Shown: piece after piece, positions 1-64,000 of the stretch
How the letters are laid out: every line of letters starts with the position of its first letter
Position numbering within the stretch: the first letter of the stretch is position 1
Assembly (NCBI GenBank): GCA_022824225.1
Contig: JAJEAH010000028.1
Coordinates: 1-64,000, forward strand
Length of the DNA: 64,000 nt
Source of the DNA: Chloroflexota bacterium
Lineage (GTDB): Bacteria; Chloroflexota; UBA11872; VXOZ01
Reading direction: 5' to 3'
Made by a program: the position numbers and the translations under genes
The notes under the pieces: model-generated
Databases searched by the model: none
What the model saw: the letters and a program-made list of their open reading frames with translations, nothing else
What the model was told of the DNA's origin: nothing

Positions 1-1
1 C

Positions 2-1678
2 GGCGAGACCGGCGCCGGCAAGTCAATCATCATCGACGCCATTGGCGCGCTGCTGGGCAATCGCGTCGGCGCTGCGGACGTGCGCAGCGGCGCGAGCGCG
101 GCGCACGTCGTGGGGAAATTCGCCGCGAACCCGGCGCACCCGGCTCTGACGGCAGCCCTGCGCGCGGTCGGCGCCGGTGCGGACGATGGGGGACGCCTGG
201 AGCTTTCGCGGAGTATCGCGGCCTCCGGCCGGACCACGGCCCGCCTGCAAGGACGCACCACGTCGGTGCGCGCGCTGCAGCCCGTGGCGGGTCTCATCGT
301 CGACATACACGGGCAGGGCGAGAATCTCTCTTTGCTGCGCGCCCCGCTGCAACTGGACTCTCTCGACCGCTTCGCCGGCATCGAAGCGTTGCGGGCCGGC
401 GTTGCCGACGCGTACCGAGCCGTGCACGCCGTAGAAGCCGAACTCCGGCGCCTGCAGCGGGACAAGCGGGAATTGGCGCAGCGCGCTGACATGCTCGCCT
501 ATCAAGTCCAGGAGATCGCCGACGCGGACCTCATGCCGGACGAAGAAGAGGCGTTGCGCGGGGAGTACCGGCGATTGCGCAACAGCGCCGAACTGGTGGA
601 CCTGGCAGGGAGAGTCCTCGAGGCGTTGAGCGACGCGCCGGAACCGGCGCGGCCGGCCAGCGACTGGTTGGACGAAGCGCTGCGCGGGCTGGCGCAACTG
701 GCGGAACTCGATCCCGAGGCAACGCCCTACCGCCGCATGGGCGAGGAGGTCGCCGCCCAACTGGAGGAACTGACAGCCGACGTGCGGCGCTACGCGGACG
801 GCCTGGAACAAGACCCCGCGCGGCTCAGCGAGGTGGAAGCGCGCCTGGACGTCGTCGAAGACCTCAAGCGCAAGTACGGAGACAGCGTGGCGGACATCCT
901 GGCCTACGCCGATGAAGCGGCGGCTGAGCTAGCAGGCTTGCAGAGCAGTGAGGACCGGGCGGCCGACCTGGCCCGGGAACGGGAGGAACTGACCGCGGGG
1001 CTGGCGGCCCAGGCCGCAGAACTTTCGGCACAACGCAAGGCCGGGGTGGCCCCACTGGTTGCCGCGGTAGGCCGGGAATTGCGGGCGCTTGGCCTGGAGA
1101 GTATGCAATTCGGCGTGGCGGTGACGCAGGAAGAAGCGCCTGAGGGTCTGGCCGTGGCAACCGAGGACGGGCTGTTGACATTCCACTGCGGGCCCACCGG
1201 CATCGACACAGTGGAGTTTGTCATTAGCCCCAATCCCGGTGAACCCTTGAAACCGCTGGCGGCTGTTGCGTCTGGCGGCGAGGCGTCCCGCATTCTGCTC
1301 GCCCTGAAGGCGGCGCTCGCCCACGTGGACGAAACGCCGGTCCTCATCTTCGATGAGATCGAGATCGGCGTTGGCGGGCGCAGCGGAGCGGTGCTGGGCC
1401 AGAAGCTCTGGAACTTGGCGCGGAATCACCAGGTGATCTGCGTGACTCACCTACCGCAGGTGGCCGCGTATGCCGATCGGCACCTCTTCATCCACAAGCG
1501 GACGGAGGGAGAGCGAACGTCTACCCACGTGGTAAGCCTATCCGGAGAGGAGCGCCTGTCCGAACTGGCGGCCATGGGCGGCGCTCAGGGAGACGCCGCC
1601 GAACACAGCGCGCGGGAACTCTATGCCCAGGCTCAGCGCTGGCAGGCGGACCAACGGGGCGCGGTAGCCGCGCGCTAG
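2..1678 (+). CDS. recN: DNA repair protein RecN, 5'-truncated by window edge
   Basis: RecN is an SMC-like ATPase of the cytoplasm that gathers and holds broken DNA ends for recombinational repair. The reading frame is open from base 2. Its first in-window residues form the Walker A loop GETGAGKS, so only about 30 residues are missing upstream. The central part (roughly residues 130-330) is rich in Glu, Arg and Leu and is predicted coiled coil. Near the C-terminus lie the ABC signature SGGEASR, the Walker B stretch LIFDEIEIGVGG and the conserved THLPQVAAYAD. The visible 558 residues match the usual family length of about 560. A GTG at 80 is an internal codon, not the start. A hairpin follows 137 bases after the stop. 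Confidence 0.96.
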   Translation, partial: GETGAGKSIIIDAIGALLGNRVGAADVRSGASAAHVVGKFAANPAHPALTAALRAVGAGADDGGRLELSRSIAASGRTTARLQGRTTSVRALQPVAGLIVDIHGQGENLSLLRAPLQLDSLDRFAGIEALRAGVADAYRAVHAVEAELRRLQRDKRELAQRADMLAYQVQEIADADLMPDEEEALRGEYRRLRNSAELVDLAGRVLEALSDAPEPARPASDWLDEALRGLAQLAELDPEATPYRRMGEEVAAQLEELTADVRRYADGLEQDPARLSEVEARLDVVEDLKRKYGDSVADILAYADEAAAELAGLQSSEDRAADLAREREELTAGLAAQAAELSAQRKAGVAPLVAAVGRELRALGLESMQFGVAVTQEEAPEGLAVATEDGLLTFHCGPTGIDTVEFVISPNPGEPLKPLAAVASGGEASRILLALKAALAHVDETPVLIFDEIEIGVGGRSGAVLGQKLWNLARNHQVICVTHLPQVAAYADRHLFIHKRTEGERTSTHVVSLSGEERLSELAAMGGAQGDAAEHSARELYAQAQRWQADQRGAVAAR

Positions 1679-1814
1679 GCCCGTGCCGGAGGCAGCGCCC
1701 CGGCATTGCGCTTACGCGGGCGGCGGAAGCGCCGGCACCGCGGGCGGCAGTTCCGAGAACGGGAAGCCCCCTTCCCGCGTGGCTCGTGCGGTGAGGGCCC
1801 CACCGGTATCGGCA

Positions 1815-1848
1815 ACGCCCACAGGGCTATTCGTAGTCCTGTGGGCGT
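1815..1848. terminator. Hairpin between convergent recN and hsp20
   Basis: A perfect 11-bp inverted repeat (ACGCCCACAGG ... CCTGTGGGCGT) encloses a 12-base loop. It lies between the stop of recN and the stop of hsp20, which converge here. No good T-run follows on either strand, so it may be a weak bidirectional terminator or simply a protective 3' stem. Confidence 0.55.
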
Positions 1849-1883
1849 CTGCGTTTGGTGTGGGTTACCTGGGCGGCGAGATG

Positions 1884-2336
1884 CTACTTGCCCACGTTGA
1901 TCTTGAGCCGCTTGGACTTGGCTTTCTCCTCCTTGGGCAAGTGCACCGTGAAGATGCCGTTGGACCAGGAGACTCTAGCCTCATCGGCGTAGACGGCGCT
2001 TGGCAGCGTGTAGGCAATTTCAAAATCGCCCTCAGGCAGTTGGCGCCAGATCCGGTTGCCCGGCCTGGTCTCGTTGCGCTCGTAGCTGCCCTTGATGATC
2101 AGGCTGCCCTTGCTCAGCGTCATCTCGACGTTATCGGGATGCGCGCCGGGAATGGCCAACTCCAGCACATAGGCCTCGTCGGTCTCCCAGAGATTAGACG
2201 GAAAGCCTCGCGCCGGCTGGGTTGGGGCCGCGTTGCCAAAGAGACCGGGGCCGAAGAGCGACCGGTCGAACAGCCGATCGAAGACGTCCTGGGCGGTCGC
2301 GTACGTGTTGGGATCGTAGCGCTTGAGTTCAGCCAT
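1884..2336 (-). CDS. Small heat shock protein, Hsp20/alpha-crystallin family
   Basis: This is an ATP-independent holdase chaperone of the cytoplasm, 150 residues long, that binds unfolding proteins under stress. The start is taken at the ATG at 2336, after a strong GGGAGG ribosome site; an upstream TTG would sit inside the promoter. The alpha-crystallin domain runs from about residue 38 to 140, beginning at the WETDEAYVLELAIPGA stretch. It contains the ELAIPGA and AYTLPSAV segments and the NGIFTVHLPKEE segment, which is the normal A-x-x-x-n-G-v-L-like signature with the usual Leu replaced by Phe. A near-consensus promoter sits upstream. The gene converges on recN. Family assignment is certain; the client proteins are unknown. 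Confidence 0.94.
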   Translation of the reverse strand: MAELKRYDPNTYATAQDVFDRLFDRSLFGPGLFGNAAPTQPARGFPSNLWETDEAYVLELAIPGAHPDNVEMTLSKGSLIIKGSYERNETRPGNRIWRQLPEGDFEIAYTLPSAVYADEARVSWSNGIFTVHLPKEEKAKSKRLKINVGK

Positions 2337-2385
2337 GGTTATACCTCCCGTAAGAACTGTACTCGGTGACCGAACCTCTACAAGC

Positions 2386-2414
2386 ATTCTAAAACATGAG
2401 TGTGTCTGTGTCAA
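2386..2414 (-). promoter_or_regulatory. Sigma-70-type promoter of hsp20
   Basis: Read on the minus strand this is TTGACA (2414-2409), a 17-base spacer, then TAGAAT (2391-2386). The predicted start near 2379 leaves a leader of about 43 bases ending in the GGGAGG ribosome site. No heat-shock sigma consensus was seen. Confidence 0.78.
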
Positions 2415-2416
2415 GT

Positions 2417-2430
2417 ATTATGAGCATAAT
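2417..2430. promoter_or_regulatory. Palindrome abutting the hsp20 -35 box
   Basis: The perfect inverted repeat ATTATG-AG-CATAAT ends two bases from the -35 hexamer of hsp20. It is AT-rich in otherwise GC-rich DNA and sits where an operator or activator site would be. It does not match CIRCE (TTAGCACTC-N9-GAGTGCTAA). Function is inferred from position only. Confidence 0.45.
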
Positions 2431-2532
2431 TGCTTAGATAAGATAAGATGATGCGAGAAGATAATCTGCGCGCCTGTGCAGGTGACTATGAGAGTCACCG
2501 ATTGCGACCCTGTGCGGCGCGCCCCCGGGTTT

Positions 2533-2562
2533 TTGACCCTGCGCGGGCGCCATTGCTATCCT
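2533..2562 (+). promoter_or_regulatory. Candidate promoter of mutL
   Basis: TTGACC (2533-2538), an 18-base spacer and TATCCT (2557-2562) lie 31 bases before the mutL start codon. A GAAAGGA ribosome site lies between the -10 box and the start. Confidence 0.5.
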
Positions 2563-2593
2563 GCTACTACAGAGCGCTGAGAAAGGAACGGAC

Positions 2594-4303
2594 ATGGCCG
2601 TCCACGTGCTGCCCGCCGCGCTTGCCGCGAAGATTGCGGCGGGAGAGGTGGTTGAACGCCCCGCGTCAGTTGTCAAAGAGCTGTGCGAAAACGCGCTCGA
2701 CGCCCGGGCTACGTCCATCAGCGTTGAAATCGAGCAGGGCGGCCTGCGCCGGGTAATGGTGGCGGACGACGGCGCCGGCATTGCCCCGGACGATTTGCCC
2801 CTGACGGTGCGCCGCTACGCCACCAGCAAGATCGAGAGCGTGGACGACCTGGCGGCCATCCGCACCCTGGGGTTTCGGGGCGAGGCGCTGGCATCCATCG
2901 CGGCAGTTTCCCACCTGGCCATCCGGTCGCGTGCGGCGCAGGACGATGCGGGGCGTCTGCTCACGGTTGTCGGTGGCGAGCAGGCCGCAGTCGAGGCCAC
3001 GGCAGCGCCGGTCGGCACCGCAGTGGAAGTACGCCATCTGTTCTTCAACGTCCCGGCGCGGCTCGCCTTCTGCAAGACCCCCCGCGCAGAGGCCCAGCGC
3101 GTCGTGCAGTGCGTCCAGCACCTGGCGCTCAGCCATCCGGGCGTGCGCTTTTCGCTCGGCGTCAACGGGCGCGAGGTCTTTCGCACCAGCGGCAGCGGGA
3201 GCATGGCGGACGTTTTCGTCGCAATGCACGGCCATGAGCTTGCCGAGCAGTTGGTTCCGGTGGACGAATCGCTGCTAAACGGTGTACTCGTGCAGCCTAC
3301 CGTGCATCGCGGCAACCGCACGGGCGTCTCGCTGTTCGTGAACCATCGTTGGGTGCAGTCGCGGGCGCTGACCTACGCCGTGACGGACGCGTTTGCCGAA
3401 CTCATGCCCGACGGCCGCTTCCCCCTTGCGGCGCTCAATGTCACGCTGCCGTGGGAAGACGTGGACGTAAACGTGCATCCGCAGAAGGCCGACATTCGCC
3501 TGCGCGACAGCAGCGCGGTGGTGGGGCAGGTACGCCGCGTGCTGCGGGAAGTGCTCTCCGAACACGTCGCCGTGCAGCCGCTGCGCCAGCGCTTTCAAAC
3601 TATGGACACGTGGCAAAGCGACGCTGGGTCAGTGCGGCCGGGGCAGGCCGCTCAGGCGGTGGACCTCTTTCGTCCGGTAGACGCCGCGCAGGCGAGTCCG
3701 GAAAACGGATTGGCGTCGGGAACGCCGGCCACGCCCGCAACCTTGCGCGTGCTGGGACAACTCGGCGCGATGTACGTGATTGCGGAAGGCGTGGACGGCA
3801 TGTACCTCATCGACCAGCATTCGGCTCACGAGCGGGTGCTCTACGAAGCCGTTCTCAAGCGCTTGCCCGAGGCGCAGAGCCAGCAACTTCTGGAACCGCA
3901 ATCCCTGTCACTGGCCCCAACGCACTTGCAGTGGTTGGAGAGCCACGTCGATGACCTTACGCGCATGGGGTTTGCGCTGGAGCCGTTCGGCAACGGGGCG
4001 TGGCTCTTGCGGGCCGTGCCGGTCTTCTTGGCGGAAAAGGGCCATGATTGGGGAAAGTTCGTGACGACGGTAATCGAACAGAAGGACAATCCGGACTATC
4101 GCGGCGATCCCCTGGAACGGCTCCGTTGGGTCATCGCCTGTCACGGTGCGGTAAAGGCCGGGGATGCGCTCTCCACGGCGCAGATCGAGGCGCTCCTGGG
4201 CGCGCTGGAACGCTGCGACCTGGCGCGCACGTGCCCCCACGGCCGCCCGACCATGGTGCGGCTCTCTCACACGCAACTGGCGCGAGAATTCGGGCGTACG
4301 TGA
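2594..4303 (+). CDS. mutL: DNA mismatch repair protein MutL
   Basis: MutL is a GHKL ATPase that couples mismatch recognition by MutS to strand incision. The N-terminal ATPase domain shows the ENALDA motif with the catalytic Glu at residue 32, the ATP-lid motif DDGAGI (58-63) and GFRGEALASI (93-102). The C-terminal dimerisation and nuclease domain carries DQHSAHERVLYE (from about residue 407), which fits the DQHA(X)2E(X)4E metal motif with Ala to Ser. It also carries ACHGAVKA and CPHGRP near the end. The protein should therefore be an endonuclease-type MutL, as in bacteria without MutH. Length (569) is normal. It starts at ATG 2594 after AAAGGA. No mutS is seen in the window. Confidence 0.96.
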   Translation: MAVHVLPAALAAKIAAGEVVERPASVVKELCENALDARATSISVEIEQGGLRRVMVADDGAGIAPDDLPLTVRRYATSKIESVDDLAAIRTLGFRGEALASIAAVSHLAIRSRAAQDDAGRLLTVVGGEQAAVEATAAPVGTAVEVRHLFFNVPARLAFCKTPRAEAQRVVQCVQHLALSHPGVRFSLGVNGREVFRTSGSGSMADVFVAMHGHELAEQLVPVDESLLNGVLVQPTVHRGNRTGVSLFVNHRWVQSRALTYAVTDAFAELMPDGRFPLAALNVTLPWEDVDVNVHPQKADIRLRDSSAVVGQVRRVLREVLSEHVAVQPLRQRFQTMDTWQSDAGSVRPGQAAQAVDLFRPVDAAQASPENGLASGTPATPATLRVLGQLGAMYVIAEGVDGMYLIDQHSAHERVLYEAVLKRLPEAQSQQLLEPQSLSLAPTHLQWLESHVDDLTRMGFALEPFGNGAWLLRAVPVFLAEKGHDWGKFVTTVIEQKDNPDYRGDPLERLRWVIACHGAVKAGDALSTAQIEALLGALERCDLARTCPHGRPTMVRLSHTQLAREFGRT

Positions 4304-4376
4304 CCCGGCAGACACGCCAATGTAAGCTGTAGGAGGCTATTCGGCCGCGCCATAAACTGGAGCGCGGCGGGTCGGA

Positions 4377-4580
4377 GTAGCGCGGGGGCTTGTCCCCCGC
4401 CGGAGAGGCGGCGCGGGCGCAAAGCGGATTGCGGCGGGAGGCCATCGGGACGCCCGAGACCGGCCCTGCTGCGGACGCAGGTTACAAATCTGTGCCATCG
4501 GAAGACGGCGGAACCGGTAGCGCGGGGGCTTGTCCCCCGCCGGAGCGGGAGAGGCCGCAGGTTACAAACCTGCGCTACCT
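4377..4580. repeat. Palindromic dispersed repeats (family C) in the 4304-4777 spacer
   Basis: Two copies of a GTAGCGCGGGGGCTTGTCCC-type unit (4377-4403 and 4517-4543) each fold into a GCGGGGG/CCCCCGC hairpin with a 5-base loop. Next to them lie CAGGTTACAAATCTGTG (about 4480) and CAGGTTACAAACCTGCG (4558-4574). These belong to the same family as the GTAGCGCAGGTTTGCAACCT units near 25.8 and 33.5 kb. The rest of the spacer up to the gene at 4778 shows no credible gene. Confidence 0.7.
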
Positions 4581-4777
4581 GAGGACTGTGGCGCTACCGG
4601 ATGGTTGTGGCGCTTTCGGTGGATGGCGGCGCTGCCGGAGAGCCGCTGCGCCGCCGGGGGCTGCGGCGCAGTGTGCCCAATTTCTTGGCTCAGCCGCGCG
4701 GGGCGCGACTCCATTGGGCTCTGCCGCCCGCTTGGCGCACGAATGACGCAATCAACTAACAAGGGCTGACGATACCA

Positions 4778-5215
4778 ATGGCAGGCAACAACCGGGAAGC
4801 GCGGCTTGCCGCGGACCTCATTTCGCGCCAGGAGAAGCGTGAGAACTGGAATTGCGACGCGTATCTTTCGCTCGCGCCGGAGAGCACGGGTGCGGCAACT
4901 GACGATGCCGCGTACCGGCGCGAGGTGAGCGTAGCCAACGCAATCGTCATGCCGCTGGACGAACCTTCAATCGCATACTGGCACAGTCTCGACGAGGCTG
5001 GCCGTAGAGGTCGCATCGCGCCCTTTACCCAATTCCTCCATGACCGCTATCCGCAGGCGCACGTTCTGGTTTTCCTGGTAGCCGACAACCTGGTTGTAGG
5101 ACGTGCCCTCTGGCTCCCCGCTGAATCTTCGCCTGCAATCACCATCTGCCACGAGGCGCTGCCGCTGGAAGAAATCGAGCCGGAGGTGCTGGCTGATTTA
5201 CCCGGCAATCTGTAG
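4778..5215 (+). CDS. Hypothetical protein, 145 residues
   Basis: I do not recognise this protein. It is a soluble acidic protein with no signal peptide or membrane segment. A hydrophobic core strand (AHVLVFLVADNLVV) lies near residues 95-110, and it has single Cys residues near the start and the end. The ATG at 4778 is preceded by a weak AAGGGC. Codon use fits its neighbours better than the antisense frames do. The gene stands alone between a repeat-rich spacer and a converging M20 gene. It could be an orphan gene of this lineage. Confidence 0.5.
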   Translation: MAGNNREARLAADLISRQEKRENWNCDAYLSLAPESTGAATDDAAYRREVSVANAIVMPLDEPSIAYWHSLDEAGRRGRIAPFTQFLHDRYPQAHVLVFLVADNLVVGRALWLPAESSPAITICHEALPLEEIEPEVLADLPGNL

Positions 5216-5281
5216 AAATAGGGACGTTGACAAGGCGGTCGCCGTCGCTTGTCTTGCGCTATGGAAGTCGGTTTCCCGATT

Positions 5282-5392
5282 TTAAGCGGGAACCCCTACC
5301 AGTAGGTGATCGAGGTTTTTGGCAAGCCACGGCGTGTAGTCTCCGGCTTCAATGGGCCAGGCATCGGGGCGTACAGGACGCGATCGCTGCAC
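5282..5392 (-). pseudogene. Remnant of a DUF4268-like gene, N-terminal motif only
   Basis: A 36-codon frame on the minus strand encodes WPIEAGDYTPWLAKNLDHL before a TAA stop. It resembles the W-x-x-E-A-x-D-F-T-P-W-L-A-x-N-L-x-x-L opening of proteins with a DUF4268-type C-terminus, which I recall as endonuclease-like. The expected body of the protein does not follow, and VDLRQFG-like codons upstream lie in another frame. I read it as a decayed, frameshifted leftover downstream of the M20 gene. The resemblance is from memory and needs a search. Confidence 0.4.
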
Positions 5393-5452
5393 GCAACCTA
5401 CGATGAAGATCGAAGTCTAAGTGTCCCCCAAACTGGCGCAGGTCGACCGGCA

Positions 5453-6670
5453 CTAGCCGCCATTGAGATAGGACAGGGTTGCCTCTACCGCTACCTGCAG
5501 GGCGTGGCCGATGCATGCCTCGTCCAGGTCGTACCGGCTGTGGTGCAGGGGATACGTGATGCCGCGGTCGGCGTTGCCGGAGCCGAAGAGCCAGTAGACG
5601 CTGGGCACGTCCTGGGCCAGGAAGCAAAACGTATCGCCAATCAGCAAGGGGGCGTCCATCGCGACGGCGTTAGCCGGGCCGAGCGTCTCGGCTGCCGTGC
5701 TGTGGACAAGAGCCGCCAACGCGGGATCGTTGACGACCGGCGGGTTGCCGGGCGTAAACAAAAACTCCGCCGCGCAGCCGGCGCTGGTTGCCGCGGCCTC
5801 CACCAGAGCTGCCAGGCGCGTGCTCAATTCGGCGCGGGTGGGCAAATGGCCGCAGCGCACCGTGCCGCGCATGTTGACCGTTGGCGCAATGAGATTGTGA
5901 TCTTTGCCGCCGTCGATCAAGCCGACGTTGAGCGAAAACACCTCGTTGGCCGGCGCCAGGCGCGAGCCGGCGCCGTAGAGGGCTTGGATCACGTTGCTCG
6001 CCGCCAGGATTGCGTCCTTGCCCTGGTGGCGGCGGGCGGCGTGGGTCTCTTTGCCGGTGACCTCGAGCGCGAACGTGTCGTAGCCGGTGAAGATGACGCC
6101 GGGCCGCACCCACACCTGGCCGACGGGAATCTCCGGCAGATTGTGAAAGCCCATGAGGGCGTCCACCTTGGGATTCTCCAGCACACCCGCGGCGCGCAGG
6201 GCCTTGGGTCCGCAGGGCGGTCCGCCCAGCGCCTCTGACGCGCCGCCGGTCTCTTCAGCCGGGTCGAAGAGCAGCTTTACGGCGCCTGAAAAATGCTCGC
6301 GCATGTCTGCAAGCACGGCGGCAATGCCGATGCCGACGGCTGTGTGGGCGTCGTGGCCGCAGGCGTGCATCACGTTGGGCGTTTGCGAGGCGTAGGGCAC
6401 GTCCTTCCAATCAGGAAACGGCAGCGCGTCCATGTCCGGCCGAATAGCCAGCACCTTGCCGGGGCCGTTGCCGTGCAATGTGCCGACGACCCCCTGTCCG
6501 CCCACGCCGGTTTCTACCTCCCATCCCGCCGCCAACAGGCGTTCGGCCACCAGGCGGGGCGTTCGTTCCAAGGCAAAGGCTACCTCCGGGTGCTGGTGGA
6601 TTTCCCGGCGAATAGCGACCAGATCGGGTGTCAGCTCTGCGACTCGTGCGTGTACGTCTGTTGAGTTCAT
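5453..6670 (-). CDS. M20 family amidohydrolase (hippurate hydrolase/aminoacylase-like)
   Basis: This is a dinuclear-metal amidase of the M20D group, which cleaves N-acyl amino acids or related amides in the cytoplasm; the exact substrate is not predictable. The N-terminal DLVAIRREIHQHPE motif is followed by MHACGHDAHT (101-110, with Cys104 and His106 as ligands) and DPAEETGG (Glu139 and Glu140, general base and metal). FHNLPE near residue 176 and HHSRYDLDE near residue 375 complete the site. A lid/dimerisation domain occupies the middle. The 405-residue length is typical and there is no signal peptide. The gene stands alone, with the 58-bp tandem array upstream of its start. Confidence 0.9.
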   Translation of the reverse strand: MNSTDVHARVAELTPDLVAIRREIHQHPEVAFALERTPRLVAERLLAAGWEVETGVGGQGVVGTLHGNGPGKVLAIRPDMDALPFPDWKDVPYASQTPNVMHACGHDAHTAVGIGIAAVLADMREHFSGAVKLLFDPAEETGGASEALGGPPCGPKALRAAGVLENPKVDALMGFHNLPEIPVGQVWVRPGVIFTGYDTFALEVTGKETHAARRHQGKDAILAASNVIQALYGAGSRLAPANEVFSLNVGLIDGGKDHNLIAPTVNMRGTVRCGHLPTRAELSTRLAALVEAAATSAGCAAEFLFTPGNPPVVNDPALAALVHSTAAETLGPANAVAMDAPLLIGDTFCFLAQDVPSVYWLFGSGNADRGITYPLHHSRYDLDEACIGHALQVAVEATLSYLNGG

Positions 6671-6754
6671 CGCGCCCTCACGTGAGAATTGCTGCCAAAA
6701 GGCCTAACAGGAAGATACCACTTCAGCAATGGGCTCCGCTAATGCCGGTAGCGG

Positions 6755-7345
6755 GAACGGGAGGAAGCCTATGAGATAACGCTGGTTGTAGCGCTTCGAC
6801 AGGCTCAGCGCGAACGGGAGGAAGCTGGTGTGATAGCGCTGGTTGAGTGCGCTTCGACAGGCTCAGCGCGAACGGGAGGAGGCCGGTGAGATGGCGCTGG
6901 TTGTAGCGCTTCGACAGGCTCAGCGCGAACGGTAGGAAGCTGGTGAGGTAGAGTGGGTTGAGTGCGCTTCGACAGGCTCAGCGCGAACGGTAGGAAGCTG
7001 GTGTGATAGCGCTGGTTGAGTGCGCTTCGACAGGCTCAGCGCGAACGGGGGGCTAGTGTGATGGCGCTGGTTGTTGCGCTTCGACAGGCTCAGCGGGAAC
7101 GGGAGGAAGCTGGTGAGATGGCGCTGGTTGAGTGCGCTTCGACAGGCTCAGCGGGAACGGGAGGAGGCCGGTGAGATTGCGCTGGTTGAGTGCGCTTCGA
7201 CAGGCTCAGCGGAAACGGGAGGAAGCTGGTGAGATGGCGCTGGTTGAGTGCGCTTCGACAGGCTCAGCGGGAACGGGAGGAAGCTGGTGAGGTAGCGCTG
7301 GTTGAGCGCTTTTCGACAGGCTCAGCGCGAACGGGAGGAGGCCCA
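6755..7345. repeat. 58-bp tandem repeat array (family A), ten units
   Basis: The motif CTTCGACAGGCTCAGCG recurs at 6794, 6852, 6909, 6967, 7025, 7079, 7137, 7195, 7253 and about 7311. The period is 58 bases, with one 57-base step and one 54-base step. Each unit continues into a GAACGGGAGGAAGCTGGTG stretch and a GCGCTGGTTGAGTGCG stretch. A partial unit precedes the first. Units differ by scattered substitutions. The array fills most of the gap between the M20 gene and the metallophosphoesterase. Fifty-eight is not a multiple of three and no frame is conserved, so it is non-coding. Confidence 0.9.
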
Positions 7346-7391
7346 TTCTCGTTGCTTGGCGCTAACGTGCGGATCCGTGTGGCGGGGAAGA

Positions 7392-8273
7392 CTAGCCTGA
7401 CTGCTCCGGCCCGGTTGGCATCAGTTCGATCCAGCCCACCTCGGGCGGGCAATTGAGGCGAATGGGCAGCACGGAAACGCCAACGCCCGCCGAGCAGTAG
7501 ACCAGGTGTGCGCCGACGCGCATCAGACCGGCGTTACGGGGGAGCCTCTCCCGTGTGTTGGTGTGCCAGACGACGCTTTCCGCCAGGCGCACCTGGCCGC
7601 CGTGGGTGTGGCCGCAGAGAATGAGGTCGAACCGCTCGTCCCCCAGGTTGCGCACGATGTCGGGCGTATGCGCCAGCAGTAACCGCGTGGTGTCGCGGGG
7701 CGCGCCGGCCGTTGCCCGCCGAATGTCGTCGCGCCAGTAGAATGGATCGTCAACGCCTACCAGGGTAAGCGGCTGACCGCGCACGGTGGGGTTTTCGTGG
7801 GTGTTGTTGAGCACGTGAATGCCCTGGGATTTCAGGCGGTCCACCAGTCTAGTCGTATCGTGAAAACGCAGCGGTTCACCGAACCAGCCCTGGATGCGGT
7901 GCCGGCGCACGTGGTCGTGATTGCCGAGGACGGCGTAGGCGCCGTATGTGGCGTGAATTGGCGCCAACGCCGCGAGCACCGTTTCCAGTTCGGCCTCCGG
8001 GTCCCGGCCGCCGTGGATGAGGTCGCCCGTGAGAAGCAGCAGGTCGGGCTGCAAGCTGCCCAGCCGGTGCAGCATGCGCACCCGCCGGGAGTCACCGGCC
8101 CGGAGGTGCAGGTCGGTGATGTGCAAGACGCGGATGGCGGAGCCGGACGCTGGTAGTGAGGCGCACGGCAGGCGCACGCGCCGCACACGCAGGCGATATG
8201 GCTCGATGAGGACGCCGTATACGCCAGCGGCCACAGCGCCCAGGGCGGCGAGGGAGAGCAGGGCGCGGGTCAC
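7392..8273 (-). CDS. Membrane-anchored metallophosphoesterase (YkuE/YaeI-like)
   Basis: This is a calcineurin-fold phosphoesterase of 293 residues. An N-terminal hydrophobic segment (residues 3-23) would anchor it in the membrane with the catalytic domain beyond it. The metal-site blocks appear in order: TDLHL (Asp54, His56), TGDLIHGG (Asp84), GNHDH (Asn118, His119), LAHTPD and GHTHGGQ near residue 220. YkuE/YaeI relatives act on phospholipids or other membrane phosphoesters; the substrate here is unknown. The stop lies just beyond the 58-bp array, and the 5'-nucleotidase-like gene is 24 bases upstream on the same strand, suggesting one transcript. Confidence 0.88.
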   Translation of the reverse strand: MTRALLSLAALGAVAAGVYGVLIEPYRLRVRRVRLPCASLPASGSAIRVLHITDLHLRAGDSRRVRMLHRLGSLQPDLLLLTGDLIHGGRDPEAELETVLAALAPIHATYGAYAVLGNHDHVRRHRIQGWFGEPLRFHDTTRLVDRLKSQGIHVLNNTHENPTVRGQPLTLVGVDDPFYWRDDIRRATAGAPRDTTRLLLAHTPDIVRNLGDERFDLILCGHTHGGQVRLAESVVWHTNTRERLPRNAGLMRVGAHLVYCSAGVGVSVLPIRLNCPPEVGWIELMPTGPEQSG

Positions 8274-8297
8274 GTGAGGGTTGCGTAGTGGCTGCGG

Positions 8298-9764
8298 CTA
8301 CGCCGACGCGATGAGCGTAGAGGCGCCATGGACCGTGTACCGTTCGTCGACCGTGCCTTCCAACGTGCCTTCCGCGTGGACGTGGGCCTCGATAGGATTC
8401 TGAATGTCCAGGTCCTCTCGCGCCACCGCATCCTTGAGCATGCTGAATGCCGAGCCGCCCCGGGCATGGAACGCGTCCATCGCCACCCGGTATTTCTTTT
8501 CCGGTTGTAGCGGCTTGTCGTCCACGCGAACGTCCTGCACGCGTTCGCCGGTTGGGCGGGTGAGGTCTACGTGCACCTGCATGCCGGACTGGTGAAGGAA
8601 GTTGCAGCCGGGCAGCGCCGAAGCGGACTCCAATGCTTGCACCAATTCCTCGCGTCGATCTTGCGGCAAGAATGCATAGGATTGGTCGGCCACGCTGTGT
8701 TCCAGGGCTTGCCGAACCTGCTCACCGGTGAGCGTGAGCAATCTTGAGAGCGGGAAGCTGCGGACGCAGAGTTGGAGGTCCCAGGGCGTGAGCTTATGTC
8801 CCGGGGCAAAGAGCGGCGTTATGAACGTTGCTTTGGTCCAAGCAATATCCGCGCCAGTGGCCGCGCGCCAAATGTCCATGGCCGTGTTGCCCAGGCCGTT
8901 GCCGGTCAGATAGTTCTCCCCCACGTTCTCGCCAGCGGCGCCGATAGGGCGCAACATGTCCGGATTGTTGCGGCGGCCTTGCAGGCGCAGCAGTCGCTCC
9001 GTAACTTCATCTGCCGGAGAGTTGGCGTCGATTGTATGCAGGGCATACGTGACTTCGGGCACGCCCTCGGTCGGCGTAATGTCGATTTGCCCCATGAACA
9101 TACCGTTCAGACCGGCCTGCACGATACTGGTCTTGCCCACCGTGATCGGCCGCAGAGAAGGATGGTGACAGTGGCCGCTGAGGATGAGGTCGATTTCCGG
9201 TACCAGTTCCGCCAACAGGATGTCTTGCGCCATTCCTGAGTGGGAGAGCACCACCACGAAGTCCACGCGGTCGCGATAGGCGTTTACGAGACTGGCCGTC
9301 TTCGCTGCCGACCGGCGCGCCGAGGGATAGAAGTTGTTGGATGGCGCCGCCAAGTCCCAATGGTCGTCTTCCGTGCAGATACCGATGAACAACATGCGGA
9401 AACCGTCTATCGTGAACAATCGGTAAGGACGGCACGAGGCCGGCAGGCGGGCATTGAACCCGCTGGTGCAGAGCATCGCGCCGCTGCTCTGCGCAATCAG
9501 GAAGTCCAGATGCCAGGGATCGAACCGCGAGAGTTCCGCGTTGCCGGGGGTGACGATATCGTAGCCAAGCGAACGGAGCGTCCACGCCGTGATGCGGTCG
9601 TCCTCCTGCGGGCGGCGGTGGCGCTTCAGGCGAAAGAAGTCGCCTACGTCGACGAAGAGCACGTTGTCGTGCTCCGCCCGGCTTGCTTGGACAAGATGCG
9701 CCAAGCGCGGTGCCGCGCGCACGAATCCGTGAAGATCGTTCGTTTGCAGAATTCTGATGCTCAA
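8298..9764 (-). CDS. 5'-nucleotidase/UshA-like phosphoesterase with altered active site
   Basis: The protein has the two-domain architecture of the 5'-nucleotidase family: an N-terminal calcineurin-fold domain and a C-terminal nucleotide-binding domain (from about residue 300, including GNTAMDIWRAATGADIAW and KKYRVAMDAF). Metal-site blocks are TNDLHG (Asp10, His12), DVGDFF (Asp42), GNAELSRFD (74-82), VLSHSG and SGHCHH. The family motif is GNHE(F/L)D, and here the catalytic His is Ala76. The start is uncertain. TTG at 9764 puts the first beta-strand at the N-terminus, while the longer open frame to 10052 looks non-coding. No signal peptide is seen, unlike secreted UshA. It is probably co-transcribed with the metallophosphoesterase. 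Confidence 0.8.
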   Translation of the reverse strand: MSIRILQTNDLHGFVRAAPRLAHLVQASRAEHDNVLFVDVGDFFRLKRHRRPQEDDRITAWTLRSLGYDIVTPGNAELSRFDPWHLDFLIAQSSGAMLCTSGFNARLPASCRPYRLFTIDGFRMLFIGICTEDDHWDLAAPSNNFYPSARRSAAKTASLVNAYRDRVDFVVVLSHSGMAQDILLAELVPEIDLILSGHCHHPSLRPITVGKTSIVQAGLNGMFMGQIDITPTEGVPEVTYALHTIDANSPADEVTERLLRLQGRRNNPDMLRPIGAAGENVGENYLTGNGLGNTAMDIWRAATGADIAWTKATFITPLFAPGHKLTPWDLQLCVRSFPLSRLLTLTGEQVRQALEHSVADQSYAFLPQDRREELVQALESASALPGCNFLHQSGMQVHVDLTRPTGERVQDVRVDDKPLQPEKKYRVAMDAFHARGGSAFSMLKDAVAREDLDIQNPIEAHVHAEGTLEGTVDERYTVHGASTLIASA

Positions 9765-10166
9765 GCGGTTGTTTCCACTCGTCCACTGTCGTCTGCACGG
9801 ACCCGCACCGCGTGGGCGGCGGCGCCAATGGACACACCACTGCACCAAACGGCGCACGCCGACGTCGTCCACGCATTCGCCTGGCCCCCTTCTCTCTTTC
9901 TTACCATACAAGAGGCGCGGCGCATTCCACAATACGGCTGGCCGCTGCAGCAGGCCCAGCTTGTTACAAAGGCCGAAACCGCTCAACCGGCACAGGGCTG
10001 AGGCGAGCGCAGTCTGTCTGCAGGCACTGCGGAGTTCACGGCTGCGCGTCAAGTGTGATATGCTGAAGCGTAACGATTGACTGACAGCGGCTCAAGTGCA
10101 CAACTCGCCCGCGCGGCGGTCAATTGGCGGGGAAGATTTAGGCTCGAACGTAGAGGAGGTCTACGA
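9765..10166. other. Divergent intergenic region
   Basis: This is the 402-base gap between the divergent nucleotidase-like and solute-binding genes. A weak promoter candidate for the latter is TTCACG (10035-10040), 18 bases, TATGCT (10059-10064). Frames open across the gap on both strands have no recognisable content. No RNA gene was seen. Confidence 0.35.
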
Positions 10167-11543
10167 ATGGAGCGTCTCTCTCGACGTACCCTTTTGGCGC
10201 TGGCTCCCGCAGTAGGCGGCGCAATTGCTTTGGGGGCATGCGGCCAGGTGGCGACGGCCCCCGCCGGGGATTCCGACGAGGCGGAACCGGAGGCAAAGCA
10301 ACCGGCGGCTGAGCCCGAGGCGAAGATTCAGGACGTCATCGTGTGGCACCACGGCTTCCCCATTTGGGACTTCACGATGGCGGAAGTGCCCAAGTCCATC
10401 AAGGCCGACTTCGACGCGAACTCCGGCTATACCATGGTGCCGGAGCAGCGGCCCAACGGCGGCTTTGGCGACGTGGCCACCGTCGTAGCGGCGGGCACCG
10501 CGCCGGACGTGGTCAAGACCCAGTCGTGGATTCAAAACGAGTGGGCCATCATCGAGGTCGTCCGTTGGCTTTCCGACTACATCAAGACGGCTCAGAACGT
10601 CTCGACCGACGACATGTGGCCGGACGCCGTGGTGCAGACGCAGTACCAGGGCCAGACCTCGGCGCTGCCGTACAGCATCGACACCCGCATCATGTACGTG
10701 AATCCGGACCAGTACCTGCAAGAGGGTCTGGACCCGGAAAACTTGCCGGCCACCTGGGAAGCTATGGATGAAGCGGTGGGCAAGACGTTCAAGGGCAGCG
10801 GCGACCAGATCACCCAGCTTTCGTGGGACCCCTACCGCGGTTCCGGCGGGGTGAACACGTGGATGGTGCCGTACTGGCAGCTTGGCGGGGAAATCTTCAA
10901 CGATGAAAAGACGAAATTCACCGTCAATAACGAGATGGCCGTGCAAGCCCTCCAGTGGCACATGCGCATCTACGACCTGCAGGGCGGCTGGCTGAACATC
11001 CAGCCGTTCCACACCGATAAGCGCAACCGCGAGCAGTTCGGCTCCGGGGAGATGACCCACTACTACGAGGCGAACGCGACGCGCGCCGCGCTCAAGGATG
11101 CGTTCCCCGAGTTTGTGTTCGCCTTCGGCGGCTATCCCCAACCGGCGGGCGGGCGCCAAGCCACCTACACCGGCGACTGGGCGTTCTGCTTGCCCAACGG
11201 CAGCGAGAATCCCGATGGCGGCTTCGCCTTCTTGGACTTCATGTACAGTCCCGACGTGGACATACGCTGGGCCAACGCCATGGACCGCATACCCGTGCGC
11301 AAGTCGGTGGCGCAGAGCGACGTCTACATCCAGGGCGATCCGTTCAAGGAACTCGTCATCGGCGAGATGGAAGGGGCGCACTTCTGGACCGGCGTGCCCG
11401 CCATCCGCGACGTGCGAGCAGGCACCGGCGAATTCATCAACAGCATCCGGGAAGGCCGCGCCACAATCCAGGAATCGCTGGCCGAATACGAGCAGAAAGG
11501 CCAGACTGCTATGGACGATTGGGCGGCCAAACTGGGCAGTTAG
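10167..11543 (+). CDS. Extracellular solute-binding lipoprotein, family 1 (orphan)
   Basis: This is a ligand-binding protein of a sugar-type ABC transporter, 458 residues, exported and lipid-anchored. The start is ATG 10167 after AGAGGAGGT. A Tat-like SRRTLL motif (residues 5-10) precedes a hydrophobic run and the lipobox LGAC with Cys25. An acidic, Ala/Glu-rich linker follows. The mature fold contains LDPENLPATW, YWQLGGE and YDLQGGW, blocks shared with the lipoproteins at 20581 and 52920. No permease or ATPase gene adjoins it, so it must work with components encoded elsewhere. A strong hairpin follows at 11665. Confidence 0.88.
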   Translation: MERLSRRTLLALAPAVGGAIALGACGQVATAPAGDSDEAEPEAKQPAAEPEAKIQDVIVWHHGFPIWDFTMAEVPKSIKADFDANSGYTMVPEQRPNGGFGDVATVVAAGTAPDVVKTQSWIQNEWAIIEVVRWLSDYIKTAQNVSTDDMWPDAVVQTQYQGQTSALPYSIDTRIMYVNPDQYLQEGLDPENLPATWEAMDEAVGKTFKGSGDQITQLSWDPYRGSGGVNTWMVPYWQLGGEIFNDEKTKFTVNNEMAVQALQWHMRIYDLQGGWLNIQPFHTDKRNREQFGSGEMTHYYEANATRAALKDAFPEFVFAFGGYPQPAGGRQATYTGDWAFCLPNGSENPDGGFAFLDFMYSPDVDIRWANAMDRIPVRKSVAQSDVYIQGDPFKELVIGEMEGAHFWTGVPAIRDVRAGTGEFINSIREGRATIQESLAEYEQKGQTAMDDWAAKLGS

Positions 11544-11664
11544 GCCGGTCGGCGGACCGCGTGTGCGCCGCTGGGCGCATGGTGTCGTCCCGTTTGGCGT
11601 TTGATTCGTCCCATCTGACGTGGCCGAGCCGGGCTGTCCGTTGCCCGCAACGGGGCCAGAAAAC

Positions 11665-11698
11665 GCGCAGGGGAATGCACATCTGCACTCCCTTGCGC
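11665..11698. terminator. Strong 34-base hairpin in the 11544-12083 spacer
   Basis: Two 15-base arms (starting GCGCAGGGG and ending TTGCGC) pair with one wobble and one mismatch around a 4-base loop. On the plus strand ATCTTCTT follows; on the minus strand GTTTTCT follows. It probably ends transcripts of the solute-binding gene, though it is about 120 bases past the stop. Apart from this stem and a smaller CGCGAAC/GTTCGCG stem near 11735, the 540-base spacer shows no gene. Confidence 0.5.
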
Positions 11699-12083
11699 AT
11701 CTTCTTGCAAAGGGGATGGCGCTTAACCAACCCGCGAACGCGAGTTCGCGCCAGCCGCTGGCGGAGCGGGCCCTGGCCTTTGGTGGAAGCTAGGGCGACA
11801 GGGCCGCAGTTTCGCTGCTTGGCTAAGGCGATATTGGCGATTGTGCTGTCGACGACTACGTACACCCCCGACCGCCCGTCGGAAGCCGGGGTTTTCGATT
11901 CCTCGAGAGGGTATGAACTGAGCCCGGCGCATTGCGTGGCACGAACGGCATTTGCTGAGGCGGTATACTCACGCTACGCGGACCGCAATTGGACTGCCCC
12001 GCAACCTATCGCCCCGATGGCTTCCGCCTAGGTTAGGTAGAATGAACATTAGGGGTTGTTTGGTGCACCTGGAGGTCTACCAG

Positions 12084-13016
12084 ATGGGGAGCACGTCGCT
12101 TGAGAATTTCACCGCAGCCGACGTCACAGATCAGAGTGGCAAGACCTTCTTCATCACGGGCGCAAATACCGGCATCGGGTTTGAGGCGGCAAAAGTGCTT
12201 GCGGAACGTGGGGCCCGCGTGCTGTTGGGGTGCCGCTCCACAGCGCGGGCGGAAGCCGCAGTCGAAGAGATTCGCGCGGCAAATCCCGCCGCCGACCTGG
12301 ACACAATTGAACTGGACCTGGGTGACCTGGCCTTGGTCCGCGCGGCTGCGCAGACCGTTGCCGCCGAGCCGCGCTTGGACGGGCTCCTGAATAACGCAGG
12401 CGTGATGCGCACGCCGTACGGCCTCACCAAAGACGGCTTTGAGACGCAGTTCGGGATCAATCACCTGGGGCACTTTGCGCTCACCGGTCTGCTTCTACCC
12501 ACCCTTGAGCAGACTCCCGGATCACGCATCGTAATCACAAGCAGCGTCGGCCATCGCCGGGGCCAGATTCTGTTCGCAGACATCAATGCGGCACAGCGGT
12601 ATAACCCCATGGAGCGCTACTACATGAGCAAGCTGGCAAACTTGCTGTTCATGTATGAGTTGGACCGGCGGTTGCGGGCCAAAGGCTCGAACACCATTGC
12701 GCTTGGCGTGCACCCTGGCGTATCGAACACGGACTTGGGGCGGCATATGTCGCCGGTTTTCCACATCCTCCTGGCCCCATTGATGTTCCTGCTGAGTTCA
12801 CCACCGGAAGGAGCCTGGTCGACGTTGCTTGGCGCCACAGCGCCTGGAGTGGAGGGCGGTCAGTATTTTGGACCGGGCAACCGCCTGGAGTGGCGAGGGC
12901 CGGCCAAGCAGGTAGATTCCACCGACCTAAGCAAAGACCCCGCACTGGCCCAGCGGCTGTGGGATATATCGGTGGAGCTTTCGGGCGTTGATCCGGGACT
13001 GGGTCCCGCTTCGTGA
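12084..13016 (+). CDS. Short-chain dehydrogenase/reductase (retinol dehydrogenase-like)
   Basis: This is a classical-type SDR of 310 residues that would oxidise an alcohol or reduce a carbonyl with NAD(P). The Rossmann motif TGANTGIG spans residues 25-32, with Arg51 in LLGCRST suggesting NADP preference. NNAG (103-106), the catalytic ITSS serine (153/154) and YYMSK (Tyr179, Lys183) complete the active site. The C-terminal part resembles retinol-dehydrogenase/WWOX-like members. ATG 12084 is chosen because GGAGG lies about 10 bases upstream; in-frame starts at 12042 (ATG) and 12063 (GTG) are possible. The gene is isolated and the substrate unknown. Confidence 0.88.
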   Translation: MGSTSLENFTAADVTDQSGKTFFITGANTGIGFEAAKVLAERGARVLLGCRSTARAEAAVEEIRAANPAADLDTIELDLGDLALVRAAAQTVAAEPRLDGLLNNAGVMRTPYGLTKDGFETQFGINHLGHFALTGLLLPTLEQTPGSRIVITSSVGHRRGQILFADINAAQRYNPMERYYMSKLANLLFMYELDRRLRAKGSNTIALGVHPGVSNTDLGRHMSPVFHILLAPLMFLLSSPPEGAWSTLLGATAPGVEGGQYFGPGNRLEWRGPAKQVDSTDLSKDPALAQRLWDISVELSGVDPGLGPAS

Positions 13017-13252
13017 ACGGCGAATTGAGGCACCCCAGGCCTCGTATTGCCCACGAACCTAGCCGGAGGGACCACGAAAGCGCGCCGCGCTCATTGGGGC
13101 CGAGCGGGGAACAGTCCGAAAGGCGGGGAATCCCAAACTCGCGCCAAACCTACGCGGACACTGGTATGCACTCAGGTCAATAGAGTATACTCCAGTTAGG
13201 AAACGCGCCAGGTTACCTTCCAGCTGTGCTGTGTGAGTGAGGAGTGAGATCC

Positions 13253-14188
13253 ATGCCGCGCAAAGCCTTGGTAGCAACTGCCTGCGTCGGCCACATGGGC
13301 GGGCGTCCTACCGTTGCCGCCAACCACGACTTGGCAGTTGAGCTACTCGACCAGATGGGCGGCCTGGGGGCCGACCTCGCTTGTCTACCTGAAGAGTTTA
13401 CGTATTTGGGCTTGCCGCGGGACCAGCAGAAAAATGCCTGGGAGCAGATTCCCGGGCCAACGTCGGACCTCTATGCAGCAAAGGCCCGCGAGCACGGCAT
13501 GTACGTAGCCGCGGGGATGTGCGAGGTGCGCGGCGACGTACGCATAAACACCAGTGTGCTGTTCGACCGCCGGGGTGAAATCGTGGGTCAGTACGACAAG
13601 ATTCATCCAACGTTGGGAGAGCTCGAATCCGGCACCGTGCCAGGGGTGTATGCTGACGTCCCGGTCTTCGACACGGATTTCGGCAAGGTCGGCATGCTCA
13701 TCTGCTTTGACGTTGACTATCCCGAGGAGTGGGAGCGCATCGGCGCTGCCGGCGCAGAGCTTGTGGTCTTCCCCAGCATGTGCGACGGTGGGCTGCGTCT
13801 GCGGGCGTATGCCTGGTTGCACAGCTACGTAGTCGTTTCCTCCGTGAGCGGGGGACGCTCCCGCATCATCAATAAGCTGGGCGACGAGGTCGCAGCCAGC
13901 GGGTTGGGCGTGCACGTGGCCCACGGTACAGTCGATCTTGAAGCTGAGGTCTTCCACTACGATCAGCAATACGAGCAAATCCGGCGGATGCAGACGGATC
14001 TCGGCCATAGAGTGACTATCATAGGGACTCGGGACGACGGCGCTTTCATGGTGGAATCCAACGACCAGGCGTGGCCGCTGGCCCGCTTGAAGAGCCATTA
14101 CGGGCTTGAAAACTGGGTTGAGTACCATGCGCGTTCGGTCCGTGAGGCGGACCGTGTGTTGGCGCAGCAATCCGTGGCAGCCGGCTAG
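13253..14188 (+). CDS. Carbon-nitrogen hydrolase (nitrilase superfamily amidase)
   Basis: This 311-residue cytoplasmic enzyme hydrolyses amide, nitrile or carbamoyl bonds; the substrate is not predictable. The Glu-Lys-Cys triad is visible as LPEEF (Glu47), YDKIHPT (Lys116) and LICFDVDYPE (Cys151). The family's core is complete, and a C-terminal tail of about 40 residues may mediate assembly. The start is ATG 13253, eight bases after GAGGAG; a GTG at 13244 overlaps the ribosome site. A TATACT near 13188 could be a -10 box but has no convincing -35. The gene precedes the amino-acid transporter locus, so a role in releasing ammonia or amino acids is possible but unproven. Confidence 0.88.
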   Translation: MPRKALVATACVGHMGGRPTVAANHDLAVELLDQMGGLGADLACLPEEFTYLGLPRDQQKNAWEQIPGPTSDLYAAKAREHGMYVAAGMCEVRGDVRINTSVLFDRRGEIVGQYDKIHPTLGELESGTVPGVYADVPVFDTDFGKVGMLICFDVDYPEEWERIGAAGAELVVFPSMCDGGLRLRAYAWLHSYVVVSSVSGGRSRIINKLGDEVAASGLGVHVAHGTVDLEAEVFHYDQQYEQIRRMQTDLGHRVTIIGTRDDGAFMVESNDQAWPLARLKSHYGLENWVEYHARSVREADRVLAQQSVAAG

Positions 14189-14340
14189 GCGAGAGGCTTG
14201 TAGACTTCCGGCACGGCAGCGCATTCGTTTGAGAATGAAAGGAGATGAAGCTAACCTCACAAAGTACCTGCAAGTCATGCTGCGCTTGACAACGCGGTTG
14301 AGTGCTGGAAGTCAATGAAGTCGAAGGGCAGGTGGTGGTG

Positions 14341-14369
14341 TTGCCAGGTGAGGTCACGGCAAATATAAT
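14341..14369 (+). promoter_or_regulatory. Promoter of the amino-acid transporter locus
   Basis: TTGCCA (14341-14346), 17 bases and TATAAT (14364-14369) precede the first binding-protein gene. The predicted start near 14376 gives a leader of about 40 bases ending with TTAGGAGGC. Confidence 0.7.
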
Positions 14370-14387
14370 GGACTGCAGTATAGTCCA
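14369..14387. promoter_or_regulatory. Inverted repeat at the predicted transcription start
   Basis: TGGACT, seven bases, AGTCCA forms a perfect inverted repeat overlapping the last base of the -10 box and the predicted +1. It is well placed for repressor binding or as a 5' stem that stabilises the mRNA. No regulator is encoded nearby. Confidence 0.45.
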
Positions 14388-14417
14388 CGTTTGTGAGAGG
14401 ATTTAGGAGGCAGACAC

Positions 14418-15560
14418 ATGTCAAGAGCGTTTAAGCTCCTGGTTGGCCTGGGCGTGATGCTGGCGCTGTTGTTTAGCGTCGCGTGCGCCGAGACTACCGA
14501 GATGGCGCCGGAAACGGCCGCAGAGGAGACCGAGAAGGAAGCGATGGCCGAGGAAATGCCAGAAGAGTCCATGGCCATGACTTCTCGTCTGGATACCGTG
14601 CTGGAGCGCGGTCACGTCATTTGCGCCAGCCGCAATGATGTCCCCGGCTATGGTTCCGTGGATGAGGCCGGCAACAACGTTGGCTTCGATATCGACCTTT
14701 GCCGCGCGCTTGCGGCGGCTGTGCTGGGCGATCCCGACGCGTTCGAGATTCGCTTGATCACGGCGGCTGAGCGCGGCCCCACCGTTCAGTCCGGTGAGGT
14801 CGACATGCTGGTGCGCACCGTTACGTGGACCACGTCCCGTGATGCCTCTTGGGGCAATTACGCGCAGACGATGTTCTACGACGGCCAGGGCTTCATGGTT
14901 CCCAGCAGCTTGGGCGTGACGAGCGCGTTCGAGTTGGGCGGCGCCGCGGTCTGCGTTACCAGCGGCACGACCACCGAGTTGAACATGGCTGACTTCTTCC
15001 GCCAGAACAACTTGGAGTACAACCCGAAGGTCTACGAAGATACCGACGTGGTGCTGGAAGCCTATGAGAGCGGCGCCTGCGAGGTCTTCACCAACGACCG
15101 CTCGCAGCTTGCCGCGTTGCGGACGGCTCTGGCGAATCCTGAAGACCACGTCATCCTGCCGGAGACGATTTCCGAAGAGCCGCTGGGTCCGGTTGTGCCC
15201 CATGGTGACGAGCAATGGTTCGACATTGTGAAGACCGTGATGGGCATCCTGATCTATGCCGAGGCGTATGGCATCAACTCCACCAACGTCGATGAAGTCG
15301 CCGTCGGTGACAATGTTAAGGCGAAGCGCCTGCTCGGCACGGAGGGTTCGTTCGGTCAAGAGGAACTCGGTCTCGATCAGATCGTGGGCCAGACCGTCAT
15401 CAAGGCGGTGGGCAACTACGGTGAGATCTATGCGCGCAACCTGGACAACCCCGATGGTGTCCAGCTACCGCGTGAGGGTTCCCGCAACGCTCTGTGGTCG
15501 AATGCGCCGTGTACTGACTGCCCGAAGGGCGGCCAGATCTACTCTCAGCCATTGCGCTAG
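14418..15560 (+). CDS. aapJ: General L-amino-acid ABC transporter, substrate-binding lipoprotein 1
   Basis: This is the periplasmic-type binding component for polar amino acids, 380 residues. The signal peptide ends in a lipobox-like SVAC (Cys23), followed by a Glu/Met-rich linker (about residues 25-53). The mature domain has the AapJ/BztA blocks VGFDIDLCRALAAAVLGD, ITAAERGP, VTWTTSRDASWG and PHGDEQWFDIV. Before the C-terminal GGQIYSQPLR there is a CTDC insert that I do not recall from proteobacterial AapJ. The start is ATG 14418 after TTAGGAGGC. It is the first of two tandem paralogues, and a terminator follows it, so it may be made in excess over the rest of the transporter. Confidence 0.92.
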   Translation: MSRAFKLLVGLGVMLALLFSVACAETTEMAPETAAEETEKEAMAEEMPEESMAMTSRLDTVLERGHVICASRNDVPGYGSVDEAGNNVGFDIDLCRALAAAVLGDPDAFEIRLITAAERGPTVQSGEVDMLVRTVTWTTSRDASWGNYAQTMFYDGQGFMVPSSLGVTSAFELGGAAVCVTSGTTTELNMADFFRQNNLEYNPKVYEDTDVVLEAYESGACEVFTNDRSQLAALRTALANPEDHVILPETISEEPLGPVVPHGDEQWFDIVKTVMGILIYAEAYGINSTNVDEVAVGDNVKAKRLLGTEGSFGQEELGLDQIVGQTVIKAVGNYGEIYARNLDNPDGVQLPREGSRNALWSNAPCTDCPKGGQIYSQPLR

Positions 15561-15580
15561 TTCGTAGTCGCTGACTACTG

Positions 15581-15618
15581 TCGCGTCGGCCTGGGTCATC
15601 CGGGCCGGCGCGATTTTT
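15581..15618 (+). terminator. Rho-independent terminator between tandem binding-protein genes
   Basis: Arms at 15581-15592 (TCGCGTCGGCCT) and 15602-15613 (GGGCCGGCGCGA) pair over 12 positions with wobbles. They are followed directly by TTTTT (15614-15618). It lies 20 bases after the first gene's stop. Confidence 0.8.
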
Positions 15619-15763
15619 CATATGGGCGCGGCGGCTATGGGTCCTATGGGTCCGGAGCGAGGACACCCGCTCTGGGTGTACGGACGGAGTCTTCGACTGC
15701 GCCTGTGGAATGACGACAAATTGCAGGCGAAAGCGCTGCTTGCAATGGGGAGGCAGGTTGACC

Positions 15764-16915
15764 ATGGACGGACAATGGAATCGGGCAAGGGGGCTTTCTT
15801 TTGCGCTGGCGCTGGCGTTCGCGGCGTTGCTGGGCGTAGGCTGTGCGACGACTGGTGAACCGGCGACAGTGGCGCCGCCTACCGAGGACGCGGCTGAGAC
15901 CGAAGCTGCGCAGGCTGCGCCTTCTCCCACGGAGAGTTCCCGTCTCAATACCGTGCGTGAGCGGGGACGGCTCGTCTGCGCCAGCCTCAACGATACGCCG
16001 GGGTTCGGCTACCTGGACGACAACGGTAGGAACGTTGGATTCGACATCGATCTCTGTCGTGCTGTGGCTGCCGCCGTATTGGGTGACGCGGACGCAGTGG
16101 ATATTCGTTTGATTACGGCGGCCGAACGCGGGCCCGTCATGCAGTCCGGCGAGGTCGACTTGCTTGTGTACGTCACGACGTGGACCACTTCCCGCGACAC
16201 CAGTTGGGGAAACTTCGTGCAAACCATGTTCTACGACGGGCAGGGCTTCATGGTGCCGGTTAGCTCAGGAGTGACGAGCGCATACGAACTGGCCGGCGCG
16301 GCCGTTTGTGTCAACACGGGCACCACAACGGAATTGAACATGGCCGACTTCTTCCGCCAGAATCGCATGGAATACAATCCCAAGACGTTCGAGGAGTCGC
16401 AGGTGGCGTTTGAGGCCTACAAGAGCGGGGCCTGTGAAGTGTACACGTCGGACCGTTCCGCGCTCACGGCGTTGCGGAGTTCACTTGAAAATCCCGAAGA
16501 GCACATTATCCTGCCGGAGACTATTTCCGAGGAACCGCTTGGGCCAATGGTGCCGCACGGTGACGAACAGTGGTTCGACATCGTGAAGGCCGTCATGGGT
16601 ATTCTCATCTATGCTGAAGCGTATGGCATCCACTCCGGCAACGTGGACGAAGTCGCCGTCGGAGACAACGTGAAGGCAAAGCGCCTGCTCGGCACAGAAG
16701 GTTCGTTCGGACAAGATGAACTCGGTCTCGATCAAACGGTGGGACAAACCGTTATCAAACTAGTGGGCAACTACGGCGAAATATATGACCGCAACCTGGG
16801 ACCGGAAACGGCCATAGACCTGCCCCGTAAAGGCTCGCGCAACGCCCTGTGGGCCAACGCGCCGTGTTCGGATTGTCCTAAAGGCGGACAGATCTACTCC
16901 CAGCCATTGCGTTAA
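15764..16915 (+). CDS. aapJ: General L-amino-acid ABC transporter, substrate-binding lipoprotein 2
   Basis: This is a tandem paralogue of the preceding gene, 383 residues, with the same blocks: VGFDIDLCRAVAAAVLGD, ITAAERGP and PHGDEQWFDIV. It also has a CSDC insert before the identical GGQIYSQPLR end. The signal peptide (about residues 1-29) ends in the lipobox GVGC. The start is ATG 15764 after GGGGAGG; the open frame extends further upstream without support. The C-terminal halves of the two copies are nearly identical while signals and linkers differ, so ligand range or membrane display may have diverged. Promoter activity for this copy is not obvious; read-through of the terminator is one option. 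Confidence 0.9.
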   Translation: MDGQWNRARGLSFALALAFAALLGVGCATTGEPATVAPPTEDAAETEAAQAAPSPTESSRLNTVRERGRLVCASLNDTPGFGYLDDNGRNVGFDIDLCRAVAAAVLGDADAVDIRLITAAERGPVMQSGEVDLLVYVTTWTTSRDTSWGNFVQTMFYDGQGFMVPVSSGVTSAYELAGAAVCVNTGTTTELNMADFFRQNRMEYNPKTFEESQVAFEAYKSGACEVYTSDRSALTALRSSLENPEEHIILPETISEEPLGPMVPHGDEQWFDIVKAVMGILIYAEAYGIHSGNVDEVAVGDNVKAKRLLGTEGSFGQDELGLDQTVGQTVIKLVGNYGEIYDRNLGPETAIDLPRKGSRNALWANAPCSDCPKGGQIYSQPLR

Positions 16916-17020
16916 TCGGGTGACAGGCGACGTGGGACAGGTGGACGCGAGGCAGGCTGAATCGTGTATACTGCTGTCAGCGTTGGCTGTCGAATGCGCA
17001 ACCGTTAAGGATTGAGATCG

Positions 17021-18199
17021 GTGCGACTATCGCTGACATACCAGGGCATCCCAATCTGGCGGCACTCGCGGGTGCTGGGTTGGACCGCCCAGATCGTGTC
17101 GGGCATTGTCGTGGTGGCGGCAGTGGCGTTCTTCATTGCCAACCTCGCCAACGCCATCGATGAACGCGACATTCCCTTTGGTTGGTCGTTTCTCAATCGC
17201 GAGTACTCCACGCCCATTAGCGAGCACCTGCTGCCCTATCAAGAAAGCGACACGTTCGCCTACGCATTCTTGGTGGCCGCCATCAACACGCTCATGGTGT
17301 CGATCGTGGGTGTAATACTGGCCACGTTGTTGGGCATCGTCGTGGGCGCCGTTCAGCTTTCGGGCAATTGGGTCATCAGCCGCGTAGCCACCGTCTACGT
17401 GGAGGTCTTCCGCAACGTTCCCCTCCTGGTCCAGCTCTTCTTCTGGTACATCCTGCTGCTGGGGCTGCCCCGGGTGAGCGAAGGCTTCGTGTGGCTGGAC
17501 AGCTTCTATTTGAGCAACTCAGGTCTGTCTCTACCGGCGCCCAGAGCGCAGGAAATGGCGGTGCCGTGGCTGCTCGCCGTCGTTGTGCTGATTGCGATTA
17601 GCATTGGCGTTCGCGCCTGGTTGGCGCGGCGCGAGGAGCGCACTGGCAAACCGTCCTACCCGTTGCTGGGGGGGGTTGTCGTGGTGGTCGTCGGCGCCAT
17701 AGTGGCGTGGTTCGCCCTGGGCGGCGAGCCGTTTGCCATCAGCGTCCCGCATCCGGAGGGCCGGTTCGGGCGCATCGTGGACGGCGCAACATTGTCTACC
17801 GAACTGACCGCGTTGCTCATGGGCTTGATCATGTACACGGCTGCCTTCATCGCCGAAATTGTGCGCGGCGGATTGCAGTCGGTATCCAAAGGCCAGACCG
17901 AGGCCTCTCGCTCGTTGGGCCTGGGCACCATGGAGACACTGCGGTACATCACCTTTCCCCAGGCGCTGCGCGTTATCGTGCCGCCCCTTATCAGCCAGTA
18001 CCTCAACCTTACGAAGAATAGCAGTCTGGCACTGGCTATCGGCTACGCCGATCTCACCAGTGTCGCGAAGACGATGACCCAGACTGCGCCGGCGGTTACC
18101 ATCTTCTTGATCATCATGCTCATCTACCTGTCGTACAGCCTGACGTATTCCTTGATCGGGAATCTGTACAACCGGTACATCCAGTTTACGGGAGGTTAG
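17021..18199 (+). CDS. aapQ: Amino-acid ABC transporter permease AapQ-like
   Basis: This is an integral membrane permease of the HisMQ type, 392 residues with about eight membrane segments. As in AapQ/BztB, a first segment (about residues 25-47) is followed by a long extracytoplasmic loop. The permease core includes VYVEVFRNVPLLVQLFFWY, with the C-terminal EAA-type loop SRSLGLGTMETLRYITFPQALR and NLTKNSSLALAIGY. GTG 17021 is preferred because AAGGA lies about 10 bases upstream; the TTG at 17012 overlaps it. TATACT near 16970 may be part of a promoter. The stop lies seven bases before the partner permease. Confidence 0.91.
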   Translation: MRLSLTYQGIPIWRHSRVLGWTAQIVSGIVVVAAVAFFIANLANAIDERDIPFGWSFLNREYSTPISEHLLPYQESDTFAYAFLVAAINTLMVSIVGVILATLLGIVVGAVQLSGNWVISRVATVYVEVFRNVPLLVQLFFWYILLLGLPRVSEGFVWLDSFYLSNSGLSLPAPRAQEMAVPWLLAVVVLIAISIGVRAWLARREERTGKPSYPLLGGVVVVVVGAIVAWFALGGEPFAISVPHPEGRFGRIVDGATLSTELTALLMGLIMYTAAFIAEIVRGGLQSVSKGQTEASRSLGLGTMETLRYITFPQALRVIVPPLISQYLNLTKNSSLALAIGYADLTSVAKTMTQTAPAVTIFLIIMLIYLSYSLTYSLIGNLYNRYIQFTGG

Positions 18200-18206
18200 G
18201 TGCTCG

Positions 18207-19436
18207 ATGGCTACTGCTGATACGTGGCAGCCGGCGCCGTCGCTGCCGGCCCCGCGGTCGGAAAGAGGCTGGATTGGCTGGGCCAGGGCGAATCTCTTTG
18301 CCAACTGGCTGAGCGGCTTGGTAACGGTTGTCACCGTACCGTTGATCGCGTGGGTGCTGTGGCGCATAGTGGCGTGGGTATTCGGCACGGCCGATTGGAC
18401 TCTCATCGCCAGCCGGCCGCAACAGTACCTCATCGGCTTGTATCCGACTGAACTTGCCTGGCGTCCGTTGGCGGGCTGGCTGTTGGTCTCGATACTCTTC
18501 GGCATGGCGGCCGCTATGTGGGGTGGCGCGGCCCGGCGCATCGCCATCGGCTATGGGGCCATCACCCTTCTGCTTGGCATATTGCCGTACGGGATGTTCC
18601 ATGAAGGCGTGGTCATGCCCGGCTGGATACGGGCGCTCATTGTGGCCAATCTGCTCACGATGGCCGTTGGCTATGCCCTCGGCCGCTCCTCGCATTGGGG
18701 CAGGCCGCGCACGTTCGTCGTGGGCGGTATCGCCATTTACGTGGTGCTGCTTGTGCTGCTCACGGGCCTGCCAGGCATGGAACAGGTACCGCCGCGGCAA
18801 TGGGGCGGCTTGATGCTCAACCTCATCCTGGCAGTGTCCGGTATTTTCTTTGCCTTTCCCATCGGCGTGTTGCTCGCCCTGGGACGGCGCAGTGCCTTGC
18901 CGGTTGTGAAAATCTTGTGCGTGGTGTTCATCGAGGTCTTCCGGGGCGTGCCCCTCATCACACTGCTCTTCATGTCCCAGGTGCTGGTGCCGTTGGCGCT
19001 GCCGGAGAACTTCCCCGTGGACTCGGTGACACGGGCGGCCATCACCATCACCCTGTTCTCAGCGGCGTATACGGCCGAGAATATTCGCGGCGGTTTGCAG
19101 GGGTTGCACCCCGGCCAGGCCGAAGCGGCGCGGGCTCTGGGCCTGCCCGGTTGGCAGGTCACTTCCCTGATTTTGCTGCCCCAGGCCATCCGCAACGTCA
19201 TTCCGGCCATCGTGGGGCAGTTTATCGCATTGTTCAAAGACACGAGCCTGGTCTACATTGTCGGCATGCTGGACATTTTGGAGATGGGACGCTCCATCGT
19301 GCAGGGCAACGTGCAGTTCGCTGACAACGGTCGGGAACTCTTCATATTCGTAGCAGTCGTGTTTTGGATCTTCACCTACACCATGTCATACGTCAGCCGG
19401 CGGGTGGAAAGGCATCTCGGCGTAGGTGTACGCTAG
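18207..19436 (+). CDS. aapM: Amino-acid ABC transporter permease AapM-like
   Basis: This is the partner permease, 409 residues, with an N-terminal set of membrane segments typical of AapM/BztC and a C-terminal HisMQ core. VVFIEVFRGVPLITLLFM and the EAA loop ARALGLPGWQVTSLILLPQ (with IRNVIPAIVGQF after it) mark the face that contacts the ATPase. The start is ATG 18207 with GGGAGG in the end of the upstream gene. It forms an operon with the upstream permease and the downstream ATPase. Confidence 0.92.
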   Translation: MATADTWQPAPSLPAPRSERGWIGWARANLFANWLSGLVTVVTVPLIAWVLWRIVAWVFGTADWTLIASRPQQYLIGLYPTELAWRPLAGWLLVSILFGMAAAMWGGAARRIAIGYGAITLLLGILPYGMFHEGVVMPGWIRALIVANLLTMAVGYALGRSSHWGRPRTFVVGGIAIYVVLLVLLTGLPGMEQVPPRQWGGLMLNLILAVSGIFFAFPIGVLLALGRRSALPVVKILCVVFIEVFRGVPLITLLFMSQVLVPLALPENFPVDSVTRAAITITLFSAAYTAENIRGGLQGLHPGQAEAARALGLPGWQVTSLILLPQAIRNVIPAIVGQFIALFKDTSLVYIVGMLDILEMGRSIVQGNVQFADNGRELFIFVAVVFWIFTYTMSYVSRRVERHLGVGVR

Positions 19437-19511
19437 GCGAGAAGAAGATGCTGTCCAGAGGCAATATGGCAACTCTGACGGCGTGGCGCTGAATATCAAG
19501 CGGAGGTGATC

Positions 19512-20288
<777 letters not shown>

Positions 20289-20580
20289 GGCGGGCCGGGC
20301 GGCCCGATTCCGGCCGCGTCTGCCGTATTGCGGTACACCGGCTCTTTCTCAATCCCGATGCGACGGATTTACATAACTGAATGCCAGTTTCAGTGTTGAC
20401 GTAGCGTGAAGTAGCGCGTCGCTCCGGTCACGGCACACTCTTGGCTCTGCTAAGAAAGGAGGTCGGAACGCGCGAGTCCTTTTGCCAAGCGCAAACACGG
20501 CCAGGGGAAGTCCGACGCCGAGGGCACGTTCGCGAAGTTTTCGGAAGAGATCGGTCCTAACGTGTGAGAAAGGCGATCAG

Positions 20581-22008
20581 ATGAAACTGCACGCCCAGCG
20601 GCTATCACGCCGCCGCGTCTTAGCCGGTTCCGGTGGAGCGCTCACCGCACTGGCCTTGGCTGCCTGCGGCGCAGTGCCCGCAGAGACTATGGCCACGGAA
20701 GAGCAGGCGGAAGCGCCGCAAGCCGAAGCCGCCCCGCCCGAAAAAGAGGCCGTCTACGTCCTGTTTGCCACACATCCCTACTTCAGATTCCAGGAAGAAG
20801 ATGGCGTATCGGCCGAACTTGTCGCAGAGTTCCGCGAAGAGCACCCCGATATTGACTTTGATGTAAATCCGCCGTCAACGAGCTCCGGCGAGCGCTACGC
20901 CGCGTTTCGCACGGCGTTTGCCGCCAACACGCCCCACGACCTCAGCTCCTGGGGCGAATGGCATGCCATCGAACTTGGCGCGCTCGGCCAAGCGCGGGGA
21001 CTGAACGACCTCGTCAGGACCTCCAATATCGACATGGAGGACATCTGGACGAGCTTGACCGAAAACATGGTCTGGAGCAAGGACGGTCAGCTCTACGGCT
21101 TCCCGTACGGTCCCGACCTGCGGGTGCTCTACATGCACGACGGCATCTTTCTGGAAAATGGACTGGACCCGGACAACGGCCCGGAAAGCTGGGACGACCT
21201 GGAGGAAGTAATCCAGAAGACGATGCGCAAGGATGCCGCGGGCAATTTGGTGGTGGCGGGCTTTCCGCCGGAATGGGGCAGCGGCGGCCGCTACCAGTGG
21301 ATTACGCCGCTGCTGCAGCTTGGCGGCAAGCGCATCAGCGACGACTTGTCCAGTGCGGCGCTGAATAGCCCGGAGGGTGTCGCGGCGCTCACGTGGGTGA
21401 AGAAGGTCAACGACCTGCAGGGCGGCTGGGATGCGCTGGCAACGCTGCGCCAAACGGCCAGGCCCTCAGGCGCCAGTGTCGGCTCTTCGTTGGTCAACGG
21501 CTTTACGGCCACGATGTATGCGACGTACTCCACGCGCAAGGCGGAAATCTACCCAATCGATGAGAACTTCGAGTTCAGTATCATCGAGCACCCCAAACCG
21601 CCGGACGCCGTGCGGCAGGCGAGTTGGAGCGGACACCACATTTGGATCATGTCGTCGTGGACGACCGTGCCCGAAGAGGCCTTTGCCTGGGTCGAGTTCG
21701 TGTCCCGGCCCGAAAACAACCTGCGCTGGGCCAAAGCCTGGGACCGGGTGCCTATCCGGCTTTCGGTCGCGAATTCGGTGGAGTTCACGGAAGGCGATCC
21801 GTTCCTGGAGCACCAGAGCTACCAAATTCCGTTCCGCGCGTCCCATTCGCTGCCCATTCCCGGCGCCGACGAGTTGCGCACGGCCCTAACCCAGTTCCTG
21901 CCAGACGTCATGGCGGGCAATATCACTATCCAGGAGGGTCTGGTAAACGTTGAGCAGGAGTGGAACAACATCATTGCCAAGTGGCAGGAGCTTGTGGGCG
22001 GCTGGTAG
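20581..22008 (+). CDS. Extracellular solute-binding lipoprotein, family 1 (orphan, second copy)
   Basis: This is a sugar-type ABC binding protein, 475 residues, exported with a Tat-like SRRRVLAG signal (residues 9-16) and a lipobox LAACG. A Glu/Ala/Pro-rich linker follows. Blocks LDPDNGPESWDDLEE, LLQLGGK and NDLQGGWDALATL match the lipoproteins at 10167 and 52920, so the three are paralogues. The start is ATG 20581, preceded by GAAAGGCGA; the open frame upstream is unsupported. No permease gene follows. The ligand is unknown; oligosaccharides or polyols are usual for the family. Confidence 0.87.
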   Translation: MKLHAQRLSRRRVLAGSGGALTALALAACGAVPAETMATEEQAEAPQAEAAPPEKEAVYVLFATHPYFRFQEEDGVSAELVAEFREEHPDIDFDVNPPSTSSGERYAAFRTAFAANTPHDLSSWGEWHAIELGALGQARGLNDLVRTSNIDMEDIWTSLTENMVWSKDGQLYGFPYGPDLRVLYMHDGIFLENGLDPDNGPESWDDLEEVIQKTMRKDAAGNLVVAGFPPEWGSGGRYQWITPLLQLGGKRISDDLSSAALNSPEGVAALTWVKKVNDLQGGWDALATLRQTARPSGASVGSSLVNGFTATMYATYSTRKAEIYPIDENFEFSIIEHPKPPDAVRQASWSGHHIWIMSSWTTVPEEAFAWVEFVSRPENNLRWAKAWDRVPIRLSVANSVEFTEGDPFLEHQSYQIPFRASHSLPIPGADELRTALTQFLPDVMAGNITIQEGLVNVEQEWNNIIAKWQELVGGW

Positions 22009-22097
22009 AGCACGCTGCGCGGCGGGGCGGCCGCGGCTGCCCCGTCGGTGCGGCGGTACGGCAGAGAGATCGATTGAGCGTTCTTGGCTAGTGACCC

Positions 22098-22565
22098 GTG
22101 AAGGCTAGCACGGCCTGCAAAACGTGCGCATTTGCGGAACGCAGGCGGCAAGGGGAAGCGCCGCTGTGGGACGACATATACAGGACGAAGTCCTGGGTCG
22201 TCGTACACGCGACCAATACTTCCTTGCCGGGGTGGCTCGTCCTGGTCTTAGACCGGCATATTGAATCACTCGCTGAACTCACTGAAGACGAAGCTTCTGA
22301 ACTAGGACCTCTCATTCGACGTGTTTCCATGGCTCTCACGAGTGTGCTCGGCTGTGAGAAAACGTACGTGATACAGTTTGCGGAGCATAGGGAGCATCCT
22401 CACGTGCACATCCACATTGTGCCGCGCATGAAGTGCCAGCCCGCCAATCGGCGTAGTGTGCGCGTTTTCGCGTACTTGGGAGTCTCTCAGGAAGAGTGTG
22501 TGAGTGAAGGGCATATGAATGAGATTGCCACCAAAGTCAGGGCCGAATTGGCTAGGAGGGAGTGA
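22098..22565 (+). CDS. HIT family hydrolase
   Basis: This is a histidine-triad protein of 155 residues, a class that hydrolyses or transfers nucleotidyl groups (AMP-lysine, ApnA, ADP-sugars). The triad HVHIHIV (His102, His104, His106) ends the HIT core, and an N-terminal CKTC (Cys7, Cys10) could supply a zinc knuckle as in many bacterial HIT proteins. The start is GTG 22098. A C-terminal tail of about 45 residues follows the triad. It stands alone after the solute-binding gene. The substrate cannot be told from sequence. Confidence 0.87.
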   Translation: MKASTACKTCAFAERRRQGEAPLWDDIYRTKSWVVVHATNTSLPGWLVLVLDRHIESLAELTEDEASELGPLIRRVSMALTSVLGCEKTYVIQFAEHREHPHVHIHIVPRMKCQPANRRSVRVFAYLGVSQEECVSEGHMNEIATKVRAELARRE

Positions 22566-22976
22566 CTATCGGCGAATAACGGCGCACATGAGGTTGTATT
22601 TGCGCCGCGGCACTCAGTTCGCTGCAGCGTGCCGAGCTGAGTCTTCTCGGCATTGTGGGGCAGTGCCCGAACAGTTTCTTGCAGGGGCTTAAGATTGACT
22701 CGGTTGGTTTCGACAGCATTCGCCGGGAGTCTGCGTTCCTGAGCAGAAAGAGACCATAGCGTGTCTCATTGAATGTGTCGTTCCGGGTAAACCTGCCCCT
22801 CGGCGGGCCTGTGCTGGGCTTGTCGAAGTGCTCAGGGCGAACGGAGAAGGCGAAAATCCCTTCTGGCTGTGTGGCCTCGCGAAGTCCTTGTCTAAGCACG
22901 AGTCGGCTTGCCGATCGATTCACAAGACTGCCTCTAGCGGATTCCTGTACAGGAACAACAAGGGTCGGCCAGATTC
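22566..22976. other. Intergenic stretch with one dispersed repeat copy
   Basis: This is a 411-base gap without a credible gene. A solitary family A copy, CTTGTCGAAGTGCTCAGG followed by GCGAACGG, lies at about 22819-22844. It is related to the unit of the 58-bp array. Confidence 0.5.
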
Positions 22977-23777
22977 ATGATAATTGACGTGCACGTACAT
23001 CCCCACGTTTCGCGCAAACTGGATGACTTTGCCGAACTGATGGCAATCGCGGCACAGTTCGACGTGCATCTCGTCACGTATTCCGTGCGGCCGGTGACGG
23101 TTCCCAACAACCACGAGTATCCTACGCCGGAGAACATCCGCGCCTGCAACGACCAGACCGATGTGCTCATGCGGCGCTATCCGGAGCGGGTGCACGGGTT
23201 TGCCTATGTGAATCCCGGACACGCGCGGGAGGCGTGCGCGGAGCTTGACTTTCGGTTGCGGGAGCAACACTTCGTCGGGCTCAAGTTGTGGGTGGCCGTG
23301 CCCTGCATTGATCCCCGCCTGGACGAGTTAATGGAAATCTGCGCGCACTATCGGGTGCCGGCCCTGCAACACACGTGGCAGAAGGTAAACGGACAGAAGA
23401 CGGGGGAATCGCCGCCCCACATGGTGGCTGCCCTGGCCAAGCGGCATCCGCGCACGACGCTCATCGCCGCCCACGCCGGCGGCGACTATGAGTACGGGGC
23501 GAAAACGTTTCGCTCGTGCGAAAACGTCTTGCTTGACATTGGCGGCAACGAGTGCAACGCCGGCTATGTGGAGATACTGGTGAATCACGTCGGTGCCGAC
23601 CGCGTGATCTTTGGCACGGACATGCCCGGCAGATCGTTCACGTCGCAATTGGCGAAGGTGTTGGGCGCCGACCTATCCGCAAAAGACAAGCAGAAGATCC
23701 TCTACGGGAATATGGCGAGGGTGCTGGCGCAGACCAAGACCATGCGCGACCCGTCGGTCTTTGCGGCGCAGAACTGA
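22977..23777 (+). CDS. Amidohydrolase family 2 (PF04909-type) metal hydrolase, copy A
   Basis: This is a TIM-barrel hydrolase or decarboxylase of 266 residues. The metal-site residues are present: DVHVH at the N-terminus (His6, His8), the LQHTW histidine near residue 132, AAHAGG near 165 and GTDMPGRSF near 218. The family includes decarboxylases of aromatic acids and lactone hydrolases, so the reaction is open. It is clearly paralogous to the gene at 24149 (shared GGDYEYGAK, NECNA and GTDMPGRSF). No signal peptide. The start is ATG 22977. Confidence 0.85.
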   Translation: MIIDVHVHPHVSRKLDDFAELMAIAAQFDVHLVTYSVRPVTVPNNHEYPTPENIRACNDQTDVLMRRYPERVHGFAYVNPGHAREACAELDFRLREQHFVGLKLWVAVPCIDPRLDELMEICAHYRVPALQHTWQKVNGQKTGESPPHMVAALAKRHPRTTLIAAHAGGDYEYGAKTFRSCENVLLDIGGNECNAGYVEILVNHVGADRVIFGTDMPGRSFTSQLAKVLGADLSAKDKQKILYGNMARVLAQTKTMRDPSVFAAQN

Positions 23778-24008
23778 TATAGGGGCAGCAGGTCGTCGTC
23801 GACTAGGTTCTGTGGATATTCAGTGCCAATCCGAGCGTAAGCGTCGAACGGGGTTCGCGGAATATCAAGCCTTTGCACGGGATTGTCTATCGTTTTGCTC
23901 CGCACAGTGGCGAGGAAGTCAAGTGACAGAGATTACTCGTACGTACGTGGTCATCTGCCACCCCGCGTAATAGTGCGATCCGGTGTCGCGTGAAGGCCTG
24001 CCCCTCGC

Positions 24009-24047
24009 TCCCGATCGGGGATGGATTCCCGCGTGAGCGGGAATGAC
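24009..24047. repeat. Dispersed repeat copy (family D) in the 23778-24148 spacer
   Basis: GGGATGGATTCCCGCGTGAG and the following CGGGAATGACGG form a short hairpin, TTCCCGC/GCGGGAA. It resembles interspersed palindromes common in environmental genomes. The rest of the 371-base gap holds no gene. Confidence 0.5.
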
Positions 24048-24148
24048 GGCGAACTGACCATACAGCGACGTCCGTGCATTTTAGAATTCGCGCTGCGCTT
24101 GAAATGACATAATATGAACGTAAAGGCAGTTAAGCTCGGTCTACTCTC

Positions 24149-24955
24149 ATGCCCATCATAGACGTTCACGTCCATACAGATGTAGGAAAGTCACTCGATG
24201 ACTTTGCCGAGCAAATTGAAATTGCGGAGCAATTCGATGCTGTGCTGGTGACGTATGCGATTCGTCCGGTCGCCGACGCGACACGTTACTCGTTCCCCAC
24301 GCCGGAGTTTTGCCGGCGCTGCAATGACGAAACGTACGCGCTGATGCAGCGCTATCCCGCGCGCGTGCGGGGCTTTTGCTACGTCAATCCCTACCATGGC
24401 GAGGCCGCGGCGGTTGAGTTGGAGCGGCGTCTGTCCACTCAGGGATTTGTCGGCCTGAAGCTCTGGCACGCGCTGCCGTGCGACGACCCGCGGGTAGACC
24501 GGCTGCTGGAGATTTGTGCGGCGTACCGCGTTCCTGCCTTGCAGCACACGTGGCTTAAGGCAGGCGGCCTGGGCTACGGGGAATCGCCGCCGGAAATGGT
24601 GGCGGAGTTGGCGCAACGCCATCCCACCACCACCGTCATCGCCGCTCACGCCGGCGGCGACTACGAATACGGCGCGAAAGTCTTTCGCAATTGTCCGAAC
24701 GTGTTGCTGGACATCGCCGGCAACGAATGCAATGCGGCCGGCGTGCAAATTTTGGTGGACCACGTCGGCGCCGAGCGTGTGATCTTCGGCACCGATATGC
24801 CGGGGCGTTCGTTTCCGTCGCAGCTTGCCAAGGTGCTCGGCACGGATTTGCCTGAGACTGACAAAGAGAAGATCCTCTACGAAAACATGGCGGATGTGCT
24901 GGCGCAGTGCAAAACGCCGCCGCTGGAGACACGACTGAAGGGCAGACGACAATGA
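24149..24955 (+). CDS. Amidohydrolase family 2 metal hydrolase, copy B
   Basis: This is a tandem paralogue of the gene at 22977, 268 residues, with the full metal site: DVHVHT (His7, His9), LQHTW, AAHAGG and GTDMPGRSF. It keeps GGDYEYGAK and NECNA. Differences cluster after position 190 and at the C-terminal tail. The start is ATG 24149. Its stop overlaps the start of the next gene as ATGA, so these two are translationally coupled. The two copies could act on related substrates or form a heteromer. Confidence 0.85.
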   Translation: MPIIDVHVHTDVGKSLDDFAEQIEIAEQFDAVLVTYAIRPVADATRYSFPTPEFCRRCNDETYALMQRYPARVRGFCYVNPYHGEAAAVELERRLSTQGFVGLKLWHALPCDDPRVDRLLEICAAYRVPALQHTWLKAGGLGYGESPPEMVAELAQRHPTTTVIAAHAGGDYEYGAKVFRNCPNVLLDIAGNECNAAGVQILVDHVGAERVIFGTDMPGRSFPSQLAKVLGTDLPETDKEKILYENMADVLAQCKTPPLETRLKGRRQ

Positions 24956-25725
24956 TCGATAGCAATGCGTATGTTGGTGAATGGCCGTTTCGGCGCTTGC
25001 CGTACTCCCAACCGGATGCGCTGCTGCGCAAGATGGACGCCCTCGGTATCGAGAGGGCCGTGGTTGCCCGCTTGGAGAACGTATTCTACAAGGACTTGTT
25101 GGTTGGCAACCGCGAATTGCACGCCATCGTCCTAGCACACCAGGACCGCTTCATTCCCGCGTATACTATCAATCCGGCCTATCCCGGCTGGGACGACGAC
25201 TTGCGCATCTGCCTGGACGAGCTAGGCGCGCGGCACCTCCGTCTGCACCCCAATTACCACCAGTACGAACTCCTGGGCCGGGAGAACTTGCGTTTGTTGG
25301 AGACGGCGGCAGAACACGACCTGCTCATCAGCATCGCGATCGGTCTGGAAGACGTGCGGCACCAGCATTGGCTGGCGCGCGTGCCCGATGTTTCCGCCGG
25401 CGACATTGCCCAAACGGTCAATGCCTTTCCCCACGTGCGCTTTCTCGTTACCGCGGGACGGTTTGGGGAAGTCACGAGTATCTGGCGCAGCGTGGACAAG
25501 CGCGAGAATCTCTACGTGGAAAACAGCCGCGTGCAGGGGCCGATCCACGACGTGGCGAAGCTGTGCGGCGTGATTGGCCCCGACCACGTGCTCTTTGGCT
25601 CCAATGCGCCGCTGCACTACCACGAGTCGGCCAAGCTCAGCATAGAGACCGAAGCGCAAATCTCGGATGCCTACAAGCAGAAGCTCCTACACGGCAACGC
25701 GGTGCGACTCTTCCAGCCGCAGTGA
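24952..25725 (+). CDS. Amidohydrolase-like protein with degenerate metal site
   Basis: The 257-residue TIM-barrel protein begins IDSNAYVGEWPFRRL, the D-x-N-x-Y-x-G-x-W-P-F-R pattern that replaces the usual D-x-H-x-H in a divergent amidohydrolase group. LRLHPNYHQYE, LVTAGRFGE and FGSNAPLHYHES occupy the later strand positions, with GSN where GTD is normal. Metal-dependent chemistry is therefore doubtful or uses other ligands. The start is ATG 24952 in an ATGA overlap with copy B; an upstream in-frame GTG-type start would extend into that gene. It may be a partner subunit of copy B. Confidence 0.8.
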   Translation: MIDSNAYVGEWPFRRLPYSQPDALLRKMDALGIERAVVARLENVFYKDLLVGNRELHAIVLAHQDRFIPAYTINPAYPGWDDDLRICLDELGARHLRLHPNYHQYELLGRENLRLLETAAEHDLLISIAIGLEDVRHQHWLARVPDVSAGDIAQTVNAFPHVRFLVTAGRFGEVTSIWRSVDKRENLYVENSRVQGPIHDVAKLCGVIGPDHVLFGSNAPLHYHESAKLSIETEAQISDAYKQKLLHGNAVRLFQPQ

Positions 25726-25772
25726 AGTCCAGTGCAGGCGCAGCCAGGTGAGAGTGAGAATACCTAAACGCC

Positions 25773-25911
25773 GCCGGTAACCCAGGTTTGCAGCCTGCGC
25801 GGGCCGGATACACGACCAAACTCCGCCGGTAGCGCAGGTATGCAACCTGTGTAGACTGGGAACACTACCGCTCACTTCCGGTAGCGCGGGTTTGCAGCCT
25901 GCGCGGGCCAG
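25773..25911. repeat. Three dispersed palindromic repeats (family C) in the 25726-26064 spacer
   Basis: Three units of the GGTAGCGCAGGTTTGCAGCC type occur at about 25773-25805, 25825-25855 and 25877-25911, each ending in CTGCGCGGGCC or a variant. The CAGGTTTGCAGCCTG core is a hairpin. The rest of the 339-base gap shows no gene. Confidence 0.75.
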
Positions 25912-26064
25912 GCGCATGTCCAATACCCACCCAGATGCGTCCCTGGATAGGCACTCAGCGCGCACATTCGGCAGAGAAACGATGAGCGTCCCGTAATTCC
26001 CTACTCTCCAACCTAGACAAACCCAGTCCCAACGCAGCAATAGCGGAGTGAGCAAACACAACCA

Positions 26065-28053
26065 ATGCCACAATCCTCTCAAGAGTCAGGCGTAACACGC
26101 GGGGTGCAGGTCACGGCGGAGGAGACGCCCGCTGCGCTGCAGGCTGAGCTGGGCACGTGCGCGCTGAATCCATCCGGCCCGGTAGTCGCGGGCGCGTTTG
26201 GCACGTGGACCGTCACGTACACGGCGGGGAGCGCCGGCATCGCGCCGGGCGGCGGCCTGGCCGTAATTCCGCCGTGCGTGCACAGCGTGCGGTGGCGCTT
26301 GGGCCACGTGACGGCAGCCACCTCCGGTAGCTGCGGCGTCTCCGTCCAGGTGCGCAACGCCTATCCGCTCCGGTATCACCATGCGCAGTTTCCCTGTGTT
26401 TTCGTCACCGTTGAGGGCGCTCCGCTGTGTCCCGGTGAAAAGATTGCGGTGACCTTTGGCGCTGCCGGGTCCTACATACCCGGCTTCTACGAGCGCGCGC
26501 GGGCTCAGGAAGTCGCCCTCAGCCGGATGCACTTTCAAGTCTTGGTGGACGCGCTGGGCAATGCCAGCTACAGCAATCCGCGCTACCCCGGCGGCGAACC
26601 CAAGGGCTACCGCTTGCTGCCGGAGTTGCCGGTGGTGGACGTGGTCGCAGGTCCGCCGGTACGCCTGGCGGTGGTGGCGCCCGCCACTGTGGCGCCGGAC
26701 GAAGCGTTCACGGTGTTGGTGCGGGTCGAGGACCAATATGGCAACGTCTGCACGGACTTTGCCGGCGAGATTAGCATAGGGAACCAGACAGGAAACGGTA
26801 CCGGTCCAGGAACGTATCGAATGTCCGCCAGCGACGGCGGCACGGCGCGGGTGGGGCCGTATCGCGCGGCTGCGCGGGCGGCCGCGCCACTCACGTTTAC
26901 TGCCGCGGCGTGGGAGGCGGGCGTGTGCGGGGTGAGCAATCCGGTGGACGTGGTCGTGCCCGACGACGACCGCATCTACTTTGGCGACTTGCACACCCAC
27001 GCCCCCGGCGCGCTTGACCCCAGCCACCGGCCCCATGGGCCTTTCATGGCCCACGGCGTTGGCACGTTTACCGAAGCATTGCGCTACGCCAGAGACGTGG
27101 CCGGTCTCGATTGTGTGGGCGTGGCGTGGTTTCCGCCGCCGCAGAACATCGAGGCCATCTGGTCCGTGCCCCGCGCAGATGACTGGGAAGAGTATCAAGC
27201 GATAGTGGCGGATTTCTATTCAGCCGGTACGTTTGCGCCCCTGGTGGCGATTGAGCTGAGCGATCCCACTGCCGGACACCGCGTTATTCTGTACCCCGAT
27301 GCCGGCAAGCGGGTGACGACGAGCAAGATCGAGGAAGTTTGGCCGCAGATAGCAGGAACCGGGGCTGTGGTGGTGCCGCACCACATCAACGTGACCTCGG
27401 AAGGCGGCCCGCAAAACTGGCGGGTGCAGGACTGGAGCCGCCACAATGAGAACTTCCAGACTGTGCTGGAAATTGCGCAAAATCGGGGCGCGTTCGAGAC
27501 TGATGCTCCCGGCGGCGCGACCGTGATCGGCGGCGGCGGCGCTTCAGCGCAAGACGCCCTGGCGCTGGGACACCGGCTCGGCTTTGTGGGCGGCACCGAC
27601 AGCCACCACGCCCAACCCGGCAGAAATACGTGCTCCATGGCCGGCGTGGACTTCCACGACCACGTGACCGGCGGCCTAACAGCGATTCTCGCGTCGGAAC
27701 TCACCCGCGAGGCGATCATCCAAGCGCTCAAAGAACGCCGCTGCTACGCCACCACCGGTGCGCGCATCGTGCTGGCTTTCAGCATTGACGGCCACGGCAT
27801 GGGCGCAGCGATAGAAGCGGACGGTCCAGAGGTGTCCCTCGCCGGACGGGTGCTCGGCACAGACTTGATTGAGAAAGTGGACATAATTAGTAACGGCAGC
27901 GTCGTCTTTTCACAGGCCGGTGATGGCCGCGTTGCCGAAGTCTCGAAAACACTGGCTTTGCGCGAAGCGCCGGCGGCTTATTTCTACCTGCGCGCGACCC
28001 AGCGCGACGGGCACGTCGCGTGGTCGAGTCCGATTTGGGTAACGTCTCCATAG
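26065..28053 (+). CDS. DUF3604/PHP-type metallohydrolase with N-terminal beta domains
   Basis: The protein has 662 residues. The first 300 or so look like beta-sandwich domains; one contains VEDQYGNVCTDFAGEI, an Ig-like pattern. A PHP-type hydrolase domain follows, with YFGDLHTHAPG near residue 305, VVPHHIN near 435 and GGTDSHHAQPG near 508 as likely metal ligands. The tail carries ELTREAIIQALKERRCYATT and ends HVAWSSPIWV, nearly the same as the gene at 29153. DUF3604 proteins are poorly characterised; CehA/McbA-type carbamate hydrolases are related PHP enzymes. No signal peptide is evident. Start ATG 26065. Confidence 0.83.
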   Translation: MPQSSQESGVTRGVQVTAEETPAALQAELGTCALNPSGPVVAGAFGTWTVTYTAGSAGIAPGGGLAVIPPCVHSVRWRLGHVTAATSGSCGVSVQVRNAYPLRYHHAQFPCVFVTVEGAPLCPGEKIAVTFGAAGSYIPGFYERARAQEVALSRMHFQVLVDALGNASYSNPRYPGGEPKGYRLLPELPVVDVVAGPPVRLAVVAPATVAPDEAFTVLVRVEDQYGNVCTDFAGEISIGNQTGNGTGPGTYRMSASDGGTARVGPYRAAARAAAPLTFTAAAWEAGVCGVSNPVDVVVPDDDRIYFGDLHTHAPGALDPSHRPHGPFMAHGVGTFTEALRYARDVAGLDCVGVAWFPPPQNIEAIWSVPRADDWEEYQAIVADFYSAGTFAPLVAIELSDPTAGHRVILYPDAGKRVTTSKIEEVWPQIAGTGAVVVPHHINVTSEGGPQNWRVQDWSRHNENFQTVLEIAQNRGAFETDAPGGATVIGGGGASAQDALALGHRLGFVGGTDSHHAQPGRNTCSMAGVDFHDHVTGGLTAILASELTREAIIQALKERRCYATTGARIVLAFSIDGHGMGAAIEADGPEVSLAGRVLGTDLIEKVDIISNGSVVFSQAGDGRVAEVSKTLALREAPAAYFYLRATQRDGHVAWSSPIWVTSP

Positions 28054-28171
28054 CCATGAGAGCGCGAGGGCAGGCTTGTGACTCCGGATCGCGCCGCGTG
28101 CGGCGTTGTGCAGAATGGAGTGGACGGTACGGCGCGTGCGCGTGGTACCATAGGCCACAACGTGACTAACC

Positions 28172-28648
28172 ATGCGCATTGAAGTCACGATCCGAGACGC
28201 AATCGAGGCAGACCGGCAGGCGGTGGTCACGGTGGCAGTTCGTGCCTTTGCGGACGTTCGACGGGAACATTCCGGCGAAGTTCTCACGCGCACGTGGGCG
28301 GATTGGGAAGCAAACACTCTTCAGGCAATGTGCCTCAACACTACCTTGCTTGCCGAGGCGGCAGGCAAGCCGGTTGGGTTTGCAACGTACGAGTTGGATG
28401 GCCTCTCCCGCATCGGGACCGTGAGCGACAATGCCGTGTTGCCGGAGTATCGGGGCCGTGGCATAGGCGGGCTGCTGCTCGCGGGTGTGCTCAAACGCAT
28501 GGCAGAAGCGGGCATGGAATTTGCTCAGGTCGAGACCGGACTGGACTCGCCCTATGCGCCCGCCCGCCGCATGTATGAACGGCATGGCTTTCAACCTCTT
28601 CATCGCAGCATTGGCCTCGTGAAAGAACTACAGCGGGAATTGGGATGA
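28172..28648 (+). CDS. GNAT family N-acetyltransferase, copy 1
   Basis: This is a 158-residue acetyl-CoA-dependent acyltransferase. The acetyl-CoA loop is LPEYRGRGIGGLLL (about residues 91-104), preceded by VGFATYEL and SDNAV, and the C-terminal ARRMYERHGF motif is typical. The substrate is unknown. It overlaps the next gene as ATGA. The two share TGIGTV/RIGTV-like and PARRMYERxGF blocks and are tandem paralogues. It is the probable first gene of an operon running to 31943. Confidence 0.87.
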   Translation: MRIEVTIRDAIEADRQAVVTVAVRAFADVRREHSGEVLTRTWADWEANTLQAMCLNTTLLAEAAGKPVGFATYELDGLSRIGTVSDNAVLPEYRGRGIGGLLLAGVLKRMAEAGMEFAQVETGLDSPYAPARRMYERHGFQPLHRSIGLVKELQRELG

Positions 28649-29145
28649 CGACCGACACGAACGGGACAATCATCAGACAGGCGCGAGAAGAGGACCGCGA
28701 GGCCCTCATCAAACTCATTGTGCACGGTTTCGCGGAAGTGACAGTCCACCGCTGGCGCGAGCAGCGATACGGTGTTATTGGCGGGCGCTCGTGGGCTGAG
28801 TGGAAGGCCGACGACATGCGCACCATAGACATCGAGCACGTAGTCATTGCCGAGAGTGAAGGCAGGCCCGTCGGCTTTGCCACTTTTCACGTTAACCACG
28901 CCACCGGCATTGGGACCGTGGGCAACAACGCTGTGCTGCCAGCCTTTCGGGGACACGGCATTGGCGGCAGACTTCACGCACGGGTGCTCCAACTCATCGC
29001 GGCGGCCGGCATGGATTTCGCGCAGGTGTCCACCGGGCTGGAAGACTGCTACAAACCCGCCCGCCGCATGTACGAGCGGCAGGGCTTCGAACCGCTCAAC
29101 CGCAGCATCGTCTACATGATGAAACTCAGCGAGAGGGGAAAGTAG
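28645..29145 (+). CDS. GNAT family N-acetyltransferase, copy 2
   Basis: The 166-residue paralogue of the preceding gene carries the cofactor loop LPAFRGHGIGGRLH and the PARRMYERQGF motif. Its first 60 residues differ most and contain the substrate-side Trp/Arg-rich stretch. ATG 28645 overlaps the upstream stop, implying coupled translation, and the PHP gene starts eight bases after its stop. A heterodimer of the two copies is possible. Confidence 0.87.
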   Translation: MTTDTNGTIIRQAREEDREALIKLIVHGFAEVTVHRWREQRYGVIGGRSWAEWKADDMRTIDIEHVVIAESEGRPVGFATFHVNHATGIGTVGNNAVLPAFRGHGIGGRLHARVLQLIAAAGMDFAQVSTGLEDCYKPARRMYERQGFEPLNRSIVYMMKLSERGK

Positions 29146-29152
29146 CTCTGGC

Positions 29153-30655
29153 ATGGACTACAAGATTCTCTGGGGCGACATTCACAACCATAACACCGTG
29201 GGCTTGTTTCACTACACCAAAGGTACGCTGGAACGGGCCATCGACATGGCGCAGAGCCACCTCGACTTCTTCGCGTTCACAGGCCACGCCCAGTGGCACG
29301 ATATGCCGGAGATGCCCGACAACCGGCACGAGCAGTGGCAAGAAGGCTTCGACCGGCATGCTGAGGTCTGGCCGAAAACCAAACAGCTTATTCGGGACGC
29401 CACAGACCCGGGCCGCTTTGAGGCCTTTCTGGGCTACGAGTGGCATTCCGCCGGATTTGGCGACCACTGTGTGATCTACAAAGAAGACGGCCCGCTGCAG
29501 TTCGCCAACCACGTGCGGGAAATTCAGGAGCACGCCCGCCGCAGCGGCGCGCTGCTGGTGCCGCACCATCCCGGCTATATGCGCGGCTTCAGGGGCGCAA
29601 ACTGGGACTACCTGGACGAATCGGTTTCCCCCATCGTGGAGATCATTTCCGAGCACGGCGGCGCGGAGCGAGATCGCGGGCCATTTGCCTACACGCGGCA
29701 CGGGCTTGGGCCGCGCGTGACCATCAATACGATCCAGCATGCCCTTGGCTTGGGCCATCACGTCGGCTTTACCGGCTCTTCCGACGACCACCAGGCGCAT
29801 CCCGGCGCATATAACGAGGGCCAAGTTGCCGTCTTGGTGCCGGAGTTTACGCGGGAGGCCATTTGGGAGGCGCTCTGGAGCCGCCGCTGCTATGCGGCCA
29901 CTGGTGACAAGATCGAGTTGGAGTTCCATATCAACGGTCAGCCGATGGGTTCGGTTCTACCCGCTGCCCACGAGCGAGAGATCGACGTGCGAGTCCGGGG
30001 CTGGGACGAAATCGAAAAGGTAGAGGTAATCAAGAACAACCGCGTCATCCACCGGAATTTCCCGGCGGACGCCGAGCCTGAGGGAGGCTATCCATGGTCG
30101 CGGCGGCACCGTTGCCGCGTGGAAGTGGGCTGGGGGCCGTGGTCGGCGTTCGGCAAGCCGCGCATCGCCGAGTGGGACTTGACCGTGTCGGTGGATGGGG
30201 CCCGCATCCACCAGGCGATGCCGTGCTTCCAGTCGGGACCGTTCCACGAAGAGAAGCGCAGCCGCATACTGGAATCAACCGCCACGAAGTGCCGGTTTCA
30301 GGCCTATACCTCGTTGGCCGAGTGTCTCAATGACTGCCCGCAGAGCGCGGTGGTGTTGGACGTGGAAGGCCCGCCTTCGGCAACCGTTACCCTCGCCTTT
30401 ACCAAGCCCATGCAGCGTACGGAAACATATACGCTGGAAGAGGCTTCGAAAAGTGCCATCACAGACTTGACCACGGGTTTTCCATCGGATTCATTCTTGA
30501 TACATCGCCTGGTGCCGGACGAACTGGCATGCGCGTCCTACGCGTTTGCGGACGCGCCCAGCAGTGGCCGGGCCGAGGATTTCTACTATGTGCGCGTGAA
30601 GCAGGAGAACGGGCAGGTCGCGTGGTCGAGCCCTATCTGGGTAGCCAACCCATAG
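29153..30655 (+). CDS. DUF3604/PHP-type metallohydrolase
   Basis: The 500-residue protein starts directly with the PHP-like domain: WGDIHNHNTVGL (residues 7-18), FTGHAQWHD, LVPHHPGY near 138, and a GSSDDHQAHPG motif near 205 where the paralogue has GGTDSHH. EFTREAIWEALWSRRCYAATGD and the terminal QVAWSSPIWVANP match the gene at 26065. It lacks the N-terminal beta domains of that paralogue but has a longer C-terminal half. Start ATG 29153. Substrate unknown; a hydrolytic role on phosphate, carbamate or amide bonds is inferred from the PHP fold. Confidence 0.83.
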   Translation: MDYKILWGDIHNHNTVGLFHYTKGTLERAIDMAQSHLDFFAFTGHAQWHDMPEMPDNRHEQWQEGFDRHAEVWPKTKQLIRDATDPGRFEAFLGYEWHSAGFGDHCVIYKEDGPLQFANHVREIQEHARRSGALLVPHHPGYMRGFRGANWDYLDESVSPIVEIISEHGGAERDRGPFAYTRHGLGPRVTINTIQHALGLGHHVGFTGSSDDHQAHPGAYNEGQVAVLVPEFTREAIWEALWSRRCYAATGDKIELEFHINGQPMGSVLPAAHEREIDVRVRGWDEIEKVEVIKNNRVIHRNFPADAEPEGGYPWSRRHRCRVEVGWGPWSAFGKPRIAEWDLTVSVDGARIHQAMPCFQSGPFHEEKRSRILESTATKCRFQAYTSLAECLNDCPQSAVVLDVEGPPSATVTLAFTKPMQRTETYTLEEASKSAITDLTTGFPSDSFLIHRLVPDELACASYAFADAPSSGRAEDFYYVRVKQENGQVAWSSPIWVANP

Positions 30656-30668
30656 GAAGGAGGGGGCC

Positions 30669-31943
30669 GTGGGCGGTCAGTTAGCCATTGACGGCGGTGC
30701 GCCGGTACGCGCCACGCCGTTGCCGGGCGCCTATCCGGGCGCAACCATCATCGGTGAGGAGGAAAAGCGCGCGGTGTGCGCAGTGTTGGAGCGGCGGTCG
30801 CCGTTTCGGTACTACGGCCCCGATCCGGCCTATGTCGTCAATGAGCTTGAAGAGACGGTTGCCGAACTTGTTGGCATGGAACACGCGGTGGGAGTCACGT
30901 CCGGCACGGCGGCGTTGATCGTTGCCTTGCGCGCGCTGGGCGTGGGGCCGGGGGATGAAGTTATCGTGCCGGCCGCCACGTTCTACGGCTGTGTGAACGC
31001 GGTGGTCGCGTGCCAGGCGGTGCCTGTCTTTGCCGATTTGGACGAGACGGTGAGTATCGATGCGGCCGCGGTGGAACAAGTGATTACCGAGCGGACGAAG
31101 GCAGTTATGGTGGTGCACTGGCGCGGTGTGGCCGCCGACATGGACCCTTTGTTGGCCGTGGGCCTGCGCCACGGCGTAAATGTCCTGGAAGACTGCGCCC
31201 AATCGTTTGGCGCCGAATACCGCGGCCGGCCTGTGGGTTCCATGGGCGCCATCAACATCTTCAGTTTCCAGATGAACAAAGTAATCTCCGCGGGCGAGGG
31301 CGGCATGGTGGTCACCAATAGCGGCTCGTTGCACCGCCGGGCGGTGGCGAGTCAAGACCAGGGCACGCCGCGCGGCAGCGCTGCCGCGAATTTCCCGCCC
31401 TTCTTTGGCGAAAACTACCGCATGAGTGAGCTTACGGCAGCCGTGTTGCTGGAACAGGTGAAGAAGCTCGAACGCCTACGCTCGCACGTGCGCCGCGTGG
31501 GCAGCATCATCAAGGCTGGCGCCCGCGGCTTGCCGGGTGTGCACGTGCGGCCCATGGCGGACCCCGCCGGTGACGCCGGTTTTAATCCGGGCTTCATCTT
31601 CGCTTCCCCGGAGCTTTGCGATTGGGCGCGGCAGGCACTGGCGGCGGAAGGCGTGCCCATCGCGCACCCCTACGGCGGACAGCCCGTGTACATGCATGAA
31701 GCCATCTTGGCGAAGCGTATGTGGCATGATGGGCCGACCCCGTGGGACGATAGGTTCTATGACGGGACGGCGGACTACGGTCCGGGGCTTTGCCCGGATG
31801 CGGAAGAGTTGCTGCCCCGCGTGTGTGAGTATCATCTGAGCATGGACTGGACTGAGCAAGACGCGCGCGACGTTGCCGCCGGCTTGCAGAAGGTCATGCA
31901 GCGGGTGCCCAGTGAGTTGCTGTCCGCGGCCCAAGTCTCGTAG
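30669..31943 (+). CDS. DegT/DnrJ/EryC1/StrS family aminotransferase
   Basis: This 424-residue PLP enzyme is of a class that usually transfers an amino group to a keto-sugar, though some act in other pathways. GVTSGTAALIVALRALGVGPGDEV binds the cofactor phosphate, EDCAQSFGAEY holds the ring-contacting residues, and the Schiff-base Lys lies in FQMNKVISAGEGG near residue 202. The start is GTG 30669 behind a strong AGGAAGGAGG. It closes a run with the GNAT pair and PHP gene. The aminotransferase plus acetyltransferase pairing resembles amino-sugar synthesis, but no sugar-nucleotide enzyme is nearby. Confidence 0.87.
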   Translation: MGGQLAIDGGAPVRATPLPGAYPGATIIGEEEKRAVCAVLERRSPFRYYGPDPAYVVNELEETVAELVGMEHAVGVTSGTAALIVALRALGVGPGDEVIVPAATFYGCVNAVVACQAVPVFADLDETVSIDAAAVEQVITERTKAVMVVHWRGVAADMDPLLAVGLRHGVNVLEDCAQSFGAEYRGRPVGSMGAINIFSFQMNKVISAGEGGMVVTNSGSLHRRAVASQDQGTPRGSAAANFPPFFGENYRMSELTAAVLLEQVKKLERLRSHVRRVGSIIKAGARGLPGVHVRPMADPAGDAGFNPGFIFASPELCDWARQALAAEGVPIAHPYGGQPVYMHEAILAKRMWHDGPTPWDDRFYDGTADYGPGLCPDAEELLPRVCEYHLSMDWTEQDARDVAAGLQKVMQRVPSELLSAAQVS

Positions 31944-32093
31944 CTGCGGCGGTGTGAGTTTCAGTGTGTTGGTTTGTGCCGGGTGTGTCGTCAAGGTCTG
32001 GGCGCGCCCGGAAGTGTTGGTGTTGTCGGCGCAGGCGTCCGGAGCGTCGGACACAGCAGTCCGCTCCGGTCACGGAAAGGAGTAGCCTGTTCG

Positions 32094-33068
32094 ATGAATA
32101 TCATGGATATGCTTGCCAACGACGTAGTGCTGGGAGACGGTGGCTACATCGTCGAACTGGAGAAACGCGGTTACGTGATTGCCGGCGCCTTTACGCCGGA
32201 ACTGGCGTTGGAGAACCCCGACGCCATACAGGAACTGCACCGCGAGTTTCTTCGCTCGGGATCGGAAGTTTTGCAGGTAATGGCGTTCTACGGCAGCCGC
32301 AGCAAGCTGGAGACCGTGGGACAAGCCGACAGGACCTTCGAAATCAACCAGAAGACCACGCAAATCGCCAAGGACGTAGCCGGTGATCGGGCGCTCGTGG
32401 CCGGCGATCTGAGCGCGACGTGGACCTGGGACGCCGATGACAAGGCCGCACAGACGCGCATCGCCGGCATGTTCGACGAGCAAATCGAGGCGCAGGAGGG
32501 CGTGGACTTCTTCATCGGCGAGACGTTCTGGCACCTGGGTGAAGCCCTGCTCTGCCTGGAACGCATCAAGGCGAAGTCCGGCTTGCCGGCGATGATTACC
32601 ATGTCGTTCCGGGGCGAGACGGTGACCGACGACGGCTATACCGCCGCTGATTGCGCGCGCATATTGGCGGACGCGGGGTCCGAAATCGTGGGTGTCAATT
32701 GCATGCGCGACCCGGAGCACTCGTATCCGCTCCTGCACGAGATGCGCGACGCGACGGACGCCTACCTCGCGGCACAGCCGGTTGCGCACCGCACGAGCGA
32801 TGAAGTCCCGTGGTTCACCGGCACGTCGGCGTTTCCGGACAAGCTGGAGCCGACCCAGATGACGCGGTATGAAATGGCTGACTACGCCGTGAAGGCCAAG
32901 GCGATGGGCGTGAACTTCATCGGCGCCTGCTGCGGTACGGTGGCTATCCACGTCCGCGAGATGGCCAAGGTGCTGGGTAAGTTCGAAGAGGAAGAGGTTT
33001 GGCAGCCGGACCCGGACAGCCCCATGAGCGAAACCGAGTTTAACTGGGAACGAAGACAAGAGACCTAG
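32094..33068 (+). CDS. Homocysteine S-methyltransferase family protein (betaine- or methylamine-type)
   Basis: This is a zinc-dependent methyltransferase TIM barrel of 324 residues. Zinc ligands are GVNC near residue 203 and ACCG near residues 279-280, matching the BHMT/MetH-N pattern. LGDGGYIVELEKRG opens the barrel. ATG 32094 follows GGAAAGGAG; the longer open frame upstream is unsupported. The dimethylglycine/sarcosine dehydrogenase-like gene lies 0.8 kb downstream and a sarcosine oxidase-like gene about 7 kb away, which suggests betaine as methyl donor. Methylamine or other donors are possible, and no corrinoid protein is encoded here. Confidence 0.85.
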   Translation: MNIMDMLANDVVLGDGGYIVELEKRGYVIAGAFTPELALENPDAIQELHREFLRSGSEVLQVMAFYGSRSKLETVGQADRTFEINQKTTQIAKDVAGDRALVAGDLSATWTWDADDKAAQTRIAGMFDEQIEAQEGVDFFIGETFWHLGEALLCLERIKAKSGLPAMITMSFRGETVTDDGYTAADCARILADAGSEIVGVNCMRDPEHSYPLLHEMRDATDAYLAAQPVAHRTSDEVPWFTGTSAFPDKLEPTQMTRYEMADYAVKAKAMGVNFIGACCGTVAIHVREMAKVLGKFEEEEVWQPDPDSPMSETEFNWERRQET

Positions 33069-33204
33069 GGATTCACTGCCAAGAATCGCAATCGCACCAA
33101 GAACGGTCGGGCTAGACTGCTTCGCCCCAGTAGTGCGCGACCAGTAGGCATTGACTTAGGCTGCACAGGTATGTGTGTCAACGTAAACAGCAGCTCCTCG
33201 AAAA

Positions 33205-33418
33205 GTCATTCTGAGGAAGTGCAGCCGAAATATCCTCCTGAGGCGTGCAGCCGAGAAGTCAACCTGAGGCGTGCAGCCGAAATGTCGTTCTGAGGCGTGC
33301 AGTCGAAATGTCATTCTGAGGAGTACAGCGACGAAGAATCTAGAGTCGGGAGCAAACCAGATTCCGAGCGCAGCGAGGAATGACATGAGATCCAGCACAG
33401 CATGACATGAGATTTAGC
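33205..33418. repeat. 26-bp tandem array of dispersed family B
   Basis: About five degenerate copies of GTCATTCTGAGGMRTGCAGC follow at about 26-base steps from 33205. They run into a full GAAGAATCTAGAGTCGGGAG tail and a reverse-type GCAGCGAGGAATGACATGAG end by 33418. Related blocks are at 36601, 54506 and 63962. It is part of the 777-base gene-free stretch 33069-33845. Confidence 0.75.
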
Positions 33419-33487
33419 CCAGCAAGGAGTTCAGGTCTAATCCTACCAATTCCTCAGAAGTGCGAGTCTGCGACCTACGGCCCGCCC

Positions 33488-33575
33488 GTATAGCGCAGGT
33501 TTGCAACCTGCGAATTCGGGCAACGAAGCTTTGCAGCCTGCGGTCCCCGCTAGCGTAGGTGTTGGGCCTGCGAGC
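33488..33575. repeat. Family C palindromic repeats
   Basis: TAGCGCAGGTTTGCAACCTG (about 33491) is followed by GAAGCTTTGCAGCCTGCGG and TAGCGTAGGTGTTGGGCCTG, three degenerate units of the same palindrome. The remaining DNA up to 33845 shows no gene. Confidence 0.65.
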
Positions 33576-33845
33576 CGGGGCAGCCAGGCCAGCGCAAGCG
33601 GAAACCCAGAGGCTGGGAAAGGCAACCCAGCGCCACGGCGGGCAAAAATGGGGTGCTCCCGCCTTGGCAAATGGCCACCAGCCGGCTCAAGGCGCAGGGG
33701 GTCTCTCTCGTCTGATTCCCTCCCCGCGGAGAGAAGCCGAGCCGTGACGGGACCGTCATTTGGCATACCTGGGGCCACCAGAATTCACGCCTGCATGAAG
33801 ATTCTCTCATTCCGGTAGCGTAGAACAGACAGAGGAATTCGCACC

Positions 33846-36296
33846 GTGCAATCGCATGCCCGACTTGTCATCATTGGCGCCGGAATTGTGGGCTGCAGCG
33901 TCGCCTATCATCTTGCGCAACGCGGGTGGCAAGACATCGTGGTCATAGACCAGGGCCCGCTATTCGATACCGGCGGTTCCACCTCCCACGCCCCCGGTCT
34001 GGTATTCCAGACCAACGCGTCCAAGCTCATGACCACGCTGGCCAAAGACACGGTCGCGCTCTTTGACGGGCTGGAGCTGGACGGCGAGCCCTGCTGGTAT
34101 GGGGTAGGCAGCCTGGAAGTTGCGTACACGCCGGAGCGCTGGCAAGACCTGCACCGCAAGCGGGGCTTTGCCCTGTCGTATGGCCTAGAGTCCCGGTTGA
34201 TCTCGCCTCAAGAGGCCTGTGACCTATCGCCGCTGCTCGACCCCAGCGTCATACACGGCGCGTACTACGTGCCCAGCGACGGCATAGCCAAGCCCGTGCG
34301 CGCATGCGCGGCGATGGCCCGCTACGCCCAAGCGCACGGCGTGGCTTTCCATGGCATTACGACGGTCACCGACACTGTGGTGGAAGGAGGGCGCGTACGG
34401 GGAGTGGAAACAACCGCGGGGTACATCGCTGCCGAACAAGTCCTCATCTGCGCCGGCATCTGGGGGCCGCGCGTGGGCCGCATGGCCGGGGTTTCCATAC
34501 CGCTCCAACCGCTGCAACACCAATATACGTTGACCGCGCCACTGCCCGCGTTTCAGGGCGAGACCCGTGAAGTGGCTCAGCCGATCGTGCGGCACCAGGA
34601 CTACGCCTTATACTTCCGGCAGCAGGGCGACCGCCTTGGCATCGGCTCGTATAAGCACGAGCCGCTGCCGGTTGCGGCGGACGACATCCTGAGCCCGGCC
34701 GCGGCCCCGCGTGCCCCGGCAATGGTGGACTTCACGCCTGAGCATTTCGCGATCGCCCATGGGGCTGTCTGCGAGCTGTTACCGGCACTCCGGGGCGTTG
34801 AAATCGTGGATGGCTTCAACGGCATGTTTTCGTTCTCCCCGGACGGTCAGCCGATTCTGGGCGAGTCCCCACAGGTGGATGGACTCTGGATTGCCGAGGC
34901 GGTCTGGATCACCCATGGCGGCGGCGTCGGTAACGTTGTGGCTGAGTGGATGGATGAAGGCGCCACGCGGCTCGATCTGCGCGAGGCTGACTACGACCGC
35001 TTTGCGGCCCACGTGCACACGCCGGCGTATATCCGGGCTCGCGGAGAGCAGCAATACCGCGAAGTGTACGACATCATCCACCCCTTGCAACAGATGGAGC
35101 AGCCGCGCAACCTGCGACGCAGCCCGTTCCAGCCGCGCCTGGAAGCCCTGGGCGCCGTCTTCTTCGAGAGCGCGGGCTGGGAGCGGCCCCAGTGGCTCGA
35201 GAGCAACCGAGACCTCGTAGCAAACGGCGCCGCGCCTGATCGCTCCGGCTGGGAGGCCCAGCACTGGAGCCCAATTCAAGCGGGAGAGCACCGGGCGACC
35301 CGCGAGCGGGTGGCACTGTACGACGTCTCGGCCTTCACCAAGTTGGAAGTCAATGGGCCCGGAGCCGTGGACTTTCTGCAATCCGTCAGCGCCAACCAGG
35401 TCGACCGTCCGGTGGGCAAGGTCGTGTATACAGCCATGCTCAATCAAAACGGCGGCATCCAGTGCGATTTGACGCTTACGCGTCTGGATCGTGACCGTTT
35501 TCTCGTGCTCACCGGCGGGGCGAGCGGCGCCCGGGACCTGCGCTGGCTGCGCGATCATGCGCCCAAAGACGGTTCCGTGACCATCACCGACGTAACGTCT
35601 GAGTTCTCCGGCATCGGCCTATGGGGGCCGCGCGCCCGCGACGTGCTGCGACAGGTATGCGCAGAGGACGTGTCGAATAGCGCATTTCCGTACTTCGCCA
35701 GCAAGCCACTTGCCATCGGCGCCGCGCCGGCCCGCGCGCTGCGCGTCTCCTACGTCGGTGAATTGGGATGGGAAATCTATGTGCCTACCGAATTCGGCCT
35801 CGGCGTTTGGGACGCCCTATGGGAGGCCGGTCAGTCACTCGGAATGATTGCCGCGGGCGGTGGCGCATTTGATTCCCTGCGCCTTGAGAAGGGCTACCGG
35901 CTCTGGGGCGCGGACATCCATACCGAGTATAGTCCCTACGAAGCCGGCTTGGGCTGGGCGGTCAAGCTCAACAAAGGCGACTTTGTCGGGCGTGAGGCGC
36001 TCATGCGCCAGCGCGAGGCTGGCATATCGCGGCGGCTCTGTTGCCTTGTCATGGTCGATCCTCAGCACGTGGTAATGGGCAAGGAACCCATTCTCGCTGG
36101 CGACCGCGTGCTGGGCTACGTGACGAGCGCCAACTTTGGCTACAGTGTCGGGCGGAGCATTGCGTATGGCTACCTGCCGCTGGAGTTTGCGGAATCCGGC
36201 ACGGAGGTGACGATCGAGTACTTTGGCCGCCGGTACGTGGCCACGGTAACGGATGAGCCCCTCTATGATCCGAGACACGCCAAGCTGCGCGGCTAA
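33846..36296 (+). CDS. Dimethylglycine/sarcosine dehydrogenase-like FAD protein with GcvT domain
   Basis: The protein has 816 residues. The N-terminal DAO-type FAD domain begins LVIIGAGIVGCS (8-18), and GGSTSHAPG contains His48 at the position that binds FAD covalently in dimethylglycine dehydrogenase. FSPDGQPILGE and WITHGGGVGN close the flavin domain. The C-terminal half (from about residue 430) is a GcvT-like folate domain with VALYDVSAFTKLEVNGPGA, GELGWEIYVP and RLEKGYRLWGADI. The enzyme would demethylate an N-methyl glycine and pass the carbon to tetrahydrofolate. GTG 33846 follows AGAGGAA. It could instead act on another tertiary amine. Confidence 0.88.
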   Translation: MQSHARLVIIGAGIVGCSVAYHLAQRGWQDIVVIDQGPLFDTGGSTSHAPGLVFQTNASKLMTTLAKDTVALFDGLELDGEPCWYGVGSLEVAYTPERWQDLHRKRGFALSYGLESRLISPQEACDLSPLLDPSVIHGAYYVPSDGIAKPVRACAAMARYAQAHGVAFHGITTVTDTVVEGGRVRGVETTAGYIAAEQVLICAGIWGPRVGRMAGVSIPLQPLQHQYTLTAPLPAFQGETREVAQPIVRHQDYALYFRQQGDRLGIGSYKHEPLPVAADDILSPAAAPRAPAMVDFTPEHFAIAHGAVCELLPALRGVEIVDGFNGMFSFSPDGQPILGESPQVDGLWIAEAVWITHGGGVGNVVAEWMDEGATRLDLREADYDRFAAHVHTPAYIRARGEQQYREVYDIIHPLQQMEQPRNLRRSPFQPRLEALGAVFFESAGWERPQWLESNRDLVANGAAPDRSGWEAQHWSPIQAGEHRATRERVALYDVSAFTKLEVNGPGAVDFLQSVSANQVDRPVGKVVYTAMLNQNGGIQCDLTLTRLDRDRFLVLTGGASGARDLRWLRDHAPKDGSVTITDVTSEFSGIGLWGPRARDVLRQVCAEDVSNSAFPYFASKPLAIGAAPARALRVSYVGELGWEIYVPTEFGLGVWDALWEAGQSLGMIAAGGGAFDSLRLEKGYRLWGADIHTEYSPYEAGLGWAVKLNKGDFVGREALMRQREAGISRRLCCLVMVDPQHVVMGKEPILAGDRVLGYVTSANFGYSVGRSIAYGYLPLEFAESGTEVTIEYFGRRYVATVTDEPLYDPRHAKLRG

Positions 36297-36600
36297 GGTG
36301 AATGATCTGCAAGGGGTTGCCGTAGAAGTGGTGAAGGAGAGAGTCTGCACGGCGCTTTCCACGGTCAGCGCGTTCGGCAAGCGCAGCTTGTGATTGTGGG
36401 GCCTAGGATGTGTTGGCATTTTGCCGTTGTTCCCGCGAATGCTCGCCCTCGTGCGGGGGCGCGGGGTTCATCGTCACGCTGCGCCAGACTGTCCTTCTAC
36501 GAGGGCTAGCAAGTGACCTTACGCGCAAGTATTGTCTTTGTCACTTGCTTGTTCTGTTGCTCTGCGGAGCACGGCGACCGGGAATCCCGCACAAACGCAT

Positions 36601-36715
36601 TAGATTCCTCGCTGCACTCGGAATGACAAGAACCCTCGCTGCACTCGGAATGACATGAGTCCTCGCTGCACTTGGAATGACATGAACCCTTGCTGCACTT
36701 GGAATGACATGAAGT
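36601..36715. repeat. 28-bp tandem array, reverse orientation of family B, in the 36297-36831 spacer
   Basis: Four copies of CCTCGCTGCACTCGGAATGA or CCTTGCTGCACTTGGAATGA follow each other at about 28-base steps. Read on the minus strand they match GTCATTCCAAGTGCAGC. The unit resembles the right end of family B at 33.4 kb. The rest of the spacer holds two hairpins after groEL. Confidence 0.75.
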
Positions 36716-36770
36716 GTCAATACTGGCTAGTGTGATACAGGCGGTGCTACCGCTGGCGATGGACAAGCGA

Positions 36771-36800
36771 AAGGGGGCTCCCCCAACGGAGAGCCCCCTT
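36771..36800 (-). terminator. groEL terminator hairpin
   Basis: A perfect 10-bp stem AAGGGGGCTC/GAGCCCCCTT encloses a 10-base loop, 32 bases beyond the groEL stop. On the minus strand it is followed by TCGCTTGTCC, so the T-run is short. A second perfect 7-bp stem, GATCTCA/TGAGATC with a 4-base loop (36805-36822), lies between it and the stop. Confidence 0.7.
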
Positions 36801-36831
36801 CTCTGATCTCAGTGTTGAGATCCGGAATGCT

Positions 36832-38466
<1,635 letters not shown>

Positions 38467-38533
38467 TGGCGTAGAATTCTCCTTTTGCTGGTTACACCAA
38501 TTACACCGAGCTCTGTGCTGCGGTGTTAAATCA

Positions 38534-38562
38534 ATTATAGTGTTCTCGTGCGGAGCAGTCAA
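38534..38562 (-). promoter_or_regulatory. groEL promoter
   Basis: On the minus strand TTGACT (38562-38557), a 17-base spacer and TATAAT (38539-38534) form a near-consensus sigma-70 promoter. The predicted start near 38527 gives a 60-base leader. The 355-base gap 38467-38821 holds no other feature I can support. Confidence 0.82.
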
Positions 38563-38821
38563 GTCATTTTGTGCAGTTCGCTATCACCATCGCGTAGTTG
38601 CGCTTTTCCGGAGTGTAGTTTAAAGAATGGATTGTGTAGCTGAAAGGCCTTGGAATGTAGTTGAGTGCGCTTGCCGCGTGAGTGGATAACGCGGCGCACG
38701 GCCGGTGGGCCATGGGTGTGAACTTCCGCTCCGGTTTCACGGTATCATTCAGCAAGGCGGATTCTCCTGCCGGGTACGAAGCGAGCCCCCGAAACCGGCG
38801 GCTCAGAGAGGCGAAACCACG

Positions 38822-39712
38822 ATGTCACTCCGATTGACCCTACTTGGCACCGGCACACCTACTCCTTCATTGGAGCGCGCCGGCGCCGGCTTCTTGGTGG
38901 AATACAACGACGAAGCACTCCTATTCGATTGCGGGCCGGCAACAGTGCACCGCCTGCTGGCGGCGGGAGTCCCGCCGACGCGGGTCACCCACCTGTGCTT
39001 GACCCACCTGCACTACGATCACTGCATGGAATACGGCTACCTGGTGTTGAACCGCTGGGACCAAGGCGCGGGCCGCATTCCGGAATTGCAGGTGTACGGA
39101 CCGGCGGGCACTGCCCGAATGACGCGCCTGTTGTTCAGCGAGGATGGCGTCTTTCAAGCCGATCTGGCGGGCCGTACCCAACACCCGGGCAGTCACTTCG
39201 TCTACGAACACCGCGGCGGCACGCTTCCCCGCATTCGGCCTTGCCCGCAGGTGCGGGAACTTGCCGGTGGAGCGGAGGTTGCCGGCACCGGCTGGCAGAT
39301 GCAGGTGGCCGACATGGTGCACTGCCAGCCGTATCTCAATTCAATCGCCTACCGCTGGGAGTGCCCCGACGGCAGCATCGTGGTGACCGGCGACACCGCC
39401 CCCAACGCGCAGCTTGTGGCCCTGGCGCGGGACGCGAACGTCTTGCTGCACATGTGTCACTTTCTCAATGACGTCGAGACGGACCCCCGCATCACTACGT
39501 CGTGTTCGGGTCACCTGGATGCCGCCCAGACTGCCCGGGAGGCAGGCGTGGACACCTTGGTGCTCATCCACTTGACCGAGCAGATCACGCAGCCGGGCAT
39601 CCGCGAGCGCATGGTCGCGGAGGCGGCCGCGGAATTTGGGGGCGCGGTCATTCTCGGCGAAGACTTGATGGAGGCGCCGCTGGGCGCAATTCAGCCTGAA
39701 CCAATCCTCTAG
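38822..39712 (+). CDS. Metallo-beta-lactamase-fold hydrolase (RNase Z-like)
   Basis: This 296-residue two-metal hydrolase begins LTLLGTGTPTPSLERAG, the RNase Z/ElaC-type opening. LTHLHYDHCMEYGYLV carries the HxHxDH motif (residues 61-66), HCQPYLNSIAYR and VTGDT supply later ligands, and CSGHLDAAQTAREAGVDTLVLIHLTE completes the fold. The exosite arm of true RNase Z is not obvious, so it may act on phosphodiesters or other small esters. The start is ATG 38822. It is divergent from groEL. Confidence 0.84.
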   Translation: MSLRLTLLGTGTPTPSLERAGAGFLVEYNDEALLFDCGPATVHRLLAAGVPPTRVTHLCLTHLHYDHCMEYGYLVLNRWDQGAGRIPELQVYGPAGTARMTRLLFSEDGVFQADLAGRTQHPGSHFVYEHRGGTLPRIRPCPQVRELAGGAEVAGTGWQMQVADMVHCQPYLNSIAYRWECPDGSIVVTGDTAPNAQLVALARDANVLLHMCHFLNDVETDPRITTSCSGHLDAAQTAREAGVDTLVLIHLTEQITQPGIRERMVAEAAAEFGGAVILGEDLMEAPLGAIQPEPIL

Positions 39713-39881
39713 GCCGGCAATTGCAGCCGCCGGATGGGCCCGTCATACGTGGGCGCGCGCTCTCCGATTCGCCGGACCAGAGGTCTAGACAGAAGAAACG
39801 TCTCCTAGGCAGACTGCCTATACATGTGGCGGTTTGAGAAGCCTATGGAGCATAGAGTTTGGGTAAGGAAGGCGAGGCACC

Positions 39882-41024
39882 GTGGCTGAGCATTTCGATA
39901 CGATCGTGGTGGGCGTGGGCGGCATGGGCAGCGCCGCCGTTCACCACCTGGCGCAGCGAGGCGAGAAAGTCCTCGGGCTGGAACGATATGACATACCCCA
40001 CGAAATGGGATCATCCCACGGCGTAACGAGAGTAATCCGGCTGACGTATTTCGAGCACCCCTCCTACGTGCCGTTGCTGGCCCGGGCCTACGGGCTGTGG
40101 CGGGAACTGGAACAGGCGGCTGGGGAGCAGTTACTGTACATAACCGGTTCGATCGATGCCGGTTTACCGGAGTCTTTCGTGTTCAAGGGATCGCTGAGTT
40201 CCTGCGCCGAGCACGACCTGGCGCACGATGTATTGACGAGCGCGGAACTCACGCAACGCTTTCCCGGATTCAACCTGCCAGAGGAGATGATGGCCGTTTT
40301 GCAGCCGGACGGCGGGTTCGTGCTGCCCGAGCGCTGCATCGTGCATCACGTGCAGCAAGCGCAGGCCGCTGGGGCCGAGGTGCGGGCGCGGGAACCGGTG
40401 GTGTCCTGGCAGGCTGACCGCGGCAGCGTGACCGTGCGCACGCCGCGAAGCACGTACCAGGCGGCGCGCCTGGTCTTCAGCGCCGGCGCGTGGAGTAGCG
40501 GTCTGTTGCCGCCGTTGGGCGAGAATGCCGTGCCGGAACGCCAGGTGATGGGGTGGTTCCAACCGGCGCAGCCGGAGCACTTTGCCCTGGGGCGCTTTCC
40601 CGTCTTCAACTTCCTCGTGCCGGAGGGGCACTACTACGGCTTTCCCGTCTACGGGATTCCGGGCTTCAAGATTGGGAAGTACCATCACCTGCGGCAGGAT
40701 ACCGAACCGGATGGCGTGGACCGGGCGTGCCATCCTGAAGACGAGGCGGCGCTGCGCGCCGGAGCGCATACGTATCTCACCGGCGGCATGGGCTCGACCC
40801 TGGCGCTCAAGACCTGCATGTTCACCAATACACCCGATGGGCACTTCATCATGGACCGCCATCCTGAGCACGAGAACGTGGTGATCGCGGCGGGATTCTC
40901 AGGTCACGGCTTCAAGTTCTGTAGCGTTGTGGGCGAGATTCTGGCGGACTTGGCGCTGGGTGGCGAGACCCAACACGATGTTGGGATGTTTGGCCTCGAC
41001 CGATTTGCGGAGAGACAAGACTAG
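39882..41024 (+). CDS. Sarcosine oxidase / N-methyl-amino-acid oxidase (SolA-like)
   Basis: This is a 380-residue monomeric FAD oxidase that removes N-methyl groups from sarcosine or N-methyl amino acids, giving formaldehyde and H2O2. The Rossmann motif GVGGMGS (11-17) is followed by LERYDIPHEMGSSHG, typical of the MSOX family. KTCMFTNTPDGHFIMD contains Cys312, which matches the Cys that links FAD covalently. AAGFSGHGFKF closes the site. Start GTG 39882. With the dehydrogenase at 33846 and methyltransferase at 32094 it could complete a betaine-to-glycine route. Confidence 0.88.
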   Translation: MAEHFDTIVVGVGGMGSAAVHHLAQRGEKVLGLERYDIPHEMGSSHGVTRVIRLTYFEHPSYVPLLARAYGLWRELEQAAGEQLLYITGSIDAGLPESFVFKGSLSSCAEHDLAHDVLTSAELTQRFPGFNLPEEMMAVLQPDGGFVLPERCIVHHVQQAQAAGAEVRAREPVVSWQADRGSVTVRTPRSTYQAARLVFSAGAWSSGLLPPLGENAVPERQVMGWFQPAQPEHFALGRFPVFNFLVPEGHYYGFPVYGIPGFKIGKYHHLRQDTEPDGVDRACHPEDEAALRAGAHTYLTGGMGSTLALKTCMFTNTPDGHFIMDRHPEHENVVIAAGFSGHGFKFCSVVGEILADLALGGETQHDVGMFGLDRFAERQD

Positions 41025-41222
41025 TCCGGCCCCGAACGGACAGTTTTGCCATAGAGACGGAGGCTGGGTGACGCGCCCGTTCATGATTCGACTAGCTCAG
41101 CACCAACGGTGGGACGGGCCCAGCAGGCACGGCGCGAACAGTGCGACCGCTTTGCATAGACGAGTTTGACTTGCTATGAATGGGCTACATCTCGGTCAAC
41201 CGCGAGCGGGCTTCTCGCCTTT

Positions 41223-41251
41223 CCGTTCGTCCTGAGCTTGTCGAAGGGCGG
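41223..41251 (-). repeat. Solitary family A repeat
   Basis: CCGTTCGTCCTGAGCTTGTC followed by GAAGGGCGG reads on the minus strand as CTTCGACAAGCTCAGGACGA, a solitary relative of the 58-bp array unit. It lies just downstream of the enolase-superfamily gene's stop. Confidence 0.7.
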
Positions 41252-41252
41252 G

Positions 41253-42443
41253 CTATCGCGGTCCGTACTGGGCCACTACTGCTTCGTCTACCTCAATACC
41301 CAATCCCGGCCGCTGTGGAATGAGGACGGTCCCGTCGTCTTCTAAAGTAAAGGGCTCGCGCAGCAACGTGTCCCGCAGCGGGTTGGGATTGCGATCGAAT
41401 TCCAGCATCGGCTCATTCTGAGCCGGTAGCGGGTTCGCCGAGTGCGGGCTGGGCGGCAGTGAGGCGATGAAATGCAGCGCGGCAGCCAGCGCGATGCCGG
41501 AGCCCCAGACGTGGGGAAATACCTGAACGCCAAACGTGCGGGCGAGCGCGGCGATCTTGACCGCCTCGGATATGCCGCCGGTGCCGCAGATGTCCGGTTG
41601 CGCGATGTCGATGCAGCCATCGAGCATGAGGTCGCGGAAGCCGTAACACGTATGTTCGCACTCTCCGGCCGCGATGGCGAGATCGAGGGTTTCGGCAACC
41701 TGGCGGTACCCCCGGCGGTCTTCGGGGATCACCGGTTCCTCGAACCACAGCGTATCTTCCTCTTCCAGGCCGCGCCCCACGGCAATGGCAATGTGGGGAG
41801 GATAGGCATGATTGGCGTCCACCATGTAGGGAAAACGTTCGCCTGTGGGCGCGCAGGCGTCCAGCGCCCGCCGCGCCGCTTTCACACGGGCGAGGTCTTC
41901 TGCCACCGAAAGCAGTCCGACTTTGATCTTGAGAGCGCGAAATCCCGTGGCGACGTGTCTCTCAACCTCGGCTGCCAGCAGCCCGGTATCAGCCCATTTC
42001 TCCGGTCCGCCTTTGTAGTAGCCACCCGTGGCATACGCTTGCACCCGGTCGCGATACGCGCCGCCCAGCAGCGTGTGAACCGGCTGCTGGAGCGCCTGAC
42101 CGGCGATGTCCCAGCACGCGATGTCCACGCCGCTGATTGCCTCCACGGCGGTGCCTTGCCGGCTCCAGTCGCGAATATGCGCGTAGAGCTTCTGCCAGAT
42201 CACGTCCGTGTGCAGCGGATTCATGCCGGTGATGCGGGGCGTAAGAACATGATCGATCATGGCCGCCACGGGCTCCGGCGCGCCCCACAGGCCCGCTTCT
42301 CCCCAACCGACGAGACCGGCGTCCGTTTCAATGCGCACGAGGCAACTGCTGCGTTCTGAGAAGGACTCCTGTGACGCGTAGAATCTTTCCTGGTCGGCTA
42401 GCGGACTCTTCAGCACGTAACTGCGTACGTCAACGATTTTCAT
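41253..42443 (-). CDS. Mandelate racemase/muconate lactonizing enzyme family protein
   Basis: This is an enolase-superfamily enzyme of 396 residues, usually an acid-sugar dehydratase or racemase. Catalytic Lys residues are in LKIKVG (Lys172, Lys174). Mg ligands are MVDANHAY (Asp209), FEEPV (Glu235) and GECEHT (Glu261). The Asp284 and His311 (FPHVWGSG) dyad is also present, so both general-base faces are intact. DGTVLIPQRPGLGIEVDE is the usual C-terminal closing segment. Start ATG 42443. The nearby cupin is a possible partner, but the substrate is unknown. Confidence 0.9.
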   Translation of the reverse strand: MKIVDVRSYVLKSPLADQERFYASQESFSERSSCLVRIETDAGLVGWGEAGLWGAPEPVAAMIDHVLTPRITGMNPLHTDVIWQKLYAHIRDWSRQGTAVEAISGVDIACWDIAGQALQQPVHTLLGGAYRDRVQAYATGGYYKGGPEKWADTGLLAAEVERHVATGFRALKIKVGLLSVAEDLARVKAARRALDACAPTGERFPYMVDANHAYPPHIAIAVGRGLEEEDTLWFEEPVIPEDRRGYRQVAETLDLAIAAGECEHTCYGFRDLMLDGCIDIAQPDICGTGGISEAVKIAALARTFGVQVFPHVWGSGIALAAALHFIASLPPSPHSANPLPAQNEPMLEFDRNPNPLRDTLLREPFTLEDDGTVLIPQRPGLGIEVDEAVVAQYGPR

Positions 42444-42632
42444 TTGTCTGTTTCCTTAGAGAGCGGGAGTGACACGTAAGGTGGTGTGGATTTCGGTGGT
42501 CAGCTCTGTTATTTGCTGCCGGTAGTTGGCCTTCCCGGCTGTGCTGGCGGCCAGGGCAGCAAGACTAGCCCAAAAACGCGAGACGGCATCTCTGCAATTG
42601 CGCCATCACACCGGGAGGTGCGCTCCGGCGGT

Positions 42633-42998
42633 CTACAACTCTCCTGCTGGCGCGCCCCAGATCAGGAGCAACTTCAGCGTCACGTCGCCGGTGTTGCGAA
42701 AGCCGTGGTCAACCCCGGGCGGGGCCATGACGGCGTCTCCCGGCCGGACCGGCAGTTCTTGTCCGTCCATCCACATGACCCCCTGACCCGCGATGAAGTA
42801 GTAAAACTCCTCCAGCGTGTCGTCGCCGTCGTGGATATGGGATCCCTCGCTTGCGCCTGGCGGCAGTTCCCATATTTCGACGCGGACGGGCAGCCGCGTG
42901 GCATCCCGGAAGAACCTCCGGCGCGTGATCACGCCTTCGCCTTCGTGGATGGCGGGCGCGTCTACCACGTCCGCCGCTTCGTTCTGCTTCCATGCCAT
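42633..42998 (-). CDS. Small cupin-domain protein
   Basis: This is a single-domain cupin of 121 residues. Metal-binding motif 1 is GSHIHDGDDTLEEFYYFIAG and motif 2 is PPGVDHGFRN. One His-x-His pair, a Glu and a later His are the likely ligands. Such proteins range from isomerases to dioxygenases to ligand sensors; no function can be fixed. It is on the same strand as the enolase-superfamily gene, with a 189-base gap between them. Start ATG 42998. Confidence 0.82.
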   Translation of the reverse strand: MAWKQNEAADVVDAPAIHEGEGVITRRRFFRDATRLPVRVEIWELPPGASEGSHIHDGDDTLEEFYYFIAGQGVMWMDGQELPVRPGDAVMAPPGVDHGFRNTGDVTLKLLLIWGAPAGEL

Positions 42999-43267
42999 GC
43001 CGCACCTCCGAGCCTACTGGTTTGGGCTCCAGTATAGCGCGCCCTATGCCTCAGATGTGGCGTTGCTGACGTCCCCAACCTACGCATAGCGGTGACTCTG
43101 GTATTCTTGATCTAGTTCTGGTGAGAAGCGCCGATGATTGGCTTGGTGGGGCTCGTCTGCGTAGTGAGACCGGATACATGGCGGCGCTCTTGTCTTGCTC
43201 GGGTAATGATCGACATCACACGGATCGCCTGCGGCCGTTAGAGAGGGCGCACAGAAAATGGATTGCA

Positions 43268-44581
43268 GTGAGTCGCGGTCGTAAGTTACGGGAAAGCCCT
43301 CCGGTAGAGGTGGACCTCACCGGCATGGCGCATCGCGGACCGGCGGTAGGCCGCATCGACGGGCAGGTGGTCTTCGCGTTCTATGGCATACCCGGTGAGC
43401 GGGTGAACGTACAACTGGAGCGCCGGCGCAAGAAATTCTTGCACGCACACGTCGTAGAGGTGCTTGAAGCCTCGCCTGACCGCACGGAACCGCATTGCCC
43501 CTACTATGGCTCGTGCGGCGGCTGCCAGTGGCAGCATATAGACTATGCGGCCCAGGTGCGCCTCAAGCAGCAGGTTGTGGAAGAGCATTTTGCGCGGATT
43601 GGGAAGCAGCCGGTTGCCATTGACGCCGTGCACACGCCCCGCACACCTTGGGAGTATCGCTACGGCTGTGAGATCGCTCTCTCACGTGAAGCGGGCTTTC
43701 GTCAGCGCGGCAGCCGCCGTGTTGTTGAGATAGAACGGTGCGAAATCAGCCATCCGCTCATTTCCAAGTTGCTGGCAACGCTCAATGAGATGATCCGCGA
43801 CGGCCGCATTCCCGACCTGTGGGGCAGAAACTGGGTGGAGACTCGCGTCATTCCGCGAGGCGGCACTGCAACGTTAGCGCTCATTCTGGAAGGCGTCCGC
43901 AACGTAGACCTAGCGGCGGAACCGCAACTGCGCGCCGTGTTGGAAGCCCTTGCCTCCATTCCGGAGGCCGAAAGCGTCTCGTATCGTACGCCAAGCGGTC
44001 AGGTGGAGCCCTTCGCCGGGGCTAAGATGGTGGGTGTCGAGATCATGGGCAAGACAATCCGGTTTCCGCCCGGGGCGTTCTTTCAGGCGAGCGTGGAGAT
44101 GCTGCCCACTGCCATCGCGCGCATGCGTGCCCTGGCGGCGGTCAAGCCCGATGAGACCGTGCTCGACCTCTACTGCGGCGTCGGCATCTTCGGACTTTTC
44201 ATGGCCGAGCACGCGGGACACGTCATCGGCATCGAGGTGGACACCCAGGCGGTGGGCGCGGCGCAAGGGACCGCGACGGATTGGGGTCTGGAGAATATCG
44301 AGTTTTGGGGTCTTCCCGCGGAGAAGGTAACGGCAAGCTTACCCGCGGCGGACGTGGCGGTCGTCGATCCGCCCCGCACCGGACTGGACCCGCGCGTGCT
44401 CCGCGCCGTGGCCGGCAGCGCGCCGAGCCGCATAGTCTATCTTTCCTGCGAACCTTCCACCCTGGCGCGCGATGCCGCACTGCTGCGAGCGGAGGGATAC
44501 CGCATCGACCGTTTGGAACTCTTTGATTTCTTTCCGCAGACCTATCATATTGAGACTCTATCGCTCTTTCGCCGCATCTAG
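43268..44581 (+). CDS. TrmA/RumA-family RNA (uracil-5-)-methyltransferase
   Basis: The enzyme uses S-adenosylmethionine to methylate C5 of a uridine in 23S rRNA or tRNA. It has an N-terminal TRAM domain from about residue 12 (VEVDLTGMAHRG). The 4Fe-4S Cys set is CPYYGSCGGC (Cys77, Cys83, Cys86) plus Cys157. The SAM motif is LDLYCGVGIFGLFMAEHA, then VDPPRTGLDP, and the nucleophilic Cys394 lies in YLSCEPSTLARD. The start is uncertain. GTG 43268 sits just before the TRAM domain; longer in-frame starts at 43178 or 43121 add an unconserved tail. RlmD-like or RlmC-like specificity cannot be told. Confidence 0.88.
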   Translation: MSRGRKLRESPPVEVDLTGMAHRGPAVGRIDGQVVFAFYGIPGERVNVQLERRRKKFLHAHVVEVLEASPDRTEPHCPYYGSCGGCQWQHIDYAAQVRLKQQVVEEHFARIGKQPVAIDAVHTPRTPWEYRYGCEIALSREAGFRQRGSRRVVEIERCEISHPLISKLLATLNEMIRDGRIPDLWGRNWVETRVIPRGGTATLALILEGVRNVDLAAEPQLRAVLEALASIPEAESVSYRTPSGQVEPFAGAKMVGVEIMGKTIRFPPGAFFQASVEMLPTAIARMRALAAVKPDETVLDLYCGVGIFGLFMAEHAGHVIGIEVDTQAVGAAQGTATDWGLENIEFWGLPAEKVTASLPAADVAVVDPPRTGLDPRVLRAVAGSAPSRIVYLSCEPSTLARDAALLRAEGYRIDRLELFDFFPQTYHIETLSLFRRI

Positions 44582-44642
44582 GGATTGTGTAGAAGCGCGC
44601 TCCGCTTGAGCCAAGGCGAATTCACATCTGGGAACTACCACC

Positions 44643-45317
44643 ATGGCGAACGGTACGGTCGGAAAGGCACGCCGGCGCGCTGGGCCTATCGTTGGCATTA
44701 CCGGGAACATCGGCGCCGGTAAGAGCACCGTGGCGCAAATGCTGGCTGAGTGCGGCGTGCACGCTATCGACGCCGACCGTGTGGTGCATGGCCTCTACGA
44801 CGATCCCGACGGCCTGCTGGCGCGAGCTATCGCCGAGGAGTTTGGTGCGGCAATGCTGGCGGCAGACGGCGCGGTGGACCGTGCCGCTTTGGGCCAGGCC
44901 GTATTTGCCAACGCGCAAGCCTTGGCGAAACTGGAACGGCTCGTGCACCCGGTGGTGGTGGCGGAAATCGAGCGAGTGGTGCAGGCGGTGGCGCCGGCTA
45001 CTCCTATCGCCATCGAGGCCATCAAGCTCATCGAAAGCGACCTGGTATCATTGCCTGACGCGATCTGGCTGGTGGTGGCAGAACCGGCGGCCCAACTGCG
45101 CCGCTTGCGGGAGCGAGGGATGTCTGACGAGGCGGCGAAACGAAGATTGGCGGTGCAGGCGCCGCCGCAGGCAAGGATTGCACACCTGCGGCGGCAGCGC
45201 GGCCCGTCCGTGCCAGTCGTGACCATCGAGAACACGGGCTCAATCGCCGCGCTGCGCGCGCAGGTGCGCAAAGCATGGCAGGACACGCAAGCGATGCTGC
45301 GTAAGGACATGAGGTAA
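44643..45317 (+). CDS. coaE: Dephospho-CoA kinase
   Basis: This is the last step of coenzyme A synthesis, phosphorylating the 3'-OH of dephospho-CoA with ATP. The 224-residue protein has the P-loop GNIGAGKST (21-29), then DADRVVH and LARAIAEEFG as in CoaE. AEPAAQLRRLRERG and the lid Arg residues also follow the family pattern. An N-terminal basic tail precedes the first strand. The start is ATG 44643. It lies 61 bases after the RNA methyltransferase and seven before the membrane gene, suggesting a shared transcript. Confidence 0.93.
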   Translation: MANGTVGKARRRAGPIVGITGNIGAGKSTVAQMLAECGVHAIDADRVVHGLYDDPDGLLARAIAEEFGAAMLAADGAVDRAALGQAVFANAQALAKLERLVHPVVVAEIERVVQAVAPATPIAIEAIKLIESDLVSLPDAIWLVVAEPAAQLRRLRERGMSDEAAKRRLAVQAPPQARIAHLRRQRGPSVPVVTIENTGSIAALRAQVRKAWQDTQAMLRKDMR

Positions 45318-45324
45318 GAAAGCT

Positions 45325-45888
45325 ATGCCCTGGACCGCATTTGGACTCACGCTCACCGCCGGGCAAAACCCGTACGCCGCGCTCTTCCTCTTGGCGGTGT
45401 TCGCGCGCTCCGAGGACACGCCGCTCGTGTTGCAGCCGTCGTTCAGCTTTCTCTCAAGCACTGCCGCAATCGGGGTGCTCTTTGTGCTCACTGGGCTGCA
45501 GGTCTTTGCCGACAAGCATCCCCGGTGGAGCCGGGTGGAGGCGCTCGTGAGTGCCGTTGCCCGCCCGCTGTGCGCAGTGATCGTCGTGCTCAGCCTTCTC
45601 GATCCGGCGAGCGCGGCCACGTTGATTTGGGCAGCAGTCGCTGTGGCCGTTGCCTTTAGCAGCCACTACGTGCGCAGTCGTTTGCGCCGCCAGTTGGCCC
45701 AGCGCATGGTTGGGATGGCGTACTTTCTCGCGAGCTTGGTGCTCGATAGCGTCGCGCTCGTCGCCGGTCTGCTGTCGGTGATCGTGCCGGTTGGCGGTGT
45801 GGCGCTTGGCGTGGCCATGTTTGGCGGCGCTGCCGGTGTGTCGCTGCGCCTGCTCTTTGCGCCGGACACAGACGAATCTACCGGCTAG
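45325..45888 (+). CDS. DUF4126 membrane protein
   Basis: The 187-residue protein has four or five hydrophobic segments and opens with GLTLTAGQNPYAALFLLAVFAR, which follows the small-residue pattern of DUF4126 proteins. Its C-terminal segment is Gly-rich (GGVALGVAMFGGAAG). Function is not known for the family. The start is ATG 45325, seven bases after coaE. The recognition is by pattern, so treat the family name as likely rather than certain. Confidence 0.72.
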   Translation: MPWTAFGLTLTAGQNPYAALFLLAVFARSEDTPLVLQPSFSFLSSTAAIGVLFVLTGLQVFADKHPRWSRVEALVSAVARPLCAVIVVLSLLDPASAATLIWAAVAVAVAFSSHYVRSRLRRQLAQRMVGMAYFLASLVLDSVALVAGLLSVIVPVGGVALGVAMFGGAAGVSLRLLFAPDTDESTG

Positions 45889-46033
45889 AGTGTCCTGCCC
45901 GGGCGGCCGCGCGAACAAGCCGCAGGACGGCTACGCTACGCGGGTAGTCCCGCGGCGCGCAACGGTAGCGCACGGCTTGGCGCCAATAGAAGAAGGCTAA
46001 CGACGGGGCTGAGCCACAGGCAATTTCCCGCGC

Positions 46034-47788
46034 CTAGAGCAGTTGCACCAGGTCCCGGCGCACGAAGAAGTAGAAGTCCTGCGAGCCGATGGGTTGGGGA
46101 AGCTGGCGGCTGACCAGCCAGCGCAGAAAGTTGCCGCGAGTCTCTGCGTTGAGGACGAAATCAAACGCGAACGTGAGACTCAGCTCGCGGTACAGCGTCT
46201 CGGGGAACCACCAGCGCAGCTTGTAGCGAAACGGCACGTAGTTGCCCAGGTGTTCTCGCGCAACGTCAAACTGGCTCGCGGTCACAATGACGAACGCCGC
46301 ATCTCCCGGATCGCCAATAGCGGGCAAGTAGGCGATCATGGTGTAATCGCGGAGATACCAGAAGAACGGCCACGAGTCTTCATTGTCGATGATGCCTACC
46401 GTTTCCGTGCCGCTGGCTAGCTTGCGGGAAATCTGCTCGATCTGGTCCGCGACGTAGGGCACGTCCGGGGTGGTTTGCACGTAAACGAGCGTATCCAGCG
46501 GTGTGTCGCCGTGGGAGAATGCCAGCGGCAAGCCCGTGTGCAGCGCATACACGCCGATGAATACGCAGAGCCCCACGGCAATTCGGTTCTGCCGGAGTCC
46601 GTCCGGTCCGGAGAACATCAACCCTAGGTAACGGGACACCAGGAGGATGCCCGGCAGCGATAGGTGCAGCACCAACCAGGGCATGCGTTCGCCGGCCACT
46701 GAGTAGAGAATGACCGCGGCCACGAACCAGTAGCACAGGAAAAGGTCGGTCAACGTGCCCCGGCGGGCCAAGGCCCACAGCGCCGGCACGGCAAATGCCG
46801 CTACGATCAGTTCGTAGAGCGGAACCTGCATGAAGTAGTACCAGATGGGCTGGTTGCCCCGGTTCACGCCGTGCTGCGCCAGCCAGTATTCCAGCGCTTT
46901 GGTCACGCCGGTGGCAAAGTCCTGGGGATAGGTGTAGAAGGCGGTAAAGAAGGTCACGAATATCACAAGGAATGTCACGACTCCCGCCAAGAGGAGCATG
47001 CGCTCGCGCCACAGGTCGGCCAGCGCGCTCTTCACCGATTCATGGCTGGGCAGCCGCTGGGCAAGGCCCGGTTGGATGAGCTCTTGCAGGAACCGTCCCG
47101 CGATAAAGGTCGCGACGATGGCCAACGTGATATAGGTGTTTTCCTTGGTAGCCAGGGAAAAACCCACTGCGCTCGCACCCAGATAGATGTACCAGCGCTG
47201 CCGCGTGTGCAGCCAGCCATAGAGCGCCAGCACGATGAGCATCGTCCACACCACAATGTATATGTCGTTGCGGGCAAAGCGTGAGAAGTAGAGCAGCGGG
47301 GGTGAAATGCCCATGAGAATCGCGGCCAAGACCATGCCGTTCCTGCCTAGGTACGGTTTGAGGGGGTAGACCAGCAGCACGGCCAGCACGCCAAAGAGCG
47401 CCGGTCCAAAGCGGGCTACCGCGTCGCTGACGCCGAATAGAAAGAACATGAACGCGGTCAAGTAGAACTGGAAGGGCCCGTGGAGAACGGGGTTGTAGCG
47501 ATAGTTGAATGAGCGGTAAATATCCCAGGAAAAGCGGGCGTGCATGCTCTCGTCATGGTGCAGCGCCCGCGCTCCCAGGTCCCAGAACCGGGTGAACGCT
47601 ACGAAGACGAGCACGGCGAGAAAGACCAGCGCCTGCCAGCGGCTGAGGCCAAATGGCGTTTCCGCGCGCAGCCAGGCCGAAACAGCCGCCCAGTGGGCGG
47701 TCACCGGCTCTTCAGGGGAAGAAACGGGCGGCGCCGGTCGTGACCGCGTTGGTTTGGACCGCCCGCCGCTCTCTTGCTTAGTTGACAT
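46034..47788 (-). CDS. Agl23-type (TIGR03663) membrane glycosyltransferase-fold protein
   Basis: The 584-residue GT-C-fold membrane protein has about 11 membrane segments after a Pro/Ser-rich cytoplasmic tail. In its first extracytoplasmic loop ALHHDESMHA holds the acidic pair Asp79-Glu80 used by GT-C enzymes. NPVLHGPFQFYLTAFMFFLFG and SRFARNDIYIVVWT follow the family pattern. The soluble C-terminal part contains NEDSWPFFWYLRDY. The family is called flippase-associated after the archaeal protein; here a role in glycosylating lipid carriers or surface proteins is inferred. Its ATG overlaps the upstream DUF2298 gene by 11 bases. Confidence 0.86.
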   Translation of the reverse strand: MSTKQESGGRSKPTRSRPAPPVSSPEEPVTAHWAAVSAWLRAETPFGLSRWQALVFLAVLVFVAFTRFWDLGARALHHDESMHARFSWDIYRSFNYRYNPVLHGPFQFYLTAFMFFLFGVSDAVARFGPALFGVLAVLLVYPLKPYLGRNGMVLAAILMGISPPLLYFSRFARNDIYIVVWTMLIVLALYGWLHTRQRWYIYLGASAVGFSLATKENTYITLAIVATFIAGRFLQELIQPGLAQRLPSHESVKSALADLWRERMLLLAGVVTFLVIFVTFFTAFYTYPQDFATGVTKALEYWLAQHGVNRGNQPIWYYFMQVPLYELIVAAFAVPALWALARRGTLTDLFLCYWFVAAVILYSVAGERMPWLVLHLSLPGILLVSRYLGLMFSGPDGLRQNRIAVGLCVFIGVYALHTGLPLAFSHGDTPLDTLVYVQTTPDVPYVADQIEQISRKLASGTETVGIIDNEDSWPFFWYLRDYTMIAYLPAIGDPGDAAFVIVTASQFDVAREHLGNYVPFRYKLRWWFPETLYRELSLTFAFDFVLNAETRGNFLRWLVSRQLPQPIGSQDFYFFVRRDLVQLL

Positions 47789-50174
47789 CGGCTTTGAGTA
47801 TGTATACGTCTCCGCTTTGGAACACTACGGGGAACCAGTCGAGCAGGTGACTGACATTCTCCCCGTAGAGCTGTCGTTCCCAGTCACCAACAAAGATATA
47901 GTCGGCGTCATACTTGCGCAAGAACGCCTCTGCTCCGTCCCGTGCCGCCGTAACGTAGAAGAACTGCAAGTCGTCTTCCCGCTCGAGCACCAACCCATAG
48001 TCATTGCGCCACAGGTTCTCATGTTGACGCCAGCCTAGCACCGTTTGCAAGCCCGTGAACGTGGAGACCCGGCTGTACTGGCTGTATTCTTGCCCGGTCG
48101 CCTCGATGACGACGCTGTCGGATGGCGCGTTTTCCCGTAGCCACGCGATGGCGGCAACCTCGTCGGCGTGGTCGCGGGCGTAGTAGAGGGTGCCGTCAAG
48201 AGTGGGCGGCTCGCGCTGGAAGGCGGCAAAGATGGGCGCGGTGAGCAGACTGTAGTAGAGCCCGCTGAGCACCAGCAGTATGGTGGCGAAGCGGAACAGC
48301 CAGCTCAACGGCCGCTGACGCGCGCGCAACCAAATCCTGACAAAGTAGACAATGAAGGCCGACACCGGGGCCAGCAGCGTCCAAATCTGGAAGTAGAGCT
48401 TGAACACCGTATTCATGCGCATGTTCGGCGGGCCGTAGAAGTCCTTGACGAATACCACGTCGCTAATGAGCACGAGCAGCGTCGCCACCCCGACCACGGC
48501 GCACACGAGGGGCAGCGGCTCCTGAAAGGACCGAAAATAGAGCAGCAGCGCGAATCCGAGCAAGAGGCTAAGCGCAAGGATGATGAGGGCTGCCGTATCG
48601 ACGAGCCGCGCGAGGGCGAACGTTATGCCAAACCAGGCGAGAATCGCGAAGACGTAGGGACTATGGAACCTCCAGCGCGCCGCGGGTTGCGGCTGCGCGT
48701 CCTGCGTGTCGGCCGGCGCTTCCGCGTCGTTCTGCGCGCGGCGTTGTTGCCGCGCTTTGCGGCCGCGGCCCGGCTGCGCCGCCGGTTCTTCAGGTTCCAC
48801 GAGCCGCTGCGCCGCGCGTATGCCAAGGATGGTTACGAAGACGCCCAACGGCACCAAAAAGATGCCGTGGACGGTAAAGAACTGGCCGAGATTCGTGCGG
48901 TACGGCACCAATCCAAGGCCCTGGGTCGGCGGGTTGAATGTGAAATAGAACGGCGCGTACAACACTACCGCTAGCACGCCGGTCGCGGCGAGCCACACAA
49001 GCGCGCTCTGCCACTCGCCCAGTTTGCCATTTACCTTGAGCGACAGGAACACGCAGACGGCCAACAGCAGGAAGTAGGTGGGGAAGTCCCAGGAATTCAG
49101 GAAGTACAGTCCCCCAAATACGATGGCGCTCAGCACAACCTTGCTCACTCTGGGCACAGTGAGCAGGGGCACGAGAGACCGCCACTGCCGCAGGAACGAG
49201 AGCGGCACTGCCGGATAGTCCGGCGCGGCGTACCAGGTGAAGGCGGTGAATACAGCCAACAGCGCAAACGGCAGAGCCATGACGTGGGGGTGCATGTCGC
49301 CCAGGATGAAGCTGAAGGCGGGAAACTCATTGATGGTGAAATCGAGCAGCGCTTCGCCTTCCACCCGGCTTACCACGCGAGAGGCATTCCAGCCCACGCC
49401 AAACCAGAAGCCTTGGCGCAGGATTTCAGGCTCGGTGAGCGCCTTCCATATGGTGAAGAGATTGCCAACAAAGAGGAGCAGGAAGACGGAAAAGAGGCCC
49501 GTGAGCGTACCCCGGCGCGGCTCGGCAGTCCCACCGGCGGCCTGAAAGCGCTTGACCAACGAATAGCCGATGCCATACGCGCCAAGGCCGCTCAACGCGA
49601 AGAACAGGGCCAGGGCAAGATTGTAGGTGATGGCCGAGGGTATGCCGGTAAGGCGGGTGAGGAAGGCGACGATCAGGTAGCCAAAATAGTAGTAGTTGAC
49701 CGAGAGGCCGGCCGCCCAGGCGTCATGGGGCGGCATGGCGCTCGACTGCAGGATGCTGTTGAGCAGCATGAAATCCATGAATTTCTCCGTGCCCAGGATC
49801 TCCGGCGCCCACTGCCGCAGCAGGGCGTACCCGCCGAGCAGCACGAGAAAGAGGATCTCAACCACGTAGACCTGGTGCCCCACGCTTTGCCGCCAGTCGT
49901 CAAGCCGCCAGCGGCAGCGCCGCACCGTCAACGCCGAGAGCGCGCCCAAGAGCACGAGAACGACGAGCAGCGCCCACAACGTGTTGGGCAAGATGCGCAA
50001 CGACATCAGGAGCCAGCCGGCAAAGCCGAAGAGCAGAATGCCGAAGGTCTTGGCAAAGGGATAGCCCCCCAGAGGCATCTTGCGGAAGAGGAGCCATGAC
50101 AGCGGCAACGTCACCAGGGTGATGACTTGCACGGCAAGCCACCAGAGGGCGATGTGACCGAGGACGCTCGCCAC
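47778..50174 (-). CDS. DUF2298 (TIGR03662-type) membrane protein
   Basis: This is a 798-residue polytopic protein with about 13 membrane segments. The blocks SVNYYYFGYLIVAFLTRLTG and GDMHPHVMALPFALLAV (near residue 295) are diagnostic for DUF2298. A Gln/Arg/Ala-rich insert (about residues 470-500) lies between membrane segments. The soluble C-terminal domain ends GDVYILKADVN. The gene is directly upstream of the Agl23-type gene with overlapping ends, so the two products probably work as one machine. The pairing is known from Chloroflexota, but the glycan is not. Confidence 0.88.
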   Translation of the reverse strand: MASVLGHIALWWLAVQVITLVTLPLSWLLFRKMPLGGYPFAKTFGILLFGFAGWLLMSLRILPNTLWALLVVLVLLGALSALTVRRCRWRLDDWRQSVGHQVYVVEILFLVLLGGYALLRQWAPEILGTEKFMDFMLLNSILQSSAMPPHDAWAAGLSVNYYYFGYLIVAFLTRLTGIPSAITYNLALALFFALSGLGAYGIGYSLVKRFQAAGGTAEPRRGTLTGLFSVFLLLFVGNLFTIWKALTEPEILRQGFWFGVGWNASRVVSRVEGEALLDFTINEFPAFSFILGDMHPHVMALPFALLAVFTAFTWYAAPDYPAVPLSFLRQWRSLVPLLTVPRVSKVVLSAIVFGGLYFLNSWDFPTYFLLLAVCVFLSLKVNGKLGEWQSALVWLAATGVLAVVLYAPFYFTFNPPTQGLGLVPYRTNLGQFFTVHGIFLVPLGVFVTILGIRAAQRLVEPEEPAAQPGRGRKARQQRRAQNDAEAPADTQDAQPQPAARWRFHSPYVFAILAWFGITFALARLVDTAALIILALSLLLGFALLLYFRSFQEPLPLVCAVVGVATLLVLISDVVFVKDFYGPPNMRMNTVFKLYFQIWTLLAPVSAFIVYFVRIWLRARQRPLSWLFRFATILLVLSGLYYSLLTAPIFAAFQREPPTLDGTLYYARDHADEVAAIAWLRENAPSDSVVIEATGQEYSQYSRVSTFTGLQTVLGWRQHENLWRNDYGLVLEREDDLQFFYVTAARDGAEAFLRKYDADYIFVGDWERQLYGENVSHLLDWFPVVFQSGDVYILKADVN

Positions 50175-50217
50175 GGTAGTTACACTCCCGGCCGTCGGTG
50201 CGGGGCTCCGCGTGGTC

Positions 50218-50856
50218 TCACAGCGTCCCTGCCACCCATGCGATGCCGCGCCGCAAGATGGTTGCCGCGCCGGGATACTGGAGCGCGGCGGTGTCGTGGC
50301 CGAGGAGATACGTACACACCCGCGTGTGGGGGTGCTCTACCGTCCACAGCAGCGGCTGGACCTCGCCGTTCAGCTTGGCGTGGGCGAGCACGTGGGCCTG
50401 AGGCGTGAGTTGCACGTTGGCGTAGAGCTCGTCGCGCACGGCGAAATCCACGAGACGGTGGGTTATCGGATGGACGGCGTCATCGACGTGCACGGTGAAC
50501 GGGCCGTACGGCGGGTGGTAGAAATCAGGCGCGGGCCAGCCGCCAATCAGGTCCGTGTAGGCTTGCCAGCCGCGAAAACTCAGCACGCCGGCATGGAGCA
50601 CCAGGAGCCCCTTGCCGCCGTGCGCCGCAGCCAACAATGCGGCTTCTCTGGATGCGGGCCAGCGGTCCTCTTTTGTGTTGAGGTAGAGCAGGATGACGTC
50701 GTAGCGGTCGATGAGGCCGGTCTCCAGCAGACCGGCGTCTTCACACAAGGTTACGGCCACGCCGCTGCTCTCTTCCAGGTGATCGGCAACGTGAGCGGCC
50801 ACGTCCCGGGGCCGGTGGGCGGGATTGGGTCCGCCGAGAAGCAGGACGTTCAACAT
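50218..50856 (-). CDS. ThuA-like domain protein
   Basis: The protein has a glutamine amidotransferase-like fold, 212 residues, related to trehalose-utilisation protein ThuA. VLLLGGPNPAH opens the fold, LLVLHAGVL marks the nucleophile-elbow region with Ala in place of Cys, DDAVHPITHRLVDFAVRDELY and GHDTAALQYPGAATILRRGI are the family blocks. ATG 50856 follows AGGAGG by 12 bases; an in-frame ATG at 50883 lacks a good site. ThuA family members act in disaccharide keto-sugar metabolism or are of unknown function. Confidence 0.85.
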   Translation of the reverse strand: MLNVLLLGGPNPAHRPRDVAAHVADHLEESSGVAVTLCEDAGLLETGLIDRYDVILLYLNTKEDRWPASREAALLAAAHGGKGLLVLHAGVLSFRGWQAYTDLIGGWPAPDFYHPPYGPFTVHVDDAVHPITHRLVDFAVRDELYANVQLTPQAHVLAHAKLNGEVQPLLWTVEHPHTRVCTYLLGHDTAALQYPGAATILRRGIAWVAGTL

Positions 50857-51074
50857 TTGCGCCGGTTGCCCTCCTGCTGGCATGGGCTACGCATCACTTA
50901 CTTCCCATCTTATACTCTTTGGCGGCGTCCTGCGCGCTTGCGTTCCGGCGATACGCCAAAGCGCGGCGCGCAGCATGAGAAGAATGCTGTGCAGAGCGAT
51001 AGAGAATGCCGACGTGCCGCTGCCGGGCATGCGCGGCGGCCAACGCGCCGCGCGAGCGCCTGGTTGGGATGCGC

Positions 51075-52382
51075 TTAAGTCGAGGCAGGCACGGCGGCCA
51101 CCGCATCAACGGCTGACAACGCGCCATCCAAGATTTCCAGCGCACGCTCGGCCTGAGTCTGGGTGATGACCAGCGGCGGCTGGAAACGAAGCACGTTGCC
51201 GTAGAACCCGCCGCAGCCAATGAGCAGGCCCGCTTGGCGGCATTCCTCTTGTACGCGCTTTGCTTCATCCGGCGCCGGCTCTTTGGTCTCCCTGTCGGTG
51301 ACCAATTCGATGCCGATCATGAGTCCTTTACCGCGCACGTCGCCAATAAGGGGATGGCGTTCGTACCAGGCGGACAGGACTGACAGAACGTGCTCTCCCA
51401 TCTGGCGGGTATATTCGGCAATTCGCTCGCGTTCCAGGAATTCTATCGTGGCGAGGGCTGCCGCGGCGGAAACCAAATTGCCGCCAAACGTGCTGAAGTG
51501 ATCGCCGGGGAGGAAGGACTCGCCAATCTCGCGGCGCGTAGTAAACGCGCTGAGCGGAAAGCCGTTGGCAATGCCTTTGGCCGAGGTGAGAATGTCCGGC
51601 TCGACGCCGATTTCTTCGCTAGCGAACATGGCGCCGGTGCGCCCGAAGCTGGTCTGCACTTCATCGGCGACGAAGAGTGCCTCGTTGCGTTCCAAGATGC
51701 GCTTCACTTTCGGGAAATACGCCGGCGGCGGCACGATAATGCCGCCCTCGCCCATTACCGGTTCGGCAATGAAGGCGGCGACGTTGCCGGAGGTCTGGGT
51801 ATCGAAGACGCGCTGCACTTCGTCGGCGCACGCCACGTCGCAGGCCGGATACGTGAGATGGAGCGGGCAGCGGTAGCAGTACGGCGCGGGCGCCATGGCC
51901 ACGCCGGAGGCCATGGGACCGGCGCGGCGCTTGCGGCGGGCGTTGCCCCCCAGGCTTAGCGTGCCCAACGTGCGGCCGTGGAAAGAGTATTGCAGCGAAA
52001 TGAACTCGCTGCGGTCGGTGTAGGCTTTGGCAATTCGGAGCGCGCCCTCCACGGCTTCGGCGCCGCTATTGCCAAAGAACGACTGCTCCAACCTGCCAGG
52101 CGTAATCTCCGCGAGCTTTTCGGCAAGGTCGGCCACGGCAGGCGCGTAATACAGGTAGCTGCCAACGTGGACGTGACGGTCCATCGCCGCCTTGGCCGCC
52201 CCCAGCACTTCGGGGTTGCTGTGTCCCGCATTCACCACCGAATAGCCCGCAAAACCGTCCAGGTAGGTTGTTCCGTCCGCGGCCGTCAGCGTGGCGCCCT
52301 CGGCATGGGAAACTTCTACCGGCGGCATCGCCGGCGCGTGACTGGTGACAACGTACTGTTCGTATTTCTGGAGCGTGTCCAT
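51075..52382 (-). CDS. Class III PLP aminotransferase (AGXT2/beta-alanine-pyruvate type)
   Basis: This 435-residue cytoplasmic transaminase transfers omega- or alpha-amino groups between amino and keto acids. FFGNSGAEAVEGALRIAK binds the cofactor phosphate. ADEVQTSFGRTG has Asp240, and Lys269 lies in TSAKGIANGFP. A Cys pattern YCYRCP with CDVAC (169-185) is shared with alanine-glyoxylate and beta-alanine members. ATG 52382 follows AGGGATAG. It lies on the minus strand before ThuA, with a 218-base gap. The amino donor is unknown. Confidence 0.9.
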   Translation of the reverse strand: MDTLQKYEQYVVTSHAPAMPPVEVSHAEGATLTAADGTTYLDGFAGYSVVNAGHSNPEVLGAAKAAMDRHVHVGSYLYYAPAVADLAEKLAEITPGRLEQSFFGNSGAEAVEGALRIAKAYTDRSEFISLQYSFHGRTLGTLSLGGNARRKRRAGPMASGVAMAPAPYCYRCPLHLTYPACDVACADEVQRVFDTQTSGNVAAFIAEPVMGEGGIIVPPPAYFPKVKRILERNEALFVADEVQTSFGRTGAMFASEEIGVEPDILTSAKGIANGFPLSAFTTRREIGESFLPGDHFSTFGGNLVSAAAALATIEFLERERIAEYTRQMGEHVLSVLSAWYERHPLIGDVRGKGLMIGIELVTDRETKEPAPDEAKRVQEECRQAGLLIGCGGFYGNVLRFQPPLVITQTQAERALEILDGALSAVDAVAAVPAST

Positions 52383-52919
52383 GTCTTCTATCCCTGCTTG
52401 CGTTCGTTCACTTCTTCGATGAGGAGACAGCACCTGAATCAGTCGCGTCTCCGCTTGCGGACTACGACGACTGAGAACCTAGGCCGCGCAAGGCAGCCGC
52501 TGAGCATTGCGCTGTGCAATGCTCGATGCCGCTAGTATAGCGGCAATCCAGGCGACATGCACCGGGGCCGTTTCTTTCTCTCATTCCACGGGATCTTGGC
52601 AGTGCTCTTGCCGTGCGTTCCAGGCAAGCCGAGCCAAGCTCCGCGGGCAGAATCCGACAGAGCGCTATTCGACGCCCGCTCTCAATGTGTCTCGGAAACA
52701 CCTATGGCAAGAGGGCGCGCGGGAGCCAAGCCAGTACGTAACAGTGGTGAATGCTCACCATGGCATACTAACGCGCGCCAGTGGGTGACACCCGCGTGTA
52801 TCGTTCCCATACTGCGACTGGGTGCCCGATTGCGTCTCCCTCGGTAGCAGGCTGTTTTGTTACGGCAGCCGCCCAAATAGCGGCGACCCTCGTCCTAGAC
52901 GAGACGTTCTGCGGGCGCG
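52383..52919. other. Intergenic stretch, no gene seen
   Basis: This is 537 bases between the minus-strand solute-binding gene stop and the aminotransferase start. Short frames on both strands do not resemble known proteins. No hairpin with a T-run and no match to the four repeat families was noticed. Confidence 0.4.
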
Positions 52920-54281
52920 CTAGACCCAGGCATCCAACACTTGCTGTACGTTGGTGTTCGCTTGCGTGAGCGCTTCCGGCAACGTGATCGTGCCCGCCAT
53001 GGCATCTGGAATGAACGCCGACTGCACACGCCGTATCTCGGAGCCGCCGAGGCCGGGATAGTTGAACTTGCGGTGCGGCATCTGCGCCACGATGAGTTCC
53101 CGGAAGGCATCGCCCTGCAAGTAACCGTCCGAGCCCGCCACAGCCGGACTGATGGGAACACGGTCGTACTGGTTTGAGAAGCGCAAATTGACGTCATCGG
53201 CGGCCATGAACTCGATCCAGGCCCAAGCGCCTTCCGGATTGTTCGCCAAGGTTGCCATGGTAAGCGTGTGGCAGCCGCCGTAATTCACGTCGCGTCCGCC
53301 TTCCGGCAGCGGCCACGGCGAATAGCCGTACTGCAAGTCGGGGGCATTCGTCTGGAACCAGCCGTTGCGGTTGGTGAACGTGGCAAAGAGATGGGTAACG
53401 CGGCCGTCGGCAAAATGCTGCGTGCTGGCAACACCTTCGCCCCGGAGTGTGGCGATGGCGTCCCAGCCGCCTTGCAAGTCGTGAACATTCTTCAACCAAG
53501 AGAGCGTCTGCAGGCCGAGTTCGTTATCCAGCGTCGCCGTGCGGCCATCGTCACTGACCACTTCCCCGCCAAGTTGCCAGAAGGGCATCAGCCAGAGATT
53601 CGTGCCGCCGCTGCCCCAGAAGGCGGGAAAACCGGCGCGTGTTAGGTCTTGTCCCTCCACCTTCGTCGTCCTGATGGTGGCATCCTCCAAGTTGTCCCAC
53701 GTTTGCGGCGGGTTCTCGGGATCGAGTCCGGCTTCCAGGTAGGCGTTCGCGTGGATGAAGATGACGCGCAAGTCCGGGGCCAACGGCGACCCGTAGATGT
53801 GCCCGTTCGGCTTGTGGGTCATGTCATTCATGAGGCTGGCCCAGATGTCTTCCGGGTTAAGTGTGGCGGAGGCCTTGAAGTAGCTGGTGAGCGGCTGGGA
53901 GACCTCGGTGACGCCAAGCTCTTGAACGCCAAAGGGCGTCACGTCACAGATGTCCGGCGGCGTGCCGGCCGCGGCGGCTGCCACATACTTGTCAAGACGT
54001 CCGGAAACCGCATCGGGCGCGATGGTGTAGCCCGGATTGGTCTCGGCAAACTCATCGCCGTACTGCTCATATGGATAGCTGCCGCGATGCCAAAACACGA
54101 CAGCCTGCGCTTCTTCGCTCGAGGCCGGCGCGTCTTCCGCTTGAGGGGCTTCACTTGGGGCTTGTTCGGACGGGGTTGCGGCGACTTGGCCGCACGCCGC
54201 CAGGAAGACACTGGAACCAAAGACCGAGGCGCCCAGGGCGGCAGTGGTGAGGAATCTTCGTCGCGTCGTGGTCGCTTGCAT
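52920..54281 (-). CDS. Extracellular solute-binding lipoprotein, family 1 (orphan, third copy)
   Basis: This 453-residue binding protein of a sugar-type ABC system is exported by a Tat-like TRRRFLT signal (residues 6-12) and ends the signal with a lipobox LAACG. The blocks LDPENPPQTWDNLED, PFWQLGGE and HDLQGGWDAIATL match the proteins at 10167 and 20581; it is closest to the second. ATG 54281 follows AAAAGGAG. No transporter membrane genes lie beside it. The mature protein starts with a Pro/Ala/Glu linker, then VVFWHRGSYPYE. Confidence 0.88.
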   Translation of the reverse strand: MQATTTRRRFLTTAALGASVFGSSVFLAACGQVAATPSEQAPSEAPQAEDAPASSEEAQAVVFWHRGSYPYEQYGDEFAETNPGYTIAPDAVSGRLDKYVAAAAAGTPPDICDVTPFGVQELGVTEVSQPLTSYFKASATLNPEDIWASLMNDMTHKPNGHIYGSPLAPDLRVIFIHANAYLEAGLDPENPPQTWDNLEDATIRTTKVEGQDLTRAGFPAFWGSGGTNLWLMPFWQLGGEVVSDDGRTATLDNELGLQTLSWLKNVHDLQGGWDAIATLRGEGVASTQHFADGRVTHLFATFTNRNGWFQTNAPDLQYGYSPWPLPEGGRDVNYGGCHTLTMATLANNPEGAWAWIEFMAADDVNLRFSNQYDRVPISPAVAGSDGYLQGDAFRELIVAQMPHRKFNYPGLGGSEIRRVQSAFIPDAMAGTITLPEALTQANTNVQQVLDAWV

Positions 54282-54417
54282 CGCGAACTCCTTTTACGCT
54301 ACGCCGTTTGACGACCTCCCATTCGCAACGGCTCTTGTGTCGACGCTGGCTGGAATCTGCCATGACTTCCGGCAAGCAAGGACATGCGGTATTGAAAGCG
54401 GCCGTTGCTCTTGTATG

Positions 54418-54447
54418 GTTATACCACATGTAGTACCAGTGTCACAA
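54418..54447 (-). promoter_or_regulatory. Candidate promoter of the third solute-binding gene
   Basis: On the minus strand TTGTGA (54447-54442), an 18-base spacer and TATAAC (54423-54418). The predicted leader is about 130 bases, long for an uncontrolled gene. Confidence 0.4.
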
Positions 54448-54505
54448 CGCGAACGAAAGGGAGTTGGCAGCTTCAAACTTGAGCTCCTTGCTAGGCTAGA
54501 TCACA

Positions 54506-54625
54506 TGTCATTCTGAGGAGTGCAGCGACGAAGAATCTAGCGCCGGGAGCAATTTAGATTCCGCGTCTTTGACGAAGTCAGCGAACCCTGTTCGACGCTG
54601 CGCTCGGAATGGCATGAGATCTAGC
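54506..54625. repeat. Family B dispersed repeat in the 54282-55084 spacer
   Basis: GTCATTCTGAGGAGTGCAGC, then GACGAAGAATCTAG, a 60-base interior and a GCTCGGAATGGCATGAGATC end. It is the most complete family B copy. Further on, GACTGCAC-AC-GTGCAGTC is a perfect 8-bp stem at 54821-54838. No gene was recognised in the remaining 400 bases. Confidence 0.7.
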
Positions 54626-55084
54626 CCAACAAGGTGATCAAGTCAAGAGCTACTGATTCCCCAGTGTCGGACTATTTGGGAGCGCGCGTTGCTTGTACAG
54701 AGCAAGAGACGGTAAGCAGGCTCTAGGCTGCGGTGGCGGAGATTGCGCGTCACCGAACAAGCCCTAGCGGGTGAGAAGTGCGGGGCGCCGTCGGCCCTTG
54801 GACCCCAAGATTCTACGAGGGACTGCACACGTGCAGTCGCTGCGGGCAGGCGGACGCAAGCGGCCGCAGGGCTAGGAGGTACTTCATCAGACTGGGTCGA
54901 GTTGTGGCCCAGGCCGTGGATAGGGGAAGGCGTTGCAGCCGGCGGCCGCTGCGAAAGGTGACGACCCGGGACACAGTGGGACGCCCGCTGGGCGAGCGCC
55001 GCTGCCCGCGCCGCGAAACTGCACGGAAGGCTAGGAACTAAGGCGAGCAAACATGACCACCGGGCGCGCCAAGCTCCGCCGGAC

Positions 55085-56215
55085 TCACTTGATCTTCCCC
55101 GAGTTTTCTTTCACCTCGTTGTACACCAAGCGCGGCGTGAATTCGGGGTCGATCATGCGGAAGTAGTACTCGGACGAGGTGGGGGGAATGTCGCCCACTT
55201 GCCGCAGGTACCAGATGCAGAAGACGCCGGCCCACGGCCAGTTGGAGCGGCCGTACTTCACGCCTTCCACCGTCCACTCCGCCTGCTGTTCTTCGGTGAC
55301 TCGCCGCCAGATCAACTGGTCCGCCGGCATGTCCTGGGGTGATGCGTTCCAGCCGTACTCGTTGAACCAGACGGCTTTATCCGTATCGCCGTTGCGTTCC
55401 ATCACCTCGCGGAGCAGTTCGACCCGGCGAAAGTTGAGCACATTGGGATCGGGCGGCGCGGTTGGCGGAAACTCAAGACCGTAGGCGTTGGCGGACATGA
55501 TGTCGAAGTAGTCGAACGCGCCGTGTTGGTACATTTGCTCGAGGTAGTCGAGCTCCACCATGGCGCGGGGCGAGCGTTCCAGGGTGATGGCGAGCGGCGC
55601 GGTCAGCACCTTGATGTTGGTGTCTACTTCCTTCAAGCTCTCGTAGGCGATGCGCAGGAAATCGACGTAGCCTTTGGGGTCGGGCTCGGCGCCCCATTCC
55701 CGCGCCAGATTGGGCTCGTTCCAGATTTGGTAGTGGGAGATGCGCCCTTTGTAGCGGTCTGCCAGAACGGCCATGAAGTCGCCGTAGTCTTCAAGGCGCG
55801 CCGGCGGAGCTTCGGGGCGGGCGTTTTCCCGCCGCGCCCACATTGGGCTGCGGTCGACCCGGGCAATGAGCTTTAGACCGAATTCGTCCGCAAGGTCCAC
55901 GATTTCGTCGAAACGTTGCCAGGCGGATACCTGCCAGACCTGATCGTAGTAGTTGCCCTTTTCCGATTGCTCCGCGAGTTCCCAGGGAAAATGCTGTTTG
56001 ATCCACACGATGCCGGCATCGCGGGCCATTTCGAACGTCTTCTCTTTCTTCCAGAATTCGACTTCCTTATGTAGAAACGCGTTTGCGCCCCAAGGATTGA
56101 CATTTGCCTCGGGAATCGTGCGCTCGATGTCGGTCTCGTTGTCACCGCTAAAGGGGCCGCAGGCCGCGGCAGCTACTGACGCGGCTGCCGCCGTTAGAAT
56201 GGTTCTCCGTTTCAT
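55085..56215 (-). CDS. Clan-A glycoside hydrolase-like lipoprotein
   Basis: The protein has 376 residues with a (beta/alpha)8 fold. The signal is short with KRR and a lipobox AAAAC (Cys19), so the enzyme is membrane-anchored outside the cell. IWNEPNLAREW carries the acid/base Glu167 and VWFNEYGWN the nucleophile Glu286, the spacing expected for clan GH-A (GH39/GH5-like). ATG 56215 overlaps the upstream gene as ATGA. The substrate is a beta-linked glycan by inference. It belongs to an operon with the TIM-barrel and NYN genes. Confidence 0.83.
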   Translation of the reverse strand: MKRRTILTAAAASVAAAACGPFSGDNETDIERTIPEANVNPWGANAFLHKEVEFWKKEKTFEMARDAGIVWIKQHFPWELAEQSEKGNYYDQVWQVSAWQRFDEIVDLADEFGLKLIARVDRSPMWARRENARPEAPPARLEDYGDFMAVLADRYKGRISHYQIWNEPNLAREWGAEPDPKGYVDFLRIAYESLKEVDTNIKVLTAPLAITLERSPRAMVELDYLEQMYQHGAFDYFDIMSANAYGLEFPPTAPPDPNVLNFRRVELLREVMERNGDTDKAVWFNEYGWNASPQDMPADQLIWRRVTEEQQAEWTVEGVKYGRSNWPWAGVFCIWYLRQVGDIPPTSSEYYFRMIDPEFTPRLVYNEVKENSGKIK

Positions 56216-57078
56216 GGGTCCGGCTGTCTCTCGCTTTCTTGCATGAACTCGCGGGTCATCTCCAGCGCTTCGCGCGGGTCGACCGTATCCGGCTGCAAAT
56301 CCAGGGCGTACCACTGGCACGTGTTGGCTCTGACAAGTCTACGCAGCGGCTGGCGTAAGTCCACGTCGCCGTGACCGGGCGGCACGAAAAGTCCGGCGGC
56401 CGCCGCGCTTGCCAGTCCGCGCATGCCGATGTGGACGTGCGCCGCCAGTTGCGCATCGAGATCTCGCACGTAGCAATAGCTAATGCGCGCGCCATGCCGC
56501 TCGATGATGGCCATGGGGTCTACCTCCATTAGTGCCAGGTGGCCCAAATCCAAGGCAAGTGTAAGCAACTCCGGATCGGTCTCCTCAAGGAAACGCTCCA
56601 TTTCCTCTTCAGTTTCAATGTAGGAGGCGAGGCGTGGGCGAAACGCGACTGCCACGCCCACCGAGCGGATCATGTCGGCAACGCTCTGCACCGTGTCTAC
56701 GAGGAGCGCGTGGTCGCTGGGAGACAGGGAATCGAAGCGCGTGGCATTGGGCCAACCGGCGGTAGAGAGGCGTTCATTCGATCCTGGCACGGAGAGTATG
56801 CAAAACTCCGGCTCCAGGATTGCCAGCCCTTCGAGCAACTCCGGCATGGTCGGCCGGTGCTCTACAGTTACGGCGCGGTCATACCAGGGTTCGTGCAGCG
56901 TGAGCGCGGAGAGGGCGACATCGGTTTCTGCCAGCCGGTCTTGCTGCGCCAGCAACATTGGCAGCGCGGCGGCGCGCTGTTCCCAGCCCAGCAACTGCGC
57001 GTCTTCACATGCCGTCAGGATTTCCTCGACCGGCGTATTCTTCCACACGCTAGGAGCGCAGGAAAGGGGCGGTCCCAC
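56212..57078 (-). CDS. Sugar phosphate isomerase/epimerase-like TIM-barrel protein
   Basis: The 288-residue protein is of the AP-endonuclease-2/xylose-isomerase-like fold. LTLHEPWYD, LALDLGHLALME and YCYVRDLD hold likely metal ligands, and FVPPGHGDVDL is the usual late block. The substrate may be a ketose or inositol derivative. GTG 57078 is three bases after the NYN gene's stop, and its own stop overlaps the glycoside hydrolase start, so all three genes form an operon. Confidence 0.78.
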   Translation of the reverse strand: MGPPLSCAPSVWKNTPVEEILTACEDAQLLGWEQRAAALPMLLAQQDRLAETDVALSALTLHEPWYDRAVTVEHRPTMPELLEGLAILEPEFCILSVPGSNERLSTAGWPNATRFDSLSPSDHALLVDTVQSVADMIRSVGVAVAFRPRLASYIETEEEMERFLEETDPELLTLALDLGHLALMEVDPMAIIERHGARISYCYVRDLDAQLAAHVHIGMRGLASAAAAGLFVPPGHGDVDLRQPLRRLVRANTCQWYALDLQPDTVDPREALEMTREFMQESERQPDP

Positions 57079-57081
57079 CGG

Positions 57082-57795
57082 CTAGTTCTCCTCGTAGCGC
57101 GGCTCGGCGCCGGCCTGGCGGTTGCGTGGGCGCTGGGTAGCGGGGGCCTCTCCATTGCCCGGGTAGCCGTTGTAGTCGGTGGGAGGAGCCGAAGTTTCGG
57201 AGGCTAGCGCTTTTTCTCTCGTACCGTTTTCATGACTGCCGTTCTGCGCCGCTTCCATTTGAATGACCGGCGCCAGTTCCGCAAGCTCCGTAAACGTATC
57301 CGCGGCGTCGATCAGGGCGATGGCCGTCATTTCAGCGAGACCTACGACCTCGACCCGCACGCCTTTGAACTGGACGGCTTCCACCAGGCGCACAAAGTCG
57401 CCGTCTCCCGATATCAAGACCGCGGTGTCGACGTGAGGCGCGATCGTGAGCATGTCGATGGCTAGTTCAACGTCCAGATTGGCCTTGGCTGTGCCATCAG
57501 GAAAGCGGCGGAGGTGCTTGGTCACAACTCGAAAGCCGTGGCGCTTCATCCAGGTCAGATAGCCTTGGGACTCCGGGCTCTGCGGGTCAACTCCCGCATA
57601 GGCGAATGAGCGCAGCAGTCGCCGACCCTTGGTAAGCACTTCTACCATGCGCGTATAGTCGACGCGGATATTGAGCTTTCGCGCGGCAAAGTAGAGATTG
57701 CCCAAGTCCATGAACAGGGCTACTCTCTCAAAGTACGGCGGAAACCCGAGCTGCTCGTCGTCAACGGGAGGCCGGTCGAGATGGTGGACACTCAT
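57082..57795 (-). CDS. NYN-domain (LabA-like) protein
   Basis: This PIN-like putative RNase has 237 residues. The acidic triad is in FMDLGNLY, KANLDVELAIDML and LISGDGDFVRLVEAVQ, as in LabA/DUF88 proteins. The C-terminal 55 residues are Asn/Gly/Glu-rich and probably disordered. ATG 57795 follows AAGG; the GTG at 57804 overlaps that site. It is the first gene of an operon with sugar-metabolism genes, which is an odd partnership. The function is inferred as RNA cleavage or binding. Confidence 0.84.
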   Translation of the reverse strand: MSVHHLDRPPVDDEQLGFPPYFERVALFMDLGNLYFAARKLNIRVDYTRMVEVLTKGRRLLRSFAYAGVDPQSPESQGYLTWMKRHGFRVVTKHLRRFPDGTAKANLDVELAIDMLTIAPHVDTAVLISGDGDFVRLVEAVQFKGVRVEVVGLAEMTAIALIDAADTFTELAELAPVIQMEAAQNGSHENGTREKALASETSAPPTDYNGYPGNGEAPATQRPRNRQAGAEPRYEEN

Positions 57796-58642
57796 GGGTT
57801 GCACCTTACGCTACGATTGATCGCTTTAGGGTTTTCTTGCCCAATGGGATGCGCCAAAGAAAATGACAGGCAGAGCTTGCTTTGCCGCCACTGTGGAGAA
57901 GTACCCTACACCTCAGGAGTAGAGAATCACACTGGCGGGACTTCAAGCTGCTAACGAATTACTGGGTTGGGCAGGAGTGCACGAGTCCGCTGCGGCAGCC
58001 CCCTCGCCGTCTATCTTACGCGTCTGCAGCCGGGTGTACTGTGAAATGCGGCTGCCAAGCGCGATGGGATGCCGCAAACTTTGTCGGCTGCGGGCCGGCT
58101 GCCCACACCCAATACAGGGATAGGGGAGTTACGGGCCACTGCCAACAAGGGAACACGGCTACGCAACGGTTGGGAAACACGTGGCGAGGCCAACGAGAGG
58201 TCTAGCAGGAATCTTGCCGAGGGTGCGCCCCAAATGGCAAGGAACGAGAACGAGGTTCTGACTGTTCGGCCATAGTATAGCAGAAAGGCAGACTAGATTG
58301 CCAATACCAGCCCTGCAAGTCTAAGCAATAGCTCGATGGCGCTTTGATCCTAGGAGGTTGCGCTGCCGTGGTTTGAGCTCAAGCGGCGTCGACTGCTTTA
58401 CCGTTTGGTTAAATGCAGTCCGTTGACGGGCGCAGCGGCTTGGGATTTACGTACAGAAGGTATACTGGTAAGTGCATGGGGTAGGAGGAGGCGCCGGCGG
58501 CAACCGGGCAAGAGGTATGTGGCAAGTTTGGGCGCTTCGATCGATGGGCGATCGTCAAATCGTGTGACGGGCGGCCGCTAGACATTGCGCAACTGAATTG
58601 GTTGTGCTGGCTAGAATCGGCCGCAAGTAAAGAGAATGCGCT
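57796..58642. other. Long intergenic stretch, no gene recognised
   Basis: This is 847 bases between divergent genes. A TATACT hexamer at 58461 lacks a spaced -35. TAGGAGG near 58351 is followed by GTG GTT TGA, so it is not a start. I checked by eye for tRNA, tmRNA, SRP and RNase P cores and saw none. A structured or regulatory RNA cannot be excluded. Confidence 0.4.
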
Positions 58643-60025
58643 ATGGAAAAAGTAGACCTCGTAGTCATTGGCACCGGACCCGCCGGCCACCGCGCCGCAA
58701 TCCAGGCGGCGAAACTTGGGAAGTCTGTGGTAGCCATAGAACGCCGGACCTTTGTAGGTGGCAATCTGGTCAATGCGGGCTCGATCCCCAGCAAGACTTT
58801 GCGGCAGGCGGTGCTGTACTTGACTGGCTTCTTCGAACGCAACATATACGGCATCACGTATTCGGTGAAGGAAAAGATCACGGTTTCCGACTTGATGTTT
58901 CGCTGCGAACACGTCATCAAGAACGAGACCGACGTGCTCGAAGTGCAACTTTCCCGCAACGACGTCAAGCCGCTCCATGGAGAGGCGCGCTTCGAAGGCC
59001 CGCACAACGTTGCCGTCACGCTGGAGGACGGGCGTGACGAAGTAATCGAAGCCGATTACGTCATCATCGCCACCGGCAGTCGTCCCGCGCGCTCGCCGAC
59101 GGTGCCCTTCAACGGGCAGACGATCTTTGATACCGACGGCGTCTACATGCTGAAGGAACTCCCAAAGCGACTAGCCATCGTGGGCGCGGGTGTGATCGGC
59201 GTCGAGTACGCGTGCATCTTCGCGGCGCTGGGCATAGACGTGACCCTCATCGAGCAACGTGCAGAGATGCTTGACTTTATAGACGAGGAGATCCGTGAGG
59301 CGCTCTCCTACCATATGCGGGAAGCAGGCATCACGTTTCGCTTTCGGGAGGAAGTGGCGGAAGTGAGCGATGAAGGCGATCGAATCGTGGCCCGCACCCG
59401 TAGCCGCAAGACTATTCTGGCCGATCACCTCCTCTACGCCGGTGGACGCCAGGGCAATACGGATATGCTCAATTTGGAGGCCGCAGGCCTGGAAGCCGAC
59501 CACCGCGGACGCCTTAAGGTAAATGAACAGTTTCAAACGTCCGCGCCCCACATCTATGCGTGCGGTGACGTTGTCGGCTTTCCCGCCTTGGCGGCTTCAT
59601 CCATGGAGCAGGGGAGACTTGCCGCCCGCCATGCCTTTGGCGAAGGGGGGTCATTCAACTCGCACCTCTTCCCCTATGGGATCTACACGATTCCGGAAAC
59701 GTCCATGGTGGGACGCAACGAGAAGGAACTTAGCGAAGCCGGCATCCCCTATGAGATTGGCGTCGCCCGCTACCGCGAGATTGCCCGCGGCCAGATCATT
59801 GGCGACCCAAACGGCTTGGTAAAGCTCTTGGTGCACGCGGACGAGCGCACGATTCTCGGCGTGCACGTCCTCGGCACCGGGGCGTCGGAATTGGTTCACA
59901 TCGGGCAAACGGCCATGGCGCTGAACGGAACGCTTGATTTCTTCGTGGACAACGTATTCAACTACCCCACACTTGCCGAGTGCTACAAGGTGGCCGCGCT
60001 GGACGCCTACAACAAGCTCTCCTGA
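58643..60025 (+). CDS. SthA-like soluble pyridine nucleotide transhydrogenase / flavoprotein
   Basis: The 460-residue FAD protein is of the pyridine nucleotide-disulphide family. The FAD motif VVIGTGPAGHRAA (8-20), the NAD(P) motif VGAGVIGVEYA and HIYACGDVVGFPALAA are intact. The place of the redox pair reads GGNLVNAGSIPSK (39-51), with no Cys, so it is not a dihydrolipoyl dehydrogenase or mercuric reductase. E. coli SthA keeps one Cys there. Hydride transfer between NADH and NADPH is the likely reaction. ATG 58643 has a weak AAGAGAA upstream. Confidence 0.86.
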   Translation: MEKVDLVVIGTGPAGHRAAIQAAKLGKSVVAIERRTFVGGNLVNAGSIPSKTLRQAVLYLTGFFERNIYGITYSVKEKITVSDLMFRCEHVIKNETDVLEVQLSRNDVKPLHGEARFEGPHNVAVTLEDGRDEVIEADYVIIATGSRPARSPTVPFNGQTIFDTDGVYMLKELPKRLAIVGAGVIGVEYACIFAALGIDVTLIEQRAEMLDFIDEEIREALSYHMREAGITFRFREEVAEVSDEGDRIVARTRSRKTILADHLLYAGGRQGNTDMLNLEAAGLEADHRGRLKVNEQFQTSAPHIYACGDVVGFPALAASSMEQGRLAARHAFGEGGSFNSHLFPYGIYTIPETSMVGRNEKELSEAGIPYEIGVARYREIARGQIIGDPNGLVKLLVHADERTILGVHVLGTGASELVHIGQTAMALNGTLDFFVDNVFNYPTLAECYKVAALDAYNKLS

Positions 60026-60299
60026 CCGGGGGAACGCAGGTCGTCGCTCGCGCTAGCCTATAGGGCGGGGCGAGCGTGCATTCCCGCGAGGCACAGTGCT
60101 CTTCGTCTAGTCCGCGCGACGCGGGCGCGCGACGCGGCGACTGCACCCTCTGGGAATCGCCGCACCGGGGCCACAGGGCCAGCTAGCATTTGGTACGTCA
60201 CCGCTATGTCCGCTTGCAATTCCTTGCCGCGGTCATGTGACCGGGATAGTGCCGGCAGCATGGCAAGCATGGCGTACGGCGACGGCCTGCGGGGCGACG

Positions 60300-63200
60300 C
60301 TACTCCTGCGGCAGGCTCTCGTCAACCAGAATGAACCGAGGCGCCAGCCGGACTGTCGGCTCCGCCCCCGAAGCGAAATCCAGCCAGGCCACTGGCAGGC
60401 TTTGGGCGCGCAGCGCATACCGGTAGAGCGTGAAATAGAGGACGTACGACTCATCGGGTTTTGCCGGAAGGGACACCTCCCGCGCCACGGTGGCCGCCTC
60501 GCCATTGATGGCGAGAGTTACTGCCAGCGAGTTGGCGTCCAGGGAAAACGAGTAGTGGTCGCCCGCATCGGGCGGCGTGTCCAGGAGAATCTGCCAGAGA
60601 CCCGCTCGGCCTGGGACGCCTTGGCTGTCACCATAGCCATAGATGGTCCGTTGTTTAACGAGTTCCCAAAAGAGCTGGTCCTCCAGCGGTTTCCCGCGCG
60701 TGCCAATGAAGTGCGCGTCCACGCGCAGCACGTCGCCCGCTAACATAGGCATGAGCAGCAGCGCCGGCACGCCGAAACGGGACTCGACCCCTGCCGGCGG
60801 TACCCTCTGGGCGCGCACCCACGCCGGGGCGGAGGATCGCAAAGTGATGCTAGCGAGACCTGGCGCATCCAAGGGTATGAGGTTGGCGCCCGGTAGCAGT
60901 GCGAACTCGCGGACATCAGCGCCGGCGGCTACGTCAAGCTGCGCCGCTTCCTCCACAAGCACCATCAAGAGCAGAGCAGAGGGCGCGACCTCTTCGTCCT
61001 CCGGCAGAGCCAAGCAAGCGAGGGCAAATTCAGTCCGGGTGTTGGCAGCCAGTTTCCGCATAGACGGCACAGCGGCGATCTCGCGGGTAGGACAATAGCC
61101 CTCCGCGAGTGCGTAGAGCTCAACGCCGAGGGCGCTCCAGACGGACCGCGAGCGCTGGAAGCCCCATGCCGATGGCATGTCCTGGGGCGTAAACGGCCAA
61201 TTGCGGGAGCGTTCCCCGGGCGGTTCCGTAATGAGAAAGGCGTAATCGTAGCGGTCGTCCAGTTGGGGCTCCACCAGCTCGACCCGCGTCCTGATATGCA
61301 CGTCGTGGGAATTGGCGCTGACCAGCCGCCGCTCCCGCAGCGTGTAGTTTATGGCCCAGCGCACGTCCTCGGGTATGGCCGGGGAGACATAGACCCTCGC
61401 GTCGGTGGGGATGATTGCCGGCAGATCGCGGAGCGCGCTGCGCGGCACGTCCGGCCGCTCGTCGTAGAATGCCGGTAGCACCTCGTACACGTGGTGCCAC
61501 GCCAAGCCCTCCTGCACATCCTCATTGGAGAACACAAGCGTGAAATAGCGCGGGTCATGCAAGAGCGCGTGGACCTCAGGCGGCGTATTGCGAAACCACC
61601 GCAGGTTGATCACGACGTGGGTGATGCCGTACTCCGCCATGGCGGTTGGCTCAAGCGCGTAGAGCGCGTCGTAGTATGTGGGAGCGGGAAAGTCGAAGTT
61701 GATATACGAAAGCTCATCGGTCTGTTTGTGGGGGGCAAAGCCCCGAATGAGCAACGGGACTTCCGGCAGTTGGTTGGTGAGCACGTGTGCCGTGGCAGGC
61801 AAGGACCGCAAGAACGCGCGCGCTTCCCCGCCCATGCGGAAGACATAGGCGCGCCCGCGGACGGGGTCAATACTGTCGAGCTGCCGCGTCGGGGGTGAGA
61901 GGGTCCAGTGGTCCTCGATGCGCTGGCCCAGCGTAACGGGGCGGCCGTTGTCCATGTTGCCTACGGCGACAGAGAGCGGCCCGGCAATGGTCAGGGCGGT
62001 GACTGCCAGCGCGAGCGCCCAGGCCGGGGCCGAACGTTGCCGTCGCCTCAGCCAGGCGAATACGCCGATGCCAAACAGGAGCGCCAGCGAGACCCAGCCG
62101 AAGCTGTGCATCCGGCCAACGTCACCCGAATACTGGTAGTCAACCAGGCGGGGTAGCAGGAGGCCCGCAACGCCCATGGCCGCCAGCCAGGTAAGCGTAT
62201 AGACGTGCTTGGAACGCACCGCCCAGACGAGCAAAAACGGCGCGGCAAGCACAGGCAAGCCGAGGGTAATGAGCCAGAGCGCCGCTGTAGCCAGAGCGAC
62301 AGTAGGCGACGGCAAATGGCTCTCAATACTGAACAGCCACGGGAAGGGCTGGAGCGCGAATGCCGCGCCGAGGCCGGCAGCGCCGGGAGGACGATTCAGG
62401 AGCGCCGTAGAAAAGACTCCGCCCTGCAAGAGCGCTATCAGGATGGCCGCAGCTCCGGCGGGCACATGATCGCGCAGTAGCCGCACGTCCCGCTTGGCCG
62501 CCGTCTGCCAGAGGACCGCCGTTGTCCAGCCGATGGCGCCCACGACGAACACTAAGGACTCGAGTAGCGCGACGCTGGCAAAGCACGCCCCCAGCAACAG
62601 CCATTGCGGCCAATTGGGCCTCGCGTGGGATTCGCCGGCCGCGCGGGTCGCCATATCTGACGCGATCACGGCGCAGCCAAGCAGTACGGCCCAACCGCTG
62701 AGGTAATGCGGACGAACAATGAAGAGCGGGTAGGCCTCGATTGCGCTCGGAGTCAAGCGGTAGAAGAGCCGGAGAAGCTCGTCGTATGCGGACGCGTTGG
62801 CGGGCGGCAACCACTCGAAGAGAATGAAGCGCAACGGCGCTATGAGAGAGAGCAGCCCTGCGCCGAAAGAGAAGAAGAGACCGGCAATGAGCCCAAACCG
62901 CGCGCTGCCCAGCACATGCGCCGCCAGAGCGGCGGCGGCGAGATAGGCGGCAGCCGCGGCTAGCGGCGTCAAGATGAAGAAGGCGATCGCCACATCCAAC
63001 TGACCAATGTGTGCGAGCAGGGCGGCGAGGAAGTCCACACCGTAGTGATACTCGGCATGGAGCGTCGGCGCGCCGGGCGCCATCACCGGAAAGTTGCCAA
63101 ACCTGATGGTGTGCGCCAGCCAGTAGTGCATGTGATAGTCGGAAGTCGTGAAAATGACGTAGTTGCCGACACTGAGCAAAAGCACGACCAGCCCCGCGGC

Positions 63201-63539
63201 GGCGACTATACCGACGTCGGGCCAGGATAGCGGCTCGCGGTGTTGCAGGTCGCGGCGCCGCAGGACCGCGAGCGCGATGGCGGCGGCAAGGACGGCGAGC
63301 AGGCCCCACGTAAACGCTCGCGGCGTGCCGAGCACGTAGGCCAGCAGGTTGCAGACCACGAGGGCGCTGGCTAGTCCGATAGGGAATGCCGCAGCCGCCG
63401 CGGTCAGCAGGGAGCGCACGCCAAAGAGAAAATACGTGAGCAACAGGCCGCTCAAAGCCATGGCGCCAAGCGCGGCGCCGGCGCGGGCCAAGTTGAGCGT
63501 CAGAGCCGGGTCAATGGTGATGTTCAAGATGGAGGACAC
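60300..63539 (-). CDS. Large GT-C-like polytopic membrane protein, 1079 residues
   Basis: The first 530 residues hold about 13 hydrophobic segments. The early loop FTTSDYHMHYWLAH followed by EYHYGVDFLAALL resembles DUF2298 and other GT-C membrane proteins, with Asp and His in the loop after segment 4. The remaining 550 residues are mainly soluble. They include VRWAINYTLRERR and a late beta-rich domain ending near PRFILVDESLPQE. The start is GTG 63539. It could be a glycosyltransferase or glycan-handling protein working with the 46-50 kb pair. No family name is certain. Confidence 0.7.
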   Translation of the reverse strand: MSSILNITIDPALTLNLARAGAALGAMALSGLLLTYFLFGVRSLLTAAAAAFPIGLASALVVCNLLAYVLGTPRAFTWGLLAVLAAAIALAVLRRRDLQHREPLSWPDVGIVAAAGLVVLLLSVGNYVIFTTSDYHMHYWLAHTIRFGNFPVMAPGAPTLHAEYHYGVDFLAALLAHIGQLDVAIAFFILTPLAAAAAYLAAAALAAHVLGSARFGLIAGLFFSFGAGLLSLIAPLRFILFEWLPPANASAYDELLRLFYRLTPSAIEAYPLFIVRPHYLSGWAVLLGCAVIASDMATRAAGESHARPNWPQWLLLGACFASVALLESLVFVVGAIGWTTAVLWQTAAKRDVRLLRDHVPAGAAAILIALLQGGVFSTALLNRPPGAAGLGAAFALQPFPWLFSIESHLPSPTVALATAALWLITLGLPVLAAPFLLVWAVRSKHVYTLTWLAAMGVAGLLLPRLVDYQYSGDVGRMHSFGWVSLALLFGIGVFAWLRRRQRSAPAWALALAVTALTIAGPLSVAVGNMDNGRPVTLGQRIEDHWTLSPPTRQLDSIDPVRGRAYVFRMGGEARAFLRSLPATAHVLTNQLPEVPLLIRGFAPHKQTDELSYINFDFPAPTYYDALYALEPTAMAEYGITHVVINLRWFRNTPPEVHALLHDPRYFTLVFSNEDVQEGLAWHHVYEVLPAFYDERPDVPRSALRDLPAIIPTDARVYVSPAIPEDVRWAINYTLRERRLVSANSHDVHIRTRVELVEPQLDDRYDYAFLITEPPGERSRNWPFTPQDMPSAWGFQRSRSVWSALGVELYALAEGYCPTREIAAVPSMRKLAANTRTEFALACLALPEDEEVAPSALLLMVLVEEAAQLDVAAGADVREFALLPGANLIPLDAPGLASITLRSSAPAWVRAQRVPPAGVESRFGVPALLLMPMLAGDVLRVDAHFIGTRGKPLEDQLFWELVKQRTIYGYGDSQGVPGRAGLWQILLDTPPDAGDHYSFSLDANSLAVTLAINGEAATVAREVSLPAKPDESYVLYFTLYRYALRAQSLPVAWLDFASGAEPTVRLAPRFILVDESLPQE

Positions 63540-63809
63540 GGAGCGGCGCTTTTCCCCAATGAGGTTCGTGTGAGGATGTCCTAACTCTTCACTGTTTATC
63601 TGTGAGGGAAGTCTGTCCGTCTGTGGCAGGGCCTAATTCGGTTCAGTCAACAACGACGCGAATGGTCTTGGAATTGTCCTTCTGCGGCAGACGCTAGTAT
63701 CAATAGACCTGCCCAGGGCAGACTTGCTGCGTCGGGTAGGTCAATTGTCCGGGAAAAGTAGATTTTCCTATGGCTCTAGAAACGCGAGTGTCAACAAATC
63801 AGCTACTTT

Positions 63810-63962
63810 CGGCAAAGTCAAGCGCTCAGCAAAGTCGAGCGCTCAGCAGGGCCACACACCCGGCAAGGCCATGCGTTCAGCAAGGCCTTGCACCCGGCAA
63901 GGCCATACGCTCAGCAAGGCCATACACCCGGCAAGGCCATACTCTCGGCAACGTCATGCTCT
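63810..63962. repeat. 17-bp tandem array, nine units
   Basis: Nine consecutive 17-base units of CRGCAARGYCAWRCRCY type (for example CGGCAAGGCCATACGCT) run without gaps. Units beginning CAG and CGG and ending GCT or ACC alternate in part, giving a 34-base sub-period. It sits in the 63540-64000 gap, 270 bases upstream of the membrane protein's start. The frame open across it is not conserved between units. Confidence 0.85.
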
Positions 63963-64000
63963 CTCCTATGTCACTCTGAGGAGCGGAGCGACGAAGAGTC
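63962..64000. repeat. Family B repeat, truncated by window end
   Basis: ATGTCACTCTGAGGAGCGGA and the following GCGACGAAGAGTC match the left end of the copies at 33.2 and 54.5 kb. It continues beyond the window. Confidence 0.65.

Follow-up and report, generated by a model that had tools for sequence, protein, structure and literature searches.

A predicted GT-C glycosyltransferase family of Chloroflexota, distantly related to DUF2298 and found in tandem arrays

Described relatives and the locus

The enzymes of the GT-C fold carry in their first outer loop an acidic residue that is catalytic or metal-binding. Among them, AftA is a polysaccharide arabinosyltransferase, and the OSTs are marked by the WWDxG motif. 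Two types of large membrane protein from Chloroflexota belong to this discussion as well. One is DUF2298 (PF10060; TIGR03662, 'Chlor_Arch_YYY'), which exceeds its cut-off in 102 of 151 genomes of the phylum, and the other is the Agl23 type (TIGR03663), labelled by NCBIfam as 'flippase activity-associated'. The name 'Chlor_Arch_YYY' was not found in our literature search, and an excerpt of PMC8756737 merely names DUF2298 beside a PMT2/PA14 protein.

Here we analysed a stretch of 64,000 nucleotides (positions 1 to 64,000 of contig JAJEAH010000028.1 from a Chloroflexota bacterium), which we call the window. It encodes both of these proteins and, about 10 kb away, a third membrane protein of 1079 residues. 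The features of interest are the following.

46034..47788, minus strand: Agl23-type (TIGR03663) / PMT_2 membrane protein of 584 residues with an HDESMH loop (Pfam and NCBIfam)
47778..50174, minus strand: DUF2298 / TIGR03662 membrane protein of 798 residues with an NYYYFGY loop (Pfam and NCBIfam)
47778..47788, minus strand: 11-bp overlap of these two genes, kept across the genus
52920-54281, minus strand: gene for a sugar-type solute-binding protein
55085-56320, minus strand: GH39-like lipoprotein frame, GH39 score under the Pfam cut-off
58643..60025, plus strand: Si-specific NAD(P)+ transhydrogenase gene, left border of the variable island, kept in four of four congeners
60026..64000: window part of the variable island, which runs from the end of the transhydrogenase gene to about 71726 on the contig
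60300..63539, minus strand: GT-C-like membrane protein of 1079 residues, copy 1 of a three-gene tandem array
63027..63140, minus strand: its first extracytoplasmic loop, residues 134-171 (D134-x3-H138...P151...Y164-H165-Y166-G167)
64503-67733 on the contig (G000:C30), past the right edge of the window: array copy 2
68376-71585 on the contig (G000:C30), past the right edge of the window: array copy 3

The three membrane-protein frames named in the original prediction are indeed present, all on the minus strand, and the first two are well classified. The product of 46034-47788 passes TIGR03663 'Agl23' (298.4 bits, cut-off 126.25) and also matches Pfam PMT_2, and the product of 47778-50174 passes both TIGR03662 (509.5 bits, cut-off 300.25) and PF10060 (368.9 bits, cut-off 27.8). 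The predicted overlap of their genes is real: it measures 11 bp in all four congeneric loci (L116, L114, L118 and L120, the window's own counted) and 4 bp in L130, a more distant member of the class. The two genes are adjacent in 14 of the 18 class genomes sampled, the remaining four being undecidable from the listed coordinates. We regard the pair as a separate conserved two-gene unit, probably of GT-C enzymes as well. For the Agl23-type protein this assignment is supported by the PMT_2 and TIGR03663 matches, and for the DUF2298 protein by its profile kinship with the family of the 1079-residue protein. The DUF2298 and Agl23 profiles show no detectable relation to each other (probability 15.8%, reversed controls up to 5.4%). 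A second DUF2298 protein is encoded elsewhere in the same genome (G000:C27:14361-15911, plus strand, with a long open frame of 1468 residues), and larger DUF2298 forms of 1400-2700 residues, some with two DUF2298 regions, occur throughout the phylum.

Kinship and predicted fold of the 1079-residue protein

No Pfam or NCBIfam family matches the 1079-residue protein above cut-off, and the PDB sequence search with all three membrane proteins returned chance matches alone. The likeness of its early loop (EYHYGVDFL, residues 163-171) to that of DUF2298, which had been noticed by inspection, goes beyond chance. We compared a profile of 13 family members (13 of the 30 loci L003-L032, with the window standing in for L003) with one of 28 DUF2298 sequences (27 of 31 stretches plus the window; three near-copies of L081 and one truncated sequence were left out). 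The two are collinear over 631 columns with an E-value of 1.1e-15 and a probability of 98.6%, and their FPPxxPW and Y(H/Y)YG loops are aligned. A profile of just the window protein and its two nearest copies reached E 4.5e-9 against DUF2298, while the controls failed: reversed DUF2298 profiles gave probabilities of 0.8-6.6% and ten block-shuffled profiles 0.3-3.2%. TIGR03662 matches 5 of 41 family members weakly (E <= 1, best 5.5e-7) and PF10060 matches none of the 41; this set holds 40 of 48 family loci and the window, eight loci with frames of 850 residues or fewer being left out. Since the relation is seen by profile only and no curated cut-off is reached, we do not file the protein under DUF2298, and judging from these comparisons its family is a distant relative, not a member. 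It shares with DUF2298 the N-terminal helices, the FPPxxPW and Y(Y/H)YxG loop and a late R-containing motif, but differs from it by a C-terminal beta-sandwich past the aligned part and by the formation of arrays.

By profile, the Agl23 type was rejected as a relative of the family. By eye, both are large membrane proteins whose first outer loop has a D-x3-H (D79ESMH83 in the Agl23-type protein, D134YHMH138 in the 1079-residue protein); however, TIGR03663 does not match the 1079-residue protein and the profile comparison reached a probability of at most 10% (reversed controls at most 2.4%).

The AlphaFold model of the window protein, built with 40 distant relatives, is weak to fair (pLDDT 59, pTM 0.61). 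Foldseek found nothing for it in the PDB at E <= 0.001, the best match being yeast STT3 at 9.2e-3, and in VIA-align the rows 1-39 were all GT-C enzymes, the first unrelated row having a Z of 5.8. A better model was obtained for L041, a family member 24% identical to the window protein (pLDDT 85.9, pTM 0.87). Its best Foldseek match is AftA (E 4.2e-5, prob 1.00). Its VIA-align rows 1-32 are all GT-C with Z from 13.3 to 8.6 and a first unrelated row at 6.0, although the tool itself cautions that, for helical proteins, general arrangement may account for a Z of about 13. The enzymes matched are AftA, OST/AglB/PglB, PMT, ArnT, AftD, ALG9/12, DPY19, PimE and EmbB, and the match extends from the helices through the first outer globular region as far as residue 661. 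Residues 547-698 align with the soluble domain of STT3 over 105 residues (Z 7.6), and AftA matches about as well. The C-terminal beta-sandwich (about residues 780-925) has weak matches to many sandwiches (Z about 5-6), the carbohydrate-binding domain of Wzt included. The GT-C assignment proposed for the 1079-residue protein is thus supported by structure prediction, whose top PDB matches are GT-C enzymes only, and the models indicate a GT-C-like protein. Its predicted helices and first outer domain are like those of AftA, STT3/AglB/PglB, PMT, ArnT, AftD and Emb, and the acidic residue of the first outer loop is shared as well; the sequence, in contrast, is only 7-14% identical to the GT-C structures in the VIA rows.

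Several residues (window numbering) are conserved in two sets that overlap in origin, 46 array genes and the 41 alignment rows. An acidic residue stands at position 134 in 44 of 46 and in all 41, H138 in 41 of 46 and 40 of 41, H165 in 45 of 46 and all 41, and R476 and D624 are found throughout both sets. In L041 the counterparts of D134 and H138 are D124 and H128. D/E134 is presumably the equivalent of the catalytic Asp of known GT-C enzymes. As the outer-loop acid is conserved, and such an acid is catalytic or metal-binding in GT-C enzymes, most copies look capable of catalysis; the acid is missing in two of the 46 array genes and His138 in five.

Tandem arrays and a variable island

Within the class, the 13-member profile has matches in 27 of 41 genomes, and the single window protein as query finds matches in 29 of 400 genomes of the phylum. 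All 48 family loci on named contigs come from Chloroflexi/Chloroflexota MAGs, and several of these bins are presumably of marine sponge origin, going by their isolate names. Related Chloroflexota carry the genes in head-to-tail arrays of 7-12. The ten regions that were mapped had been picked for having profile matches, which makes their array sizes a non-random sample, and frames were called by a simple longest-ORF script, with no gene finder. The arrays mapped include the following.

G109:C2:13995-50594: 12 genes, with one 513-residue membrane-protein frame interposed
G149:C24: 8 genes
G133:C8: 7 genes
G085:C3: 5 and 6 genes in opposite orientation

The interposed 513-residue protein (G109:C2:25690-27231, minus strand) has no Pfam match, is not matched by the family profile, and is also found in or near the arrays of L043, L062 and L074.

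Adjacent copies in arrays are 40.7-74.6% identical; in the window's array the values are 49.4% for 60300/64503 and 67.4% for 64503/68376. In a tree of 46 genes (two genes split across two frames were left out) cross-species orthologues are intermixed with genome-specific clusters, as expected under birth and death of copies. The Ka/Ks values of 11 chosen close pairs from this set are 0.19-0.34 and similar for membrane part and tail, which implies that the copies are maintained by selection; some family copies are broken. We count about 11-13 intact copies in each of G085, G101 and G109, and two in G023. Profile counts of at least 20 per genome are inflated because of split matches and broken copies. 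The intergenic gaps beside several recent copies look alike in one array inspected by eye. Degenerate short repeats, variants of CAGCAAGGCCATAC, lie in the gap that separates copy 1 from copy 2 of the window's array (L003:4990-5160, about 63.8-64.0 kb on the contig). The plasmid search gave no match. The arrays did not turn up in the literature that we found, that on sponge Chloroflexota included, most subscription papers being outside this coverage; an excerpt of PMC6306507 names GT2, GT4 and GT83 as the commonest GT families and leaves arrays unmentioned.

The array of the window's genome occupies a variable site. Its three copies are flanked on one side by the transhydrogenase gene (58643-60025) and on the other by a gene for a 258-residue protein, followed by one for a transglutaminase-domain protein. 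Across four congeners the copy number at this site is 0, 0, 1 and 3: G117 has one copy, and in G033 and G077 the transhydrogenase gene directly adjoins the 258-residue gene, with the flanking block kept on both sides. In two other members of the genus, G157 and G301 (the latter 69% complete), the 13-member profile detected no copy at this site or elsewhere.

The genes for ThuA, an aminotransferase, an IolE-like TIM barrel, the GH39-like protein, NYN and the transhydrogenase form a block conserved in four of four genomes of the genus, in which no glycan-assembly genes are obvious. The glycoside hydrolase lipoprotein, TIM-barrel and ThuA genes share a strand, as had been claimed, and the GH39 assignment falls below threshold (17.5 bits against a Pfam cut-off of 26). 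The start of the GH39-like frame is probably an internal ATG at 56215 (MKRRTILTAAAASVAAAACG, with a lipobox), which would replace the long overlap of the called frames by one of 4 bp with the IolE-like gene. The solute-binding protein gene lies within the block in the window's genome and is not at the same place in G033, G077 or G117.

Proposed function and its rivals

The original prediction considered it plausible that the three membrane proteins and their neighbours form a surface-glycan system, and only a part of this holds. The GT-C-like fold is supported by model and profile, and the pairing of the Agl23 and DUF2298 genes is conserved in the class; the linkage of the 1079-residue gene to them is not. 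The genes do share a strand within 17.5 kb, all are GT-C-like, and their order is kept in G117. However, two of four congeners retain the pair and the block without a family gene at the site, and none of the 48 family loci encodes Agl23 or DUF2298 in its flanks (tblastn 1e-5, up to 10 kb per side and less at contig ends). We therefore rejected a single system, and a co-functioning locus of the three genes is very improbable. The same flanks hold no relatives of the window's ThuA, solute-binding, GH, TIM, NYN or transhydrogenase proteins (tblastn 1e-5), and a class-III aminotransferase is found in those of seven loci. Among the 35 of 48 loci whose array neighbours were compared, a DUF3604 protein occurs in eight, a 666-residue protein, taken as acetyl-CoA synthetase from its G085 counterpart, in eight, mreB/mreC in five and pbp2/rodA in four, the last two all at one syntenic site; sulfatases are also among the commonest neighbours. 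Such neighbours are compatible with an envelope role but are no proof of one. Beside the arrays we saw no conserved cluster of polysaccharide genes.

We consider it likely that the 1079-residue protein is a glycosyltransferase of GT-C fold from an uncatalogued family, distantly akin to DUF2298 and diversified by tandem duplication and loss. The family would most likely comprise lipid-phosphosugar-dependent enzymes acting outside the membrane, which probably build or vary cell-surface sugars. In the mechanism that we propose, the first outer loop of a core of about 13 helices would carry D134 and His138, and a polyprenyl-phosphate sugar would be bound in the membrane cavity. The OST-like domain and the C-terminal beta-sandwich may lie outside the membrane and hold the acceptor. 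D134, with H138, would then act at the outer face, so that the sugar is passed from its polyprenyl-phosphate carrier to an outside acceptor, either a surface polysaccharide or a protein. The paralogues may differ in donor or acceptor, and their duplication and loss at few chromosomal sites would make strains or species differ in the copies they carry. It is possible, and we offer it tentatively, that this amounts to a glycan-diversification system, in which Chloroflexota, probably host-associated, deploy up to twelve tandem GT-C enzymes, each with a donor or acceptor preference of its own, and change their coat as copies arise and are lost at fixed chromosomal sites.

One could argue that these are protein glycosyltransferases, similar to OSTs or O-mannosyltransferases, which place glycans onto exported proteins and choose the acceptor of each paralogue through its tail. 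Indeed, chains of STT3/AglB/PglB and of PMT rank among the best structural matches, and the alignment extends into the OST globular domain at residues 547-698. However, unlike the OSTs, the family lacks WWDxG (0 of 48 proteins tested), by which we rejected it as an OST by motif, and AftA comes first in both VIA searches and in the L041 Foldseek search, tied with OSTs within one Z unit. Protein glycosylation thus appears doubtful to us. It could also be that the proteins are non-catalytic sensors of sugars or lipids, flippase-associated proteins or scaffolds, amplified for another reason: the fold by itself is no proof of activity, the Agl23 label speaks of flippases, and a few copies have no acidic residue. 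That is unlikely, given that the acid is kept in nearly all sequences, that H165, R476 and D624 are almost invariant, and that the copies are under purifying selection.

The preferred reading, a surface-acting GT-C glycosyltransferase family, places a sequence family unnamed in Pfam and NCBIfam on a known fold. GT-C enzymes determine the sugars on the cell, and glycan annotation is blind to a family that has no profile in Pfam or NCBIfam and yet fills about 36 kb of one related Chloroflexota contig with head-to-tail copies. The predicted GT-C fold also hands a likely fold to DUF2298, a widespread domain of unknown function. Should the copies differ in specificity, this would account for surface variation in the bacteria that bear the arrays, and the GT-C paralogues, about 950 residues long, would serve as a natural panel for finding the determinants of donor and acceptor choice.
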